Source: an uncultured Selenomonadales bacterium (lineage in GTDB: Bacteria; Bacillota; Negativicutes; Selenomonadales; Selenomonadaceae). From it: a DNA stretch of 57,077 nucleotides. Under the pieces are notes generated by a model, which saw only the letters and a program-made list of their open reading frames with translations, searched no databases and was not told the origin of the DNA. Both the position numbers and the translations under genes were made by a program. Positions 1 through 57,077 of this stretch are shown one piece after another (position 1 is the stretch's first letter; each line of letters begins with the position of its first letter). Where the stretch lies: the NCBI GenBank assembly GCA_947304355.1, contig CAMZAX010000014.1:1-57077 (forward strand). The letters are read 5' to 3'.

Positions 1-69
1 GCGGCGGTCGTGGGCTTCGGAGCGATTGCGGCGGCTGTCGGCGGGCTTGTCTTCGAGGCGTTTAAGTGA
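1..69 (+). CDS. C-terminal end of a small coiled-coil/membrane protein (partial)
   Basis: The window opens inside a reading frame whose last 22 residues form a glycine/alanine-rich hydrophobic segment ending in FEAFK and a TGA stop at 67-69. Almost the same segment ends the next gene (ending FAAFK), and the DNA is also nearly identical, so this is the upstream member of a tandem family. The segment would be a C-terminal membrane anchor. The start lies outside the window. The function is unknown; the two complete paralogues downstream show what the missing part probably looks like. Confidence 0.75.
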   Translation, partial: AAVVGFGAIAAAVGGLVFEAFK

Positions 70-79
70 GGCATTTTGT
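1..79 (+). repeat. Direct repeat, copy 1 (tail of tandem paralogue)
   Basis: Positions 1-79 match 353-431 at all but a few bases. The repeat covers the membrane-segment codons, the stop codon and the following GAGGCATTTTGT spacer. It is the footprint of a recent tandem gene duplication or of gene conversion between the copies. Confidence 0.85.
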
Positions 80-100
80 TTTTGACGGGAGGCGATCAAC

Positions 101-421
101 ATGGCAGATGTTGAAACCAAAGTTGAAAAGCTCGACGAACGTGTTGACAGTCTGGAACGGCAAGTTGCGATAGTTGCAGCCAAAGTCGACATGGTCATTG
201 CCGAATCACAGCAACAGCGCGAGGACATGCGTCGCCTGCGGGAAAGGCAAGACGCACTGCAAGCCCGACACGATTCTGATATGCGCGAGATGAACAAAAA
301 AATCGACGATAAATTTGACAAAATCAGCGAACAAATTCACACGATGACAATCGCGGCGGTCGTGAGCTTCGGAGCGATTGCGGCGGCTGTCGGCGGGCTT
401 GTCTTCGCAGCGTTTAAGTGA
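101..421 (+). CDS. Small coiled-coil protein with C-terminal membrane anchor
   Basis: This 106-residue protein starts at ATG 101 behind a good ribosome site (GGGAGGCG). Residues 1-80 are highly charged with heptad spacing, as in a coiled coil, and contain the segment AESQQQREDMRRL that is repeated in the next gene. Residues 82-105 form one Gly/Ala-rich membrane helix with a short KxK-type end, so the body would lie on one side of the membrane as a tail-anchored coiled coil. The layout resembles small holin-like or XhlA-like proteins, but no family is certain. It is the middle member of three tandem paralogues that run into rbgA. The function is unknown. Confidence 0.7.
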   Translation: MADVETKVEKLDERVDSLERQVAIVAAKVDMVIAESQQQREDMRRLRERQDALQARHDSDMREMNKKIDDKFDKISEQIHTMTIAAVVSFGAIAAAVGGLVFAAFK

Positions 422-431
422 GGCATTTTGT
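353..431 (+). repeat. Direct repeat, copy 2 (tail of tandem paralogue)
   Basis: This is the partner of the repeat at 1-79, offset by 352 bases. The few differences change one Gly to Ser and one Glu to Ala in the encoded membrane tail. Confidence 0.85.
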
Positions 432-452
432 CTTCACGGGGAGGCGATTACA

Positions 453-806
453 ATGACAGAGCAAGAAAGAATTAACGAAAATCTTCAGCGGCAAATTGAC
501 GCGCAAAACGCGCGGATTGACAACGTAATGACGAAAGTTGACATATTCATTGCCGAATCGCAGCAACAGCGCGAAGACATGCGTCGCCTGTGGGAAAGAC
601 AAGACGCCCTGCAAGCTAAAAACGAAGCCGATATGAAAGCGGCTCAAGAGAAGACTGACGCCAATATTAAAGCATTAGATGAAAAAATTGACGCTATCTC
701 CAAAGATTTTACGAAACAACTGCACAGCAACTTTGTTCAGACGATGATAGGCGTCGGCGCGATTATGGCGGCAATCGGCGGCTTGATTATCACGGCGTTG
801 AAGTGA
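453..806 (+). CDS. Small coiled-coil protein with C-terminal membrane anchor
   Basis: This 117-residue protein is the third paralogue of the tandem set. The ATG at 453 follows GGGGAGGCG. The frame is open further upstream to 378, but that stretch is the antisense-free overlap with the previous gene and has no ribosome site. The segment IAESQQQREDMRRL is shared with the second copy. The rest of the soluble part has diverged and carries an extra Lys/Asp-rich helix. The C-terminal hydrophobic helix keeps the GxGAIxAAxGGL pattern. It ends 6 bases before rbgA and is probably cotranscribed with it. The role is unknown; self-association through the coiled coil and the glycine-rich helix is a fair guess. 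Confidence 0.7.
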   Translation: MTEQERINENLQRQIDAQNARIDNVMTKVDIFIAESQQQREDMRRLWERQDALQAKNEADMKAAQEKTDANIKALDEKIDAISKDFTKQLHSNFVQTMIGVGAIMAAIGGLIITALK

Positions 807-812
807 GGCATC

Positions 813-1658
813 ATGGACGAAAAAATTTTGCAATGGTTCCCCGGACACATGCATAAGGCTCAGCGGCTGATTCAAGAAAATTTATCGCTCGTCGACCTGG
901 TGATTGAATTACTCGACGCGCGAATCCCGTTAAGCAGTCAAAACCCGATGCTCCGTGAAATTATCGTCGACAAGCCGCGCTTGATTGCGTTGGGCAAAGC
1001 AGACCTCGCCGCCAACGTCGACGCGTGGTTGAAACACTTCCGCGAAGAAAATCTTCCCGTCGTCGCCGTTGACGCCGTGAAGGGCACGGGCATTAAAAAT
1101 CTCGTCGCGCAGGCGAAGTCACTCGCCGAATCGAAGACGCACAAGCTGACCAAGCACGGAGCAAAGCCGCGTGCCGCCCGCGTCATGATTGTCGGCATTC
1201 CCAACGTCGGCAAGTCGTCGCTGATTAATCGCCTCGCGGGCATGAATCACGTCAAGATTGAAAATCGCCCCGGCGTCACGCGCGCCAAGCAGTGGATTAA
1301 AATCGCCGACGGGCTCGACCTGCTCGACACGCCCGGCATCTTGTGGCCGAAGTTCGACGACGCAGACGTTGCGTTGAAACTTTCGTGGACGTATGCAATC
1401 AGCGACGAGATTCACGACCTTGAGCCGACCGTTTGCAAATTGCTTGAGACGCTAGCCGCGAAATTTCCTGCAGGACTTATCGAACGTTACAAACTTCCGC
1501 AACCGCTTGCAACGGACGGGCACGAACTGTTGAATCAAATTGGGCTCAAGCGCGGCTGTATTCGCAAGGGCGGCGTCCTCGATACGGATAAGGCGTTGCG
1601 GCTCGTGTTGAGCGAATTCCGCGCCGGCAAGTTGGGACGCGTGACGTTAGATGATTAA
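813..1658 (+). CDS. rbgA: Ribosome biogenesis GTPase RbgA/YlqF
   Basis: This 281-residue circularly permuted GTPase has the usual family length. It acts late in assembly of the 50S ribosomal subunit in the cytoplasm. The order of motifs is permuted: a G4-like motif (GKAD, near residue 60) comes before G1 (GIPNVGKSSL, near residue 130) and G3 (DTPG). The opening WFPGHMHKAQ is typical of RbgA. One oddity is that the first base-contacting residue of G4, normally Asn in NKxD, reads Gly here. The start ATG follows GTGAGGC, the same short spacer that trails the upstream paralogues. The stop overlaps the start of the next gene by 8 bases, so the two are translationally coupled. Confidence 0.93.
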   Translation: MDEKILQWFPGHMHKAQRLIQENLSLVDLVIELLDARIPLSSQNPMLREIIVDKPRLIALGKADLAANVDAWLKHFREENLPVVAVDAVKGTGIKNLVAQAKSLAESKTHKLTKHGAKPRAARVMIVGIPNVGKSSLINRLAGMNHVKIENRPGVTRAKQWIKIADGLDLLDTPGILWPKFDDADVALKLSWTYAISDEIHDLEPTVCKLLETLAAKFPAGLIERYKLPQPLATDGHELLNQIGLKRGCIRKGGVLDTDKALRLVLSEFRAGKLGRVTLDD

Positions 1659-3108
1659 AAAATTTTTGCCCGCGATTGTCGCGCACGTGTCCGCCACGTT
1701 GAGCGAACTGCTGTTGATGGCGTCGTCGGCGTGGCTTATCGCGTCGGCGGCACTGCACCCGCCGCTCAGCGCGCTGTCGGTAGGGATAACGCTTGTGCGG
1801 ACGGCTGGCATTGCGCGGGCGGTCTTGCGCTACGCAGACAGATTCGTTTCGCACAAAATAATTTTCAAGCTCTTCGACGACCTGCGCGGGGAAATTTTTT
1901 TGCGCGCCGCGAAAATCTTTCCGCTGAAGTCGGGACGCTCGCACGAAGGGGAACTGTTGCACTCGCTGACGGTCTCCGCCGATTTGCTTAAGGATTTCCT
2001 GCCGCGCGTCGTGTTGCCGCTGTCGACGGCCTCGCTCGTGACGGGCTTGCTGACGTGTTTCCTGTTCGCGCCGCTGAATTTTTTTGCGCTGATGTTGCCC
2101 GCGCTCCTGCTTGCGAACGTGTTGCTTGCCGCGTTAATTGAAGTCAAACAAGCCGACGACTCCGATTATCGCGGAAAAATTTTGGACTTCAACGACGGGC
2201 GCGACGAATTGAAAATATTCGGCACGACGCCCGCGATTAAATCACTCGACGCGGCGGCAACGGATTTCGGCGCGGAAAGTTTCAAGCTCACTGCGCGACA
2301 AATAAATTTCGATACCGCCTTCCGAATCCTGAACGTCGCGGGATTTTTTTTTATGCTGTTGAAACTCGCCGCCGTTGTTGATACAATCGCTTTGACGGTC
2401 TGGACGCTGATTTTCTTGGCGACGCTCGAACTGTTCGCGCAAATCCAACCGGCAATACGAACCTTGAAAAAAATTCGCGCCGTTGAGCTCGACGAACAAA
2501 TTTTGCCGCCCGCGCAGGTTGTCGCGACCGATAAGGCTGTCGAATTGCGCAACGTCACTTTCGGCTACGGCGACGAAAAAATTTTCCGCGACTTCAGCTT
2601 GACGATTGAGCGCGGCGAACGCGTGGCAATTGTCGGCGAATCGGGCGCGGGCAAGACGACGTTGCTTTATCTGCTGATGAAACTTTTCCCGCCCGACGAA
2701 GGCACCGTTGCGCTCGGCGGGACGATTGCGGCGTCGACGTTCACCAACGTGATTTTCGCCGCGTCGATTCGCGAAAACTTCCGAATGCTCCACGGCGACA
2801 TTGCCGACGAAAAAATTTTGGCGGCGTTGAAATTGTGCGGGCTTGATGACTTCGACGTTGACGCTCCGCTCGGCGAAGACGGCGCAAATCTTTCGGGCGG
2901 CGAACGCAACCGCTTGCAAGCAGCGTTGGCTGTCGCGACGGACGCCGATATTTTGATTCTCGACGAGCCGACTGCCGGGCTTGACCGCCGCCGCGCCGAC
3001 AACTTAATTGCCAACCTTATCGACGCAACAAAAAATCGCACGCTGATTGTCATAACGCACGATTCAAATTATTTTTCGGAAATGGGGAGAGTAGAACTTG
3101 TACACTAA
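1651..3108 (+). CDS. CydC-like ABC half-transporter (thiol/heme-type exporter family)
   Basis: This 485-residue inner-membrane protein fuses an N-terminal membrane domain (about six helices, residues 5-270) to an ABC ATPase (residues 295-480). The segment SAWLIASAALHPPLSAL followed by GIARAVLRYADRFVSH is characteristic of CydC, which with CydD exports glutathione or cysteine and supports cytochrome bd assembly. The Walker A (GESGAGKTT), LSGGE signature, Walker B (ILILDEP) and switch His (ITHD) are present. The stretch between Walker A and the signature is shortened and no Q-loop Gln can be seen. The protein is also shorter than the usual 550-580 residues. No cydD or cydAB lies in the window, so partner and substrate are open. 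Confidence 0.75.
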   Translation: MIKKFLPAIVAHVSATLSELLLMASSAWLIASAALHPPLSALSVGITLVRTAGIARAVLRYADRFVSHKIIFKLFDDLRGEIFLRAAKIFPLKSGRSHEGELLHSLTVSADLLKDFLPRVVLPLSTASLVTGLLTCFLFAPLNFFALMLPALLLANVLLAALIEVKQADDSDYRGKILDFNDGRDELKIFGTTPAIKSLDAAATDFGAESFKLTARQINFDTAFRILNVAGFFFMLLKLAAVVDTIALTVWTLIFLATLELFAQIQPAIRTLKKIRAVELDEQILPPAQVVATDKAVELRNVTFGYGDEKIFRDFSLTIERGERVAIVGESGAGKTTLLYLLMKLFPPDEGTVALGGTIAASTFTNVIFAASIRENFRMLHGDIADEKILAALKLCGLDDFDVDAPLGEDGANLSGGERNRLQAALAVATDADILILDEPTAGLDRRRADNLIANLIDATKNRTLIVITHDSNYFSEMGRVELVH

Positions 3109-3628
3109 AAAAATTTATTTCAGCGGCGGCAACGTCCGCGAACTGCAGGAAATCTTTGCCGACGTGCCGGGCGTCGTGAAAGTTTTAATCGGGCAAGTCG
3201 CCGCGCGCAACGTTCACAGCTACGTTAATCACGAGCCGCAGACGCTTGAAAACATCCCCGCCGTCGAAATCGAATTCAACCCGAAGAAAATGGATTTGTC
3301 TATGTTGATGGACGTGCTGTTCAACGTTTTGAATCCCTACGCCGACAAAACTTTGGGCGTCTACTACGCGAGCGGCGAGGACGAGCCGCAAGTCGAACTG
3401 CATTTGAATTTCATCGCGAATCGCGGCAAAGAGCCCGTCGTCTCCAAGGCGTGCCTGACGATTAACGATCCGCACGTCGATAAGCCCGTCCGCAAATGTT
3501 TCGTCAAAGTCGGTCGCCTCACGAGCTTTGCCGACGTGCCCGACGACGAACAATTTTTCCTGCGCAAGCACCCCGAAATAAAAACCGACATTGACTTGAC
3601 AAAGCTGAAAACTTCCCTTAGATTTTGA
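3098..3628 (+). CDS. MsrA-fold protein lacking the catalytic cysteine
   Basis: This 176-residue protein follows the layout of peptide methionine sulfoxide reductase A: IYFSGGN at the N terminus (family pattern GGCFWG), PGVVKVLIGQ (family PGVxxVxxGYxGG), a VEIEFNP strand, then LxxxLFxVLNPYADKTLGVYYASG. The nucleophile position is Asn12 instead of Cys, and the following aromatic pair is VR. Two other cysteines sit near residues 122 and 136, away from any MsrA resolving position. It therefore looks like a pseudoenzyme or a protein with a new role. The start is TTG 3098, 7 bases after GGGGAG and inside the end of the ABC gene, which indicates coupled translation. Confidence 0.7.
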   Translation: MYTKKIYFSGGNVRELQEIFADVPGVVKVLIGQVAARNVHSYVNHEPQTLENIPAVEIEFNPKKMDLSMLMDVLFNVLNPYADKTLGVYYASGEDEPQVELHLNFIANRGKEPVVSKACLTINDPHVDKPVRKCFVKVGRLTSFADVPDDEQFFLRKHPEIKTDIDLTKLKTSLRF

Positions 3629-3646
3629 TTGAGGGGAGGTGAATTT

Positions 3647-4738
3647 ATGTTGCGCGAACGACTGGAAAAGAGGCGGCACGATTTGTATCGCAAAATGCGC
3701 AATCGGAAATTATTTTGGTCATTCATACTTTGTTTATTCATAATCATCGGGTCGCTGACGCATCTGGGTTTCAATTCGGACTTCACGCGCGTCAAGGAAG
3801 AAATCACGTCGAAGGTCAAGCCCGAAACGATTCTGCCGACTTTCCGCAAGCCGACGACGATAATGCTGATGGGCGTCGACGAACGCAAGGACGACGTCGG
3901 TCGCTCCGATACGCTCATGATTTTGAACTTATCGGAAGACAACGCGTCGCTTTTGACGATACCGCGCGACACGCTCGTTTATATCGAACGTCACGGCTAT
4001 CAGAAAATCAATTCGGCTTACGCATACGGCGGCGCGAAATTGGCGCGCGAGACCGTCGAAGATTTTCTCGGCATCGAAATAGACCGATACGTTGCGATAA
4101 ACAAGTCGCGCTTCGCCGAAGTGATTGACGCTATGGGCGGCGTCGAAATTTATATCGAACGCGACATGCAATACGAAGACCCGTGGGACGACGACGGCGG
4201 ACTTGTGATTGATTTAAAGCAGGGCAAGCGACATCTTGACGGCGACACCGCGATTCAGTTCGTGCGTTTCCGCGATTCGGAAGGCGACGTCGGGCGCGTG
4301 CGGCGGCAACAGGCTTTCATGCGTGCCTGCGCGGACAAATTAAGTCAACCGTCCATGCTGATTAAAATCCCCGAACTTTTGGGCGTGGCGGTCAAGGCTA
4401 TCGACACCGATTTGACTTCGGGCGAAATGCTTGCGGCGGCGGGCACCCTCAAAAGCGCGGAGGCTGCCGGCAACGTCAAAACGGGCGTCGTGCCCGGCTG
4501 GCTTCAATACATCGACGAAGTAAGCTACCTCATTCCAAACGCCGACCGCCTCGGCACCGTCATGAAAAAAAATCTCGGCTTTAAGGTCAGCAAGAAACAT
4601 TTCGACAAGCTCGCCTACGAATACACGCCCGGCAACGACGCCGACTATTACGACGTGAATTTTTATCCCGAACGCGACGTGCGCTTCATGGACTATCTCG
4701 ACCGCCGACGCGTCGATTTGTCCGACAATGAACTTTAA
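3647..4738 (+). CDS. LytR-CpsA-Psr family cell-envelope glycopolymer ligase
   Basis: This 363-residue protein has a short basic cytoplasmic start, one membrane helix (about residues 15-37) and an external LCP domain. LCP proteins transfer undecaprenyl-phosphate-linked glycopolymers to peptidoglycan or other acceptors. The hallmarks are MGVDERKDDVGRSDTLMI, SLLTIPRDTLV, KINSAYAYGG, VDAMGGVEI-type sequence and QFVRFRDSEGDVGRVRRQQ, which together give the Arg/Asp residues that hold the pyrophosphate and metal. The ATG at 3647 is chosen because GGGGAGGTG lies 7 bases upstream; the frame is open a little further. In a diderm firmicute the acceptor is uncertain. The acidic segment YEDPWDDDGG is a local insertion. 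Confidence 0.88.
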   Translation: MLRERLEKRRHDLYRKMRNRKLFWSFILCLFIIIGSLTHLGFNSDFTRVKEEITSKVKPETILPTFRKPTTIMLMGVDERKDDVGRSDTLMILNLSEDNASLLTIPRDTLVYIERHGYQKINSAYAYGGAKLARETVEDFLGIEIDRYVAINKSRFAEVIDAMGGVEIYIERDMQYEDPWDDDGGLVIDLKQGKRHLDGDTAIQFVRFRDSEGDVGRVRRQQAFMRACADKLSQPSMLIKIPELLGVAVKAIDTDLTSGEMLAAAGTLKSAEAAGNVKTGVVPGWLQYIDEVSYLIPNADRLGTVMKKNLGFKVSKKHFDKLAYEYTPGNDADYYDVNFYPERDVRFMDYLDRRRVDLSDNEL

Positions 4739-4793
4739 CAGCACGTTGCCCCGTCACGCGGCGGGGATTTTTTTTACGCGGAAGGTGATTTTT

Positions 4794-7202
4794 ATGAGTA
4801 AGCATTTACACCAAACCATATCGGGAGCCGAAACCGAAGAGGAGCTTAAAAATTTTTTCGCCAAGTTCTTCAGTATCAGGCTGTCCACGAAAAATTTTAT
4901 CGACCTGTACACGAAACAAATCCTGTTCGAGTTCAAATTGGACGCGCCGCTGAAAAAAATTCAAGAACGCGCAAAAATCGTCGCGCAAATGCTTTACTAC
5001 GTCCGCCGCCTCAAATACGGCAGAGACGCGCGACTCGTCAGCCCAAACATTTGCGCCGTCACAAAAGATTTCGCCGTCTTGTTCAAGACCGAAACCTTTG
5101 CCGAATTCTTCGACGCCGACGACAACGACAAAGACGACGACGACCCCGGCTACGATTGGGATTTGGCTCCGTCATCGCCGTCAAAAAAGCTCGTCAAGGC
5201 TCTTGCCGCCTTCGCGCCGCTCGTCAATGCGTGCGTCTACGATTTGTCCAAGCATGGCGACGAACTTGAATTCACCAAGCTCATTGAAAAAATTCGCAAG
5301 CGTAAAGATTCCGTCGCCGCCAAGAAACGCATCACCGAAATGAATTTCTATCAAATCTTCGAGTATTGGCAAGAACTTTTCGGCGCGGACGTCACCAACG
5401 GCAGGAAGGCTTCCGAATATTTCATTACCGACATCGAACACGGCAAATCCGAACGTTTAATTCGCGGCGTGCTCTTTCGCATGACGGGCGGCGAACGCGT
5501 CGAAAAGCCCGTCAACGTCAACAAGTACGACGAATTTTGGAATCGCTACGAAAAAATTTATTCCGCTTACGAAATCATTGCTCTGCGTCAGAAAATGGAT
5601 CGCATGACCGAAGAAAATTTTCGGCGCAGGACGGGCGAATTTTATACGCCGTTGCCGTTCGCCGATAAAGCCGTCAAATATTTGGAACGCACCGTCGGCG
5701 AATGGTGGCGCGACGACAATTTTCGACTCTGGGACATGGCGGCGGGCACCGGCAATCTCGAATTCAATTTCTCGCCCGAAATGCTGAAACGTTGCTACAT
5801 TTCCACGCTGATTCAAGACGACGCCGATTATTGCAAGAGCATCTTCCCCGACGCCACCGTTTTTCAGTACGACTACCTCAACGACGACCAAGCCAAGCTG
5901 CCGCAAAATCTCCGCGACGACCTCGCCGACCCGAATATCAAATGGCTCGTCTTCATAAATCCGCCGTACGCCACAGCCAACAACTACGAACTCGACAAAA
6001 CCAGAATCATCAAGGACGGCGTGTCAATGACGGCGATTCGCGAACGTATGACTGCCGACGATATGGGCGAAGTCAGCCGCGAATTGTTTTCGCAATTCCT
6101 TTACAGAATCAGCCGAGAATTTGCCGACCGTCAAACGTGGGTAGGAATTTTTTCAAAGATTAAATACATCAATTCGACAAATGACCAACCGCTCCGCGAT
6201 AAATTTTTCAAGTACAAATTTGAACGCGGCTTTGTCTTCAATTCACGAAACTTTGACGGTTGCAGTGCGAATTTTCCTGTCGGCTTTTTGATTTGGAATC
6301 TCGGCGAACAAATTCCGCTTGAGGCGCAAGAAATTTCGTTGGACGTTTACAACAACGCTGTCGAAAAAATTGCGGAGAAAAATTTTCGTTCTGAGCAACG
6401 TGAAGATTTTCTTAACACTTGGATTAGCCGCCCGCGTTGCACGAAAAAATTTCCGCCGCTGTCGAATGCGTTCACTGTTGCCGCTCAAAACAAAGACCGC
6501 CGCGACAGAATTGCCGAAAATTTTTTGGCATCGTTCATGTGCAAAGGAAATGAATTTTTAAATCAAAATTACACGGCATTATTATCTGCGCCGTATGTGA
6601 GCGCGGGCGCAATGTCCGTGACGCCCGACAACTTCGAGGCATGTATGGTAATGCACATGGTGCGCCGCCTGCCGAAGGCGACGTGGCTCAACGACCGCGA
6701 TCAATTCATGCAGCCGACGAAAGCGTTGCCGCGCGAGTTCGTGACGGACGCGGTGATATGGAGCCTGTTCGCGCCGTCGAACGCCACGGTATCGTTGCGC
6801 GACGTTGAATACGAGGGCACGACGTATCGAATCCCGAACAACTTCTTTCCGTTCACGCTTGCGGAGTTGCGGGCTTGGGCGTGCACGTCGCTGGAAATTC
6901 GTTGGCAAATCGCGCGCGCGACCGAAGACAGATTTGCGGCGCAGTGGATACGCGACTGCCGCGCAGATTTGTCGGCGGAAGCATTGGCGGTTTTGGCGGC
7001 GGGCAAAGTGATTTACAAAAAATTTTACGCCGAGCTTGATACGTTGGACACGCGACGTTGGAAGATAACGGATTGGGACGCGGGCTGGTATCAAGTGCGC
7101 ATGGCGTTGGGCGCGACGATTGACTTGTCGGCGTTGTCGAAGAAACTTGAGCCGCAGATATACGAGCTTGGTTTTCTGCGCGACGAAGTAAAATATTTTT
7201 AA
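4794..7202 (+). CDS. Large N6-adenine DNA methyltransferase, possible restriction-modification fusion
   Basis: This 802-residue protein methylates adenine in DNA using S-adenosylmethionine. The SAM-binding motif I is DMAAGTGN (residues 314-321) and the catalytic motif IV is NPPY (389-392). The preceding RRTGEFYTPLPFADKAV is typical of HsdM and type IIG enzymes. The C-terminal 300 residues probably hold target recognition. Near the N terminus, Asp37 and E46-F-K48 are spaced like a PD-(D/E)xK nuclease core, which would make this a single-chain type IIG enzyme; this is inference. No separate restriction or specificity gene is adjacent. The ATG at 4794 follows GGAAGGTGA. An Asp-rich run (about residues 104-120) separates the N-terminal part from the rest. 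Confidence 0.85.
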   Translation: MSKHLHQTISGAETEEELKNFFAKFFSIRLSTKNFIDLYTKQILFEFKLDAPLKKIQERAKIVAQMLYYVRRLKYGRDARLVSPNICAVTKDFAVLFKTETFAEFFDADDNDKDDDDPGYDWDLAPSSPSKKLVKALAAFAPLVNACVYDLSKHGDELEFTKLIEKIRKRKDSVAAKKRITEMNFYQIFEYWQELFGADVTNGRKASEYFITDIEHGKSERLIRGVLFRMTGGERVEKPVNVNKYDEFWNRYEKIYSAYEIIALRQKMDRMTEENFRRRTGEFYTPLPFADKAVKYLERTVGEWWRDDNFRLWDMAAGTGNLEFNFSPEMLKRCYISTLIQDDADYCKSIFPDATVFQYDYLNDDQAKLPQNLRDDLADPNIKWLVFINPPYATANNYELDKTRIIKDGVSMTAIRERMTADDMGEVSRELFSQFLYRISREFADRQTWVGIFSKIKYINSTNDQPLRDKFFKYKFERGFVFNSRNFDGCSANFPVGFLIWNLGEQIPLEAQEISLDVYNNAVEKIAEKNFRSEQREDFLNTWISRPRCTKKFPPLSNAFTVAAQNKDRRDRIAENFLASFMCKGNEFLNQNYTALLSAPYVSAGAMSVTPDNFEACMVMHMVRRLPKATWLNDRDQFMQPTKALPREFVTDAVIWSLFAPSNATVSLRDVEYEGTTYRIPNNFFPFTLAELRAWACTSLEIRWQIARATEDRFAAQWIRDCRADLSAEALAVLAAGKVIYKKFYAELDTLDTRRWKITDWDAGWYQVRMALGATIDLSALSKKLEPQIYELGFLRDEVKYF

Positions 7203-7217
7203 GTCAAATCGGTTTTG

Positions 7218-7246
7218 TTGCCAACCTGCGCGGCGTCTGATAAAAT
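7218..7246 (+). promoter_or_regulatory. Sigma70-type promoter for the rubrerythrin fusion gene
   Basis: TTGCCA at 7218 and TAAAAT at 7241 are separated by 17 bases, and the gene starts 40 bases downstream. The site lies just past the methyltransferase stop, so the fusion gene is probably an independent transcript. Confidence 0.6.
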
Positions 7247-7285
7247 TTGTCTGCGTATGCAAATATTTTTCGAGAGGTGACCCAA

Positions 7286-8455
7286 ATGGACAGCAAAGTT
7301 CTCTTCAACGTTCAATACGGGCTGTTCGTGCTGAGCGCACGCGACGGCGACAAGGACAACGCTTGCATAATCAACACCGTGACGCAAGTGACCGCCGCGC
7401 CCATAACCAAGGACAGAATCTCAATCGCAGTCAACAAAAAGAATTTCACGCACGACATCATCGCCAAGACGAAAAAATTCACCGTGTCGATAATCTCCGA
7501 GGCGGCGACGTTCGATTTGTTCAAGCACTTCGGCTTCCAAAGCGGCGCGAACGTCAACAAATTCGCCGACTTCGACAAAGTTCAGCGCACAGCCAACGGC
7601 ACGCTCGCGATAACCGAGGGCACCAACTCCTATATCAGCGCGAACGTCATTCAGCAGGTCGAATTGGATTCGCATTCGATTTTCATCGCCGAAGTCGTCG
7701 ACATGGAAAAATTCACCAACGTGCCTTCCACGACGTACAATTTCTATCAAGCGCACATCAAGCCGAAACCCGCCGTCAAAGCCGAAGCAGGCAAAGTCAA
7801 ATGGGTTTGCAAAATCTGCGGCTACGTCCACGAAGGCGACGCGCCGCCCGAATTTTGTCCGCTGTGCAAGCATCCTTCCACCGATTTTGAAAAGGTCGTC
7901 GAGGCACCCGCCGCGCAGGGCAACAAATTAGCCGGCACCAAGACCGAAAAAAATCTTTGGGAGGCGTTCGCGGGCGAATCGCAAGCGCGCAACAAGTACA
8001 CTTACTACGCGTCCGTCGCCAAGAAAAACGGTTACGAACAAATCGCCGCACTCTTCCTCAAGACCGCCGAAAACGAAAAGGAACACGCCAAGCTTTGGTT
8101 CAAGGCTCTGGGCGAACTCGGCACGGTCGAAGAAAATCTTTTGCACGCCGCCGACGGTGAAAATTTCGAGTGGACTGACATGTATGCGCGCATGGCACGC
8201 GAAGCCGACGAAGAAGGTTTCCACGAGCTTGCCGAACAGTTCAGAGGCGTCGCGGCAGTCGAAAAGCACCACGAGGAACGCTATCGCAAATTGCTCAAGA
8301 ACGTCGAGGCGCAAGAAGTCTTCAAAAAAGCCGGCGTTCAAGTTTGGGAATGCCGCAACTGCGGTCACATCGTCGTTGGCACCACGGCTCCCGACCTTTG
8401 CCCCGTCTGCAAGCACCCGCAGGCTTTCTTCGAGGTCAACGCCGAAAATTATTAA
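7286..8455 (+). CDS. Flavin reductase-rubredoxin-rubrerythrin-rubredoxin fusion protein
   Basis: This 389-residue multidomain redox protein is cytoplasmic. Residues 1-155 match the FMN-binding flavin reductase fold (as in the high-molecular-weight rubredoxin Hrb). A rubredoxin-type site follows with C175/C178 and C191/C194. Residues 208-350 form a rubrerythrin four-helix diiron domain with the E...ExxH pairs ([34 protein letters not shown]). A second rubredoxin site ends the chain with C356/C359 and C372/C375. Such proteins pass electrons from NAD(P)H through flavin and rubredoxin iron to reduce peroxide, protecting anaerobes. The flavodiiron gene 2 kb away fits the same job. The ATG at 7286 follows GAGAGGTGA; the frame is open upstream to 7247 but without a ribosome site. 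Confidence 0.9.
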
Positions 8456-8479
8456 GCCGTATTAAATACGAATCGTCCT

Positions 8480-8515
8480 GCCCGTCGCGGAGTTATCTGC
8501 GCGGGCTTTTTCTTT
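8480..8515 (+). terminator. Rho-independent terminator after the rubrerythrin fusion
   Basis: The stem GCCCG(T)CGC pairs with GCGCGGGC around a 10-base loop with one bulged T. TTTTTCTTT follows directly. Confidence 0.8.
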
Positions 8516-8644
8516 GACGGCGAAAAAAATCGCCTCAAGCTCGAAAATTATCCGATTCAAATAAGTGCCAAGACGATTTATCGGGCAATCTGCGCGGCAA
8601 TGTTCGATACCCCTGAACAAAAACGTTCCGAAGGCAAGCGGTAG
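8516..8644 (+). pseudogene. Remnant of an IS30-like transposase
   Basis: One open frame without a start codon reads about 42 residues, including SAKTIYRAI, then AMFDTPEQKRSEGKR and a TAG stop. TIYRxI followed by a short Phe-Asp stretch and a Gly-Lys-Arg run is the pattern in the DNA-binding part of IS30-family transposases. Only this short piece is left: no DDE catalytic domain or terminal inverted repeats are visible. The terminator at 8480-8515 abuts it, and tRNA-Arg lies 70 bases further. The family assignment is inference from a short motif. Confidence 0.5.
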
Positions 8645-8671
8645 TGGGGCAACTTAATCACCGTCCAACGG

Positions 8672-8694
8672 AAAAAGCCCCGACCGAAGTCAGG
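8672..8694 (-). terminator. Rho-independent terminator after tRNA-Arg
   Basis: On the minus strand CCTGAC, a TTCG tetraloop and GTCGGG form the stem, followed by GCTTTTT. It lies 18 bases beyond the CCA end of the tRNA. Confidence 0.8.
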
Positions 8695-8711
8695 ACTTTG
8701 TTGATTTCATA

Positions 8712-8788
<77 letters not shown>

Positions 8789-8847
8789 AGAATTTTTCAC
8801 AACGCGCAAATTATACAAGCCGCCCGCGCCGTTGTCAACCGAGGCAG

Positions 8848-10586
8848 TCAAGTGAGCAAGTCTTGTTCGCGCAGGTAGGCGATGAACGCGTCGAAAATTT
8901 CTTCATTGCGATCAAGGATGTCGCTTTCGGTGAAGTCGTCGTGCTCTTCGGCGAGGCGGCGCAGTTCAAGATTGAAAGTGCCAGGCTTGGACTTGCCGTC
9001 GCCGAAATAAAAAATTCTTTTGTCGACGAGCCGATAATCCGACGCGCGAATATTTATGCGCTTTTCGAGCAGTGCCTTATTTCCCAAAAATTCCAGAGCT
9101 TCAGCATTTTGCAACACGTGATGATTTTCCTGCCGCTTCTTTGCCAAAATGTGTTCGATTTGCAAATCCGCGCCGAGCGGCGGCAATTCCTGCGCGGGGT
9201 TGCGGAAAGTCTGCCAAGCCAACATTGTCCGCGTAATGGCTTTGGTGTTGCCGAAATTCATTTCGTCAAGCCGCCTGCGCACCAAGCCGGAATTTTGTCG
9301 ATACTGCTCAAATTTAATCGGTTCGCCGTTGTAAATGTTTTTGAACTCCAAGACGAACGGGCGGCGAATCGTTTGCTTGCCGAAATCCAAAATCCCGTTA
9401 AGCAGAATCAACGCCGTAATCTTATCCAAGAAGCAACCAAAATCGTTCTCGTCGACTTGTTCATGCCAACTCATAAAGTACAGCGAAACCACATAACTCC
9501 ATACGCTGTAGGGCGAATAGCTCAGCACGTAAAGTTTCTTGAGGATTTGCGGGGAAAAGCGGTCGCTGCGATTGTTTACGTCGTCCCAAAATTTTGCCAG
9601 CGTCTCCAAATCTGCGAAGGCCTCTTTGTCGCGCAAAATTTCGTAATTGTTTTCGGCGTAAAAATCTCTCATGTTGGAAAAGGTTTCGCTTATGCGAGAA
9701 TTTTGTTCGACAGCCTTTTTCGTTTTGGCGTAGTAAGAATAGCGCATAAACAAATCGTCGACGGGCGTGCCCTTGCGCGGAGAAAAATTTTTGTCGCACA
9801 GTTCCGCCAAAATCTTCCAACGCTTAATGAACGATTCTTTAGACTGTTTGCCGTCCTGCGAAAAAAATTTGTAGAACTGCGCCTTGAAGATGTCGGCGTC
9901 GGAGAGCGGCATACCCCGATCGTTGAGCGTGGTGAAAATTCTCAGCGCGGTATTTTGATTGTCCGCTTCAATCGGCAACAGAATGCAGTTGTTCAAAATC
10001 CTCATCGGCAGATAAGAAAACGAGTCGGGGTTCTCGTCCTTGAACGCCGCAATCCGATTTGTGAACAGGCGATAATTGACGGAGTAGTTGCTCGGATTTT
10101 TTTCCGTAGCCGCGCCGGTCTCCAGAATTTTTTTGAACTCGGCAACGTCTTCGTCGGAGGCGACTTCGGATTTCAATTTGAGGCTGGTTTTGTCGACGTT
10201 GCCGAATTCGTCGCCGTTCCAAATACATTTGCCGATTCCGTTCAAAATGTTTTCCTTGTTGGCGCAGTCGATATTTTCAAACGCCTTGTAAAAGCGCGGA
10301 GCATGAGCAGAAACGTTATAAGCCGCTGTTGACCGTCGATGACTTCGCTTTCGTAATAATCGTTTTGAAACGTCAGGATTGTACCGAGAAAATATCTGTC
10401 GTTGTTCGCGTTAAAGGCGTGGTCGATCGGATACGCGAACGCCAAAATATCGTCCCAAAGAGTTTCGCATTGCTCGCGCTCCCAAGAATACGGACGCTGA
10501 TAATCGGGGATTAAAAACTTTGCTCTGTTGGGGTCGTTGAGAATTTGCGCGATAGTTTTTTGTTCGGCGTTGAGTTGTTTAGCCAT
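8848..10586 (-). pseudogene. DUF262-DUF1524 (GmrSD-like type IV restriction) protein, frameshifted
   Basis: Two frames together encode one protein of about 578 residues. The first (10586 to 10242) holds the DUF262 landmarks IPDYQRPYSWE, YFLGTILT and EVIDGQQRLITFLL (the DGQQR motif). Translation then leaves frame in a TTTT run at 10290-10293. One extra T would continue smoothly as LRAFYKAFENIDC into the second frame, which runs to 8848 and ends with a DUF1524 HNH-type region (IEHILAKKRQE, then GNKALLEKRIN). GmrSD-like proteins cleave modified phage DNA. This may be a true inactivating deletion, a sequencing slip or a -1 slip on TTTT; the first is the simplest reading. The start follows GGAGAT. 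Confidence 0.85.
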
Positions 10587-10598
10587 TGAGCGATCTCC

Positions 10599-11774
10599 TT
10601 ACAAGTCAAGGGCGAGGATTTTGCTCGTGATGTCGTCGAGCTGCGCGGCGGTCGGGACGTTGGCGACGCGGATCTTGTCGAGGATAATTTCGCAACCCGC
10701 CGCCTTGAGTTCGTCTTCAACGTAACCGATACTTTGCCCGCCCCAGCCGTAGCTGCCGAACGCGAACGCCTTGTGATTAACGGGACGCAAGCCCTTGAGG
10801 TAGCACAGGAACGCGGCAATCGTCGGCATCATCTGATTGTTAATCGTCGGGGAGCCGACCGCCAGATATTTGCTCGTGAAAACGTCCGTTACAATGTCGC
10901 TCATAAGATTTGCCTTGATGTCGTAATAAGCGGCGGGGATACCGCGTTTCGCGAACGCCTCGGTTATCGTCTGCGCCAAAATTTCCGTCGAATGCCACAT
11001 GCTGTCGAAGACGACGACCGCCCGCTCGGCGACTTCGCCCGCGCTCCACCGCTTGTAAAAGTTCAAAATCTTTGTGATGTGTTTGCGCCAAATGACGCCG
11101 TGACCCGTGGCAATCATGCGTATATCCAAGCCGTCGAGGGCGTTCAGCGCGGTCTGCGCCTGCTTGCCGAAGGGCATGAGAATGTTCGCGTAATATTTCT
11201 TCGCCTCGTGCAGGACGGTATCCAAATTGTTTTCGTCGTCGAAGCGCATTGACGTTGCCAAGTGCTGACCGAACGCGTCGTTGCTGAAAAGAATTTTTTC
11301 TTCGGGGCAGTAAGTGACCATCGAATCCGGCCAATGCAACATGGGCGTCGGGACAAATTTCAGCGTGCGCTTGCCGATAGAAATCGCGTCGCCCGCCTTG
11401 ACGGGACGATAATTCAGCTTGCCGTAACGCGCCGTCAAACCTTTGAGCCCGTTGGGATTCGTCGTGATAATCTGCGCGTTCGGAGCAAGCGCGGCAACTT
11501 CGCGGAGCGCGCCGCTGTGGTCGGGTTCGACGTGGCTGGAAACGATAACGTCAATCTGCGCGGGTTCGACGACGGACGAAATCCTTGCAAGCAGTTCGTC
11601 GGCGTAAGTTATCTTTGCGGTGTCAATGAGCGTGATTTTGTCGTCGAGAATCAGGTAGGCGTTGTAGCTCGTGCCGCGTGAGGTGTCGTAGCCGTGGAAG
11701 TTGCGCATCGACCAATCGACCGCGCCCGTCCAGTAAATGTTGTCGCTGATTTGAATCGCCTTGCAGTTGTTCAT
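10599..11774 (-). CDS. fprA: Flavodiiron protein FprA (O2/NO reductase)
   Basis: This 391-residue class A flavodiiron protein is cytoplasmic. It reduces O2 to water or NO to N2O with electrons from rubredoxin, protecting anaerobes. The N-terminal metallo-beta-lactamase-like domain carries the diiron ligands H81-x-E83-x-D85-H86 and further His/Asp residues in MLHWPDSMVTY, FSNDAFG and GHGVIW. The C-terminal flavodoxin domain (about residues 245-391) binds FMN (VVFDSMWHSTE, then GSPTINNQMMP and GSYGWGGQ). The start ATG follows GGGAGGC. It is the probable partner of the rubredoxin/rubrerythrin fusion at 7286-8455, although the two are not one operon. Confidence 0.95.
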   Translation of the reverse strand: MNNCKAIQISDNIYWTGAVDWSMRNFHGYDTSRGTSYNAYLILDDKITLIDTAKITYADELLARISSVVEPAQIDVIVSSHVEPDHSGALREVAALAPNAQIITTNPNGLKGLTARYGKLNYRPVKAGDAISIGKRTLKFVPTPMLHWPDSMVTYCPEEKILFSNDAFGQHLATSMRFDDENNLDTVLHEAKKYYANILMPFGKQAQTALNALDGLDIRMIATGHGVIWRKHITKILNFYKRWSAGEVAERAVVVFDSMWHSTEILAQTITEAFAKRGIPAAYYDIKANLMSDIVTDVFTSKYLAVGSPTINNQMMPTIAAFLCYLKGLRPVNHKAFAFGSYGWGGQSIGYVEDELKAAGCEIILDKIRVANVPTAAQLDDITSKILALDL

Positions 11775-11827
11775 TTCAAAAGCCTCCCGAAAAATTTTTG
11801 CGTAAAGTTTAGCACAACCGCCCCGCC

Positions 11828-11857
11828 TTTACAAACAGCGCAGGTTTTTGATAAAAT
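11828..11857 (+). promoter_or_regulatory. Probable promoter of the STAS gene pair
   Basis: TTTACA at 11828 and TAAAAT at 11852 are 18 bases apart. The STAS gene starts 34 bases downstream and is transcribed away from the flavodiiron gene. Confidence 0.5.
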
Positions 11858-11890
11858 CGCCGCAGATTTTTTTATAAGGGGTTTTGTCAC

Positions 11891-12220
11891 ATGGAGATAA
11901 AAAAAATTTCGGAAGGCAGGGCGTTGACGGCTTACATCATCGGGCGGCTCGACGCGGTGAGTGCTTTCCAACTCGACAAAGATTTGAGCGAATCGCTTGC
12001 GGGCGTCGACGACTTGACGGTTGACTTGGCTGACTTGGAATACATTTCCTCGGCGGGCTTGCGCACGTTGCTGAAAATCCAAAAGCGCATGGACAAGCAG
12101 GGCGCAATGCGAATCCGCAACATCCGCGAGAACGTCCGCGAAGTTTTGGACATGACCGGCTTCAGCGGCTTCCTTACAATCGATGAAGACAAAAAAACCA
12201 AATTCTCCGTGAGCTTTTGA
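11891..12220 (+). CDS. STAS-domain anti-sigma factor antagonist
   Basis: This 109-residue single-domain protein has the fold and length of SpoIIAA/RsbV. These proteins bind an anti-sigma kinase, and their phosphorylation on a conserved serine switches partner binding. The motif VDLADLEYISSAGLRTLL places that serine at S54 (the S-A-G-L position). No kinase or sigma factor lies nearby, so the partner is encoded elsewhere. An ATG start at 11891 follows AAGGGG. It is followed after 9 bases by a hypothetical gene, and the pair ends in a terminator. Confidence 0.88.
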   Translation: MEIKKISEGRALTAYIIGRLDAVSAFQLDKDLSESLAGVDDLTVDLADLEYISSAGLRTLLKIQKRMDKQGAMRIRNIRENVREVLDMTGFSGFLTIDEDKKTKFSVSF

Positions 12221-12229
12221 GGTGACGGC

Positions 12230-12571
12230 ATGATTACAACCTTGGACTTTGAAAATCTTTACCTGCGCTCCAAAGTCGCGATACCGTTCGTCGAAGACAA
12301 CAACTTCCTGCCCGAAAAAGTTTTCGTCGACGGGATTTTTCCGGCGGGCACCGTGTTCAAATTCCTTGAGCCGATTTGCGCCAAAAAAGTCGGCGTGTTC
12401 GGCGACCAAGTGAACGACTATTGCCACGCGGCGTCGCTGCTCTACAGCAACAAGTTCAACGGCGCGGCTCGTGACGAAGACGAATACACCGTCATTTTCC
12501 ACGTCGACTTGAGCGCGCTGTTCCTGCTGTGCGACCCGTTCGACGCGCAAGGCAAGCCAATCAGAATTTAA
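12230..12571 (+). CDS. Hypothetical protein paired with the STAS gene
   Basis: This 113-residue soluble protein has no family that I recognise. It is mixed alpha/beta in appearance with no signal peptide or membrane helix; three of its four Cys are in VEDNNF...PICAKK, DYCHAAS and LLCDPFD. The start ATG at 12230 follows GAGGTGACGG, which overlaps the stop of the STAS gene, so translation is probably coupled. Its tight pairing suggests work in the same signalling path, which is inference only. Confidence 0.65.
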   Translation: MITTLDFENLYLRSKVAIPFVEDNNFLPEKVFVDGIFPAGTVFKFLEPICAKKVGVFGDQVNDYCHAASLLYSNKFNGAARDEDEYTVIFHVDLSALFLLCDPFDAQGKPIRI

Positions 12572-12576
12572 GCAAC

Positions 12577-12617
12577 AAAAAAGCTCCGCAGTTCATTGGA
12601 ACCGACGGAGTTTTTTT
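12577..12617 (+). terminator. Rho-independent terminator after the STAS pair
   Basis: CTCCG and CGGAG pair around a loop of about 17 bases, preceded by AAAAAA and followed by TTTTTTT. It could act in both directions, ending the methyltransferase operon from the other side as well. Confidence 0.7.
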
Positions 12618-12630
12618 GCGGAAAAAATTT

Positions 12631-12665
12631 GTCCCTTGTCCCTTGTCCCTTGTCCCTTGTCCCTT
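12631..12665 (+). repeat. Five tandem heptamers GTCCCTT
   Basis: Five exact GTCCCTT units run from 12631 to 12665, followed by TTCACTTTTCAC. They lie between the terminator and the stop of the methyltransferase gene. The same unit, or its complement AAGGGAC, recurs at 24503, 45512 and 48542. Confidence 0.95.
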
Positions 12666-12673
12666 TTCACTTT

Positions 12674-13375
12674 TCACTTCACGGCGCAAATCGCGAACAG
12701 CGGCAACTCGTCGTAATCGCAACGGGTGTCGCGGTGCACCACGGGCGCAATGTCTTCGTCGAACTTAACAACAAAGTTCAAGCCTTCAAGAAAGCCCACG
12801 TCCCACGACGGGCGGCGGTGTCCGCTGATTTGCATTGCGTTCTTAATCGACGTGCACTCGATCAACATCTCGTCCGTAACTTCGACTTCGGTGTAAACGT
12901 CGTTCGTAAAATCTTTGTCGCCGAAGTCCGAATCGAAATTCATCAGCACGCCGCCGACTTTCAAGACGCGGAACCATTCGCGATAAGCCGCCTTGACATC
13001 GGGCAACGTCCACGTCAAATTTCGCGTGACAACCGCGTCAAAGGTTTCGTCGTCGAAGTCGAGAGCCTGCGCGTTCATGCTTTTGAATTCGGCGGGCAAA
13101 TTCAGTTCGCGAAGATTTTTTTCAGCCTCGCCGAGCATTTTGGTTGACATGTCGACGCCGATTACTTCATGACCGAGCGAAGAGAGAATCGCTACGAAAA
13201 AGCCCGCGCCCGTCCCGACGTCCAGAATCTTCAACTTGCCGGCGGGCAGATTTTTTTTGAAGACAGCCTTCCAAGCGGCGGCGTTGTCGCCCGAAAGTTC
13301 CAGGCGGCGCGCTTTGCTGAAGTCCTCGCTGCGTTCGTCCCAATAAGTTTCGATTCGACGGTTCAATCGTTCCAT
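12674..13375 (-). CDS. Class I SAM-dependent methyltransferase in the ABC transporter operon
   Basis: This 233-residue cytoplasmic enzyme has a Rossmann methyltransferase fold. Motif I is ILDVGTGAGFF, the acidic residue after strand 2 is in GVDMST, and DAVVTRNLTWTLPD and the post-motif LKVGGVLMNFDSDF follow. The substrate is not evident. Its start overlaps the end of the upstream ABC ATPase gene by 13 bases, so it belongs to that operon. Metallophore-linked nickel importers (for example staphylopine/Cnt systems) also carry small-molecule synthesis genes. A role in making or modifying the transported ligand is possible but unproven. The start ATG is preceded by GGGAGG within the ATPase gene. 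Confidence 0.8.
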   Translation of the reverse strand: MERLNRRIETYWDERSEDFSKARRLELSGDNAAAWKAVFKKNLPAGKLKILDVGTGAGFFVAILSSLGHEVIGVDMSTKMLGEAEKNLRELNLPAEFKSMNAQALDFDDETFDAVVTRNLTWTLPDVKAAYREWFRVLKVGGVLMNFDSDFGDKDFTNDVYTEVEVTDEMLIECTSIKNAMQISGHRRPSWDVGFLEGLNFVVKFDEDIAPVVHRDTRCDYDELPLFAICAVK

Positions 13376-14058
13376 TGCAAGACCTCCCTAAAATCCGATT
13401 CGTTCAAAGTTTTAAGTCTCCCGCCTTCAAGCACAAGCACGCGGTCGGTTAATTTTTTCAGCGTCGTCAAGTCGTGCGTTATGAACAGGCACGCGATATT
13501 TTTTTCGGCGCAGAGTTTTTTTATCAGCCGGACGATTTGCGCGGCAGTCGTCACGTCAAGGGCGGAAGTCGCCTCGTCGCAGATTAAAAGTTTCGGCGCG
13601 ACGGAAATCGCTCGTGCAATCGCCACCCGCTGACATTCGCCGCCCGACACTTCGCGGGGATAACGTTCGGCGTAAGCTGCGGGCAAACCGACTTCCGTCA
13701 ACAGCTTGGCGACGCGTCCGCGCAGATTGTCCGCTCCGACGAAATTTTTAATCGGCTCGGCGATACTCGCGCCCAAAGTCCTGCGCGGGTTGAAAGAGTC
13801 TTCGGGCGATTGGAAAATCATCTGCATGTTGCGATAAAAATCATTCTCATTTGCGTGGGTAATATCTTCGCCGCAAAGAAAAATTTTCCCCCCGTCGCAA
13901 GGAATAAGTCGCGCAATAATTTTCGCCAACGTCGATTTGCCGCCGCCGCTCAAGCCGACAATCGCCAAACACTCGCCCGCGTCGACGCCGAAGCTCACGT
14001 CGTCAAGGACAAGCCGCGTGCCGAAAAATTTTTTCACGTGCTGAACGTCCAGAATCAT
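13363..14058 (-). CDS. ABC transporter ATPase, NikE/DppF type
   Basis: This 231-residue nucleotide-binding subunit energises the nickel/oligopeptide-family importer encoded in the same cluster. Walker A is GLSGGGKST, the Q-loop is in MQMIFQSPEDSFNP, the signature is VSGGECQRVAIARA, Walker B is LLICDEATSALD and the switch is ITHD. FNPRRTL after the Q-loop is typical of the DppF/OppF/NikE side of the pair. It lacks the extra C-terminal Fe-S or Cys-rich stretch found in many OppF proteins and is therefore short. It overlaps the upstream ATPase gene by 4 bases (ATGA). Confidence 0.88.
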   Translation of the reverse strand: MILDVQHVKKFFGTRLVLDDVSFGVDAGECLAIVGLSGGGKSTLAKIIARLIPCDGGKIFLCGEDITHANENDFYRNMQMIFQSPEDSFNPRRTLGASIAEPIKNFVGADNLRGRVAKLLTEVGLPAAYAERYPREVSGGECQRVAIARAISVAPKLLICDEATSALDVTTAAQIVRLIKKLCAEKNIACLFITHDLTTLKKLTDRVLVLEGGRLKTLNESDFREVLQWND

Positions 14059-14822
14059 AAGCCTGATGCCTCAATCAATTCGCGCGTGTAAAGTTCTTGC
14101 GGCTCGTTGAATATTTGTTCACGCGTCCCGAATTCGACGGGCTCGCCGCGCCGCATGATTAAAATTTTGTCCGCCATGCGCCGCGCTACTCGCAAGTCGT
14201 GCGTGACAAGGACGATTGAAATTTTCAGCCGCCCGCGCAGATTTAACAGCTCCTTGACGACGCCCGCCTGTGTTACGATGTCCAATGCGCTGGTCGGCTC
14301 GTCGGCAAGCAAAAGTTTCGGCTCAAGAATCGTCGCCGCCAAAATGCCCGCTCGTTGCGCCATGCCGCCCGAAAGTCTGAACGGGTATTCGTCAAGCGTC
14401 GCCGAGTCGAGATTTATTTTTTGCATAAGATCGATCGCCCATTCGCGGAAGACTTCGCGCGTCCAATCGCGGTGAGCGCGTACAGCCTCAAAGATTTGGT
14501 CGCCGATTGTGCGTATCGGGCAAAACGACGCGCCCGCGTTCTGGAAAATCACGCCGATTGCGTCGCCCGAAAGTTTGCGCCTTTGTCCCGCCGACAAAAC
14601 GGTTATCTCTTGCCCGTCGAAGAAAATTTGTCCGTCGACGATCGCGCCGCCCTTGCCGAGCAGCCCGCCAATCGCCTTGAGTATCGTTGACTTGCCGGAG
14701 CCGCTTTCGCCCGCGATTATTAAAATTTCGCCGCGCTTGACCGAAAAGTTCACGCCGTGCACGACGCGACTGCTGCCGTAAGCGACAGCCAAATCTTCAA
14801 CCGTCAAAAGTTTTTCAAACAT
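14055..14822 (-). CDS. ABC transporter ATPase, NikD/DppD type
   Basis: This 255-residue ATPase is the first of the paired subunits. Walker A is GESGSGKST, the signature is LSGGMAQRAGILAA, Walker B is LLLADEPTSALD and the switch is VTHD. The start ATG at 14822 is preferred because GGTGA lies 5 bases upstream and family members begin with a short lead into LTVEDLAVAY; the frame is open 12 codons further. It follows a conserved hairpin leader (14830-14906) that also precedes the permease genes at 19605. Both ATPases are separated from the permease and binding-protein genes by the small double-glycine gene. Confidence 0.88.
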   Translation of the reverse strand: MFEKLLTVEDLAVAYGSSRVVHGVNFSVKRGEILIIAGESGSGKSTILKAIGGLLGKGGAIVDGQIFFDGQEITVLSAGQRRKLSGDAIGVIFQNAGASFCPIRTIGDQIFEAVRAHRDWTREVFREWAIDLMQKINLDSATLDEYPFRLSGGMAQRAGILAATILEPKLLLADEPTSALDIVTQAGVVKELLNLRGRLKISIVLVTHDLRVARRMADKILIMRRGEPVEFGTREQIFNEPQELYTRELIEASGL

Positions 14823-14829
14823 AAAAGTC

Positions 14830-14906
14830 ACCGATAAAATTGTAAACGAGCCGCGCAAAAAAAATAAGCCCCGCGCGGGGATTGCGGGGCAAAAAATTTT
14901 TCGGTG
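14830..14906 (-). promoter_or_regulatory. Hairpin leader, copy A, upstream of the ATPase genes
   Basis: On the minus strand, GCCCCGC (14890-14884) pairs with GCGGGGC (14874-14868), followed by TTATTTTTTTT, which is a good intrinsic terminator. The loop contains CCGCGC, which can instead pair with GCGCGG just past the T run, so two exclusive folds exist. A TTTACAAT box follows. About 65 bases, including sequence on both sides of the hairpin, match the leader at 19613-19676. It may simply end the double-glycine gene, or it may attenuate the ATPase genes 40 bases downstream. Confidence 0.6.
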
Positions 14907-14928
14907 TTCAAGCGATTTGCGTTACGAA

Positions 14929-15240
14929 TTATCTGATAATCTTGGTTCCGTTGTCAGCGTTGAAATTCTTCCAGAAGTCGTCGCGAGTTACCAGGTTGCC
15001 GTTTTTGTCCTTGTAGATGTTGGCGTTAATGAGACCGCCTTTGTCTTCGTAGCCCGTGTAGCCCAATTCGTGCAGTTTGTCGCGCACGGGAGCGGAGCTT
15101 AGTGCGTCGTCTGCGCTCAAAAGTCCGCGCTTGTACAATTCGTTGCCGTCCGCGAAGGTTTCGAGCCTGTTGCCGCCCGCCACGTTGTCGAGTTCCTCGT
15201 CATTCAAGATTTCGTCCTTCAAAATTTTTTCGTCTGCCAT
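14929..15240 (-). CDS. Double-glycine-leader protein (bacteriocin-like or exported peptide)
   Basis: This 103-residue acidic protein begins with a leader ending in ELDNVAGG (residues 16-23). That is the signal recognised by C39-peptidase ABC exporters and by RiPP/class II bacteriocin systems. Cleavage after G23 would release an 80-residue product with no Cys, rich in Asp, Asn, Lys and Tyr, which is larger than most bacteriocins. A second protein with the same leader logic lies at 45599-45964, and both genes have a matching upstream element. No peptidase transporter or immunity gene is in the window. It has its own promoter within the transporter cluster and a terminator just after it. The function is unknown. 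Confidence 0.7.
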   Translation of the reverse strand: MADEKILKDEILNDEELDNVAGGNRLETFADGNELYKRGLLSADDALSSAPVRDKLHELGYTGYEDKGGLINANIYKDKNGNLVTRDDFWKNFNADNGTKIIR

Positions 15241-15283
15241 GGTTATCTACGACCTTTCGTTTCGTTTTTGATTGGTTGTTTGC

Positions 15284-15327
15284 CTTTCTGTAGCTTATAC
15301 GTTGGAATTCGGATTTCGTTACAAGCT
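15284..15327 (-). promoter_or_regulatory. Shared promoter element upstream of double-glycine gene 1
   Basis: On the minus strand, CGTATAAGCTACAGAAAG (15301-15284) matches the element at 46018-46001 at 17 of 18 positions. TATAAG would be the -10 box. Further upstream, GTAACGAAATC matches GTAACAAATC at the other gene and could be the -35 region or an operator. Start codons lie 43 and 36 bases downstream of the element. Confidence 0.6.
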
Positions 15328-15348
15328 TAGCAAAAAAATTTTCAGGCG

Positions 15349-16875
15349 TCAACGAAGGTCGAGTTCCGGCGTTATCTCGTAGTAGTCGGACGGGTGCGCC
15401 TTGAAGCCTTCGACGTTCGGTTTCATTACGAACGACATGCGCAAATGCGACGCGTAAATCAGCGCGCAATCGTCGAGGATTTGTTGAGACATTTTAATCG
15501 CCAACGCCGAACGCTCCGTCGCGCCGAACGTGTTGTGCAATTCGTTTTCAAGGGCGGCGATTTGTTCGCTGTCGTAGTTGCCCGCGTTGTCAACCGCGCC
15601 GGGGACGATGTGGCTCGTGAAGTAATATTCGGGGTCTCCCGTCGGAGCCGTAACTATCGCCTTGCTGAACAGGTCGTAGTCGCCGCTCTTTAGGAACGCC
15701 TTGTAATTGTCGGTCGCGTTGACGTTCAGCTTGACGCCGATAAGTTTCAAGTTCGCCTGCGCGGCCTCGGCAAGCAACGGCAATTCTTGACGCGACGTGT
15801 AAGTCAAGTAGTTCAGCTCAAGATTTTTGCCGTCCTTGTCGACGAAGCCGTCGCCGTCCGAATCAGCCCAACCCGCGTCAACCAAAAGTTTTTTCGCGCC
15901 GTCGAGGTCGTAAGGAGCCGCGTGAACTTTGTCGCCGCCGAAAGTCAGATTCGCGGGGAATGCGCCGACTGCGGGCGTGCCGTTGCCGTCAAGCAGGACT
16001 TTGCAGAAATTTTCCTTGTCGACAGCCATCGAAATGGCGCGGCGGACGTTCGCATCTTGCAAGGCGGGCGTCTTGAAGTTGAAGGCGATTTGATAGACGC
16101 GCGACGTGTCCGCCTGCGAAATTTTGTAGCCGTCGCCGAAAAGTTTCAAGCTCGCGTAGGGCAAGCCCTGCACCGCGTCAAGCTCGCCGTTCTGCATTGC
16201 CATGGTCAGCGTGTCGCCGTCGGTTATGCTTTTGACGATAATTTTGTCCAGCTTCGGCTTGACGGAGCCCCAATAGTTTTCGTTCGGTACAAGGTCGATT
16301 TGCGTGTCGGTGACTTTGACAGCCTTGTACGCGCCCGTGCCGACGACAATGCCGTCGCGAACGCCCGCCGCAACGTCGACAATGCAGCCGTAGGGGTCGC
16401 TCAGGTAGTTCAACAACGCGGGGACTTTCTCGGCAGATTTAATCGTCACGAACTGTCCGTCGGCGTCAATCGCGGCGATTTTCAAGTCGCGTGGTGCGCG
16501 GTCGTGATTGGCAATCAACGCATCCAAGCAAGCCTTGACTGCCGCGCCGTCGACTTTTTTGCCGTTGCTGAAGGTCGCCGCGTCATTTATTTTGATTCGG
16601 ACGGTGAAGTCGTCAACCTGCTCGAAACTCTCGGCAAGCCACGGTTCAAGCTCCATGTGCTCGTTGAACTTGAAAAGCGTTTCGCCAATGCCGTAACGAA
16701 GAGTACTCCAGCCGCTGTAGCTCTCGTGCGGATTGGTGCCGGTATTTTCCATCGCCACGCCGTAAGCAACCGTGCCGTAAGTGAACGTCTTGCCGTCGGT
16801 TGAAGTCGTTTGCTCACTTCCGCAGCCCGTCATCAGCAAGCCCGCCGCGCAGATTGTCGCAAGAAATTTTTTCAT
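15349..16875 (-). CDS. Family 5 extracellular solute-binding lipoprotein (NikA/DppA type)
   Basis: This 508-residue lipoprotein delivers ligand to the importer. The signal peptide ends in the lipobox LMTGC, so Cys18 would be lipidated. The mature part has family 5 features: LRYGIGETLFKFNEHMELEPWLAESFE, NDAATFSNGKKVDGAAVK, VGTGAYK, NENYWG, and ANVRRAISMAVDKENF. Nickel, heme or short peptides are all possible ligands, and the sequence does not settle which. The start is one base beyond the stop of the upstream secreted-protein gene, and its GGGGG ribosome site lies inside that gene, so the two are coupled. Confidence 0.88.
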   Translation of the reverse strand: MKKFLATICAAGLLMTGCGSEQTTSTDGKTFTYGTVAYGVAMENTGTNPHESYSGWSTLRYGIGETLFKFNEHMELEPWLAESFEQVDDFTVRIKINDAATFSNGKKVDGAAVKACLDALIANHDRAPRDLKIAAIDADGQFVTIKSAEKVPALLNYLSDPYGCIVDVAAGVRDGIVVGTGAYKAVKVTDTQIDLVPNENYWGSVKPKLDKIIVKSITDGDTLTMAMQNGELDAVQGLPYASLKLFGDGYKISQADTSRVYQIAFNFKTPALQDANVRRAISMAVDKENFCKVLLDGNGTPAVGAFPANLTFGGDKVHAAPYDLDGAKKLLVDAGWADSDGDGFVDKDGKNLELNYLTYTSRQELPLLAEAAQANLKLIGVKLNVNATDNYKAFLKSGDYDLFSKAIVTAPTGDPEYYFTSHIVPGAVDNAGNYDSEQIAALENELHNTFGATERSALAIKMSQQILDDCALIYASHLRMSFVMKPNVEGFKAHPSDYYEITPELDLR

Positions 16876-16876
16876 G

Positions 16877-17263
16877 TCAATACCCCCAAGTCATAAGGTG
16901 CCAAGTGCCGTCGGCGTAACGTCCGAAGTACCACGAATAATTTTTATAGTCGCTGTCGTGATTCCACGCGCTGATTGTGCCGTCGTCGGGCGGCGAATGA
17001 AAGTCGCTGTAGAAAATCATGCACGCCGTAAATTTTTTGTCGAAGCCGCGCCCCTCGGCAAGTGCGTTCATGTAGGCGATATTCTCGGCGTTGTTCGATT
17101 CGTCGCCCGCGTACCAAATCTTCAGCGGCGTGCAATGCCACTCGCGTAGCTTGTGATTAATCGTGTCGAACGCGAAAGTCGAATCCTCGCAAGAAACAGC
17201 CTCGACCTGCGCGGCGAACGTCATAAGCACGAACGCCAACATCGTTGCAAAAAATTTTCTCAT
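16877..17263 (-). CDS. Small secreted protein inside the ABC transporter operon
   Basis: This 128-residue protein has a clear signal peptide (MRKFFATMLAFVLMTFAAQ, cleavage after about VEA-22). The mature part is about 106 residues, with Cys in VSCED, WHCTP and TACMIF and many Trp and Tyr residues, ending in WHLMTWGY. I recognise no family. ATG 17263 follows GGGAAG; the frame is open 24 codons upstream without a ribosome site. It sits 22 bases after the LRR gene and one base before the binding-protein gene, so it is cotranscribed with the transporter and probably works in the envelope. A helper to the binding protein is a guess. Confidence 0.7.
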   Translation of the reverse strand: MRKFFATMLAFVLMTFAAQVEAVSCEDSTFAFDTINHKLREWHCTPLKIWYAGDESNNAENIAYMNALAEGRGFDKKFTACMIFYSDFHSPPDDGTISAWNHDSDYKNYSWYFGRYADGTWHLMTWGY

Positions 17264-17285
17264 AGCGACACTTCCCAAAAATTTT

Positions 17286-17867
17286 TCAATACGGAATGAG
17301 TTTCGCGTTGTTGCCCTGAGACAAAATGTTTTCAAAGCCGCGTCCCGACGGATAATGAATTTCTTTCAAGCTCTCGCAGCGTCTGAAAGCATCTGTGCCA
17401 ATCGTCTTGACGGAATAGGGAATTTTGACGCTAGTCAAGTTCTTGCACATGCTGAAAGCCGAATCGCCAATCGTCTTGACGGAATAGGGAATTTTGACGC
17501 TAGTCAAGCCGGTGCAATCGCTGAAAGCCAAATTGCCAATCGTCGTGACAGAATCGGAAATTATGACGCTCGTCAAGTTCTTGCACCCGGAGAAAGCACA
17601 ATCGCCAATCGTCATGACGGAATTGGGAATTGTAACGCTAGTCAAGCCGGTGCACCCGATGAAAGCCCAATTGCTAATCGTCGTAACGCCGACTCTAACA
17701 ATCGTCGTAACGCCGACTTCAAGAACAACCTTTTTGATTAATTCGCGCAAAGAATACCAAGGAACTTCTTGATACAAGTAATTATGCATTGCGCCGCGCC
17801 CGCTGATTGTGAGCGTGCCGTCGTCGAGCGTCCACGTTAAATTGTCGCCGCACTTGCCGCTTGTCAT
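17286..17867 (-). CDS. BspA-like leucine-rich-repeat protein
   Basis: This 193-residue protein begins with TSGKCGDNLTWTLDDGTLTI, the usual opening of BspA/TpLRR surface proteins. It then has about five repeats of 23 residues (pattern LTSVxIPxSVxTIGxxAFxxC). The repeats are also close at DNA level, with a 69-base period between about 17390 and 17700. No signal peptide precedes this start, although most BspA proteins are secreted, so it may be cytoplasmic or a fragment. ATG 17867 follows GGAGGCGG. It lies 23 bases after the NikC-like permease gene and 22 before the small secreted-protein gene, in the same operon. Confidence 0.8.
   Translation of the reverse strand: MTSGKCGDNLTWTLDDGTLTISGRGAMHNYLYQEVPWYSLRELIKKVVLEVGVTTIVRVGVTTISNWAFIGCTGLTSVTIPNSVMTIGDCAFSGCKNLTSVIISDSVTTIGNLAFSDCTGLTSVKIPYSVKTIGDSAFSMCKNLTSVKIPYSVKTIGTDAFRRCESLKEIHYPSGRGFENILSQGNNAKLIPY
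17400..17700 (-). repeat. 69-base tandem repeats encoding LRR units
   Basis: Successive copies share GACGGAATAGGGAATTTTG (twice exactly) and TGACGCTAGTCAAG (several times), spaced 69 bases apart, which equals one 23-residue LRR unit. Neighbouring units are nearly identical, which points to recent expansion. Copy number may vary between strains. Confidence 0.8.
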
Positions 17868-17890
17868 ATAAACCGCCTCCAAAAAAATTT

Positions 17891-18685
17891 TTAACGTTGC
17901 CCGCCCATGAAGTCGCGAAGCTTGTCGCCCAGCAAGTTGAACGTCGCCACGGTAATGAAAATCGCGGTGCCCGGCGCAAGGATAACCCACGGCGCGGTTT
18001 GCAACATCGAGCGGCCGTTATTCATCATCGCGCCCCATTCGGCAGTCGGAGGCATCGCGCCAAGTCCGAGGAACGACAGCCCCGCCAGCTCCATGATTAT
18101 CGTGCCAATGTCCAAAGCCGCCGTCACGAGCACCGGTCCGGCAATGTTGGGCAGGACGTGCGTGAACAGAATCGCCGCCGAACTTGAGCCCGCCATTTTC
18201 GCCGCGTCGAGGTAAGGCATTGCGCGAATCGTCAACGCCAAGCCGCGCGAGATTCTTGCATATTTAGGCCAACCGATTATCGCCAGAGCCGCCGCCGCAT
18301 TGAGTAGCCCGCCGCCGAGTGCGCCCGCCGCCGCGATTGCGAAAACCATCTGCGGGAAAGCAAGGAACACGTCCGACAGCCGCATTAAAAACGTATCGAG
18401 CCACCCGCCGCAGTAGCCGCACACCGCGCCGATTAAACTGCCCGCCGTCGCTATCGTCGCAAGCAAAAGCAATGACGCGCACAAAGTCGTTTGCGAGCCG
18501 ACGATAACCCGTGACAACACGTCGCGCCCGTAACGGTCTGTGCCAAGCAAATTCGTCGCGTTCGGCGGAGCAAGTGCGCCTTCCAAGTCCTGCGCGTAGG
18601 GGTCGAACGGCGTCAGCCAATCCGCGAAGACCGCGATAAAAATCAACAGCCCCGCCGCCGCCAAGTAAGGTATCAAACTTTTCAT
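17891..18685 (-). CDS. ABC transporter permease, NikC/DppC type
   Basis: This 264-residue inner-membrane protein has about six helices. The N-terminal segment DPYAQDLEGALAPPNATN then LLGTDRYGRDVLSRVIVG is a hallmark of the DppC/NikC family. The EAA loop that docks on the ATPase reads DAAKMAGSSSAAILFTHVLPN. It forms the channel with the NikB-like protein, whose gene overlaps its start by 4 bases. It is followed by the LRR gene instead of the ATPase genes found at this place in most such operons. Confidence 0.9.
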   Translation of the reverse strand: MKSLIPYLAAAGLLIFIAVFADWLTPFDPYAQDLEGALAPPNATNLLGTDRYGRDVLSRVIVGSQTTLCASLLLLATIATAGSLIGAVCGYCGGWLDTFLMRLSDVFLAFPQMVFAIAAAGALGGGLLNAAAALAIIGWPKYARISRGLALTIRAMPYLDAAKMAGSSSAAILFTHVLPNIAGPVLVTAALDIGTIIMELAGLSFLGLGAMPPTAEWGAMMNNGRSMLQTAPWVILAPGTAIFITVATFNLLGDKLRDFMGGQR

Positions 18686-19605
18686 GACGTTTCACCGTAA
18701 CGGACGCGCGGATCGAGCCAATGATAAAGCAAATCCGCCGCCAAATTCATCACGACGTAAATTATCGCCATCCACACGACGTAAGCTTGAATCAGCGGGT
18801 AGTCGCGCATAAGGATTGCGTCAACCGCCATCTTGCCGACGCCGTCCCACATGAAAATCGTTTCGACAATCGCCGTGCCGCCGAGCAGCGAGCCCATCGA
18901 CAACGCCAGCAACGTGATAATCATGATGAGCGACGAACGCAGGACGCTTTTAATCAGAATCGTCACTTCGTCGACGCCGCGAGCCCGTGCGCCCACGACA
19001 TATGGCTTGTCGAGTTCTTCAAGGACGACGGCGCGGATTTGTCGCGTATACTTCGCGCCCATTGCGATTGTCAGCGTCAGCGCGGGCATGACGACGCTTT
19101 GACCGATTATCGGCAACAGGTTGAGTTTCAGCGCGAGGAAGTAAATCAAAAGCAACCCGACGAAAAAATTCGGCAACGAGTTCCCGACGAACGACAGCGC
19201 GCGTATCAGCCAATCGAGCGGGCGATTTTGATTGACTGCCGACAAAATTCCGAGCGGCGTCGCGATTAGGATTGTCAGCGCAAGCGACACCGCCATAAGT
19301 TCAATCGTCGCGGGCAATTTTTCTGCGAAGGTCTCAAAGACGGGCTTGCCGCTGATAAACGAACGCCCCGTATCGCCGGTGAGCACGCCGCCGAGCCAAC
19401 GTCCGTATTGCACGACGAACGGTTGGTCGAGTCCGAGTTCGGCGCGCTTTGCCGCTTTGATTTCCTCCGCCACGCTGCCCGCCCGTTCGTAGATTATGTC
19501 GACGGCGTCGTCGCCCGCGAATTGCATCATGCCGAACGTCAGGAACGTTATCCCGAAGAGAATCGGCACCAGCTGAATGAGCCGCGTCAAAAAATATTTT
19601 TTCAT
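18682..19605 (-). CDS. ABC transporter permease, NikB/DppB type
   Basis: This 307-residue inner-membrane permease starts with the typical YFLTRLIQLVPILFGITFLTF helix. It continues with RAELGLDQPFVVQYGRWLGG, a long external loop, and an EAA motif VVGARARGVDEVTILIKSVLRSSL. It is the first gene of the transporter cluster and overlaps nikC-like by 4 bases. Fifty bases upstream lies hairpin leader copy B, nearly identical to the leader in front of the ATPase genes. This suggests that both halves of the transporter share one control mechanism. Confidence 0.9.
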   Translation of the reverse strand: MKKYFLTRLIQLVPILFGITFLTFGMMQFAGDDAVDIIYERAGSVAEEIKAAKRAELGLDQPFVVQYGRWLGGVLTGDTGRSFISGKPVFETFAEKLPATIELMAVSLALTILIATPLGILSAVNQNRPLDWLIRALSFVGNSLPNFFVGLLLIYFLALKLNLLPIIGQSVVMPALTLTIAMGAKYTRQIRAVVLEELDKPYVVGARARGVDEVTILIKSVLRSSLIMIITLLALSMGSLLGGTAIVETIFMWDGVGKMAVDAILMRDYPLIQAYVVWMAIIYVVMNLAADLLYHWLDPRVRYGETS

Positions 19606-19612
19606 GCCGAGA

Positions 19613-19676
19613 TTGTAACCGAGCCGCGCAAAAAAAATAAGCCCCGCGCGGGGATTGCGGAGCCAAAAATTTTATC
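19613..19676 (-). promoter_or_regulatory. Hairpin leader, copy B, upstream of the permease genes
   Basis: On the minus strand, GGCTCCGC pairs with GCGGGGC (19647-19641), with one G-T pair, and TTATTTTTTTT follows. As in copy A, CCGCGC in the loop can pair with GCGCGG past the T run. The CTCGGTTACAAT box then leads into the permease start. It also ends the hypothetical gene at 19683. The two copies differ at only a few bases over about 65. Confidence 0.6.
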
Positions 19677-19682
19677 GGTTGC

Positions 19683-20243
19683 TTATTTTTTGTCCAATAT
19701 GACGGCGGGCGCGTCGATGGTCTTTTTGTCGTCGACGGCTTGAGTATCGTCGGCAGGCGCGTCCTTTTGAGCGTCGTCGGCGACGGCAGCGGGCGTGCCC
19801 AAAAGTTTTTGCTGTTCTGCCTCGCGATATTCGTCAAGCTTCTTGTCGTGCTGAAGAACTTCGTCGCCTTTGGATTTGGGCTTTTCAATCGGGAAGGTGA
19901 TAATTTTCAAAGCCTTAATCGTCTTCCACGCGCCTTCCTCCAAAAGCGTCGCGTCGCGGTCTTCGCTTTCGTTGGCGCACTTGTGCCACTTGCCCTCGTC
20001 GTCACGGAAATACATTTCAAAATCAAGCTTGAAGTGCTTTTCGTCGGCATACTTGACGCTGAACTTGCCCGCGCTGTATTCGAGCCCGCGTTCTTCGTAC
20101 TTTTTGATTGTGTCGTCGAGGCGCGGCGAAACCACTTCGGCAATTTTTTCGAGCGTCATGTTCGGGCGGAGCAAGTCGACAAAGAAATTTTTCGCGGCGG
20201 CAACCAAATCGGCGACCATTTCGATTTTCTGTTCAAGTGCCAT
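19683..20243 (-). CDS. Hypothetical charged protein with disordered acidic tail
   Basis: This 186-residue soluble protein has no family that I recognise. Residues 1-120 look folded (amphipathic helix, then strands around KFSVKYADEKHFKLDFEMYF). From about residue 130 it is a Lys/Asp/Ala-rich tail (DAQKDAPADDTQAVDD) that is probably disordered. The motif MYFRDDEGKWHK resembles LYYKENGKWVEK in the gene just upstream, so the two may be distant relatives. The genes are 15 bases apart and share the promoter at 20632. The ribosome site is GAGGTG. The function is unknown. Confidence 0.65.
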   Translation of the reverse strand: MALEQKIEMVADLVAAAKNFFVDLLRPNMTLEKIAEVVSPRLDDTIKKYEERGLEYSAGKFSVKYADEKHFKLDFEMYFRDDEGKWHKCANESEDRDATLLEEGAWKTIKALKIITFPIEKPKSKGDEVLQHDKKLDEYREAEQQKLLGTPAAVADDAQKDAPADDTQAVDDKKTIDAPAVILDKK

Positions 20244-20258
20244 TTCAATTCACCTCGC

Positions 20259-20597
20259 TCAAACGCTAAGCTCAAGTTCTTTTTCGTAGCGGGCGGTAAC
20301 GTCGCTCTCTTTGGCGGTCAAGCCTTCCTTAGCCCACGCGGGAACTTCGGATTCGTCGATTTCGCGGACGGTGGTTTTTTCGACCCACTTGCCGTTCTCT
20401 TTGTAGTAAAGCTTGTGAACGAGCCGCATGACGTTGCCTTCGACGCTGGAGAAAAGTTTCGCCGCATAATCGACAATGCCCGTCTCTTTGAGCGCGGTTT
20501 GGAGTTTCGGCAGGAAATCTTTCAGCCAGTTTTCGACCTCTTGCCAATTTGAATAGACCAGATAGGCAACACCCAATCCAATCAAAAGCGGTACCAT
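20259..20597 (-). CDS. Hypothetical protein with N-terminal membrane anchor
   Basis: This 112-residue protein has one N-terminal hydrophobic helix (MVPLLIGLGVAYLVY) followed by an amphipathic helix (WQEVENWLKDFLPKLQTALK) and a short charged domain with LYYKENGKWVEK. It would be bound to the inner membrane with the rest soluble. ATG 20597 is chosen because GGAGG lies 8 bases upstream; the open frame extends much further but without a ribosome site and past the promoter. It forms an operon with the gene at 19683. The function is unknown. Confidence 0.65.
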   Translation of the reverse strand: MVPLLIGLGVAYLVYSNWQEVENWLKDFLPKLQTALKETGIVDYAAKLFSSVEGNVMRLVHKLYYKENGKWVEKTTVREIDESEVPAWAKEGLTAKESDVTARYEKELELSV

Positions 20598-20631
20598 TCT
20601 TATCAGTCCTCCTGTTGTGAAATGCAAGCAC

Positions 20632-20660
20632 ATTTTAAACGAAAAGCACTTTGCAGGCAA
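20632..20660 (-). promoter_or_regulatory. Sigma70-type promoter of the hypothetical pair
   Basis: On the minus strand TTGCCT (20660-20655) and TAAAAT (20637-20632) are 17 bases apart, 35 bases before ATG 20597. Confidence 0.6.
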
Positions 20661-20740
20661 GCTTAATTTTCGGAAGGATTTTCGCGGTGGTTGTCCTTTC
20701 GTTGTGCCGCGTAGAAACCTTGCTTGCGGCGGAAGAAAGG

Positions 20741-22273
20741 TCACCAAGGTATAAACTCCCAATGAACTTCCAATTTCTTGCGTTTGCCGCGCCAACGAAT
20801 AACCGCCTGCGAACAATGCAAATCGTGAAACCAGTAATAATCGATGTCATCCAATTTATGATTATCGGCGTCCCACTTCACGCCGACGACAACGCGGTCT
20901 TTGGGCGTGATATAGTAGCTGACGCCCGCCTGAACTTTGCGCGAATAGTCGTCCGTGTCGAAATCGAACAGCGAATTGGTTGCGTTGTTTTTGTTGTAAG
21001 CGTAGCCGACGAAGCCCGCCAAGCGTTCGTTGAATTCTCTGCCGAGCAAGACGCTGCCGTTGAAGCCCTTGACGGTCGTTTCGCCCTGGCGGACGTTTTT
21101 GGCGTTGTCTTTGGTGATTCGATAGCCGACGTTGAGCATAAGCAACCAGCTGTCCGCGATTATAATCGGGTCGTGCGTCAATTTGAATTCGTATTCCTGA
21201 TGAGTGCTTGCGATTGCGTTTTGACGCCAATGACCGATTTCCGCCTCGATTGACGCACCAAGCGGCAAGCCGTCGATATGCCGCCCGTACCAGATGTCAA
21301 GCGACGGTTCCTTTTGAATCCAACGGGCTTTGCTGTCGTCGTAGAAGCCGTACTTCAGCCAGCCGCGCACGTCGCGATTTTTGTACTCAAGCTCGGCGTT
21401 GCTGCGAATGCCCTTTTTGGTTTCGATGTGCGCGTTAATGTCCAAGTTCAAATGATCTCCGAACGGGATTTCAAAGGTATCCTTGATATACGCGCCGTGG
21501 TCGGAATTGTAGCCGACGCGCGGGAAGTGATGCTTTTCGGTCTCCTCGAATTTGCGTTCAAGATATTGGCGGGTACCGACGACTTTGTTTTTAATCCAGA
21601 ATTTGACGTTGTACATTTTCATGAGCTGTTCGGGCCAAATCTCCATGCGTTCCGCGCTGACGTGATAATCAGGGGTCTTCGCGCCGCACTTTGTCTGCGT
21701 GCCGTCATAAACGACGATATGATCGGGATAAAATTCAAATCGCTTGCCCGTCAAATAATATTCGCCCGCCTTGCCGTGAGCCTCCGCCATGGTGCCGGTC
21801 TTCGTGCCGTAGTTGTAAACGGTCTTGTAGCCGTCAAGCGTGACGCGGGGCGTGCCGGGCATGAGTTGCAGGACGTGCGCCTTGTCCTCGACGCGGATGA
21901 CTTGCTCCTTGACGTTGCCGGTTGCCTCTTCGCTCTGGAAGCGGTAGCCGTCAAGCTGAATGATGTCGACTTTGCCCGTGGCAATAAATTCGCCGCTGCC
22001 CGAATAGTAAACCAGGTCGTCGCCCTCGAAGACTGCGGGAGTGGGGTCGCCGTCCTTTTGCTCGTGCGGCAGTTGTTCCTTGGCCTCGGCGATGTCGTCA
22101 AGCAGTTGCTGTTGTTCCTCGGTAAGTTTTTGTTCGCGTGCCTCGCGCCGCCGATTTTCTATGTAGTCAAAAATTTCCGTGCTTGTGTCCGAACGCGATT
22201 CGTAAACCGCCTCTGCCGTCGACGTGACACACAGCGCGGCAAGCAACGGTACGACGCTTAAAAATTTTTTCAT
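20741..22273 (-). CDS. lptD: LptD/OstA-like outer-membrane LPS assembly protein
   Basis: This 510-residue protein has a signal peptide (MKKFLSVVPLLAALCVTSTAEA). An N-terminal OstA/LptA-like beta-jellyroll repeat region follows (VYYSGSGEFIATGKVDIIQ, then YRFQSEEATGN and YLTGKRFEFYPDHIVVYDG). The second half has alternating beta strands that would form an outer-membrane barrel, ending in an aromatic residue (EFIPW). LptD inserts lipopolysaccharide into the outer leaflet, so its presence argues for a diderm cell. It is shorter than the proteobacterial protein (about 780) but in line with short firmicute versions. The start at 22273 lies 10 bases downstream of GGAAAGG. It is probably cotranscribed with the periplasmic gene upstream. 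Confidence 0.85.
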   Translation of the reverse strand: MKKFLSVVPLLAALCVTSTAEAVYESRSDTSTEIFDYIENRRREAREQKLTEEQQQLLDDIAEAKEQLPHEQKDGDPTPAVFEGDDLVYYSGSGEFIATGKVDIIQLDGYRFQSEEATGNVKEQVIRVEDKAHVLQLMPGTPRVTLDGYKTVYNYGTKTGTMAEAHGKAGEYYLTGKRFEFYPDHIVVYDGTQTKCGAKTPDYHVSAERMEIWPEQLMKMYNVKFWIKNKVVGTRQYLERKFEETEKHHFPRVGYNSDHGAYIKDTFEIPFGDHLNLDINAHIETKKGIRSNAELEYKNRDVRGWLKYGFYDDSKARWIQKEPSLDIWYGRHIDGLPLGASIEAEIGHWRQNAIASTHQEYEFKLTHDPIIIADSWLLMLNVGYRITKDNAKNVRQGETTVKGFNGSVLLGREFNERLAGFVGYAYNKNNATNSLFDFDTDDYSRKVQAGVSYYITPKDRVVVGVKWDADNHKLDDIDYYWFHDLHCSQAVIRWRGKRKKLEVHWEFIPW

Positions 22274-22288
22274 GTATGATTGCCTTTC

Positions 22289-22316
22289 CATTACGCATTG
22301 CGCATTACGAATTGCA
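22289..22316 (+). repeat. Tandem heptamers CATTACG (degenerate)
   Basis: CATTACG, CATTGCG, CATTACG and AATTGCA run in phase between the lptD start and the stop of the upstream gene. The same unit appears at 34978-34998 (as CGTAATG) and in degenerate form at 24427. Confidence 0.85.
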
Positions 22317-22318
22317 GT

Positions 22319-23458
22319 TCAACCCTCGTCAACTATTTCGATGATTTCGCCGTCGTAGCCGTCAAGATTTTTGTCCTCGGCGGGGAGCGGCTCGACTTCG
22401 GCAGGCGGCGCAGTCCTTACCGATTCTTGCGGCAAATTGTCAAGCTCGTCGTTACGAATGCCCGATTCAACCTGCGCGGGCTCGACGGGCGTCGACACGG
22501 GCTCAACGGTTTCAGCGACGGGCGCGACGACTGCAACGGCGTTGCCGTTCGTCCGCACGCCGTAAACGACAATCGGCGTCTTAATCTGAACGTAAAGCTC
22601 AATGCCCGCCGGCAAATCGATATTCTTGCCGCGCACGAAAATTTCTTCAAGGCTTTTGTTCTTGCCGGAAAAAGTCTGCCCGATTAAGCTCAAGCCGCGC
22701 GCCATCTCGTTGGCGTTCATTTCGTCCTGCGATTCGACGCCCGTGAAAATCTGCGCGGTCTGACCGTCAATGGTTTGCAGGCGACAGAAGTCAATTTCGA
22801 TTTTGCCGTTGGTGAAAATATTTTTGGCGCGGTGAACGCTCGTCACGACGCCTTCGCCGGGCAAGCCGCGCGCGAAAACCAAGCTGTCATCGACGAACAC
22901 GTCCGACAAAACGCGAATCGGAATGACATCGCCTGCCTGCATGACTTTGGAGCCGACGGGCGCGGTCGTTTCGACTTTTATCAAGATGTTGGCGGGAACT
23001 TGCACCTGCGCAATCGGAAGAATTTCTTCACCGTAGGATGCCTTTGCAAGGGCGCGAATCCGCTCGTTGAAAGTGCCCTCGTTCATCCTGCCGAAGATTT
23101 GGTCTTCCAAGACGCTCAGCCGCATGTTGATGCCGCCGCCGGCCACCTCGTGGTTGACGTTCCACTCAAGCGCGTTAATCTTCGCCAAAATCGCAGGACC
23201 CGCGCTGTTGTTGTAAAGTGTATCGTAAATCGCTTCGATTCGGGCGTTCATGTTGCCGCTCATGTTTTGACCGCTGAAACTTTTTTCAAGCGCGCTGATT
23301 CTGTCGAGGATTGCGCCGCTTTGCTCCGCGCCGTAGGTGTCGATTTCGATTCGCACCAATTTGGCGTTGGCCGATTCCTCCGCCGCAGAGCAGAACGTCG
23401 AAGCGGAAAAGATCATTGACGCTGCCAACACTCCGCCCAAAAATTTTTTCCAACTCAT
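22319..23458 (-). CDS. Hypothetical periplasmic protein cotranscribed with lptD
   Basis: This 379-residue protein has a signal peptide (MSWKKFLGGVLAASMIFSA, cut after CSA-25). Residues 35-140 hold helical repeats of the type ILDRISALEKSFSG / ILAKINALEWNVNH / MRLSVLEDQIFGR. A beta-rich part with VGSKVMQAGDVIPIRVLSDVF follows. The tail is Pro/Glu/Val-rich and probably extended. I recognise no family. Only the 28-base heptamer array and a ribosome site separate it from lptD, so a role in envelope assembly is likely. Its own promoter lies at 23494-23523. The ribosome site is GGAGGG. Confidence 0.7.
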   Translation of the reverse strand: MSWKKFLGGVLAASMIFSASTFCSAAEESANAKLVRIEIDTYGAEQSGAILDRISALEKSFSGQNMSGNMNARIEAIYDTLYNNSAGPAILAKINALEWNVNHEVAGGGINMRLSVLEDQIFGRMNEGTFNERIRALAKASYGEEILPIAQVQVPANILIKVETTAPVGSKVMQAGDVIPIRVLSDVFVDDSLVFARGLPGEGVVTSVHRAKNIFTNGKIEIDFCRLQTIDGQTAQIFTGVESQDEMNANEMARGLSLIGQTFSGKNKSLEEIFVRGKNIDLPAGIELYVQIKTPIVVYGVRTNGNAVAVVAPVAETVEPVSTPVEPAQVESGIRNDELDNLPQESVRTAPPAEVEPLPAEDKNLDGYDGEIIEIVDEG

Positions 23459-23493
23459 AACGAATTCCCTCCGCGATAAAATTTTCTCGGCAG

Positions 23494-23523
23494 ATTATAG
23501 CAGGTAGTTGCCGATTTCTGCAA
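23494..23523 (-). promoter_or_regulatory. Promoter of the periplasmic gene-lptD unit
   Basis: On the minus strand TTGCAG (23523-23518) and TATAAT (23499-23494) are 18 bases apart, 35 bases before the start codon. It is divergent from the promoter at 23540. Confidence 0.65.
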
Positions 23524-23539
23524 TGCCCGCAAAAATTTC

Positions 23540-23568
23540 TTGCGCGCCGCCGCCGAATATTGTAGAAT
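23540..23568 (+). promoter_or_regulatory. Promoter of the FliD-like gene
   Basis: TTGCGC at 23540 and TAGAAT at 23563 are 17 bases apart, 50 bases before ATG 23618. It leaves an untranslated leader of about 40 bases with AAGGAAGGGTG as ribosome site. Confidence 0.5.
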
Positions 23569-23617
23569 CAATCAACGATTCAAGGACAGTTTCGACTTCA
23601 AGGAAGGGTGATTAAAA

Positions 23618-24424
23618 ATGGCAGTCAACTCAATCGGCAACAGCGCATGGCTGTTCAACACGGCGGGCATGACCACCAACAAGCAACAGGATTCGATTGC
23701 CAAGCTGTGGAGCAATTACACCGCCTCGCAACAAAACGCGACCGGCGCATTGGCGGGCTTGCAGGAAGTCAACACCAACCTCAAATCGCTCATGGCAAGC
23801 TACACGGACGCCAAGAGTGCTTTCCACATCGAACTCGGCGAAAACATGGACGCGCTCGGTACTTCCGCCGAAAAGGTTGCGGGCTACAACTTCAGCGTAA
23901 AAGCGGACGACGCGATTACCACTTCGCGCACGACCGACGACGACGGCAACGTTACCACGACGACGACCTACAGCAAGGAACTGCAAGCCGCGCTCGACAC
24001 TGTTACGGATTTTGTCAGCGATTACAACACGTCGATTAAATTTTTCAAGGACAACGCGTCCGTCTCCAAGCGCGTGGAAAATATGGCGGGCGTCTTCGGC
24101 GACGCGACCTATCGCGCCTCGAATTATGAACAAATCGGCTTGAACGTCAATAGCGACGGCTCGTTCACAATCGACGAAACCAAGCTTGCCAACGCTATCA
24201 TCAACGACCCGAACAAAGTTTCGCGGACGCTCGGCAACGACGGGCTCGCGGGCAAGGCGCAGGAGCATATCCGTTTCGCAAACGCGCAAGCCGATAAACT
24301 TTTCCCGACCGCGCAGGCTATGTTGGGCGACCAACTCGACGCAGCCGCGCTTTACACCGGCAAAGCCTATCGCAACATGGCGGCTTACACCAACATGGGC
24401 AATTTGCTCAACATGATGTTCTGA
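23618..24424 (+). CDS. FliD (hook-associated protein 2) C-terminal-like protein
   Basis: This 268-residue protein resembles the C-terminal half of the flagellar filament cap FliD. It has a VSDYNTSIKFF helix, the pattern GLNVNSDGSFTIDETKLANAIINDP followed by VSRTLGNDGLAGKAQEH, and long helices at both ends. Full FliD is 400 residues or more, so only the late domain is present. There is no signal peptide, as expected for flagellar-exported proteins, but no other flagellar gene is nearby. A truncated paralogue or a protein recruited to another export path is possible. It is monocistronic, with its own promoter and a strong terminator at 24458. Confidence 0.65.
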   Translation: MAVNSIGNSAWLFNTAGMTTNKQQDSIAKLWSNYTASQQNATGALAGLQEVNTNLKSLMASYTDAKSAFHIELGENMDALGTSAEKVAGYNFSVKADDAITTSRTTDDDGNVTTTTTYSKELQAALDTVTDFVSDYNTSIKFFKDNASVSKRVENMAGVFGDATYRASNYEQIGLNVNSDGSFTIDETKLANAIINDPNKVSRTLGNDGLAGKAQEHIRFANAQADKLFPTAQAMLGDQLDAAALYTGKAYRNMAAYTNMGNLLNMMF

Positions 24425-24426
24425 AA

Positions 24427-24459
24427 GCAATGCGTAATTGCGCAATGCGAAATGCGTAA
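24427..24459 (+). repeat. Degenerate CGTAATG-type heptamers
   Basis: GCAATGC, GTAATTG, CGCAATG, CGAAATG and CGTAAAA follow each other directly after the stop codon of the FliD-like gene. They look like decayed CGTAATG units. Confidence 0.6.
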
Positions 24460-24499
24460 AAAAAAATCCTCGGCAGTCAATCGACTGTCGGGGATTTTT
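24458..24499 (+). terminator. Strong Rho-independent terminator
   Basis: A 13-base stem (ATCCTCGGCAGTC with GACTGTCGGGGAT, one G-T pair) closes a 4-base loop AATC. It is flanked by A8 and T5, so it can act in both directions. Confidence 0.9.
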
Positions 24500-24501
24500 A
24501 C

Positions 24502-24530
24502 TTGTCCCTTGTCCCTTTCCTTGTTATAAT
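24502..24530 (+). promoter_or_regulatory. Promoter whose -35 box lies in a GTCCCTT heptamer pair
   Basis: TTGTCC at 24502 and TATAAT at 24525 are 17 bases apart. The -35 box is part of CTTGTCCCTTGTCCCTT, two units of the GTCCCTT heptamer. The hydratase-thiolase-ligase operon starts 24 bases downstream. Confidence 0.7.
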
Positions 24531-24553
24531 CGCGGGAATTGGAGGCAGTATGC

Positions 24554-25063
24554 ATGATAAGAGACCTTGCAAGAAAATTGGCGGCGTTCGGCGAGTTCGT
24601 CGATTGCGTGATGGTCGAATTGCGATTTCGGCGCGGGAAGTTCGATACGGGCGCGCAAATCGTCAAAGCGCATTCGTCGATGGCAGTTTTGCGGGCGACT
24701 TCAAACGACGCGGAGCTTTCGGTCAAGCTGATAAACCCGCGCCACGAGATACAAGCGGCGTTGGGCACACGGATTCAGTCTTCGGAAAAAATTTGGCGCG
24801 TGTTCACGGTGTCGGAAGTTTTGGACTTCGCGGCGGCAGTCGGCGACCAAAACAAGATTCACCGCCTCAACCCGCCGATTGTTCCGGGGCTCTTGATTCT
24901 TGAAACGCTCCTCACTTGCGCGCAATTTTCGGCAAGCGACTCGATTAAGCTCAAGTTCAAAAATTTTATCACGGCGGGCGAGCCTCTTATCCTGCGCGGC
25001 GGCGGCGGCAGATTTGAAATAGACAGCGCGGGCGAAAAAAAAGTTTTGATAACGGTCGATTGA
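24554..25063 (+). CDS. MaoC-like hydratase/dehydratase-domain protein
   Basis: This 169-residue protein has a hot-dog-fold tail with the MaoC/(R)-hydratase pattern VGDQNKIHRLNPPIVPGLLI, which holds the Asp and His that hydrate trans-2-enoyl thioesters. The N-terminal 85 residues look like a second, degenerate half. It would act on acyl-CoA or acyl-ACP in the cytoplasm. ATG 24554 follows GGAGGCAG; a second ATG at 24550 is out of frame. It opens a three-gene operon with a thiolase and an acyl-activating ligase, which together could build or break a short beta-oxidised chain. Confidence 0.7.
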   Translation: MIRDLARKLAAFGEFVDCVMVELRFRRGKFDTGAQIVKAHSSMAVLRATSNDAELSVKLINPRHEIQAALGTRIQSSEKIWRVFTVSEVLDFAAAVGDQNKIHRLNPPIVPGLLILETLLTCAQFSASDSIKLKFKNFITAGEPLILRGGGGRFEIDSAGEKKVLITVD

Positions 25064-25077
25064 CGACGGGAGGATTC

Positions 25078-26208
25078 ATGAACGTTTATATTTTGGGCGG
25101 ACTGCGGACGCCGATTGTCGTGGCGAATACCAAGTTCAAAGACATTCGCCCCGAAATTTTGGGCGCGGGCGTTTTGATGGCTCTGCGCGAGAAATTTAAT
25201 CTTGAAAGCGTCGACGAAATCATTTGCGGCAACGCAATCGGCACGGGCGGCAATATCGGCAGGCTCACGACGCTTATCGCGGGTTTCGACGAATCAACAG
25301 CGGCTCTGACTGTCGACAGGCAATGCGCGAGCGGCGCGGCGTCAATCGCAATCGGTTATGCGAAAATCGCTTGCGGGCTTGCCGACGTGATTATCGCGGG
25401 CGGCGTCGAAAGCGCGTCCCTGCAACCGTTGCGCGTCTATCACAGGAACGACCCGCGCTACAACTTGACGGCGGCTGACGGCATAGCGGGCGGTTATCGC
25501 ACGGCGCAATTTTCTCCCGACGAATTCGACGAGCTTGCCATGCTTTACGGTGCTCAACGCGTCGCCGATGCGGAGAACATTTCCAAAATCGCGCTTGACG
25601 CTTGGGCGATGATAAGTCACATTCGTGCGGCGCGTGCCGTTGAAATTTTGCGCGGCAGTATCGTCGAAGTGGCGGGCGTTTCGGAAGACACGGGCATTAA
25701 GAAAAATATTTCCCGCAAGTTGCTTGACCGTGCACCGTTGCCGTTGGGCGCGGGCACAGTCATTTCCGCCGGCAACGCCTGTCGAATCAATGACGGGGCG
25801 GCGTTCGTCGTGTTGGCGAGTGAAAATTTCGTTCGGCAAAATAACTTGACACCCGTCGCGCAGATTTTGGACGTGGCAACGGGCGGCGTCAATCCTTTGG
25901 AGAGTCCGCGCGGTGCTCAAGCCGTCGCCGACAAACTTTTGGCGCGAAACGATTTGACTTACAACGCCCTGTCCGCGATTGAATTCAATGAGGCGTTCGC
26001 GGTTATCGACGTGCTGTTTGAACGCGAACACTCCGACTGCGTGGACAGGTTCAACAAGCTCGGCGGCGCGTTGGCTTACGGACATCCTTACGGCGCGAGT
26101 GGCGCGATTTTGATGATTCATTTGCTTGCGGCGTTGAAGAGCGGCTTGGGCTTGCTGAGTATCGCGGGCGCGGGCGGCACCGGCGACGCAATCCTTATCG
26201 AGCGATGA
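25078..26208 (+). CDS. Thiolase-family enzyme lacking the C-terminal catalytic cysteine
   Basis: This 376-residue protein follows the thiolase fold. The nucleophile Cys is in RQCASGAASIAIG, the NEAF motif is EFNEAFAVIDVL and the active His is in AYGHPYGASGA. The second catalytic Cys of the usual CxGGG motif is replaced: the segment reads LLSIAGAGGTGDA, with Ala at that position. Claisen condensation normally needs that Cys, so the reaction may differ, as in SCP2-type or archaeal thiolase-like synthases. ATG 25078 follows GGGAGGA. The stop overlaps the next start as ATGA. Confidence 0.8.
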   Translation: MNVYILGGLRTPIVVANTKFKDIRPEILGAGVLMALREKFNLESVDEIICGNAIGTGGNIGRLTTLIAGFDESTAALTVDRQCASGAASIAIGYAKIACGLADVIIAGGVESASLQPLRVYHRNDPRYNLTAADGIAGGYRTAQFSPDEFDELAMLYGAQRVADAENISKIALDAWAMISHIRAARAVEILRGSIVEVAGVSEDTGIKKNISRKLLDRAPLPLGAGTVISAGNACRINDGAAFVVLASENFVRQNNLTPVAQILDVATGGVNPLESPRGAQAVADKLLARNDLTYNALSAIEFNEAFAVIDVLFEREHSDCVDRFNKLGGALAYGHPYGASGAILMIHLLAALKSGLGLLSIAGAGGTGDAILIER

Positions 26209-27320
26209 ACTTTTACGATTTGCTCAAGGCGCGGGCTGAAACTTTCGGCGACAAGATTTTCCTGCAGGTCGACGCGAAAATTTTTACCTACGCCGAATTT
26301 TTTTGCGCCGTCGACAACCAATCGGGCGATGGGAAATTATTTACCCAAGCCGTAAATTTCTTCGCCGCGCAGAAAAAAAATCCGTCGAACGTTTTTGAAG
26401 TCAAAACGACCGGCTCAACCGCCGCGCCCAAAATTTTGCGTCGCACGTTTGAAAGTTGGGCTGACTTCTTTCCGACGCAGAACAAAATTTTTCGCGTCGA
26501 CGAAACGTCGCGGCTCTTCATGCACGGCAGTCTTGACTTCACGGGCAATTTGAACGCGTTGCTGTCGATTTTGTATGCGGGCGGCTCCGTCGTCACGACA
26601 GACAAATTCGCGCCCAAAACGTGGCTTGAACTAATCGAACGCGCGACGAACGTTTACCTCGTGCCCGCGAAACTTGCGCTGTTGGCGACGGGCAAGCCGC
26701 TTGCAAACGTCCGCTCGGTCTTCACGGGCTCGCAAGTCTTGACGGAAAGTCAAAGCCGCTCGCTCATGAAAAAATTCCCCGCCGCAGAAATTTTTCTTTA
26801 CTACGGCGCAAGCGAATTGAGTTTCGTCACGTACAAAAAAATTTCCGCCGAAAACGCGGGCGACGTTCAAAACCTCGGCAAGCCCTTCGACGGCGTGAAA
26901 ATTTTTACCCGCGACGGATTGATTTACGTCGACACGCCCTTTGCCGTCGAAGGCGTCGAAATGCCCGCAACTGTCGGCGACGCGGGACGAATCGTTGACG
27001 GCGATTTGATTTTCATCGGGCGCGGCGAAGATTTTATCAATCGCGGCGGTGTAAAAATTTACGCGTCGGCTGTCGAAAGTAAATTGCTGTCGATTGACGG
27101 CGTGGAGGCGGCGGCTGTCGTCAAAGTCGGCGACAAAGTTCGCGGCGAAAATTTTATCGCTTACGTCGTCGGCACTGCGGACAAAAAAATAATTCGGCAA
27201 GCTCTTTCGCCTGCCGAATCGCCGAGAGAAATTATTTTCGTCGAATCGTTGCCGCTGAACGCGTCGGGCAAAGTCGACAAGAATTCACTTAAACAACTCA
27301 ATCAATTGTTTGCCGATTAG
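26205..27320 (+). CDS. Short AMP-forming acyl-CoA/ACP ligase
   Basis: This 371-residue ANL-superfamily enzyme would activate a carboxylic acid as acyl-AMP and load it on CoA or a carrier. The phosphate loop is KTTGSTAAPK, the aromatic motif is FLYYGASELS, and the C-terminal part has FINRGGVKIYASAVESKL with the catalytic Lys in SLPLNASGKVDK. It is about 130 residues shorter than most relatives, with losses in the N-terminal domain. It overlaps the thiolase gene by 4 bases. Its last 36 bases also overlap the convergent TSUP permease gene. Confidence 0.8.
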   Translation: MNFYDLLKARAETFGDKIFLQVDAKIFTYAEFFCAVDNQSGDGKLFTQAVNFFAAQKKNPSNVFEVKTTGSTAAPKILRRTFESWADFFPTQNKIFRVDETSRLFMHGSLDFTGNLNALLSILYAGGSVVTTDKFAPKTWLELIERATNVYLVPAKLALLATGKPLANVRSVFTGSQVLTESQSRSLMKKFPAAEIFLYYGASELSFVTYKKISAENAGDVQNLGKPFDGVKIFTRDGLIYVDTPFAVEGVEMPATVGDAGRIVDGDLIFIGRGEDFINRGGVKIYASAVESKLLSIDGVEAAAVVKVGDKVRGENFIAYVVGTADKKIIRQALSPAESPREIIFVESLPLNASGKVDKNSLKQLNQLFAD

Positions 27321-28049
27321 AATCACGGTCACGCCGATAAACAGCGGGCGAACGTAAGCCGCGCCTTTGGTGATTGCCATTTTCGCGCCGCACGCCGCGC
27401 CCAAAATCATGCCGCAACCCATCGGCAACGCGTAAGAGTAATTGACGAGCCCCAAGCCCGTAAAAACAATCACGGCTGCGAGGTTGCTTGCGAAGTTGGC
27501 AGTGCGAGCATTGGCGGCGGCAGTCAAGAAACCGTAACCCATAATCAGATACAGGAACAACATAAACGAGCCCGTGCCCGGTCCGAAGAAGCCGTCGTAG
27601 AAACCGAGCGCGAAAATCATCACGACGCCGAGCAAATAATTTTTTCGGGTGACGCGGACAGATTTTTTATCCGCGCTCCAATTTTTTTTCGCCACGGAGT
27701 AAATCGCAATGACAATCAGCATGACGATGACGAGCGGGCGCAAAAAATCGGGCGGGACTTGCCGAACAATCATCACGCCGACAATCGAGCCGACGAACGC
27801 AAGCGGGAACATCACCCGCATAATTTTTTTGTCGACGGTGCCCGAACGCCAATACGTCAAAAAGCCCGCGCAGGCTCCCATGCACGAAGCGACTTTGTTG
27901 GTGCCGAGGACGTTAAGCATTGGCAAGCCCGCCCACATGAGCGTCGGGACGGAAATCAGTCCGCCGCCGCCGACAACCGAATCGATAAACGCTGCGACGA
28001 AACCCATGCCCGCCATTGCCGCGATAACTGTTACGTCAAGTGTTTCCAT
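27285..28049 (-). CDS. TSUP-family (TauE/SafE) membrane permease
   Basis: This 254-residue protein has about eight hydrophobic helices with the family pattern GFVAAFIDSVVGGGGLISVPTL near the N terminus and its echo FYDGFFGPGTGSFMLFLY in the second half. Members move sulfite, sulfonates or organic anions across the inner membrane. The substrate is unknown here. The start at ATG 28049 is preferred because AGGAG lies 6 bases upstream; that ribosome site is supplied by the heptamer array at 28054-28078. The 3' end overlaps the ligase gene tail to tail. Confidence 0.85.
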   Translation of the reverse strand: METLDVTVIAAMAGMGFVAAFIDSVVGGGGLISVPTLMWAGLPMLNVLGTNKVASCMGACAGFLTYWRSGTVDKKIMRVMFPLAFVGSIVGVMIVRQVPPDFLRPLVIVMLIVIAIYSVAKKNWSADKKSVRVTRKNYLLGVVMIFALGFYDGFFGPGTGSFMLFLYLIMGYGFLTAAANARTANFASNLAAVIVFTGLGLVNYSYALPMGCGMILGAACGAKMAITKGAAYVRPLFIGVTVILIGKQLIELFK

Positions 28050-28053
28050 TCCC

Positions 28054-28078
28054 AACTCCTAACTCCTAACTCCTAACT
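28054..28078 (+). repeat. Tandem heptamers AACTCCT
   Basis: Three exact AACTCCT units and a partial fourth fill the space between the Hsp70 stop and the TSUP start. Read on the minus strand, the unit AGGAGTT supplies the ribosome site of the TSUP gene. Confidence 0.95.
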
Positions 28079-28082
28079 GCTT

Positions 28083-30980
28083 TTACGTCGCCCATTTCAT
28101 AAGCAAAGATTCTTCCTCTTCGGGGCTGAGTTCGCCGCCGTGAATCATCTTTTGCGCCACGTCCTGTGCCTTCGCGAACAGTTCGGTAAAATTTTCGTCG
28201 TAAATCTTGTGCAGGTCGCCGAAAAGTTTTTCCGCGTCGTCGAAGGATTCTTGCGCAATATCGTTGACGGAGCGGCGGTCGCAAACCAAACCCATCGCCA
28301 ACAGGCAAACGCTTATTTCGACGTTGTTCAAGTTGCGCGAGCGAATCACTTTGCAAAGGTCGCTGACGATTTGTTCGCGGCGTATGCTTGAATTCGTCGG
28401 ACGCCCGTCAAGTTTGAACGCAACGCCGAGCGCGTGAGCCGAAATCTGAATCGCCGAAGACACCGCGCCGCTTAAAATCTTCGAGCAATCTTTTTTGAAC
28501 TCGTAATAAATCCAATCGACTTCGGTTTTTGTAATGGCGTGCGTGTAAAGATTCGCCATGCGAAATTTTTCGTTGTTGTGCAGGTTAATCAGCAGGGCAA
28601 TGTCTTCGTCGTTGCCGCACATCGACAGCGTGTAAACGGCTTGAATTTTGGTGTTCATCTTCAAGCCCTGCGGTCTGCCGAGGTTAATTCCGGGGTTGTA
28701 AATTTCGTCGTCAAGAATGTGCAGGCAAAGGCGCGCGAGGCGTCTTTTTTGTTGGGCAGTCCAATCCGCGCCGATTTTCCGCGCGATAATCACGCAACGG
28801 AGCTTGAAAGATTCTTCGCGGGAATTTTTGGCGTCGTCGAGCATTTGCAGGAGCGGTTCGGCAAATTCTCTGTGATTCGAAGCGGAAATAATCGTGTTGA
28901 CGTTGAGCTTGAGCGTCTGCGAAAATTTGATGTTGTCGTCCTTGTTGCGGTTGCGGAAAGCGTTGTCGACGTTGCGGCACAGCGAACGAATCGTATTGAG
29001 TTGCGCGCGCGGATTTACTCTGCCGCCGAAGCGAGCGATTAATTTAGTCTTGGGGCCTTTTTCGACGCCCGTCGCGATAGAAATTTCAGCCGTGCCGTGA
29101 TCCATTAAGTCGCGCCCGTGTTCGTCGCGGCAAGTGGCGGCGTCCATGCGAATGATTTTGTCTTCGTCCATGAAAATGCTGAACGTAACGAAAATATCGC
29201 CCGTCATGCGCGAATAACGTTCGGGGAATTCGATATTGCCCTTGGCGATGATTCGATAACTGCCGTCGGTCTCCGCGCGGGCAATCGGGACGCTGATGAC
29301 ATTTTTGCCGGGCGGAAGCCTGAAACCCGTGAATCGTTGCGAAGTGTAAGGCAACTCTTTGCCGGCGGGGATAATCTCTTCGTAATTGCCGCCGAAGGTC
29401 ACGAGGTAAAAACTTTCGTTGAGGATGTTGCTGCCGAAGACCACGCCGATTGAGCGGTCGGCATTGGTGATGTTGCGATTGGCGGTGAAATTTCTGCGCG
29501 GCGGAGCGTCGGGCATTTGCGGGAAAAATTTTTTCGCGGACGCGTCGTCGGTTTCGGGCGGCAATTCGTTTTGGATTTCGCCGGCAAGTTCCTTGTCGTA
29601 TTTGTGCAGGAAGTAATGATAAACGGCGGCACCGCGCGCGACGGCTTGGTCGGGGTCGAGCGCGACAATCGGGTCGAAGCCGAAAAATTTCTTCAGCCGA
29701 TTGATAACCATGTAAAAGCGCGACATTCCGCCGTTCATTATAACCGCGTCAACTTTTGCGTCCGCGCCGAGCTTGACAGATGCCTTGTTGAGCACGTCGA
29801 GAATCGGCAGGATAATATTTTTTTGCTTGCCGAATTTTTCCGTGACGGCGGCGAGATTTTTGTAATCGTCGAAAGAAATTTCTTCGCCCATGAAGCCGCG
29901 CCAAATATCCTCCAACTGCGCGGCGGTGAAGCTGTCGGAGTAAGCGTAACCCGTGGTGCCGATATTGCCGCCGACGGGAAAATCTTCGTCTTCGTCCCAC
30001 CAACCCGAATCGCCGGAGCCGAACGCGTCGCTTTTCTGCGCGCTGACTTCGAGCTTGAGATTTTCGGCGTAATTTAGGAGCTGACTCATGACGCCGCGTT
30101 CTTCGTGGCGGATTTTCCGGACAATATCGTCGTGCGCAGCGTACTGATTCAAATAATGATCAAACATTGCCTTGGCGAGACACAAATCAAAATCGTCGCC
30201 GCCCAGGAGCGTGTAACGATTGGTCGCAATGTCTTGGACTTTCAAAATTTCGGGCGCGTCTTCGCGTCTTGAAATTTCGTGCAAAGTAATATCGAGAGTT
30301 CCGCCGCCCAAATCGAAAACCATGACGTTTTTCTTGGAGCTTAGGTCGAGAATCTGATCGGCAATTTCGCCGTTGCGCACTTGGTTGATAAAGTCGTAGA
30401 TAACGGCGCGGGGTTCCGACAATAAAATTTGTCGCGGGGAGCCGTCCGCCTTGCGAATTTTAATTCCCGCAAGTTCGGCGGCCTTCAACGTCGCCTGTCG
30501 CATGATGAAATCGAAATTTGCGGGCACCGTTATTACCGCGTCGTCAATCCTTTCCTGGTGATAAATTTTTGCGGCGTTGCGCAACATGTGTTCCAAAATT
30601 CTTGCGGAGACCTGCGCGGGCGTCTTGTCGGGTATGTTCGATGAGAGACCTTCGGCGTAAGCGTTGCCCATCTGGCTTTTGATTGACTTGGCAACGAGAT
30701 ACGGTCGAAGCGGGTAACGTCCTTTCGCGAAGTCGCCGACAATCGGCTGGTAATTTTTTTCGTCGTTGTAGTAGACGCAACTTGGCAAAATCGGTCGTTT
30801 CTTTAGCGTGAACTTGGCACCCGCGCCCGCGTTGTACATATCGACGGCGCGGTCGAGATCAACAACTTTGCTGACGATATTTCCGTTCGGGCGGATATTC
30901 ACCGTCGCCAAAACGGAATTGGTTGTGCCCAAATCAATGCCGACGCATAAATCGTTATGCTCTTCGCCGTTGATTAACAT
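28083..30980 (-). CDS. Large Hsp70-family chaperone with extended helical C terminus
   Basis: This 965-residue protein is far longer than DnaK (about 610-640). The N-terminal ATPase domain has the phosphate-1 motif CVGIDLGTTNSVLATV, the phosphate-2 motif VMVFDLGGGTLDITL and the adenosine motif VIMNGGMSRFYMVINRL. An acidic insert (SGWWDEDEDFPVGG) sits within the nucleotide domain. A beta-sandwich-like part resembles a DnaK substrate domain (PIARAETDGSYRIIAKGNIE). The last 350 residues are a helical domain with no DnaK counterpart that I recognise. Upstream in the same operon are a GrpE-like gene (12 bases away) and an MBL-fold gene, so it probably has its own exchange factor. The ribosome site is AAGGGGG. 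Confidence 0.88.
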   Translation of the reverse strand: MLINGEEHNDLCVGIDLGTTNSVLATVNIRPNGNIVSKVVDLDRAVDMYNAGAGAKFTLKKRPILPSCVYYNDEKNYQPIVGDFAKGRYPLRPYLVAKSIKSQMGNAYAEGLSSNIPDKTPAQVSARILEHMLRNAAKIYHQERIDDAVITVPANFDFIMRQATLKAAELAGIKIRKADGSPRQILLSEPRAVIYDFINQVRNGEIADQILDLSSKKNVMVFDLGGGTLDITLHEISRREDAPEILKVQDIATNRYTLLGGDDFDLCLAKAMFDHYLNQYAAHDDIVRKIRHEERGVMSQLLNYAENLKLEVSAQKSDAFGSGDSGWWDEDEDFPVGGNIGTTGYAYSDSFTAAQLEDIWRGFMGEEISFDDYKNLAAVTEKFGKQKNIILPILDVLNKASVKLGADAKVDAVIMNGGMSRFYMVINRLKKFFGFDPIVALDPDQAVARGAAVYHYFLHKYDKELAGEIQNELPPETDDASAKKFFPQMPDAPPRRNFTANRNITNADRSIGVVFGSNILNESFYLVTFGGNYEEIIPAGKELPYTSQRFTGFRLPPGKNVISVPIARAETDGSYRIIAKGNIEFPERYSRMTGDIFVTFSIFMDEDKIIRMDAATCRDEHGRDLMDHGTAEISIATGVEKGPKTKLIARFGGRVNPRAQLNTIRSLCRNVDNAFRNRNKDDNIKFSQTLKLNVNTIISASNHREFAEPLLQMLDDAKNSREESFKLRCVIIARKIGADWTAQQKRRLARLCLHILDDEIYNPGINLGRPQGLKMNTKIQAVYTLSMCGNDEDIALLINLHNNEKFRMANLYTHAITKTEVDWIYYEFKKDCSKILSGAVSSAIQISAHALGVAFKLDGRPTNSSIRREQIVSDLCKVIRSRNLNNVEISVCLLAMGLVCDRRSVNDIAQESFDDAEKLFGDLHKIYDENFTELFAKAQDVAQKMIHGGELSPEEEESLLMKWAT

Positions 30981-30992
30981 GATAAAACCCCC

Positions 30993-32066
30993 TTATTCGC
31001 CGCTGACTTCTTTGAGTCGCGGACGAGAAATTTGAACGTCTTTATTTTTGTAAACCCAACCGGGCGAAAGAACTTTGACGCGTTTGACTTCGGTGGTGTT
31101 GAGGAAGGGCGAGCCTTCGTAGTCGCAGCTTTCCACTTCGTCGAGGCGCATGTCCTTGACCGAGCCGGGTTTCATAATCGGATTGATTTCGCTGTCGCGA
31201 ATGAATTGCGCGAGCCGTTCAATCAAAATGAACAGCCCGCCGATTTCGGGTTGGAGTTGAACTTTGTCCTTGCGGAGCTGACGGACGCCGTTGCGCACGT
31301 TCAAAACCGCGTCGAGTATGCAACCGTATTTTTCGGAGTTGAGTCGCGAAAAGAACTCAACCAAATCGTCTTGATGGCTTTGTTTGATACGGGCGTCGAA
31401 GTCGTCTTGCAAGTCTTTCAGCAACATGTCGGAACGATTGAGCATGTTTTCGAGCAGTTCGATTTTGTCGGCCTGCGGATCTTTTTTGTCGCCCTTCGCG
31501 CCGCTTTTGGTCTTGCCGCAGATATTTTTGAGGAAATCGCTGGCGTCGTAAAGGAAATGCTTCATGTAGACGTTGCCAAACTTTTCAAGCGTGTCGGCGT
31601 CGTTGCCGCTGTCGAGTTCGGGGTGCTTGACGTAAAGCATGAGGCAAGCAATGCGCTCCTGAATTTTGTAACGTTCGCCTTCGCGCGTGTGAACTATTTT
31701 GTTGCGCAGGGCAAGAAAGTCGTCGAAGTCCTTTTGCTTGCGCGACGTAAGAGCCTGCGCGAAAGCCTTGACGATTTCTTCCGCCCAATCGATGAGTTCG
31801 GCGCGTTTCTGCTGATGACTGAGCCGCGACGACTTGAGAATTTTGATGATGTCTTCGTTGTAAAGGTCGGTCTTGTAGCGGATGTTCATTTCGTCGGCGC
31901 AGACGCGCGGCGTGAGCGATTTGTCTTCGCAGAAAAGTTTTATGACGCGGTTTTCCAAAACGTACTCGTCGTAGGAGGTCGACGAAAGATTTTTGCTTTT
32001 GCGTTCGATTGCCTTACGCAGGTTTTCGATAAATCTTTTAACAACAGGGTCGGTGATGTTTATCAT
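30993..32066 (-). CDS. GrpE-like nucleotide exchange factor with novel N-terminal domain
   Basis: This 357-residue protein has two parts. Residues 1-200 are helical and unfamiliar (region around SLTPRVCADEMNIRYKTDL and DFDDFLALRNKIVHTREG). Residues 210-357 follow the GrpE plan: a coiled coil (KIELLENMLNRSDMLLKDLQ), a four-helix-bundle-like stretch, and then a beta domain with KDMRLDEVES, TEVKRVKVLSPGWVYKNK and a final ISRPRLKEV. The last compares with the GrpE ending TVxxVxxxGYxxxxRVLRPAxVxV. It is encoded directly before the large Hsp70, the same pairing as grpE-dnaK. The start ATG 32066 follows AGGAGG. The assignment is by pattern only. Confidence 0.6.
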   Translation of the reverse strand: MINITDPVVKRFIENLRKAIERKSKNLSSTSYDEYVLENRVIKLFCEDKSLTPRVCADEMNIRYKTDLYNEDIIKILKSSRLSHQQKRAELIDWAEEIVKAFAQALTSRKQKDFDDFLALRNKIVHTREGERYKIQERIACLMLYVKHPELDSGNDADTLEKFGNVYMKHFLYDASDFLKNICGKTKSGAKGDKKDPQADKIELLENMLNRSDMLLKDLQDDFDARIKQSHQDDLVEFFSRLNSEKYGCILDAVLNVRNGVRQLRKDKVQLQPEIGGLFILIERLAQFIRDSEINPIMKPGSVKDMRLDEVESCDYEGSPFLNTTEVKRVKVLSPGWVYKNKDVQISRPRLKEVSGE

Positions 32067-32083
32067 AAAAAATTTCCTCCTTG

Positions 32084-33190
32084 TCACAGTTCAAAAGGCT
32101 CGCCCGTGTTCGGGAAGATAAAACTCGTCCGCGAATCGGGGTCGTTGATTAAAACTTGTTCAAGCGTCGTTTCGGCGTGAAAAAGTTTATCGGGCGGGCT
32201 GTGCACCACCACGCAGATTTTCGGGTTGACGCGGCGCACGAAGTCAACGGTCGCGGCGAAGTCGTCGTGCAACGAAAAATCGCCGTTGACAATTTCCAAG
32301 CTTGAATGCACGGGCGGCGGATACGTCGACAGCACGACGCCGGGACTGCGCGGGAAAAATTGCAACGGGTGATTCTGTTCGCGCATTATCGGGATGTGAA
32401 CGTTTTCGAAGCGGCGGACGATTTTCATGACGCGCTCGTCGATAAAGATTTCGGCTTGCGGCAGGAACTCGTTAATCAGCGTGATGAGTTCGACGCCCTT
32501 GCTGATTTGCGTGACTTGACAATAGACGCCTCTGCCGTGATTGAGCGCGAACCGAATGCGGCGCAAAATTTTTTTCAACGCCGAGTCGCTGTCGCCGAAG
32601 CGTCGATAGTTCGGGTGTCGCGCGTGCAAGCCGCACAGAATCAGAATGTCGATCTTGACGTCGGGAAGCATCGCCGCGTCGACGAGCCGCGTCGGGAACG
32701 TCGAATAGTCGCCCGTGTAAAGAATGTTCTTGCCGCGAAAATTTATCAGCGTCATCATTGCGCCGGGAATGTGTCCCGCCTGGTGGAAGCTGATTCGCAT
32801 GTTCGGCAACGGAATTTTTTGCAGGAAGGCGACGCTTGAGATGTTGCATTGAATTTTGTCGAAACGCTCTTCCAACTGCGCGGACAAAATTTCTCGCGTC
32901 AAATCGGTCATGTAGACGGCGGCGCGTTCGTTGAGCTCCAAAAAGTCCGGCAACGCGGCGGAGTGGTCAAGATGCGCGTGCGACAAAAATACATGCGACA
33001 CTTGATGAAAGTCTTGCAGGTACGGCGTGTCGAGCAACGCGGAAAATTTCGGCGCGAATCGAATCCCGCGCGTCGAGCCGCAACCGCAGTCGAGCAACAG
33101 ATTATTTTCGCCGAGCTTGAGGAAGTAGCAACTTGCGCCGACTTCCTGCGCGCCTCCGACTGCCATGAAAAAAATTTTCCCGTTCGACAA
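32084..33190 (-). CDS. Metallo-beta-lactamase-fold hydrolase (RNase J/CPSF-like)
   Basis: This MBL-fold protein of about 368 residues has the metal site HxHxDH in FLSHAHLDHSAALPD, further ligands in FHQAGHIPGAMM and NILYTGDYSTFP, and a late VVHSPPDKLFHAE segment. The opening AVGGAQEVGASCYFLKLG and the FHQAGHIPGA motif are those of beta-CASP-type nucleases, but a full beta-CASP cap is not obvious. It leads the operon with the GrpE-like and Hsp70 genes (18-base gap). I prefer TTG 33190, which has GGAGG 8 bases upstream. An ATG at 33223 has no ribosome site and probably lies before the transcript start. Confidence 0.8.
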   Translation of the reverse strand: MSNGKIFFMAVGGAQEVGASCYFLKLGENNLLLDCGCGSTRGIRFAPKFSALLDTPYLQDFHQVSHVFLSHAHLDHSAALPDFLELNERAAVYMTDLTREILSAQLEERFDKIQCNISSVAFLQKIPLPNMRISFHQAGHIPGAMMTLINFRGKNILYTGDYSTFPTRLVDAAMLPDVKIDILILCGLHARHPNYRRFGDSDSALKKILRRIRFALNHGRGVYCQVTQISKGVELITLINEFLPQAEIFIDERVMKIVRRFENVHIPIMREQNHPLQFFPRSPGVVLSTYPPPVHSSLEIVNGDFSLHDDFAATVDFVRRVNPKICVVVHSPPDKLFHAETTLEQVLINDPDSRTSFIFPNTGEPFEL

Positions 33191-33212
33191 CTTGAACGCC
33201 TCCGCAAAAAAT

Positions 33213-33241
33213 TTCGTATACATTTTAATTTAGATTGTCAA
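33213..33241 (-). promoter_or_regulatory. Probable promoter of the MBL-GrpE-Hsp70 operon
   Basis: On the minus strand a consensus TTGACA lies at 33241-33236. The -10 box is less clear; TATACGAAAT about 15-17 bases on is the best candidate. This would place the transcript start near 33205, past the ATG at 33223, and so supports the TTG start. No CIRCE-type inverted repeat is visible. Confidence 0.45.
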
Positions 33242-33280
33242 GTTGGGCAAGCAACGGCCGCTTTGAAAGCGGCGGAACAG

Positions 33281-33350
33281 CTGTCGCGCCGTGTCGTTCA
33301 TGATTCAAGCGTTATCGCCGCGTCCATACGCAAAAAAAATCCCCGCCGCT
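33281..33350 (+). repeat. Diverged intergenic repeat, copy 1
   Basis: About 70 bases align with 44539-44609: TGTCGCGCC, then GTCGTT, CAAACGTTA-type sequence, CCGCGTCCATACGC, A8 and TCCCCGCCGCT. In both copies the 3' part is the start of a terminator hairpin. Just before this copy, CCGCTTT and AAAGCGG form a small hairpin (33258-33273). Confidence 0.6.
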
Positions 33351-33378
33351 CTTCGTGAGTGACGGGAAAAAATTTTTT
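33332..33378 (-). terminator. Terminator after the DUF4127 gene
   Basis: On the minus strand CCCGTCACTC pairs with GAGCGGCGGG (10 pairs, one mismatch, one G-T) around ACGAA, followed by ATTTTTTTT. It is flanked by T6 on the other side and may be bidirectional. Confidence 0.75.
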
Positions 33379-35012
33379 CAACGAGCTTTGCGTTTCTGCC
33401 CGAAGGAAATGTCAGCCTCAAACATCCTGTTCCACGGAAAGTCGACGCGTATGTTGTCGTTGCCCGTGAACGCCGGCAAATTTCGTTTGGCGAAGTCCTC
33501 AAGCAACATCGCGCAGGTGTCGGCGGCGGCGGCGCGTTTGCCGTTCAGAACTTCATAACGCCCGTCGCCCGCCAACCAATCCAACTGACCCGCGCCGAGT
33601 TTCCGAACGTTCGCCTGATAGCCCCAGTCGTCAAGGTAGCGGCGCAGTAAAAGTTCGTCGACGACGTTTTCTTTCATGCGCGACGACAACAGCCCCGTCG
33701 AAAGCGCGAAGCCGCTTGAATTGGTCGGCGTGTTCCAGCCGCTGTAGGCTTGCAACTTGAACAACAGCCCGCGTCGACGCAACTGCTCCATGAGCGCGTT
33801 GTCGGCTCCGTTGGCAAAGGCGATGTCGGCGACGATAACCTTGCGTCCGTCGTTTATGTAATCTTGAATCGTGTCGACAAAAAATTTCGTGCCTTCGCGG
33901 ACGTTGCCGTTGTTGAGCGCGTTGTCAGCCTCGAACGTCGCGCCGTCGGGATTCGTGTTGACTGCAAGGATAAAATCTGCGCGGCTTTCGTCGTCAATGA
34001 TGGTCGCGCCCGCCGCCTGAATCGCAGCGCGAATCGAATTGTCAATCGGCTCGTCGGAATAAGCCGGGACAGTCAGCCCGCCGCGTCCCCAGTTGTACTT
34101 GACGTAAATCGTCGGCGATTTCTTCGCGCGTTCGTTGACGGCACGCGTCAAAAGCACAATCCCGATTTCGTCGATGCCCGCCGTCGTCAAGTAGGTGTTG
34201 CCGTCAAGCCCGCGCCCGTATTCCAAAAGCTTGCGGCCTTCGTTGTGCGTCTGCGAGTAGGGCGCATTGTCGTCGCGTCCGAGCAAAAGATAATCGAACG
34301 TCTTGTTGCGAGCGCAGTCGATTAATTTTTTGTTGGCGTCGAAATTTTTTTCGCGGCGTCCCATCCAGTCTTCGACGGCGCGCGTGGGAATGAGCCTTTG
34401 CAAAAAGTTGAACTCCTTGACTTCGCGAGCCGACAAGCCTTCGGTCTCCTGCTTATCCATGAGTTCGGTCAAACGGAAAATATTAGTGCCGTAGTAACGA
34501 TAATAATCCGGTTCTTCGTAGCCCGAAGCCAGCCCCGTGCGCGGCGTGCGCATTATCGAGCCGAAGACGTAAATAGGAATTTTTTTATGCTTGCGACGAA
34601 ACTCCGTGAACAAATCTGCGCGGGCAAGCACTTCGTCGCCGTCGAATTCGTGTTTGCGCGAGCCGACGAGACTGCCGTAAAGCAACGCGTCCGACGAAAT
34701 GACAGCCGCCGTCAAATCCTTGGTCGCGTTTTTGTTGAGCCAATCCCAAAGCAAATCGGGGTCGCCGAGATTGTCGCGGTCGCCCAAAAGTTCCGCAGGC
34801 GGCGACACGATTTGAATGCCCGCCTTTTCGAGAACTTCAATCGTCTGCTTGTTGACGATCGGTCTGTTGTCGTGCGGGATGTAAAGAATTTTTTCTTTGA
34901 CGTCCTTTTTCTTCGCCGCGCAGGTGCCCGCCGCCGTCAGCGTGACGAGCAAGCCGAGCATGACGCAGGCGATGATTCGTAATGCGTAATGCGTAACAAT
35001 CGCTCCTTTCAT
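33378..35012 (-). CDS. DUF4127 family secreted protein
   Basis: This protein of up to 544 residues has a signal-peptide-like start and the DUF4127 body (ILYIPHDNRPIVNKQT near residue 40, then AELLGDRDNLGDPDLLWDWL, ISSDALLYGSLVGSRKH and LLGRDDNAPYSQTHNEGRKL). The role of DUF4127 is not established; conserved Asp, His and Arg residues suggest an enzyme of the cell surface. The start is uncertain. ATG 35012 has no ribosome site, while GGAG lies just inside it and is followed by CATTACG heptamers encoding THYALRI. An ATG at 34961 also lacks a site. The repeat may have displaced the original start. Confidence 0.82.
   Translation of the reverse strand: MKGAIVTHYALRIIACVMLGLLVTLTAAGTCAAKKKDVKEKILYIPHDNRPIVNKQTIEVLEKAGIQIVSPPAELLGDRDNLGDPDLLWDWLNKNATKDLTAAVISSDALLYGSLVGSRKHEFDGDEVLARADLFTEFRRKHKKIPIYVFGSIMRTPRTGLASGYEEPDYYRYYGTNIFRLTELMDKQETEGLSAREVKEFNFLQRLIPTRAVEDWMGRREKNFDANKKLIDCARNKTFDYLLLGRDDNAPYSQTHNEGRKLLEYGRGLDGNTYLTTAGIDEIGIVLLTRAVNERAKKSPTIYVKYNWGRGGLTVPAYSDEPIDNSIRAAIQAAGATIIDDESRADFILAVNTNPDGATFEADNALNNGNVREGTKFFVDTIQDYINDGRKVIVADIAFANGADNALMEQLRRRGLLFKLQAYSGWNTPTNSSGFALSTGLLSSRMKENVVDELLLRRYLDDWGYQANVRKLGAGQLDWLAGDGRYEVLNGKRAAAADTCAMLLEDFAKRNLPAFTGNDNIRVDFPWNRMFEADISFGQKRKAR
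34978..34998 (+). repeat. Tandem heptamers CGTAATG
   Basis: CGTAATG, CGTAATG and CGTAACA sit at the 5' end of the DUF4127 gene, between a ribosome-site-like GGAG and the signal-peptide codons. It is the same family as the array at 22289. Confidence 0.9.
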
Positions 35013-35059
35013 TCAGAATTTGTTGTTAATGATGGTGTATATGAACGTCGCGAACTTGA

Positions 35060-35220
35060 GGCGCGCATGGACGCGCGCCCTCCGCCGCGTTTGAAACAGG
35101 ATGTTTCAAGCGGCGACCACTCGGCACGGGTTGTTTGTCGCTCCGAACTGTCATCGGCAGCCGCCTCTGCGAGGTGCCCTTTCTTTCGCTTCCTTTCTTT
35201 GGGCAAGCAAAGAAAGGAAG
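35060..35220 (+). repeat. Interspersed hairpin repeat, copy 1
   Basis: This 161-base element has three blocks shared with 41061-41173: GGCGCGC and GCGCGCC around ATGGAC; a long hairpin CCGC..TTGAAAC-AGGAT-GTTTCAA..GCGG; and a perfect 9-base hairpin CTTTCTTTG-GGCAAG-CAAAGAAAG. About 48 bases between blocks two and three are missing from the other copy. It occupies most of the 256-base gap between the DUF2225 and DUF4127 genes. No gene or transposase is visible. Confidence 0.8.
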
Positions 35221-35268
35221 TTTAAAAATAGTTCTAAATAACTTTCTTGCGCGGGAAGAAAGTCTCGT

Positions 35269-35952
35269 TCAGTATTTGCGTCCGCCGCGCATGTCGCCCC
35301 ACAAGTCGCGAGCTTTGTCGTAAATGCGGGGCTCAAGAGTCCGAACGTTTTGGTCGCCGATGATTTTGGACAGATAAAGCTTAGCCTTTTTTTCGTCGCC
35401 GAGCCGCCGATAAATCGCCGCAATTAAATAGACAACCGCGTTATCGGTCAGCGCGTCGATTGGGAAATGTTCCTTCGCCAACGCCTCCTCGTAAAATTCA
35501 ACCGCCTTGGTCAGAAACTCCGTCTCCTGTTCCGTGTCGCCTGCTTCGCGATAAATCCACGCCAACTGATGCGCATACTTCGCCCGCTTTGACGCCTTGC
35601 CGTTAAGAATCTCCAGATACTTCAGCGCAAGGCGGAAAGCGGTCGACGCGTCGCTGAATTGCCGCTCCTCGACGAACGGGATTTTGATGTTGCGCGTCAA
35701 AAGGACGTTGCGCAAAATCTTCAAGTAGCGGTCGGGGATTTTCGTCGTGAAAGTCGCTTCGTCCGCCGCGAAACCGCAATGCTCACAGATCCACACCGTG
35801 TAATAGTACGGATTGAAATTTTCGTAGTGGACGCAAGCATCGTCGTCGCGTTTCAAAACCATGATTCGCGAACGCGTCTTGACAACGCGAAACGTCTTTT
35901 CGCAGACAGGACAAAATTTTTCGACAACGAACGTTTTTCCTATGTCAGCCAT
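35269..35952 (-). CDS. DUF2225 family zinc-site/TPR-like protein
   Basis: This 227-residue cytoplasmic protein starts with two CxxC pairs (CPVC near residue 14 and CEHCGF near residue 55) that would hold zinc. A helical region with TPR-like pairs follows (RLALKYLEIL, AKYAHQLAWIYREAG, LIAAIYRRLGDEKKAKLYLSKI). This is the plan of DUF2225, common in Firmicutes and of unknown role. ATG 35952 has GAG nine bases upstream; a TTG five codons earlier is an alternative. The C-terminal end is Arg/Gly-rich (DMRGGRKY). It is transcribed toward the repeat at 35060. Confidence 0.82.
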   Translation of the reverse strand: MADIGKTFVVEKFCPVCEKTFRVVKTRSRIMVLKRDDDACVHYENFNPYYYTVWICEHCGFAADEATFTTKIPDRYLKILRNVLLTRNIKIPFVEERQFSDASTAFRLALKYLEILNGKASKRAKYAHQLAWIYREAGDTEQETEFLTKAVEFYEEALAKEHFPIDALTDNAVVYLIAAIYRRLGDEKKAKLYLSKIIGDQNVRTLEPRIYDKARDLWGDMRGGRKY

Positions 35953-35981
35953 AATTTCGGAGCTCAAACCTCAACTTGCAA

Positions 35982-37490
35982 TCAATACTTGGTCGGGGCG
36001 TCGGGCGCGGATGTTTGTCGTTCGTCATATTTGACGCCCGCGCCGCCTTCGTATTTCAGCAACAGCCGCGTGTAAAGTTGTTTCCAATCGTCAAAGACTT
36101 TGACGGCATTTTGATTCAACGTCGCGGCGAATTTATTTTTCGACAAGCCCGCAGACGACTCGACGAGCTCAAGCGAATTTTTTTCGGATTGATTAACCGC
36201 ATCGCTGACCGTGTCGCCTAAAGAATTCCAATAACCGCGACTTAAAGCCGTGACTTGACCGGACGCCCAAAACATTTTGGAATCGTCGTATTTATCTTTG
36301 ATCGCGAAATTGTAAGCGGCGGGCATTTTCGCAACGGTAAACGGCACGAAAGGATTTTCAAGAGCCGTATTCGTCGCGAGCCAAAAAACCGGCGCGGGCA
36401 ATTTGTCATTGACTTGCGCAATATATGCGTAACGCGTATCCGCCGTAAGAATTGCCCGTTCGCTTTTTTCTGTGTAATCATACGGCGAACCGTGCGCGCC
36501 CACAGTGTTTTTCGTCGTCATGTCAAATTCGGTGCCTTGATAATAATCGCGGTATAAGCTCATAACGTCGGTTATCGCCAACTTTTTATCGGGCTTAACG
36601 CTCAACGGATAATAATCGGAGTCCCAGCCTTCGACATTGGGCGAAAGGTTAAGCGACGGCGCAACGGTGCTCAGCCCGCGCCACACGCGTCGCATCGAAT
36701 AATACGGGTGCTCCAATTCTTCGGCGCGAAGTGATTTTACCCAATCGAGGTTGCCCGCCGCGTCGTAAGCAGCCCAGCCGAGTTCCTTCAACATTTGCGG
36801 CAAGCGCGGGTTAAAAATCTGATTCGGGTCGTTCTCTCTTATGGCGTGAATTCTAAGCTGATTGGCGGCAATGGAAAAATGCCCGTCGGGAATCTTTTCG
36901 GCAATCCATAAGCCGCCTTTGCCGTCGGGCATCGGTTGCATTTCAAAAAGCCAGCCCTCGTCCTTGTCGGCAACAAACATCGTCTTCGACCTGCCGTAAA
37001 TCCCGTACTCGTCGACAAGCTTGCCCATAAGATTAATTGCTTCCCGCGCTGTTTTGCAACGTTCCATAGCCACGCGCCCAAGTTCAGACGCATAAAAAAT
37101 TCCGCCGCCTTCTTTATAGGGAGTTTCCGGCAACCGAGCGCACAGGTCAGTACATTCGGCGAGCATCAAGCCGTGTTCGTTCACTGCGGGGTAATCGGCG
37201 TCGATATAAGCGTAAGTGTGCTTGACTTCGGGGATATGACCAATCGCCTTTGTATGCGTAACGGCGGGATTGGAATAAACGGGGCGCATACTGCCGCGCT
37301 TGTGATTTTTCGCAGGCACGAAGACGGTATTGGGGTCGTTGCCAAATCCGTCGTCACAATGCGAAACGAAAACATTGCCGTCCGCCGACGCGCCCTTAGT
37401 CACGAGCATAATCGTGCAAGCTTCGGCGTCAACATTCACAAGCGAGACAGCCACCAAGCCGACGGCAAGCTTAGTTAGAAATTTTTTCAT
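35982..37490 (-). CDS. C69 (U34) family dipeptidase, exported
   Basis: This 502-residue Ntn-type hydrolase has a signal peptide whose end leads straight into the nucleophile: Cys25 in EACTIMLVTKGASADGN. In C69 peptidases this Cys becomes N-terminal after processing. Other family marks are SHCDDGFGNDPN, YADYPAVNEHGLMLAECTD-type sequence, GRVAMERCKTAREAI, WLFEMQPM and FSIAANQLRIH. It would cleave dipeptides or small amides in the periplasm. It stands alone; the next gene upstream (37536) is separated by a heptamer pair. Confidence 0.9.
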   Translation of the reverse strand: MKKFLTKLAVGLVAVSLVNVDAEACTIMLVTKGASADGNVFVSHCDDGFGNDPNTVFVPAKNHKRGSMRPVYSNPAVTHTKAIGHIPEVKHTYAYIDADYPAVNEHGLMLAECTDLCARLPETPYKEGGGIFYASELGRVAMERCKTAREAINLMGKLVDEYGIYGRSKTMFVADKDEGWLFEMQPMPDGKGGLWIAEKIPDGHFSIAANQLRIHAIRENDPNQIFNPRLPQMLKELGWAAYDAAGNLDWVKSLRAEELEHPYYSMRRVWRGLSTVAPSLNLSPNVEGWDSDYYPLSVKPDKKLAITDVMSLYRDYYQGTEFDMTTKNTVGAHGSPYDYTEKSERAILTADTRYAYIAQVNDKLPAPVFWLATNTALENPFVPFTVAKMPAAYNFAIKDKYDDSKMFWASGQVTALSRGYWNSLGDTVSDAVNQSEKNSLELVESSAGLSKNKFAATLNQNAVKVFDDWKQLYTRLLLKYEGGAGVKYDERQTSAPDAPTKY

Positions 37491-37519
37491 GACACTACCT
37501 CACTGCCGGGAACCATAAA

Positions 37520-37533
37520 CTAGTTCCTAGTTC
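37520..37533 (+). repeat. Two tandem heptamers CTAGTTC
   Basis: CTAGTTC occurs twice in phase between the stop of the GH13-GH77 gene and the start of the dipeptidase gene. The unit differs from the other heptamer families but sits in the same kind of place. Confidence 0.75.
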
Positions 37534-37535
37534 CT

Positions 37536-40500
37536 TTAACGCAAATATTTGTTGCACAGAGCCTTGAGCTGCGGAGCCGCCGCCTCGGACAAGTAATCGG
37601 GCTTGAGCCGCCAATTCCAATTCATGCCGACAGTCCCCGGCGTGTTCATGCGGTTGCGGCTGTCAAGCTTAAGAATATCCTGCATGGGAACAATCGTGAA
37701 CCGCGAACTTGACGCGTAAGCGAATTCAATCAGTTTCTTGCAAACGTCGTCGGGGCGGCGCACGTCTGCACCGATAAGCGCGGCAATCGTCGCCTTGCTG
37801 TCGTTGTCCACGTCCTCCATGAACCAACCGACTGTCGTGTTGTTGTCGTGCGTGCCCGTGTACGTGATTGAGTTTTCGGGCGGCACGAAGCCGATTCGTC
37901 CGTGTTCGTTGTAGTGCAAGGCGAAATGCAAAACCTTCATGCCGGGGAAGCCGCAATCTTCGCGCAAGGCGTCGACGGCGTCGGTGATTATGCCCAAATC
38001 CTCGGCAACAATCTGCGCGTCGCCAATCTCCTTGCGAATCTCGTCGAAGAACGCTTTGCCCGGACCTTTAATCCATTCGCCGTGAATCGCGGTCTTGGCG
38101 TCGCCGTCAACCGACCAATACGACTCGAAGGCGCGGAAGTGATCGACGCGCACGATGTCGACTTGCTCGTAAATGCGCTTGAAACGCAACTTCCACCACT
38201 TGTACTTGGTTGACTTCATTTCAGCCCAATCGTATTGCGGATTGCCCCACAACTGACCCGTCGCGCTGAAATAATCGGGCGGGACGCCGGCGACTTTTTC
38301 GGGACGACCTTCCTCGTCAAGTTGGAACTCTTGTTGATTCGCCCAGGCGTCCGCGCTGTCCGCCGAAACGAAAATCGGCATGTCGCCCATAATCTGAATC
38401 CCGCGTTCAAGCGCGTAGGCGTGAAGTTTCTGCCACTGCTGTTCAAAGATAAACTGTTCAAACTCGGCGAAAAGAATTTCGTCGGCAAGTTCCTTGCGGA
38501 GCGTCGTCAAAGTTTTCTTGTCGCGCTGTTTAATCTTGCTGTCCCATTCAATCCAATACGCGCCGCCGTGTTGCCGTTTAATCGCCGCGAACAAAGCGTA
38601 ATCGTCCAGCCAATACTTTTGCGCCGCGCAGAAGGCTTTGAAGTCTTTCGCCAACGCCGCGTCGGTTTTGAGCCGTGACTTGAAGTTTTCAAACGCCTTG
38701 GCAAGTGCGGCGTTCTTGAGCTTGTCGACGGCCTCGAAGTCAACGCGAATTGATTTGCCGAGCTTGGCGGGAACTTTAACGTCCGATTCGTCAAGCAGTC
38801 CGTCAGCAATCAGCGCGTCGATTGAAATCATCATCGGGTTGCCCGCGAACGCAGACGGCGATTGATAGGGCGAATAACCGAAGCCGACGGGATTGAGCGG
38901 CAGGATTTGCCAAATGCTTTGCCCCGCAGCCTTGAGGTAGTCGACGAACGCGAACGCCTCCTTGCCCAGGTCGCCGATACCGTATTTCGACGGCAGGCTT
39001 GTCGGGTGGAGCAGGATACCTGCGCGGCGGTCGTAATTTTGTTGTTGCGGGACGTGGTGAAGCAAAAGCCCCGTCAACGGCTCAATCTTGAAGGTTACGC
39101 GTCCGCGCGTGACGGGATATTTTTTCTTCGGATTGTCCGCGTCGAAGGCGTCGACGAATGCGCCGTTGGCGAAGTCGCTCACGTCGAAGCTGACTTCCTT
39201 GCCGGCGTGCCGCGAACGATTGAACGCAACAAGATAAATGTCGTTGGTCGCCTCGTGATTGAAAACGTCGTGCCCGTTGCGAATCACGCGGGCATAGGCA
39301 ACAACGTCGCCCTTCGACGGCATGGGCAACAGCTCGCCCGTGCGGAAAACCAAATTATCGTTGCGCATGGCGATAAATTTTTTGTACGTCGCCAAAAGTT
39401 CTTGGTCGCCGCCGCCCCACGGATACGGACGCCGATTCGTCGGGTCTTTGAAGCCCTGCATACCGATTTCGTCGCCGTAGTAAATGCACGGCGCGCCGGG
39501 ATAAGTCATCTGCCACAGAGCCGCCATCTTGAGCCGCGCCTTGCCGAGTTTTTCAGCCGCCTCGTCGAGTTTAAAGCGCGACTGCTCGTAATAGGGCATC
39601 TGGTCGTAGTAGGGAGCCTCACCGAAAACCGTCACGGGTCTCATTATGTCGTGGCTGGCGATTAAATTCATCATGGCGTAGAAATTTTCTTTCGGGTAGT
39701 TCTCGCGCAGGCTTTCCATGCGCCGCATACAAAGTTCGCCGTCAATCTTGCCGAGGATAAAGTCAAAGATATGCGCGCGCAACGGATAGTTCATCGCCGA
39801 ATCCATTTCGTAACCGCAAAGGTATTGACGTTGGACGCCGTAAGCGATTTTGTTCGACGCGTCTTCCCAGACTTCGCCGATCATCACGGCGTCGGGATTT
39901 ATTTTTTTCAGCTCGGCAAAGAACAGGCGGCTGAATTCGGCGGGCAGTTCGTCGATAACGTCAAGCCGCCAACCGCTTATGCCTTCGCGCATCCAGTGCT
40001 TGAGGACGCTGTTCTTGTCGCGAATGATAAAGTCCATATAACTCGGCGTCGTCTCGCGGACGTTGGGGAGTGTCGGGAAGTTCCACCAGCTGTCGTAATC
40101 GGTCGGGTAGTTTCGGAAGTCGTACCACTCGTAATAGGGCGAATCCTTCGACTGGAACGCGCCAACCGAATCGTACTTGCCGTTGCGGTTGAAGTAAATG
40201 CTGTTGGAGCCCGTGTGACTGAACACGCCGTCGATTATGATTCGTATGCCCTTCGCCTTCGCCGCGTCGATTAAATGTTTGAAGTCGTCGTTGGTGCCGA
40301 GTATCGGGTCAATCTTGTGATAATCGCCCGTGTCGTAGTGGTGATTGCTTTCCGATTCAAACACGGGATTGAAGTAAATCGCCGTGACGCCCAAATCCTT
40401 CAGGTAGTCAAGCTTTGCCTCAATGCCGCGCAGGTTGCCGCCGAAGAAGTCGTAAGCGGCAATCTCGTTGCGGTCGGCGTCCTTGAAGTAAATCGGGTCG

Positions 40501-41009
40501 TCGCTCCAGCACGCGTGATAAACCGCGCCTTCCTTGGGGATAATCTCGTTGCCTTCGCGATAAAATCTGTCGGGGAAGATTTGATACATGACGGCGTGCT
40601 TGAACCAGTCGGGAGTCTTCGCGCCCTTTTGGTAGACGGTTATTTGAAAGGCGGGCGGCTGATGATCGTAGAGTTCGCCGACGCCGCCGAGCAGTTCGGG
40701 ATTGTTGCCGTAGTAGTAAGTTCTGCCGCCGGTGACGATTATAAAATAATACCAGAGCAATCCGCCGCGTTCGGGCATCTTGACGGCGATGGAATAAAAT
40801 TTTTCTTTGGACTTGTCGTCGCGGGTTGAAAGGTTAGACCACTTTTCGCCCGCGCCCTCTTCCCACGTGTGCAGGAGTACTTGCTTGATAACGGCGTCAG
40901 TTTTAATGCGAATGCCGAGCCGCACGCTTGAGCCCGCCTCCGCCGCGCCGACTGTTGAGCGGTAGTAAATGTTCTGCGAATTGTGCAGGACATCTTTCTT
41001 GTCAATCAT
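37536..41009 (-). CDS. GH13 alpha-amylase/neopullulanase fused to GH77 4-alpha-glucanotransferase
   Basis: This 1157-residue bifunctional enzyme acts on alpha-glucans in the cytoplasm (no signal peptide). Residues 1-120 are a starch-binding-type N domain. The GH13 barrel follows with nucleophile Asp in GWRLDVIDELP, acid Glu in VMIGEVWED and Asp in IASHDIMRP. From about residue 660 a MalQ-type domain starts (RRAGILLHPTSLPSKYGIGDLG), with VRVDHFRAFESYW, IVAEDLGIIT and TGTHDNNTTVGW as catalytic regions. The fusion would hydrolyse branches or ends and rearrange the products, for glycogen use. ATG 41009 is chosen for GGGAGATGGTG upstream; the frame is open 20 codons more. There are no sugar transport genes nearby. 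Confidence 0.92.
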   Translation of the reverse strand: MIDKKDVLHNSQNIYYRSTVGAAEAGSSVRLGIRIKTDAVIKQVLLHTWEEGAGEKWSNLSTRDDKSKEKFYSIAVKMPERGGLLWYYFIIVTGGRTYYYGNNPELLGGVGELYDHQPPAFQITVYQKGAKTPDWFKHAVMYQIFPDRFYREGNEIIPKEGAVYHACWSDDPIYFKDADRNEIAAYDFFGGNLRGIEAKLDYLKDLGVTAIYFNPVFESESNHHYDTGDYHKIDPILGTNDDFKHLIDAAKAKGIRIIIDGVFSHTGSNSIYFNRNGKYDSVGAFQSKDSPYYEWYDFRNYPTDYDSWWNFPTLPNVRETTPSYMDFIIRDKNSVLKHWMREGISGWRLDVIDELPAEFSRLFFAELKKINPDAVMIGEVWEDASNKIAYGVQRQYLCGYEMDSAMNYPLRAHIFDFILGKIDGELCMRRMESLRENYPKENFYAMMNLIASHDIMRPVTVFGEAPYYDQMPYYEQSRFKLDEAAEKLGKARLKMAALWQMTYPGAPCIYYGDEIGMQGFKDPTNRRPYPWGGGDQELLATYKKFIAMRNDNLVFRTGELLPMPSKGDVVAYARVIRNGHDVFNHEATNDIYLVAFNRSRHAGKEVSFDVSDFANGAFVDAFDADNPKKKYPVTRGRVTFKIEPLTGLLLHHVPQQQNYDRRAGILLHPTSLPSKYGIGDLGKEAFAFVDYLKAAGQSIWQILPLNPVGFGYSPYQSPSAFAGNPMMISIDALIADGLLDESDVKVPAKLGKSIRVDFEAVDKLKNAALAKAFENFKSRLKTDAALAKDFKAFCAAQKYWLDDYALFAAIKRQHGGAYWIEWDSKIKQRDKKTLTTLRKELADEILFAEFEQFIFEQQWQKLHAYALERGIQIMGDMPIFVSADSADAWANQQEFQLDEEGRPEKVAGVPPDYFSATGQLWGNPQYDWAEMKSTKYKWWKLRFKRIYEQVDIVRVDHFRAFESYWSVDGDAKTAIHGEWIKGPGKAFFDEIRKEIGDAQIVAEDLGIITDAVDALREDCGFPGMKVLHFALHYNEHGRIGFVPPENSITYTGTHDNNTTVGWFMEDVDNDSKATIAALIGADVRRPDDVCKKLIEFAYASSSRFTIVPMQDILKLDSRNRMNTPGTVGMNWNWRLKPDYLSEAAAPQLKALCNKYLR

Positions 41010-41060
41010 AATCACCATCTCCCATGCAGGTTTTATAAGCGCATACGCCGCGAAAATAGG

Positions 41061-41173
41061 GGCGCGCATGGACGCGCGCCCTACGCCGCGTCAGCAACAG
41101 GATGTTGCGTGCGGCGACGCCCCTGCGAGGTTCCCTTTCTTTGCTACTTTCTTTGGGCACGCAAAGAAAGTAG
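41061..41173 (+). repeat. Interspersed hairpin repeat, copy 2
   Basis: This 113-base element is related to 35060-35220. The middle hairpin reads GCAAC-AGGAT-GTTGC where copy 1 has GAAAC-AGGAT-GTTTC, so the stem changed on both sides while the loop stayed. The last block CTTTCTTTGGGCACGCAAAGAAAG keeps the 9-base stem. The element lies between the GH13-GH77 start and the glycosyltransferase stop, in a 271-base gap without any gene. Confidence 0.8.
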
Positions 41174-41253
41174 ATTAAACTAAATAAAATTCATTACACA
41201 CGTTGAATCCGCAGGATACGCCCGCCGTCGACACGACACGCTGTCTTTGCACC

Positions 41254-41278
41254 CTTTTGTTCAGCAAACGAAAGGGCT
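41254..41278 (-). other. Hairpin after the glycosyltransferase gene
   Basis: CCCTTTTGTT and AACGAAAGGG pair over 10 bases (one G-T) around CAGCA. It begins 3 bases beyond the stop codon of the gene at 41281. There is no T run, so it is not a classical terminator; it may stabilise the mRNA end or belong to the nearby repeat. Confidence 0.5.
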
Positions 41279-41280
41279 CC

Positions 41281-42597
41281 CTACGCTTGGGTCTTATTAG
41301 CACCCGCCGTCTTCGCGCCGAACGCCGCCAGCAAATCGAAGTAGTTGCCCATTTCGACGAACGCTTCCCAATTCAAATTGCGCCGCATGTCAATCATAAT
41401 CTGTCGGACGAAACTCATGCAGTTTTTCCGAATCTCGTCGACGATAGGATAGGGAAGGATAAGTATAGGCGGCAGTGCGTTCAACATCAGCTGTATTTCT
41501 GCGAGGCTCGTTTTGGCGAAGTGTGCGCGACTGATTGCGCGAAGAGCCGCTTCCTCCAAAAATACGCCGCGACTGTCTTTCGGGAACGAACGCCGCAACA
41601 TCGCCGCCAACGCCCGGCAGGTAAGGAAAGTTTCAAGCTTGCCCTCGAAAAATTCGGTCGGCACGTCGGAACGCGACGCCGGCAACAAAATCCCTTCCAA
41701 CGCCTTGAAATAGTCTTCGCGCTCAAATTCTTTCGGCGGCGTGTAGTTTTCGGCGCGCAACTTGCGATAACTTAAAATACCGTAGTCCGCTTCGTCGTTG
41801 CGGTCGTTTTTCTCAAAGGCAGCCATATCGACGGTCACGGGGTCGTGTTCTTCGGAGTCGACGCCCTTGCGCCCGCGTGCCATTTTGGCTTGGAATTCTT
41901 CCTTTGACTTCGTTAAATAGTGATTGACGACGATTTTGTCGGTTAGAACGGGCTCGTTGCCCCAATGCGTCACGCGTCCGCCGGCAGAATTGACTGCGAA
42001 CTTCGCGCCGAAGTAGTAAGCGTAATGCGGATTAACTATGTAGCGAATGTAACGCGGGTTGGCGATTGTCTTTACGTGAATGTTGCCGACAGGCAAAGTC
42101 GTGCGCGTGGGCGGCTCAAACCAATCGCTCGGCGCGCGCCGCGTGAAACGTTCAAGCACGCCCTTGGAATAGTCAGCCGTTTCAAGATTGTTGGAGCCGA
42201 AGACTTGCCAGTTGACAGCCAACGCTTCGGCGCGTTCGTCCTTGCTTAAAACTTCGTCGACGACTTCAACTATACTCTGCGGCGTCTTCGGGAAGATGAA
42301 TTCGTCCACGTCAATGAACGCCATATAGCGCGTCGCGAAACGGAATTTGCGGACGGCGTCGTTGTAGGAGGGCATTTGCATGACTTCGCCGGGCACAGTC
42401 AGACAATCAACTTGGTGCGCCTCGATATACGGTTTCAAGACTTCGCGGATGTTGTCGGTGCTTTCGTTGTCGTAAATGTAAAAGTGGTCGACGCCCGCCG
42501 CCAAATGATAGTCAAGCCACTCTTTCAGGTAGTGCGCCTCGTCCTTGACGATTGCCACGACGGACAGATCGTGCAGGAATAAATTTTTCTCAACCAT
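41281..42597 (-). CDS. Glycosyltransferase, GT2/GT92-like (DUF23 type)
   Basis: This 438-residue cytoplasmic protein begins with the GT-A pattern VVAIVKDEAHYLKEWLDYHLAAGVDHFYIYDNESTDN and has the metal motif in AFIDVDEFIFP. Both are typical of the glyco_tranf_2_4/GT92 group. The C-terminal 150 residues are helical and unfamiliar. It probably adds a sugar to a surface glycan, but donor and acceptor are not evident. The start ATG follows GGAGGAAGTGA. It is 21 bases downstream of the SPFH gene, so the two may be cotranscribed. A hairpin lies directly after its stop. Confidence 0.8.
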   Translation of the reverse strand: MVEKNLFLHDLSVVAIVKDEAHYLKEWLDYHLAAGVDHFYIYDNESTDNIREVLKPYIEAHQVDCLTVPGEVMQMPSYNDAVRKFRFATRYMAFIDVDEFIFPKTPQSIVEVVDEVLSKDERAEALAVNWQVFGSNNLETADYSKGVLERFTRRAPSDWFEPPTRTTLPVGNIHVKTIANPRYIRYIVNPHYAYYFGAKFAVNSAGGRVTHWGNEPVLTDKIVVNHYLTKSKEEFQAKMARGRKGVDSEEHDPVTVDMAAFEKNDRNDEADYGILSYRKLRAENYTPPKEFEREDYFKALEGILLPASRSDVPTEFFEGKLETFLTCRALAAMLRRSFPKDSRGVFLEEAALRAISRAHFAKTSLAEIQLMLNALPPILILPYPIVDEIRKNCMSFVRQIMIDMRRNLNWEAFVEMGNYFDLLAAFGAKTAGANKTQA

Positions 42598-42618
42598 AAA
42601 ATCACTTCCTCCGTAGGA

Positions 42619-43905
42619 TTAGGGTCTGGGTTTGCCGCATTCGGCGCAGAACTTGCCTTTGTTGACGGCACCGCATTCGCAAGTCCACTCGTTGCTTACG
42701 GGCTTGGGCTTGCCGCATTCGGAACAGAATTTGCCTTTGTTGACGGCACCGCATTCGCAACGCCACTCGTTGACGACGGGCTTGGGCGCGCCGCATTCCG
42801 CGCAAAAATTTCCGCGATTGCCGTCGTGACCGCAAGCCGAACATTTCCACGTCGAGGGCTGTTGCCGGTGAGCTTGAGCAGCTTGCTGTTGTTGCTGAGC
42901 CATTGCGAACAGGTTGCCCGCGTTGCCGCCGCCCGCTTGAGCCGCCATGCCCATGCCCATGAAGCCCGTCATTGCGCCCGCCGTGTTTTGCGCCGCCGAC
43001 TGCATTGCCGAAGCCTGTGCGCCCGTCAAGTGAGCCGCCGCCATTGCCGGGTTGCGAAGCGCGCCGTTGCGTTGCATTTCTTTAATCATTTGCGCATCTT
43101 CGTCGCTCGCGCTGACGTTGGACACGCCGAACGACACGATTTGCAAGCCGCGCAGGTCGCCCCACTTTTTGGTTAGGACTTCGTTGAGCGCGTCGGCGAT
43201 TTCAACCGTGTGCGCGGGCAAAGCACTGTAACGAATTCCAAGTTCGGAAATTTTTGCAAAGGCGGGTTGCAACGCCGTAAGCAATTCGGTCTTCAACTGT
43301 CCGTCGATTTCGGAGCGGTTGTAAGTCTCCTTGACGTTGCCGCAGACGTTTTTATAAAACAGAATCGGATTGACGATACGATAGCTGTAGGAGCCGAAAC
43401 ATTTAATCGCGATGTCAACGTCGAGCCCGATATTGTAGTCGACGACGCGGAACGGAACGGGCGTGGGCGTGCCGTACTTGTTGCCGACGATTTCTTTCGT
43501 ATTGAAGTAATAGACGCGTTCGTCCTTGCCGGTGTCGCCGCCGAAGGCAAATCGTTCTTTCATGGCGAAGAAAATATTTTGGATGTTCTCGGCGAGGGTC
43601 TTGTTGTCATTGAAGAGGCTGGGCTCCGTCGATTTGTCGTAAATGTATTCGCCGCTGTCGGCGCAGAAGTCGATAACCTTGCCCTGCTGAACGATCATCA
43701 TGCATTGCCCTTCGTTGACGGAAATGCGCGAGCCGTTGGTAATGATGTTGTCGTCGCCGTCGTTCGAACTCCAGCTGTGGCTTTTGCGCCTGTGCCCCTT
43801 GGCGACAAGAATTTCGGGCGAGAGACTGTCGCAGTAAATGAATTCTTTCCATTGGTCGCCGAGCACGCCGCCCGCCGAAGCCAATGCCGCTTGAATCAAT
43901 CCCAT
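42619..43905 (-). CDS. SPFH-domain protein with three C-terminal zinc ribbons
   Basis: This 428-residue protein resembles the YdjI/virion-core-like SPFH group. The N-terminal segment GDQWKEFIYCDSLSPEILV leads into a band-7/SPFH domain (about residues 30-270). An Ala/Gln/Met-rich linker follows (residues 285-345). Three short zinc ribbons end the chain: CSACGHDGNRGNFCAECG, CECGAVNKGKFCSECG and CECGAVNKGKFCAECG. The second and third are near copies at DNA level, so the gene has gained ribbons by duplication. Such proteins assemble on membranes, and the role here is unknown. The start ATG follows GAGGAGA. Confidence 0.85.
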   Translation of the reverse strand: MGLIQAALASAGGVLGDQWKEFIYCDSLSPEILVAKGHRRKSHSWSSNDGDDNIITNGSRISVNEGQCMMIVQQGKVIDFCADSGEYIYDKSTEPSLFNDNKTLAENIQNIFFAMKERFAFGGDTGKDERVYYFNTKEIVGNKYGTPTPVPFRVVDYNIGLDVDIAIKCFGSYSYRIVNPILFYKNVCGNVKETYNRSEIDGQLKTELLTALQPAFAKISELGIRYSALPAHTVEIADALNEVLTKKWGDLRGLQIVSFGVSNVSASDEDAQMIKEMQRNGALRNPAMAAAHLTGAQASAMQSAAQNTAGAMTGFMGMGMAAQAGGGNAGNLFAMAQQQQQAAQAHRQQPSTWKCSACGHDGNRGNFCAECGAPKPVVNEWRCECGAVNKGKFCSECGKPKPVSNEWTCECGAVNKGKFCAECGKPRP

Positions 43906-44020
43906 GGAAAATTCTCCTCTCGTTGAAAAAATTTTTGCGCGGGCAGGATTATAACACGCAAGCGGAAAATTTTACTGAAATTTAACTATAAACCGTTAAA
44001 ATCTTGGCGAGGTGATAAAC

Positions 44021-44494
44021 ATGAAGAAAATCGCATTAATCGTCGCGGCAACGTTCTTGGTCGCGATTATGAGTTTCGCAACGGCGTCGGCCGCTTCGGC
44101 GCGTTGGCAGAAGGAAGACACTTCAAAATTTCCGGCGGAGGTTTTGCGGCTCGTCAACGTGGAGCGCGCGCGGGTCGGCTTGCAACCGCTTAGATTCGCT
44201 GACGACTTGGCGGCGAGCGCGTTGATTCGGGCGCGAGAGATTCCGATTAAATTTTCGCACACGCGTCCCAACGGCTCAAAGTGTTTCACGGCGATGCCGC
44301 AAATCGGACACATACTCGGCGAAAATCTTGCGGGCGGACAGCGTACGCCAAAACAAGTCGTCGAAGCGTGGATGAATTCCGAAACGCACCGCGCCAATAT
44401 CTTGAACAAATCCTTTCGCGAATTGGGCGTCGTCTATTATTACCAATCGAATTCAAAGTACAAGCATTATTGGGTTCAGCACTTCAGAGGTTAA
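44021..44494 (+). CDS. Secreted CAP (SCP/PR-1) domain protein
   Basis: This 157-residue protein has a signal peptide (MKKIALIVAATFLVAIMSFA, cut near ASA-24) and one CAP domain: VLRLVNVERARVGLQPLRF, LIRAREIPIKFSHTRPNG, GENLAGGQRTPKQVVEAWMNSETHRANIL and a final YYYQSNSKYKHYWVQHF. The His and Glu residues of the CAP cleft are present. Bacterial CAP proteins are exported and of varied or unknown function. ATG 44021 follows GAGGTGATAAAC. It is monocistronic. Confidence 0.9.
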   Translation: MKKIALIVAATFLVAIMSFATASAASARWQKEDTSKFPAEVLRLVNVERARVGLQPLRFADDLAASALIRAREIPIKFSHTRPNGSKCFTAMPQIGHILGENLAGGQRTPKQVVEAWMNSETHRANILNKSFRELGVVYYYQSNSKYKHYWVQHFRG

Positions 44495-44514
44495 AGCTTA
44501 CAAAAAAATCCCCG

Positions 44515-44535
44515 ACGGCAACGTGACGTTGCATC
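44515..44535 (+). repeat. Inverted repeat GCAACGT-G-ACGTTGC
   Basis: GCAACGT and ACGTTGC are separated by one base, after CCCCGACG. The same inverted repeat, with the neighbouring ATCC/GGAT, occurs on the other strand at 49471-49487. Confidence 0.6.
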
Positions 44536-44538
44536 CTG

Positions 44539-44609
44539 CAGTCGCGCCGCAAGTCGTTGACAGCTCAAACGTTACGACCGCGTTCATACGCAAAAAAAAT
44601 CCCGCCGCT
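44539..44609 (+). repeat. Diverged intergenic repeat, copy 2
   Basis: Partner of 33281-33350. The best conserved part is CCGCGTTCATACGC, A8 and TCCCGCCGCT, which leads into a terminator in both places. Confidence 0.6.
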
Positions 44610-44630
44610 GTGACGGGAAAAATTTTTTTA
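44592..44630 (-). terminator. Bidirectional terminator between CAP gene and rodZ
   Basis: CCCGCC and GACGGG form a 6-base stem around GCTGT. A8 lies on the left and T7 on the right, so it can end rodZ on the minus strand and the CAP gene on the plus strand. Confidence 0.7.
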
Positions 44631-44644
44631 TGTAATGTTGTTAA

Positions 44645-45448
44645 TTAACTGCGTGAAAAAGTTTTGTCGACGACATCGCCGACGCCGCCGAGGATGCCGA
44701 CGCTCTTGCCGTCTTGGAAGAATTCAACCGCGCCCGCGTTGCCGAGGCGGAAAGTGATGTTGTCCTTGCCTTCCCACGAAATGGTTTGACCGCCTTCAAT
44801 GACGCCTTCCTGAACAACTGCGCCGTCAACGGTGACCAACGTCCAGCAACGGTCGTTGAAACGCGCTTGCACTGCCACGACGTCCGGTTTGGGAGCAGGG
44901 TTGGCTTGCGCGACGGGCACGGGAGCTTCGGCGGGCGCAGGTTCGGGCGCGACGGGTTGTTCCTGTTGTACGGGCTTATCAACCTTTGCAATGTCGCCGC
45001 CTTCGGAGCCGCCCGACAAGAATGCCCATGCACTGCCCGCCACTATCGCGAACGCGACGACTGCCGCCGCTATCAGCTTGAAGGGCAAGGGCGACCGTTC
45101 CTGCTGAATCGAATGACCGAGCGGTTTTTTCTCCTGCTTGACGGGTTTCTGCTCAACGGGCTTTTCAACGACGGGCGCGGCGTTGTCGACTTCGGGCTGC
45201 GGTTCGGGTGTCGCCTCAAGTTCGTGCATGTCCGTCGCGAATTCCTTGCCGACGGAATCAACGTCCAAGCCGAGAAATTTCGCGTAATTCTTGATGAAGC
45301 CTTTGGTGTAAACTTTGCCCGGCAGCTTGTCGTATTCGCCGTTTTCGATTGCTTCTATGTAAAGGGCGCGGATACTTGTGCCCTGCTCAATGTCGCTGAT
45401 TGATAAATTCTGTCGTTCGCGTTCTTGTCGCAATGTGTAACCTACCAT
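44645..45448 (-). CDS. rodZ: RodZ-like cell-shape protein
   Basis: This 267-residue protein has the RodZ plan. An N-terminal cytoplasmic Xre/HTH_25 domain (GYTLRQERERQNLSISDIEQG, residues 2-70) would bind MreB. A Pro/Glu/Lys linker and one membrane helix follow (KLIAAAVVAFAIVAGSAWAF, about residues 122-142). The external linker is Pro/Ala-rich, and the C-terminal DUF4115 beta domain reads VQARFNDRCWTLVTVDGAVVQ and WEGKDNITFRLGNAG. RodZ helps the elongasome set rod or curved shape. The start at 45448 fits GGAG nine bases upstream; the ATG three codons earlier is too close to it. Promoter at 45473. Confidence 0.9.
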   Translation of the reverse strand: MVGYTLRQERERQNLSISDIEQGTSIRALYIEAIENGEYDKLPGKVYTKGFIKNYAKFLGLDVDSVGKEFATDMHELEATPEPQPEVDNAAPVVEKPVEQKPVKQEKKPLGHSIQQERSPLPFKLIAAAVVAFAIVAGSAWAFLSGGSEGGDIAKVDKPVQQEQPVAPEPAPAEAPVPVAQANPAPKPDVVAVQARFNDRCWTLVTVDGAVVQEGVIEGGQTISWEGKDNITFRLGNAGAVEFFQDGKSVGILGGVGDVVDKTFSRS

Positions 45449-45472
45449 AACAAACATCTCCTTTCACGGCGC

Positions 45473-45501
45473 ATTATAGACGACTGATTTTAAAAATACA
45501 A
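45473..45501 (-). promoter_or_regulatory. Sigma70-type promoter of rodZ
   Basis: On the minus strand TTGTAT (45501-45496) and TATAAT (45478-45473) are 17 bases apart, 25 bases before the start codon. An AAGGGAC heptamer array begins 10 bases upstream of the -35 box. Confidence 0.7.
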
Positions 45502-45511
45502 GTGGTTTTAT

Positions 45512-45535
45512 AAGGGACAAGGGAAAAGGGACAAG
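45512..45535 (+). repeat. Tandem heptamers AAGGGAC
   Basis: AAGGGAC, AAGGGAA, AAGGGAC and AAG run in phase between the rodZ promoter and the terminator of the double-glycine gene. It is the complement of the GTCCCTT unit at 12631. Confidence 0.9.
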
Positions 45536-45543
45536 TCTTAAAC

Positions 45544-45568
45544 AAAAAGACAGCCCCCGAAGAGACTG
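45544..45568 (-). terminator. Terminator after double-glycine gene 2
   Basis: On the minus strand CAGTCTC, a TTCG loop and GGGGCTG pair over 7 bases (two G-T), followed by TCTTTTTG. Confidence 0.7.
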
Positions 45569-45598
45569 CCTGCCGGAAATGCCGTGTCTTGAGATTAA

Positions 45599-45964
45599 TT
45601 ACGCGTAACGAATGTCTTCGATGTTAATCCGTCCGGTATTGATTTTGACGGCGAGGTCGTAGAGAGCCGTTTGACGCGAAACGGGTCTGCCGAAGCCGTC
45701 GGCGTAAACGTTGGGGTGGTCGTCTTTGTTGTGCGCTTCGAAGTAGGTGCCTGCGCGCTGATAGAGTACGCCGAGCTTGCCGATTGCCGCGTCCTGGTTG
45801 GCGAGGTTGAACGGAATGCCGCAATACTGCATGAGGTACTGAATGTCCAGGTAGGATTCGGTCGCGTTGCCGCCCGCCACGTTTTCGAGAGCCGCGTCGT
45901 CGAGCTTCTCGTTTTCGAGAGCCGCCTTGAGTTCTTCGTTGGTGTAAGTCTTCTTTTCAGTCAT
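45599..45964 (-). CDS. Double-glycine-leader protein (bacteriocin-like or exported peptide)
   Basis: This 121-residue protein starts at ATG 45964 behind AAAGGAG; the open frame continues upstream without a ribosome site. The leader ends in LDDAALENVAGG (residues 21-32), matching the ELDNVAGG leader at 14929-15240. Cleavage after G32 would free an 89-residue product with one Cys, many Tyr/Asn/Asp residues and no clear family (YLDIQYLMQYCGIPF, then TYFEAHNKDDHPNVYADGFG). The two cores do not align by eye, so the leader and promoter are shared while the payload differs. No export or modification genes are near. The function is unknown. Confidence 0.7.
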   Translation of the reverse strand: MTEKKTYTNEELKAALENEKLDDAALENVAGGNATESYLDIQYLMQYCGIPFNLANQDAAIGKLGVLYQRAGTYFEAHNKDDHPNVYADGFGRPVSRQTALYDLAVKINTGRINIEDIRYA

Positions 45965-46000
45965 TTTTATCAATCTCCTTTTGGTTTGTTTGAAATTTTT

Positions 46001-46043
46001 CTTTCTGCAGCTTATACGCCCGCCGCGCCGATTTGTTACACGC
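46001..46043 (-). promoter_or_regulatory. Shared promoter element upstream of double-glycine gene 2
   Basis: On the minus strand CGTATAAGCTGCAGAAAG (46018-46001) matches 15301-15284 at 17 of 18 bases. GTAACAAATC lies 19-30 bases further upstream, as at the other gene. TATAAG is the likely -10 box. Confidence 0.6.
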
Positions 46044-46058
46044 GCAGAAAAAAATTTT

Positions 46059-47060
46059 TTAGTCGACGGTGACGAGTTCGTAAGTCGAAGTGCCCATTTG
46101 GTGTTGAGCCATAGCGGACAGCTGGCGCAAACCCGAACGGCTTTCGATGCGTTCAATCAGCGAATTCTTGCGGTTGTCGGGGAAGGCGTAAACCATATCG
46201 ACGGCGGCCTGGTCGACGGCGAGGATGTCGGTCGACGCGAGAATTCCCAAGTCGGGCAACTCCGGTGCGGCGGCTCCCGCGCCCGCGCAATCGCAATCGA
46301 TGCTGAGCCGTTGCAAGACATTTATAAAGACGATTTGCTTGCCGAAGTGGTCGCAAATCGCCTTGCCGCTGTCCGCCATGAGTTCCATTAAGGTATCGCC
46401 CAAAACCCATTCGCCGTAGTCTTCGAGCCCGTGGACTTGCCGCTTGCCCACTTTGCCGGACGCGCAGCCGATTGCGATATTTTTCAACGAACCGCCGAAG
46501 CCGCCCATTGCGTGTCCTTTGAAGTGCGTCAACACGACAAGCGAATCGTAATCGGCGAGGTGCTTGCCCATTGCAACTTTTTTGAGATGGAAGCCGCCGC
46601 TTACCGGGAAGTCAACGTCGCCGTCTTCGTCAATGATGTCGACGGGGCAAAACGTCCAGCCGTTGGCTTTCAAAACTTTCCTGTGACGTTCGGTCGACGA
46701 GCGCGCGCCGCCGTAAGCAACGTTCGCCTCGATAATCGTCGAATTGGGGATTTGCGCTTGAAAGGGCGCAACCAAGTCGGGGCGCAAGATGTTTGGGCCG
46801 TTGGGTTCGCCCGTGTGCAATTTGATTGCAACCTTGCCCGTGATTTGCGAATTGATTTTTCCGTAAAGCTTAATCAAATGATCGGCGTCGATTGTTTTGC
46901 TGAAATAAACCGTCGCCTTGTCGGCGGGCGGGATTTTCTCCGCAACCGCAATGTTTTGACTGACTGCCGCTTTATCTGAACAGCCCGCCAAGCCGCTCGA
47001 CAATCCGACGAGCCCCGCAATGCCTGCGAGCTTTACAAAATTTCTGCGCGTGAGTTTCAT
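46059..47060 (-). CDS. DUF362 protein with Tat/lipoprotein signal
   Basis: This 333-residue exported protein has a twin-arginine start (TRRNFVKLAGIAG) and a lipobox-like LAGC near residue 26. The DUF362 body follows: VAIKLHTGEPNGPNILRPD, TIIEANVAYGGARSSTERH, LVVLTHFKGHAMGGFGGSLKNIAIGCASG and an IDCDCAG segment. DUF362 proteins often carry Fe-S clusters; here the ferredoxin CxxCxxC pattern is not seen, only scattered Cys. The redox role is therefore unclear. ATG 47060 follows GGAGGCG. It has its own promoter at 47092 and precedes the double-glycine gene without overlap. Confidence 0.85.
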   Translation of the reverse strand: MKLTRRNFVKLAGIAGLVGLSSGLAGCSDKAAVSQNIAVAEKIPPADKATVYFSKTIDADHLIKLYGKINSQITGKVAIKLHTGEPNGPNILRPDLVAPFQAQIPNSTIIEANVAYGGARSSTERHRKVLKANGWTFCPVDIIDEDGDVDFPVSGGFHLKKVAMGKHLADYDSLVVLTHFKGHAMGGFGGSLKNIAIGCASGKVGKRQVHGLEDYGEWVLGDTLMELMADSGKAICDHFGKQIVFINVLQRLSIDCDCAGAGAAAPELPDLGILASTDILAVDQAAVDMVYAFPDNRKNSLIERIESRSGLRQLSAMAQHQMGTSTYELVTVD

Positions 47061-47091
47061 GACAAACGCCTCCAAAAAATACTTCAAGGCG

Positions 47092-47121
47092 ATTATAAGT
47101 TATAGAGTTGACTGCAAGCAA
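47092..47121 (-). promoter_or_regulatory. Promoter of the DUF362 gene
   Basis: On the minus strand TTGCTT (47121-47116) and TATAAT (47097-47092) are 18 bases apart, 31 bases before the start. Confidence 0.55.
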
Positions 47122-47164
47122 GCGATAAAAAAAATTTTTTTCACGCGCAAAATCGGACGCGGAG

Positions 47165-48064
47165 TCAACCGCTGAACATCACGCTTTCAAAGAACAGCCC
47201 GCAACGCGCCAAGTAATAGCGTTCGTTTTCAATCAGTATGCGGTCGGGAAAATCTTTGTCCATAAATAAGTTATTCGGCAACTCGACGGGCTCGCGGAAG
47301 TAAAGATAGCTTGAGCCCTTCATGAGCGTCAGGCGGTGCGCACTGTTGATGTGGCGTCCCGCCTCCTTGAGGATTTGATACGGGTACAACTCGGCAAGGC
47401 ACTGCATGAGCGCGACATAACGGGTCTTCTCGTTGGCAAACGGACCGTGACGCTTGCCCTCCAACGTGAAGAACAAATTCCCGAAAACTTGCGGCTCGGC
47501 GCGTCCGTAAGTCGTCGCGTGCGGCAAGATGACCTTTGAACTTTTCGGCGCGTAGACTTCCATTGCGTCCAGCGTCGCCAACATTTCCTCGATAGTTTGA
47601 TTCAAATGTAAAACGGGCTTTTGATTGCGCTGTCTCTTCGGCGGCGGCGGCATTTCGACGGTCGGCGTTTTCGGCAGATAATTTTCAGGCAACAGCGGCT
47701 CGCAGACTTCGATTCGCATCGGAAGGTTGCGGACGTCCGTGCGGCTGATGATGAATTTTATCGCCTTGATAATTTGCCGGGACGTGCGTTGCGTCTCCAA
47801 GTAGATTATCGGCGCGATTTTCTTCGGGCGTTGCATATCAATTGTATTAGTCCTTAAAAAAAGTGTCCGCGTCGGGTCGGTGCTGCACAGGCTGTTTATT
47901 ACGTCGGGAAATTCGACGCAGAGGCATTTGACCGCGATAAAGAACAGCTCCTGCCAATCGTGCACGGGGATGCGTTCGTCGAAGTAAATCAGCGCAACGG
48001 GCATTTCGGTTTCGGTTACCTCTTGCGACTTCGCGGCAAAGTCGATGATTCTTCCGTTCGGCAA
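47165..48064 (-). CDS. Hypothetical cytoplasmic protein
   Basis: This protein of about 299 residues has no family that I recognise and no signal or membrane segment. An N-terminal alpha/beta part (VALIYFDERIPVHDWQELFFIAVK) is followed by a Pro/Lys/Arg-rich linker (MPPPPKRQRNQKP, about residues 145-157). The C-terminal part contains FFTLEGKRHGPFANEKTRYVALMQCLAELYP and ends near YYLARCGLFFESVMF. The start is probably TTG 48064, with AGGAAGTGA eight bases upstream; GTG 48073 overlaps that site. The promoter is at 48099, back to back with that of the Hpt gene. Confidence 0.65.
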   Translation of the reverse strand: MPNGRIIDFAAKSQEVTETEMPVALIYFDERIPVHDWQELFFIAVKCLCVEFPDVINSLCSTDPTRTLFLRTNTIDMQRPKKIAPIIYLETQRTSRQIIKAIKFIISRTDVRNLPMRIEVCEPLLPENYLPKTPTVEMPPPPKRQRNQKPVLHLNQTIEEMLATLDAMEVYAPKSSKVILPHATTYGRAEPQVFGNLFFTLEGKRHGPFANEKTRYVALMQCLAELYPYQILKEAGRHINSAHRLTLMKGSSYLYFREPVELPNNLFMDKDFPDRILIENERYYLARCGLFFESVMFSG

Positions 48065-48098
48065 AAGTCTCACTTCCTTTCAAAATGTTTTCAGATTC

Positions 48099-48127
48099 AT
48101 TATAGACAATCGCCGCGCAAAATGCAA
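48099..48127 (-). promoter_or_regulatory. Promoter of the hypothetical gene at 47165
   Basis: On the minus strand TTGCAT (48127-48122) and TATAAT (48104-48099) are 17 bases apart. Confidence 0.65.
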
Positions 48128-48136
48128 AAAAATTTT

Positions 48137-48165
48137 TTGTCATTTTCAGGCGCAACTGCTATAAT
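48137..48165 (+). promoter_or_regulatory. Promoter of the Hpt gene
   Basis: TTGTCA at 48137 and TATAAT at 48160 are 17 bases apart, close to consensus. It is divergent from 48099-48127 with only 9 bases between the two -35 boxes. Confidence 0.75.
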
Positions 48166-48204
48166 CGACGCCGTAACGTTCAAATCTGTCAAGGAGGAAA
48201 TTTT

Positions 48205-48543
48205 ATGCTTACGATTGCAAAGCTTCAAGAATACGGCGTGAACACGAAGGAAGGTCTGGCGCGGTGCATGGGCATGGAAAAATTTTACTTCCGCATGCTC
48301 GGCATGGGTCTCAAAAACGATTCGTTCGAAAAACTCGGCAAAGCACTTGAAGACGGCAACTTGGAAGAAGCCTTCGAACAAGCGCACGCGCTCAAGGGCG
48401 TCGTCGGCAATCTCGCGCTCACTCCGATTTACGATCCGCTCGCCGATATGACTGAAATGCTCCGCGCAAAAAAAGACACCGACTACGTGGCGATGTACAA
48501 ACCGATTAAAGAGATTCGTGACAAGCTCGTTGCGGAACTGTAA
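48205..48543 (+). CDS. Histidine phosphotransfer (Hpt) domain protein
   Basis: This 112-residue single-domain helical protein passes phosphate between response-regulator receivers in a multistep phosphorelay. The active His is H61 in AFEQAHALKGVVGNLAL, which fits the HxLKG pattern. No kinase or regulator is adjacent. The start ATG follows AAGGAGG. It stands alone and ends directly in an AAGGGAC heptamer array. Confidence 0.88.
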   Translation: MLTIAKLQEYGVNTKEGLARCMGMEKFYFRMLGMGLKNDSFEKLGKALEDGNLEEAFEQAHALKGVVGNLALTPIYDPLADMTEMLRAKKDTDYVAMYKPIKEIRDKLVAEL

Positions 48544-48568
48544 GGGACAAGGAAAAAGGGACAAGGGG
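48542..48568 (+). repeat. Tandem heptamers AAGGGAC
   Basis: AAGGGAC, AAGGAAA, AAGGGAC and AAGGGG start inside the stop codon of the Hpt gene and fill the gap to the stop of the LysE-type gene. Confidence 0.85.
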
Positions 48569-49195
48569 TTAGGACAAAATCAATCCGACAGCGATTAACG
48601 TTAGGACGGTAGCCTCGACGCAGTTGAGGAGCCGCCCTATATTTTTTTTGCGCAAAAGCAACGTCCGCACACGACCCGCGAACAGAGCCACGATTGAAAA
48701 AATTATCAACGCTTGCGCCGCGAACGTCACGCCCAAAAATAAAATCGTCAAGCCCGCGCCGTCCCGCGACACGTCGACGAACTGCGGCAGGAACGCCAAA
48801 AAAAATAACAGCACCTTCGGATTGAGCACGTTCATCAAGACGCCGCGCTTGTACAGAGCTTTTGCCGCAACTTTCGCGCCTGCACGTGTCAACGAAATTT
48901 TTTTGCCCGCCCGCGCAGATTTGAACGCGCCGAACGCCAAGTACAGCAAGTAAGCCGCGCCGAAGATTTTCAGCAGGAACAAAGCCGTCGCCGACGATTT
49001 TATCAACGCCGCCACGCCGACCATTACGAGCGTCGTGTGGAAGACGATGCCGCTTACAAGCCCGCAAGCCAAAATTATTCCCGACTTCGCGCCGTCAGAC
49101 AGGCTTTTAGTCAGCAGATACAGGATGTCCGGACCGGGCGCGAGCGTCAGCAAAATCGACGCCGTTAGAAAATATGCAAACGTTGTTGTGTCCAT
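48569..49195 (-). CDS. LysE/RhtB-family amino-acid exporter
   Basis: This 208-residue inner-membrane protein has about six helices. The N-terminal pattern ASILLTLAPGPDILYLLTKSLSDGAKSGI is typical of the LysE/RhtB superfamily, which exports amino acids. Later parts include GVLMNVLNPKVLLFFLAFLPQFVD, also a family signature. The start at 49195 follows GGAGGTCACCTG. Upstream, the ferredoxin-like gene overlaps this start by 89 bases in another frame. It is convergent with the Hpt gene. Confidence 0.9.
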   Translation of the reverse strand: MDTTTFAYFLTASILLTLAPGPDILYLLTKSLSDGAKSGIILACGLVSGIVFHTTLVMVGVAALIKSSATALFLLKIFGAAYLLYLAFGAFKSARAGKKISLTRAGAKVAAKALYKRGVLMNVLNPKVLLFFLAFLPQFVDVSRDGAGLTILFLGVTFAAQALIIFSIVALFAGRVRTLLLRKKNIGRLLNCVEATVLTLIAVGLILS

Positions 49196-49373
49196 CAGGT
49201 GACCTCCTAAGTTGAATCGCGGCGACGGGGCAAATCGCGGCAATGGTGTCCCAATCCTCACCCCGCGTCGCGTCAAAGTGAATTTGTCCGTCGTAAGTCA
49301 CGCCGCCGCATTCGGATTCGCTCACGCACTCCAAGCACCGCACGCAGATTTTTTCGTCGTAAAAAATTTTCAT
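49107..49373 (-). CDS. Small ferredoxin-like Fe-S protein, reading into the LysE gene
   Basis: This 88-residue frame has a good start (AAGGAG before ATG 49373). Residues 1-57 match a single-cluster ferredoxin-like protein: CVRCLECVSESECGG, then DTIAAICPVAAIQL, giving the C-x2-C-x2-C...CP pattern of a [4Fe-4S] site. The remaining 31 residues come from the start of the LysE gene read in another frame and look unnatural. A TAG sits in a neighbouring frame directly before the LysE ribosome site. A one- or two-base indel may therefore have removed the original stop. The domain itself appears intact. Confidence 0.7.
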   Translation of the reverse strand: MKIFYDEKICVRCLECVSESECGGVTYDGQIHFDATRGEDWDTIAAICPVAAIQLRRSPDGHNNVCIFSNGVDFADARARSGHPVSAD

Positions 49374-49470
49374 AGAGCTCCTTTCGACAATCGGGCTAGA
49401 AATGCGCAGGCATTTCGTATGGACGCGGCGAATATCCCAAATCGTCGACAGATTTAATCGCGACCGTTGG

Positions 49471-49487
49471 ATGCAACGTCACGTTGC
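49471..49487 (+). repeat. Inverted repeat GCAACGT-C-ACGTTGC
   Basis: The same palindrome as at 44515-44535 in opposite orientation, here 25 bases before the glycosyltransferase start. It could be an operator or part of an intergenic repeat. Confidence 0.55.
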
Positions 49488-49511
49488 TTCTGCGACGGGG
49501 AGGGAAGTTTC

Positions 49512-51668
49512 TTGAGCTTGAAAACAAAAATCTACCGCGCCTTGACGGGCTCGACCGTTCGGAGCCTCGTGCGCCGCGTTGACGACTTTTGCGCGCTGAA
49601 CTTGCCGAACGTCCACAACAAAGTTTTTTTGCCTGCGAAGGCAGCCGCCAAGTCCGCGTTGCTTAAGTTCAGCATGACGCGTGCCAAAAAATCTGCGCGG
49701 GCGGTGAATTTGTGGATAGTCGCCGCGAAAGAAAATTTCTTCCCGCGAGTGAGCGTCGTCGTCCCGAATTTTAATCACGCGCCCTTTTTGCGTCAACGCC
49801 TTGAAACCGTCTACAACCAGACGTACAAAAATTTTGAAGTGATTCTGCTCGACGACGCCTCGACCGATTCAAGCATTGACATCTTGCGCGAGTTCCAACG
49901 CCTGCACGCCGACAACACGCGCCTTGTCGTCAACGCGGAAAATTCGGGCGGCGTGTTCAAGCAATGGCGGCGCGGCATCGAACTTGCGACGGGCGACTTG
50001 ATTTGGATTGCCGAGAGCGACGACTTCAGCGCGGAAAATTTTTTATCGGAGCTGGTGCCCGCCTTCGCCGACGACGCGATTGAACTTGCCTTTTGCCGCA
50101 GCGATTTCGTTCAAGACGGGCAAAAAATTTTCACGACCGAACAATATCTTGCCGACGTGCCCGCCTTCGATTGGACGAAAAATTTCGCCGTGACCGCCGC
50201 AGAATTCGTTGCGCAAGGTTTCGGCGTCAAGAACATTATTCCGAATGTCAGCGGCGTCGTTTTCCGCAAACGTGCGAACTTTCCCGACGCGTGTCGCGAC
50301 ATGAAACTTTGCGGCGATTGGGCGTTTTATCTTGACGTTATCAAGGGCGGTTGCGTCTTTTACACGCCGCGCGCCACGAATTTTTATCGCGTCCACAAAA
50401 ACAGCACGTCGCTTGCCGTTCAACGCGAGCCGCGCTACTTTATCGAACACGAACGCATTGCCCGAATCGTCGCGGAAAATTATCGCGTGCCGGCCGCCGT
50501 TCACGAGGCGCATTTCCAAAAGCTGAGCGAACATTTTTACGGCTACTACGGCGGAAAGGACGAACGCGAGCTTGCAAAACTTTTCGACGTGAATAAAATC
50601 CTGCGCGGCGTCCGCAAGCCGAACATCTTAATGGGCGTCTTTGCGATGAGTATCGGCGGCGGCGAGACCTTCCCGCTTATTCTTGCCAACGAACTCAATC
50701 GGCGCGGCGTGCCCGTCACGGTGCTTGATTTCCAAATGGCGGACGAGTTGCCCGACGTGCGCAAGAAACTCAACGCCTGCGTGCCGCTTGTCAAGCTGAA
50801 TAACACGGGCGGACTTGCCGAGGTCGTCGAGCAGTTCAAGATTGATTTGATACACACGCACCACGGCGCAGTTGACGTGGCGGCGAGCTTCGTCGAAAAC
50901 GTCAAGCACGTCGTCACGTTGCACGGCATGTACGAGGCGGCGGACGCTGCTTACCTGCAGACGATTCTTGAGCGCGTGAAGACCGTCGACGCGTTCGTTT
51001 ACATTGCCGACAAAAATTTGACGCCGTTAGGGACTAGGGACTGGGGACTGGGGACTAGTTTTGTCAAGATTGGAAACGGCTTGGAACGTTCGCCGATAAA
51101 TCCGATTCCCCGCGCAGATTTGAACATCCCCGCCGATTCGTTCGTCGCGTGCGTCGTGAGTCGCGCGATTCCGCAAAAAGGTTGGCAGGCGGCGATTGAC
51201 GCCGTTACTCTTGCCAACGAACGCGGGCGGCGCATCGATTTGATATTGGTCGGCGCGGGCGAAGTTTACGACAAGCTTAACGGTCGCGTGCCGGATTTCG
51301 TTCACATGACGGGCTTTAAGAGCAACGTGCGCGATTATCTTGCGGCGGCTGATGTCGGCTTGTTGCCGAGCGAATACGCGGGCGAAAGTTTTCCGCTTTT
51401 GATTATCGACAGCTTTTTCGCGGGGCGTCCCGTCGTGAGTTCAAACCTTGGCGAAGTCGCGGCGATGGTCGAGGACGCGGGCATTGTGTTCGATTTGGTC
51501 GGCGGCAAAGTTCCGATTGAGACGTTGGCAAAGATTCTGCGCGGGCTTGCAGACGATTCTGCCGCTTACGAAAAAATTCGGAGCCGCGTTGAAATTGTCG
51601 CCGAGAAATTTTCAATCGAACGCGTCGCCGAAGAATATATCAAATTGTACGGGGAGTTGACTTCATGA
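49512..51668 (+). CDS. Two-domain glycosyltransferase (GT2 + GT4)
   Basis: This 718-residue cytoplasmic enzyme has a GT2 domain first (VSVVVPNFNHAPFLRQRLETVYNQTY, then LLDDASTDSS and WIAESDDF, about residues 80-300). A GT4 domain follows (GVFAMSIGGGETFPLILANEL, then VSRAIPQKGWQAAIDAV and PSEYAGESFPLLIIDSFFAG, about residues 360-715). It probably adds two sugars to a surface polysaccharide together with the RgpF-like protein encoded next (ATGA overlap). The start is TTG 49512, 7 bases after GGGGAGGG. Four GGGACTR heptamers (51030-51057) are read in frame as GTRDWGLGTS within the GT4 domain. The first 35 residues resemble the start of the next protein. Confidence 0.88.
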   Translation: MSLKTKIYRALTGSTVRSLVRRVDDFCALNLPNVHNKVFLPAKAAAKSALLKFSMTRAKKSARAVNLWIVAAKENFFPRVSVVVPNFNHAPFLRQRLETVYNQTYKNFEVILLDDASTDSSIDILREFQRLHADNTRLVVNAENSGGVFKQWRRGIELATGDLIWIAESDDFSAENFLSELVPAFADDAIELAFCRSDFVQDGQKIFTTEQYLADVPAFDWTKNFAVTAAEFVAQGFGVKNIIPNVSGVVFRKRANFPDACRDMKLCGDWAFYLDVIKGGCVFYTPRATNFYRVHKNSTSLAVQREPRYFIEHERIARIVAENYRVPAAVHEAHFQKLSEHFYGYYGGKDERELAKLFDVNKILRGVRKPNILMGVFAMSIGGGETFPLILANELNRRGVPVTVLDFQMADELPDVRKKLNACVPLVKLNNTGGLAEVVEQFKIDLIHTHHGAVDVAASFVENVKHVVTLHGMYEAADAAYLQTILERVKTVDAFVYIADKNLTPLGTRDWGLGTSFVKIGNGLERSPINPIPRADLNIPADSFVACVVSRAIPQKGWQAAIDAVTLANERGRRIDLILVGAGEVYDKLNGRVPDFVHMTGFKSNVRDYLAAADVGLLPSEYAGESFPLLIIDSFFAGRPVVSSNLGEVAAMVEDAGIVFDLVGGKVPIETLAKILRGLADDSAAYEKIRSRVEIVAEKFSIERVAEEYIKLYGELTS
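51030..51057 (+). repeat. In-frame tandem heptamers GGGACTR inside a coding region
   Basis: GGGACTA, GGGACTG, GGGACTG and GGGACTA run without interruption. They encode a short Gly/Trp/Asp-rich insertion between the strand FVYIADKNLTP and FVKIGNGLE, where GT4 enzymes normally have a tight turn. Confidence 0.9.
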
Positions 51669-52699
51669 GCCTTTATCGCACGGTGCGGAGCTTTATCGGC
51701 AGAAATTTCGTGCGCCCGTTCGAGGATTATTGCGCGGTCAATCGCCCGGAGCTGTACGAGAAAATTTTTTACAACTTCCGCCACACGACGCGCCGCGAAG
51801 ATTTGGGCGACGTGTTTTACTTGCAAGTCAACGGTTACGACGATTTCGTTCAGCTGAAGCGCGAAAAAGATTTTGCGTTGAAGGTGCCGCTTGATTACGT
51901 TGCGCCGCCCGTCAAGCTGAAGGTCGCGGCGGTCGTCCACATCTTTTATCCCGAACTTGCCGCCGAGCTGAAAGCGTTGCTGCTGAACATCCCTTGCGCG
52001 GTCGACGTGTTCATTTCGACGACATCACCCGAAAAGCGCGCGTCGATTGAAAAAACCTTTAACGACTTCGATAAGGGGCGCGTCGTCGTGAGGGTCTTCG
52101 CCAATCGCGGGCGTGACATTGCCCCGGCGTTCGTGGGCTTCCGCGACATTTACGGCGATTACGATGCTTGCGTCCACCTGCACAGCAAAAAATCTCCGCA
52201 CGCCGAACGTCGGCTGTCGGGTTGGCGCGAGCATCTTTACGGCAAACTTTTGGGCAGTCGCGAAGTCGTCGGCGGGATTCTGAACATCTTGGCGGTTGAA
52301 AAGGTCGGTGTCGTCTTCCCGCAATATTACGCGCCGATTCGCGTGTCGATTAATTGGGGCGAAAATTATCTTGCGACGAAAAATTTTTTGCACGGGCTGG
52401 GCATTGACATTGACAACCGCCACTTGATTGAATTTCCTGCAGGCTCAATGTTTTGGTTCAAACCGCAAGCCCTTGCGCCGCTGTTGAATTGCCCGCTGAC
52501 GTTCGACGACTTCCCGGAAGAGCGCGGACAGGTTGACGGCACGACGGCTCACGCGATTGAGCGGGCGTTTCTGTTTATCGCGGAGGCGGCGGGCTACACG
52601 TGGATAAAAATTGACGGCACGGGCTTAACGTCGTCGTCGCAGGCGGAACTTACCGCGAACATCGAACGGGCGCGCCACTCGGTACTAAAACGCTATTGA
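51665..52699 (+). CDS. RgpF-like rhamnan synthesis family glycosyltransferase
   Basis: This 344-residue protein matches the RgpF family: AAVVHIFYPELAAELKALL, FANRGRDIAPAFVGFRDIYG, VHLHSKKSPHAERRLSGWREHLYG, EFPAGSMFWFKPQAL and ERGQVDGTTAHAIERAF. RgpF-type proteins help build rhamnose-rich surface polysaccharides. It overlaps the upstream glycosyltransferase gene by 4 bases. Its first 40 residues (RNFVRPFEDYCAVNRPELYEKIF) resemble RSLVRRVDDFCALNLPNVHNKVF in that enzyme, which suggests a shared targeting or docking segment. Confidence 0.88.
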   Translation: MSLYRTVRSFIGRNFVRPFEDYCAVNRPELYEKIFYNFRHTTRREDLGDVFYLQVNGYDDFVQLKREKDFALKVPLDYVAPPVKLKVAAVVHIFYPELAAELKALLLNIPCAVDVFISTTSPEKRASIEKTFNDFDKGRVVVRVFANRGRDIAPAFVGFRDIYGDYDACVHLHSKKSPHAERRLSGWREHLYGKLLGSREVVGGILNILAVEKVGVVFPQYYAPIRVSINWGENYLATKNFLHGLGIDIDNRHLIEFPAGSMFWFKPQALAPLLNCPLTFDDFPEERGQVDGTTAHAIERAFLFIAEAAGYTWIKIDGTGLTSSSQAELTANIERARHSVLKRY

Positions 52700-52709
52700 G
52701 GTGATACCT

Positions 52710-54434
52710 TTGAACTTGGACGGCTTTTCAATGCGTCCGTTGACTTTGGAGCTCGAACGGGCATTGGTCGGCGGGCGCGTCGACAAAATCACGCAACAAA
52801 ACAAAGCGAACTTGACGATAACGATACGGCAACCGGGGCGGACGTTCTTGCTTCGGCTGTCAACCGCGCCGCAAAATCCTTCCGTGCATTTGCTGAGCAA
52901 GCCGCCCGAAAATTTGCCGGAGCCGCCGACGTTTTGCATGGTGTTGCGCAAAAATCTGGAGGGCGGACGCGTCGCCGCGATTCGTCAACACGAACTTGAC
53001 CGAATCATTTTTATCGACACAGACTCAATCGTGGCGGGCGGGCGCATTCAAACGTTGACGTTGGCGGCGGAGCTCATCGGCAAGTACAGCAACTTGATTC
53101 TGATTTCCGACGGGCAGATCGTCGACGCGCTGAAAAAAATCGGCACGAACTCAAGCCGCGTCCGCACCGTCCTGCCGAATCAACCCTATCAACTGCCGCC
53201 CGCGCAGGACAAGCTTGACATCTTCGCGACCGACGTCGAAAAAATTTTGGCGCGCGTCAAGGCGGACGATTCGCGGCTCGACAAGGCGATAATGAACGCG
53301 TGTCAAGGCTTCGGTCCTCAAAGCGTCAAGGAGACGATTTACCTTGCGGGCTTGCCCAACGACATAAAAACTTCCTCACTCGACGCTGCCGACTTCGACA
53401 GCTTACGCGGCGCGCTGATTGAAATTCGTGACGCCGCACAAAGCCCGACGCCTTGCATGGTGAGCGACGCGGGGAAAATTCTTGCGCTGTCCGCCGTCAA
53501 GCTGAATTATCTGCGCGGCGACATGCGGACGTTTGAAACTTTATCGGAACTGTTGGAGACCGCCGACGCCGTTGCGGGCAGTTACGTGCCGCCCGACAAG
53601 GAACGCTTTGCCAAGCTCGTCAACAACGAACTGCGCCGCGCCACGAATAAAATCGCCGTGCTCGAACAGGAACTTGCCGCCGCCGAAAACGCCGACGATT
53701 GGCGAATCCGCGCCGACAATCTGTCGACCTACCGCTACCAATTCAAAGACCACGCCGACGGCGCGATTACCGTTGACAACATTTACGACGGGCAAAAAAT
53801 TTCTATTCCGCTCGACCGCCGCTTGACCATTGCCGCCAACGTCCAAGCCTGCTACAAAAAGTACGACAAGCTCAAGCGTTCGACGAAGTTCATTGCCGCG
53901 CAGATTGCCCTTTGCCGCGAAGAGATTGCCTACCTTGAAACGATTGCGCACGCGCTCACGGCAAGCACGACGATCGCCGACATCGACGAAATTCGCACGG
54001 AGCTGATTGCGGGCGGCTATCTTAAAGAGGCTCGAAAAAAATCCGCGCTGAGCAAAAAGCCGCAACCGTTGAAGTTCACGGCACCCGACGGCACGGAGAT
54101 TCTCGTTGGCAAGAACAACGCGCAAAACGACCGCTTGACGTTCAAGCTCGCCGCGCCCGACGACCTGTGGCTGCACACCAAGGACATCACGGGCTCTCAT
54201 GTCATCGTTCGTTCAAGCGCGGTCAGCGACGAAACTTTACAGCTCGCCGCCGAAATCGCCGTACACTTTTCAAAGGCTCGCGACTCGTCGAAAGTGCCCG
54301 TCGACTACGTTCAATGCAAGTTCGTCAAGAAACCTTCGGGCGCGAAGCCAGGCTTTGTCATCTTCACGAATCAGCGCACGCTTTACGTCACGCCGCGCGA
54401 AGGGCTGGAAAATTTGTTGACAGAAGAAGTTTAG
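52710..54434 (+). CDS. rqcH: RqcH (Rqc2/NFACT) ribosome quality-control protein
   Basis: This 574-residue protein rescues stalled 50S subunits by adding C-terminal alanine tails. The NFACT-N domain opens with LDGFSMRPLTLELERALVGGRVDKI. The residues known in Bacillus RqcH to be needed for tRNA binding are present as D97-R98 in RQHELDRII. A middle coiled-coil region (residues 280-420) follows, then the NFACT-R domain with DDLWLHTKDITGSHVIVRS and VDYVQCKFVKKPSGAKPGFV. I choose TTG 52710: GAGGTGAT lies just upstream, and this numbering puts the Asp-Arg pair at 97-98. It was formerly called fibronectin-binding protein A. The upstream glycan genes end 10 bases before. Confidence 0.93.
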   Translation: MNLDGFSMRPLTLELERALVGGRVDKITQQNKANLTITIRQPGRTFLLRLSTAPQNPSVHLLSKPPENLPEPPTFCMVLRKNLEGGRVAAIRQHELDRIIFIDTDSIVAGGRIQTLTLAAELIGKYSNLILISDGQIVDALKKIGTNSSRVRTVLPNQPYQLPPAQDKLDIFATDVEKILARVKADDSRLDKAIMNACQGFGPQSVKETIYLAGLPNDIKTSSLDAADFDSLRGALIEIRDAAQSPTPCMVSDAGKILALSAVKLNYLRGDMRTFETLSELLETADAVAGSYVPPDKERFAKLVNNELRRATNKIAVLEQELAAAENADDWRIRADNLSTYRYQFKDHADGAITVDNIYDGQKISIPLDRRLTIAANVQACYKKYDKLKRSTKFIAAQIALCREEIAYLETIAHALTASTTIADIDEIRTELIAGGYLKEARKKSALSKKPQPLKFTAPDGTEILVGKNNAQNDRLTFKLAAPDDLWLHTKDITGSHVIVRSSAVSDETLQLAAEIAVHFSKARDSSKVPVDYVQCKFVKKPSGAKPGFVIFTNQRTLYVTPREGLENLLTEEV

Positions 54435-54586
54435 GCGTGATACACTTCGCGCGATTGATTACGAAAAAATTTTCGGCAAAGGAAGTTCCTGAACTTTTAA
54501 CCATGACGTTTGAATTCTACTTCCCGCCGACAGGACAGGGGGCAGTCGTTGGCTGTCCCTTGTTCGTTTACATAGGAGGTCTCGCC

Positions 54587-56545
54587 ATGAAATCCGCCGA
54601 CGAAATTTTTGCATTCGTTAAAGCCGCGCTGAATCTGTTCAAAGCCGTGCCGACCGTCGAATCGGCGCAACCGTATGCTTTGGACAACGAAAAAAATCTT
54701 GCCAACGGGTTCTTCGTTACGGAGCGGGCGTTTCGCGCTTGCCCGTGCGTCGCCGACGAAAAAATCTTCGACGTCATGAAAAGCAAATTCGGTTACGACA
54801 TCTTTGAACTGAATCGCGGCTTCTACAAATCTTTCGGGACGGTCGCCGAAAGCACGCCGCAAAAAATTTTGGCGAACAAACTCCTGCACTACATGACGAC
54901 CTACGGCTTTGAACGCCTCGGCATTTTCGACAGAGAATGGGTTTACATCCCGAACGACGCATTGGAATTGCCCGCCGACGCAAAGCCCGTGAAAATCACC
55001 GTCATTGACGCAATCGACGACGCCGAAATCAAATCGCGTGCCGTCAAGCTGATTCAATCGGGCGCGGCTCTCTCCGACGAAACGCTCGACGATCTTATTG
55101 CCGTGGTAAAATTTTTGCGCATTGAACTGAACGTCGACGACGTGCCAAACAAAGAATTTGCAATTCGGCTGTGCGAACTGCTGAACATTTTGCCGAACGA
55201 CCCCGTTCAATTCCTGCGCTACATGATTTACATGACAACCGGCTCAAGCTTGCTGATAAAGGACGCCGACACCGTCGCAGCATTGCGGCGGGAGCGGGAC
55301 AAATTTTCTGCGCGCGCGTTGGACGATTGTTTTGCAAGATACATCGCGGCGAACGAGCTCGCAAAGTTGGCAGGCGTCTTCCATCGATTCAAGCCGCTGT
55401 GGTTGGCGTTCAAGCCGCATTCCGCTTACATGAAGTCGACGATAAACAAAATGCGCAAGCTCGCCGACCGTTATCACAAGCCCGCGCCGCCGAAATTTTT
55501 GGAGCGACTGACTTGCGCCGAAAGCGTCGACCTCGCGCAACTCAAAAGGGAACTCGCCAACGTTACGACCTTCAGGAAAGTTTCGCTCGCCAACGCGATT
55601 TTATATCGGCTTGCCACGCCGCAAAGCATCATCTACGCCATTCGCAACGGCAAGGCGTTCGCGGACGATTTTCGCGGCGGCTTGAAGTTCGACGCTCAAG
55701 AAATCCTCGGCACGATTGTCGATTCGATTGTCGAAGACATCAGCCCGAACGTTCGCGACAAAAAAATTTTCATCCCCGAACGCTTCACATATGCCGCACC
55801 CGTCAGCGAAAAACAATTCGTCGGCAACGTTCCCGCCGGCTCGTCATACACCTTCGCGGGCAAGGCGGTCGTCGTCGGCGTGCACTGGTTCAATCTGCTT
55901 GACGGTCAGCACGAAGAACGCGTGGATTTGGATTTGCATTTGAATTCCCGCAAGCGCGACATCGGTTGGCAAAACGACTTCGACGAGAAAAATTTTATCG
56001 ACACGCGCGAACGCAAGGTAATTTTTTCGGGCGACATGACGGACGCTCCGATTAAAGGCGGCGGCGCGACCGAGGCGTTCTTTATCGGCGAAACGCTTGC
56101 AGACGAAATGCTTACGGTGAATCTCAATCATTACAATCATTACGACCATGAAGTCGTGCCGTTCAAGCTGTTTCTTGCCGACGCGGCTCAAGAGCGCATT
56201 GACCGCCGATATTTGATTGACGCGCATGAAATTGCTTTTTGCGTGCCCTGCGAAATTTCTTCGGGCGAAATGTTCTTGGGCGTGCTCAATGCCGGCGAAC
56301 ACGGCGTGAAAAAATTTTATTTCTTTTCGCGCGACACGGGCAAGCGGATCGTCGCGAAGACCGACGAGCTTACGGAGAAAATCGTTTCGGCAATGGCGAC
56401 GACCCTTAACGCCGGCTTGAACTTGAACGACATTTTGCGGCGCGCTGGAGCCGTCTTGGACGACGTGACTGCCGACGACTGCGATATAAATCTTGACCCC
56501 GCAACAGTCACGAAGGATACCTTAATCGGGCTGTTCACCGCGTGA
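54587..56545 (+). CDS. Hypothetical protein with TerD-like C-terminal beta domain
   Basis: This 652-residue cytoplasmic protein starts at ATG 54587 behind AGGAGG. Residues 1-380 are helical (PNDPVQFLRYMIYMTTGSS, DCFARYIAANELAKLAGVFHRF) and resemble nothing I can name with confidence; a Ro60-like helical repeat is possible. From about residue 410, VGVHWFNLLDGQHEERVDLDLHL, then VIFSGDMTDAPIKGGGATEAF and TVNLNHYNH form a beta-rich domain. The DLDL and SGDMTDAP...GGATE marks recall TerD-type and Streptomyces SCO0854-type stress proteins. The next gene begins at its stop (ATG-less overlap) or 83 bases later. Its role is unknown. Confidence 0.65.
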   Translation: MKSADEIFAFVKAALNLFKAVPTVESAQPYALDNEKNLANGFFVTERAFRACPCVADEKIFDVMKSKFGYDIFELNRGFYKSFGTVAESTPQKILANKLLHYMTTYGFERLGIFDREWVYIPNDALELPADAKPVKITVIDAIDDAEIKSRAVKLIQSGAALSDETLDDLIAVVKFLRIELNVDDVPNKEFAIRLCELLNILPNDPVQFLRYMIYMTTGSSLLIKDADTVAALRRERDKFSARALDDCFARYIAANELAKLAGVFHRFKPLWLAFKPHSAYMKSTINKMRKLADRYHKPAPPKFLERLTCAESVDLAQLKRELANVTTFRKVSLANAILYRLATPQSIIYAIRNGKAFADDFRGGLKFDAQEILGTIVDSIVEDISPNVRDKKIFIPERFTYAAPVSEKQFVGNVPAGSSYTFAGKAVVVGVHWFNLLDGQHEERVDLDLHLNSRKRDIGWQNDFDEKNFIDTRERKVIFSGDMTDAPIKGGGATEAFFIGETLADEMLTVNLNHYNHYDHEVVPFKLFLADAAQERIDRRYLIDAHEIAFCVPCEISSGEMFLGVLNAGEHGVKKFYFFSRDTGKRIVAKTDELTEKIVSAMATTLNAGLNLNDILRRAGAVLDDVTADDCDINLDPATVTKDTLIGLFTA

Positions 56546-56628
56546 AGGTATACAAAATTTTTCGCATCCCGCGCAGGATTGACGGTTTCGGGCGCGAAGT
56601 CTTTACGGCAAGTTCGGAGGCGTTGACG

Positions 56629-57051
56629 TTGAGAATTTATCTTGACAACTGTTGTTTCGGCAGACCGTTCGACAACCAAAATTTCCCGCGAATAGCCGAA
56701 GAGACGGCGGCAATAATTTTTATACGCGAACAAATTAAAGCGGACAAGCTTAAAATGGCAACCTCGTATATGTTACACCATGAAAATTTTCAATGCCCTC
56801 TGATACTTCGTCGACGGGCAGTTGAAAGATTTTTGAAGGCTTATTCTGCCGTTTATATCGGCATAGGTCTTGCCGAATCGGTGACGACCAAGGCGGCTGA
56901 ATTCATGTCGGCGGGTATAAAAGAAAAAGACGCATGTCACGTCGCGAGCGCGATATTGGCGGAATGCGATTGCTTTTTAACTGTAGATGACAGGTTGCTG
57001 AAACTTGAATCTGACGAAATCGTTTTAGGGGTTGTTGGTAAACTCAAGTAA
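56629..57051 (+). CDS. PIN-domain protein (possible toxin-type RNase)
   Basis: This 140-residue protein has PIN-domain features: the first Asp in RIYLDNCCFGRPFD, a middle acidic residue (EET), and Asp in KEKDACHVASAILAECDCFLTVDDRLL. Many PIN proteins are VapC-type toxin RNases held by a small antitoxin. No antitoxin gene is visible directly before it. TTG 56629 is preferred, with GGAGG eight bases upstream and the domain starting at once. The frame is open back to GTG 56542, which overlaps the previous stop and would add 29 residues unrelated to PIN. Only 26 bases follow to the window end. Confidence 0.7.
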   Translation: MRIYLDNCCFGRPFDNQNFPRIAEETAAIIFIREQIKADKLKMATSYMLHHENFQCPLILRRRAVERFLKAYSAVYIGIGLAESVTTKAAEFMSAGIKEKDACHVASAILAECDCFLTVDDRLLKLESDEIVLGVVGKLK

Positions 57052-57077
57052 AAGAAAAACATAAGCAGTTCTCTGAT

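Follow-up and report, generated by a model that had tools for sequence, protein, structure and literature searches.

The window, a 57,077-nucleotide stretch of DNA, contains three neighboring genes on the minus strand that encode a CPSF73-like metallo-β-lactamase protein (MBL), a GrpE-like protein (GRP) and an Hsp70. The features of the locus are as follows:

32084..33223, minus strand: MBL gene, 379 amino acids, CPSF73-like metallo-β-lactamase protein
32963..32980, minus strand: HxHxDH metal motif of MBL, residues 82-87, from the alignment
32633..32635, minus strand: Cys197 of MBL, at the place of CPSF73 Glu204, from the alignment to 2i7t
30993..32066, minus strand: GRP gene, from the ATG common to relatives, 357 amino acids
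31512..32066, minus strand: N-terminal helical domain of GRP, residues 1-185, in the AlphaFold2 model
30996..31490, minus strand: predicted GrpE-like half of GRP, residues 193-357, with a long helix, two helices and a β-wing
28083..30980, minus strand: Hsp70 gene, 965 amino acids, PF00012 with E 4.4e-37
29583..30959, minus strand: nucleotide-binding domain of Hsp70, residues 8-466
29076..29426, minus strand: predicted substrate-binding β-domain of Hsp70, residues 519-635, from model strands and alignments to DnaK and Hsc70
28089..29012, minus strand: predicted C-terminal all-helical repeat-like domain of Hsp70, residues 657-964, in the model

An earlier, sequence-only reading of this DNA had placed three same-strand genes here, and three minus-strand ORFs are indeed found at this position. 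The GRP ORF is listed as 30993-32087 on the minus strand. Translation probably begins instead at the ATG at 32066, which gives 357 amino acids, because most of the 120 relatives listed, out of 181, measure 354-360 amino acids; the GRP alignment (A2) contains 57 sequences. With this start, the intergenic gaps are 17 bases between MBL and GRP and 12 bases between GRP and Hsp70, as compared to the 18 and 12 bases given earlier. The single promoter that had been proposed was not borne out: the sole promoter-like site listed upstream of MBL on the same strand is a 9/12 match, and it is one of seven such sites found, versus 3.2 ± 1.8 in shuffled sequences. No Rfam family matched positions 26000-36000 at gathering scores.

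The Hsp70 matches Pfam PF00012 with 128 bits (curated cut-off 20.6). The nucleotide-site residues D16, T19, T20, K101, E189, D223 and G225-T228 are invariant (50/50 and 4/4 sequences), K101 being located via its motif rather than via the phmmer alignment; they cover the phosphate loops and the positions that resemble Lys70 and Thr199 in DnaK numbering. The comparison was made with the single sequence, while the family profile matched nothing at a very strict cut-off. The β-sandwich has model strands at residues 524-634, and several alignments to DnaK and Hsc70 extend to residues 635-641. After it come about 300 residues, predicted to be all-helical, where the canonical α-helical lid would follow, in agreement with the extra C-terminal part noted earlier.

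In the AlphaFold2 model of GRP, ten-residue blocks over positions 1-180 have pLDDT values of 78-97, and the second half is predicted to adopt a GrpE fold with a long helix, short helices and a β-wing. The GrpE-type C terminus that had been proposed is supported by the predicted structure but not by sequence families: no Pfam family, PF01025 included, scored above its cut-off, the hhalign comparison with GrpE gave a P-value of 0.039 and a probability of 1.3%, and the GRP profile retrieved only unrelated solved structures by sequence, with E-values of 0.44 or worse. A 17-column match between this profile and the GrpE on C23 of the same genome was dismissed as chance. A weak match to the HEPN family PF18735 (E 0.35), pointing to the motif RNKIVH, was dropped because the His of this motif is not conserved in a 20-sequence alignment. 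GRP may serve as the nucleotide exchange factor of its own Hsp70.

The MBL protein contains an MBL domain (E 1.6e-11) and an RMMBL domain with a score of 21.8 bits (cut-off 21.6). Its best relative among solved structures is CPSF73 (E 1.3e-23 with the single sequence, 8.6e-44 with the family profile), and the structures nearest to the family profile are CPSF73, INTS11, Ysh1, archaeal CPSF and Cas14. The residues H82, H84, D86 and H87 of the HxHxDH motif are invariant in 39/39 proteins and in 4/4 proteins of a divergent second version of the trio, and H151 of motif III and D172 of motif IV are kept in 43/43. The motif-B residue H319 and the motif-C residue H341, which align with His396 and His418 of CPSF73, are likewise present in 43/43. 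However, the motif-A acid is replaced in all 43 aligned proteins, by Cys in 39/39 and by Asn in the 4/4 of the second version. The Cys197 column corresponds to Glu204 of CPSF73 in the 2i7t alignment, which we take to be motif A of its β-CASP domain. According to PMC4770246, the β-CASP motif A is Glu or Asp and the motif-C His is associated with RNA nucleases, while one figure legend there gives Thr230, instead of Glu204, as motif A of CPSF73. For Artemis, motif A is described as Asp165. The cap is also about 70 residues shorter than in CPSF73.

The proposal that MBL is a nuclease calls for caution: activity appears likely and the metal site is intact, but the motif-A acid is lost throughout. 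The Cys and Asn at motif A and the short cap would also fit another hydrolase or a metal-bound scaffold that is not a nuclease, in which case the machine would remodel peptides or ribonucleoproteins. This we judge improbable, as every metal ligand and the motif-B and motif-C histidines are retained and the nearest solved structures all belong to families known mainly as nucleases. Compared with the β-CASP RNases CPSF73, INTS11 and archaeal aCPSF1 (FttA), MBL is similar in these retained residues and in its nearest structural relatives, and it differs in motif A, in the cap and in its total length.

A separate grpE-dnaK-dnaJ locus is present elsewhere in the genome, together with three other Hsp70-like genes; a sole DnaK in the genome, which would have spoken against the sequence-only reading, is thereby excluded. 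The canonical DnaK is located at G000:C1:87233-88954, both PF01025 matches in the genome lie away from the trio, and the only J-domain match is on C1. The trio itself contains no dnaJ, and no CIRCE element was found in the window with up to three mismatches to the consensus, consistent with the earlier view that this is not the heat-shock operon. An Hsp70 next to a GrpE-like protein does recall grpE-dnaK, and the trio might be an ordinary duplicate of that operon with a chance neighbor. The absence of dnaJ and CIRCE and the canonical locus elsewhere speak against such a duplicate, which the conserved MBL neighbor described below already contradicts, and we find it scarcely credible. The trio resembles the GrpE-DnaK-DnaJ system in the intact nucleotide site of its Hsp70 and in the predicted GrpE-fold partner encoded directly upstream. 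It differs in the lack of dnaJ and CIRCE, in the conserved MBL gene, in the extra helical N-terminal domain predicted for GRP, and in the long, predicted all-helical tail of Hsp70 that lies where the usual lid region would be.

The three genes are neighbors in relatives, distant bacteria included, a check that had been set beforehand: of 76 loci from named genomes, 69 show the order and strand MBL-GRP-Hsp70, with median gaps of 27 and 26 bases between matches, and MBL adjoins in 70 of the 76. In six of the seven exceptions, fewer than 400 bases of contig remain on the side where the absent gene would lie, and one locus (L086) has 2,300 bases of contig there and no MBL. In flanks of up to 6 kb around 51 loci, every other gene family is limited to 5 loci at most. 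The trio genes also diverge in step, more tightly than with the housekeeping DnaK. Pairwise distances in 21 genomes are correlated with r values of 0.931 for Hsp70-GRP, 0.885 for Hsp70-MBL and 0.922 for GRP-MBL, as compared to only 0.505-0.545 for the trio versus DnaK, and the partial correlations given DnaK are 0.84-0.91. This test included the window and 20 of the 24 trio genomes, with some MBL sequences cut by contig ends; G541, G542, G548 and G560 were left out since the best hit to DnaK in each of them was incomplete, split or weak.

The second version of the trio is unfused in L213, L234 and L235. In L214, from a draft genome, MBL and GRP are located in a single 794-amino-acid frame, which suggests that the two are physically coupled. 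A second fusion, indicated by open-frame lengths in G956 (and G734), was rejected as the ORFs read as separate genes, and the apparent fusion is therefore claimed once only.

The fixed trio, its co-divergence and the intact ATP-site residues would fit a chaperone with one client, and Hsp70 and GRP might serve only to fold or maintain an MBL that acts alone. HscA, the dedicated chaperone of an iron-sulfur scaffold, provides an analogy. MBL-fold enzymes, however, commonly fold without a private Hsp70, and an exchange factor in the same frame as the client, as in L214, is more easily explained by a working complex. We regard a pure folding role as rather unlikely. The reading that we favor, at about an even chance, is that a dedicated Hsp70 and its exchange factor are coupled to and gate a CPSF73-type hydrolase in one machine. 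Overall, the sequence-only reading is partly supported, and the specialized chaperone machine that it proposed is well supported.

It had also been suggested that the locus is linked to defense, in which case the chaperone would sense infection and release the RNase. The presence of the trio is patchy: among 151 genomes from the order, the window's genome included, 33 carry it, as do 6 of 200 in a Lachnospiraceae sample. Some flanks contain defense genes, CRISPR type III and restriction genes among them. Among the first 25 PADLOC matches listed for the flanks are Cas6 (two proteins), CARF (two), type III Cas7, and Csm3, DpdF, JukA and type II restriction models with one protein each; those listed for the control regions are mainly restriction-modification and MADS models. 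However, a defense island was rejected, as the flanks are not enriched: at E 1e-10, 56 PADLOC families matched 137 flank proteins versus 96 for 137 control proteins from the same genomes, both being rough counts with many families that are related models. For the flanks, proteins were taken from loci that do not belong to the Quinella group, after removal of three near-copies, with 18 of 155 ORFs left out (12 long ones and 6 others, including near-duplicates of another locus). The 20 control regions were chosen by hand on contigs from 20 of the 24 genomes that carry the trio, with 24 of 161 ORFs left out and ORFs above 720 amino acids filtered earlier. The trio proteins themselves gave only weak PADLOC matches. 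A mobile element was likewise rejected: the trio had no match in phage or plasmid records, and 11 pattern matches in viral contigs included no relative. A defense or conflict system thus seems decidedly improbable to us, even though Hsp70 with GrpE or nucleases is found in conflict systems described in PMC7159879 and PMC11090510.

According to PMC11090510, the CoCoNuTs are McrBC-derived and include Hsp70-like proteins, HEAT-like repeats and HEPN RNases, so that both systems place an Hsp70-like domain with helical repeats beside a predicted RNase. The trio differs in having no McrB-type GTPase or other conserved fourth gene, in the intact nucleotide site of its Hsp70, where the motifs of CnuD are described as degenerate in that text, and in that its candidate nuclease is an MBL protein rather than a HEPN protein. 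The GAP1-N2 GTPase-centered systems described in PMC7159879 also have a private HSP70 and GrpE outside the heat-shock operon. They contain GTPases and FNIII/DnaJ proteins, unlike the trio, and the term beta-lactamase does not appear in the main text of that paper. Targeted literature searches found no description of an MBL-GRP-Hsp70 trio.

In the favored reading of a coupled machine, the CPSF73-like MBL, a predicted RNase, would be positioned or gated through the Hsp70 cycle. GRP would carry MBL and bind the Hsp70 of the trio as its exchange factor, Hsp70 with its helical tail would grip a client, which may be a nascent chain or a ribonucleoprotein, and MBL would cut RNA held at that client. 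Because the trio encodes no dedicated J-protein, the housekeeping DnaJ may serve in this role, or the helical tail may recruit clients directly. More specifically, and only tentatively, Hsp70 reset by the GrpE-fold protein could mark a misfolded or stalled client, whose attached RNA is then cut by the GRP-carried nuclease. This would amount to Hsp70-directed RNA surveillance by an enzyme whose catalytic motif is altered, with Cys or Asn in place of the motif-A acid, a possibility that we consider less likely than not. Known Hsp70 machines act on proteins. If the reading is correct, protein quality control would be linked directly to RNA cleavage in bacteria, since conserved order, co-divergence and one apparent fusion tie the private Hsp70 and exchange factor to a CPSF73-like enzyme.

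The Hsp70 tree largely tracks class, with three changes. Members from Synergistaceae and Riflebacteria are placed inside Bacillota groups, possibly due to misbinning since their MAG contigs are short (6.1 and 5.0 kb), and transfer of the trio between phyla is not claimed. The trio is present in named strains of Lachnoanaerobaculum orale, L. saburreum and Anaerovibrio lipolyticus, which makes it testable.

The trio lies on contig C14 (the window) of a draft genome of 2.41 Mb that is 88% complete. The named relatives of the window are Selenomonadaceae, many of them of ruminant-gut origin, with Quinella among them. All three genes are located on the same strand:

32084-33223, minus strand: MBL gene, encoding a CPSF73-like metallo-beta-lactamase protein
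30993-32066, minus strand: GRP gene, encoding a protein with a predicted GrpE fold in its C-terminal half; the start is the ATG common to relatives
28083-30980, minus strand: Hsp70 gene, encoding an Hsp70 with a predicted all-helical C-terminal tail

A gene for a membrane protein, named TauE/SafE-like by eye, is placed 27 bases downstream of the trio. Since its family is present in only five of 51 loci, it was left out of the trio, and a comparison of the flanking genes revealed no additional gene family in more than five of these 51 loci, which are among the 76 described next.

With GRP as the only query, we collected 76 loci in named genomes. They belonged to Selenomonadaceae (26), Lachnospiraceae (17), Oscillospiraceae (6) and Veillonellaceae (4), and smaller numbers came from other Bacillota. 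A Synergistaceae MAG and a Riflebacteria MAG contributed one locus each, and for 15 loci from Bacillota no family was assigned. The sequence-only reading had treated the three genes as one operon, and the check that it proposed on their neighbourhood in relatives did not refute it: MBL, GRP and Hsp70 are adjacent in 69 of the 76 loci, in every case in the order MBL-GRP-Hsp70 on a single strand, with median gaps between the matches of 27 and 26 bases. Six of the incomplete loci lack the MBL gene and one lacks the Hsp70 gene, because the contig ends there, except at locus L086. At loci L061 (1206-1772) and L063 (684-1238), the N-terminal half of GRP (residues 1-189 and 1-185, respectively) is encoded one additional time between MBL and GRP; these copies do not match the GrpE-like half.

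The distribution of the trio is patchy. Within the order, it is present in 33 of 151 genomes, the window's own counted; beyond that, it is present in six of 200 genomes of a Lachnospiraceae sample, the centre genome counted, and in one of 398 genomes of a phylum sample, which is the window's own. Among the open-licence papers listed by searches on the trio, its organism or its parts, none describes the trio by title and abstract. The nearest systems among them are the CoCoNuTs (PMC11090510) and GTPase-centred systems with HSP70-GrpE (PMC7159879).

The trio is distinct from the housekeeping DnaK system. The window's genome encodes a full-length DnaK elsewhere (C1:87233-88954, E 1e-247), which is adjoined by GrpE and DnaJ; the sequence-only reading would have been refuted if the trio Hsp70 were the only DnaK of the genome, which it is not. 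Further Hsp70-like genes are located on contigs C30, C23 and C31. Among the 24 other trio-bearing genomes, a DnaK match of canonical strength (E 5e-165 or better) was identified in 23, the sole exception being G560 (best match 2e-54), a PF01025 match in 20 and a J domain match in all 24.

Pairwise distances were compared across 21 genomes, namely 20 of the 24 trio-bearing genomes and the window. The correlations within the trio were 0.931 for Hsp70-GRP, 0.885 for Hsp70-MBL and 0.922 for GRP-MBL, whereas those between the trio proteins and the housekeeping DnaK were 0.505, 0.545 and 0.537, and the partial correlations within the trio remained at 0.84-0.91 when DnaK was controlled for. The DnaK proteins of the Veillonellaceae MAG G547 and of Anaerovibrio lipolyticus (G558) are 77% and 74% identical to that of the window; for the trio Hsp70, the corresponding values are 44% and 45%, which is below those of several Lachnospiraceae (49-52%). 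The tree of the trio Hsp70 agrees with class for the most part.

Searches around Lachnospiraceae identified a divergent version of the trio in four genomes (G666, G956, G825 and G730), with Hsp70 proteins that show 33-35% identity to that of the window in local alignments. In G730, MBL and GRP form a single frame of 794 amino acids that adjoins Hsp70. With the fused protein as query, matches were obtained in 11 of 397 genomes, eight of which matched both halves and three the MBL part only; in the latter, neither GRP nor the trio Hsp70 is close by. At L237:6453-9005 (850 aa) and L238:1257-4031 (924 aa), two long proteins carry an MBL domain that is distantly related; they adjoin neither GRP nor the trio Hsp70. 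The fusion is a single case in a draft genome; together with the gene order, it leads us to favour a physical contact between MBL and GRP. GRP may act both as the exchange factor of its own Hsp70 and as the carrier of the MBL protein; Hsp70 and its helical tail would grip a client and MBL would likely cut RNA at that client.

It is possible that the trio serves defence, as some of its flanks contain CRISPR and restriction genes, although PADLOC families were more numerous in control regions from the same genomes than in the trio flanks (137 proteins each).

The window's genome also contains a second private Hsp70-GrpE pair. At locus L142 (G000:C23:22000-34883), positions 2274-8638, a 496-aa Hsp70 follows a GrpE-family protein (PF01025, E 2e-10), and genes whose products by eye resemble a vWA protein, a PP2C phosphatase and a protein kinase are also located upstream of this Hsp70, a setting that we take to be TerY-P-like. 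In G550 (L133 and L134, contig C49) and G558 (L135 and L136, contig C42), several more Hsp70-like genes are located within about 20 kb of the trio, which in these two genomes is seemingly part of an Hsp70 cluster.
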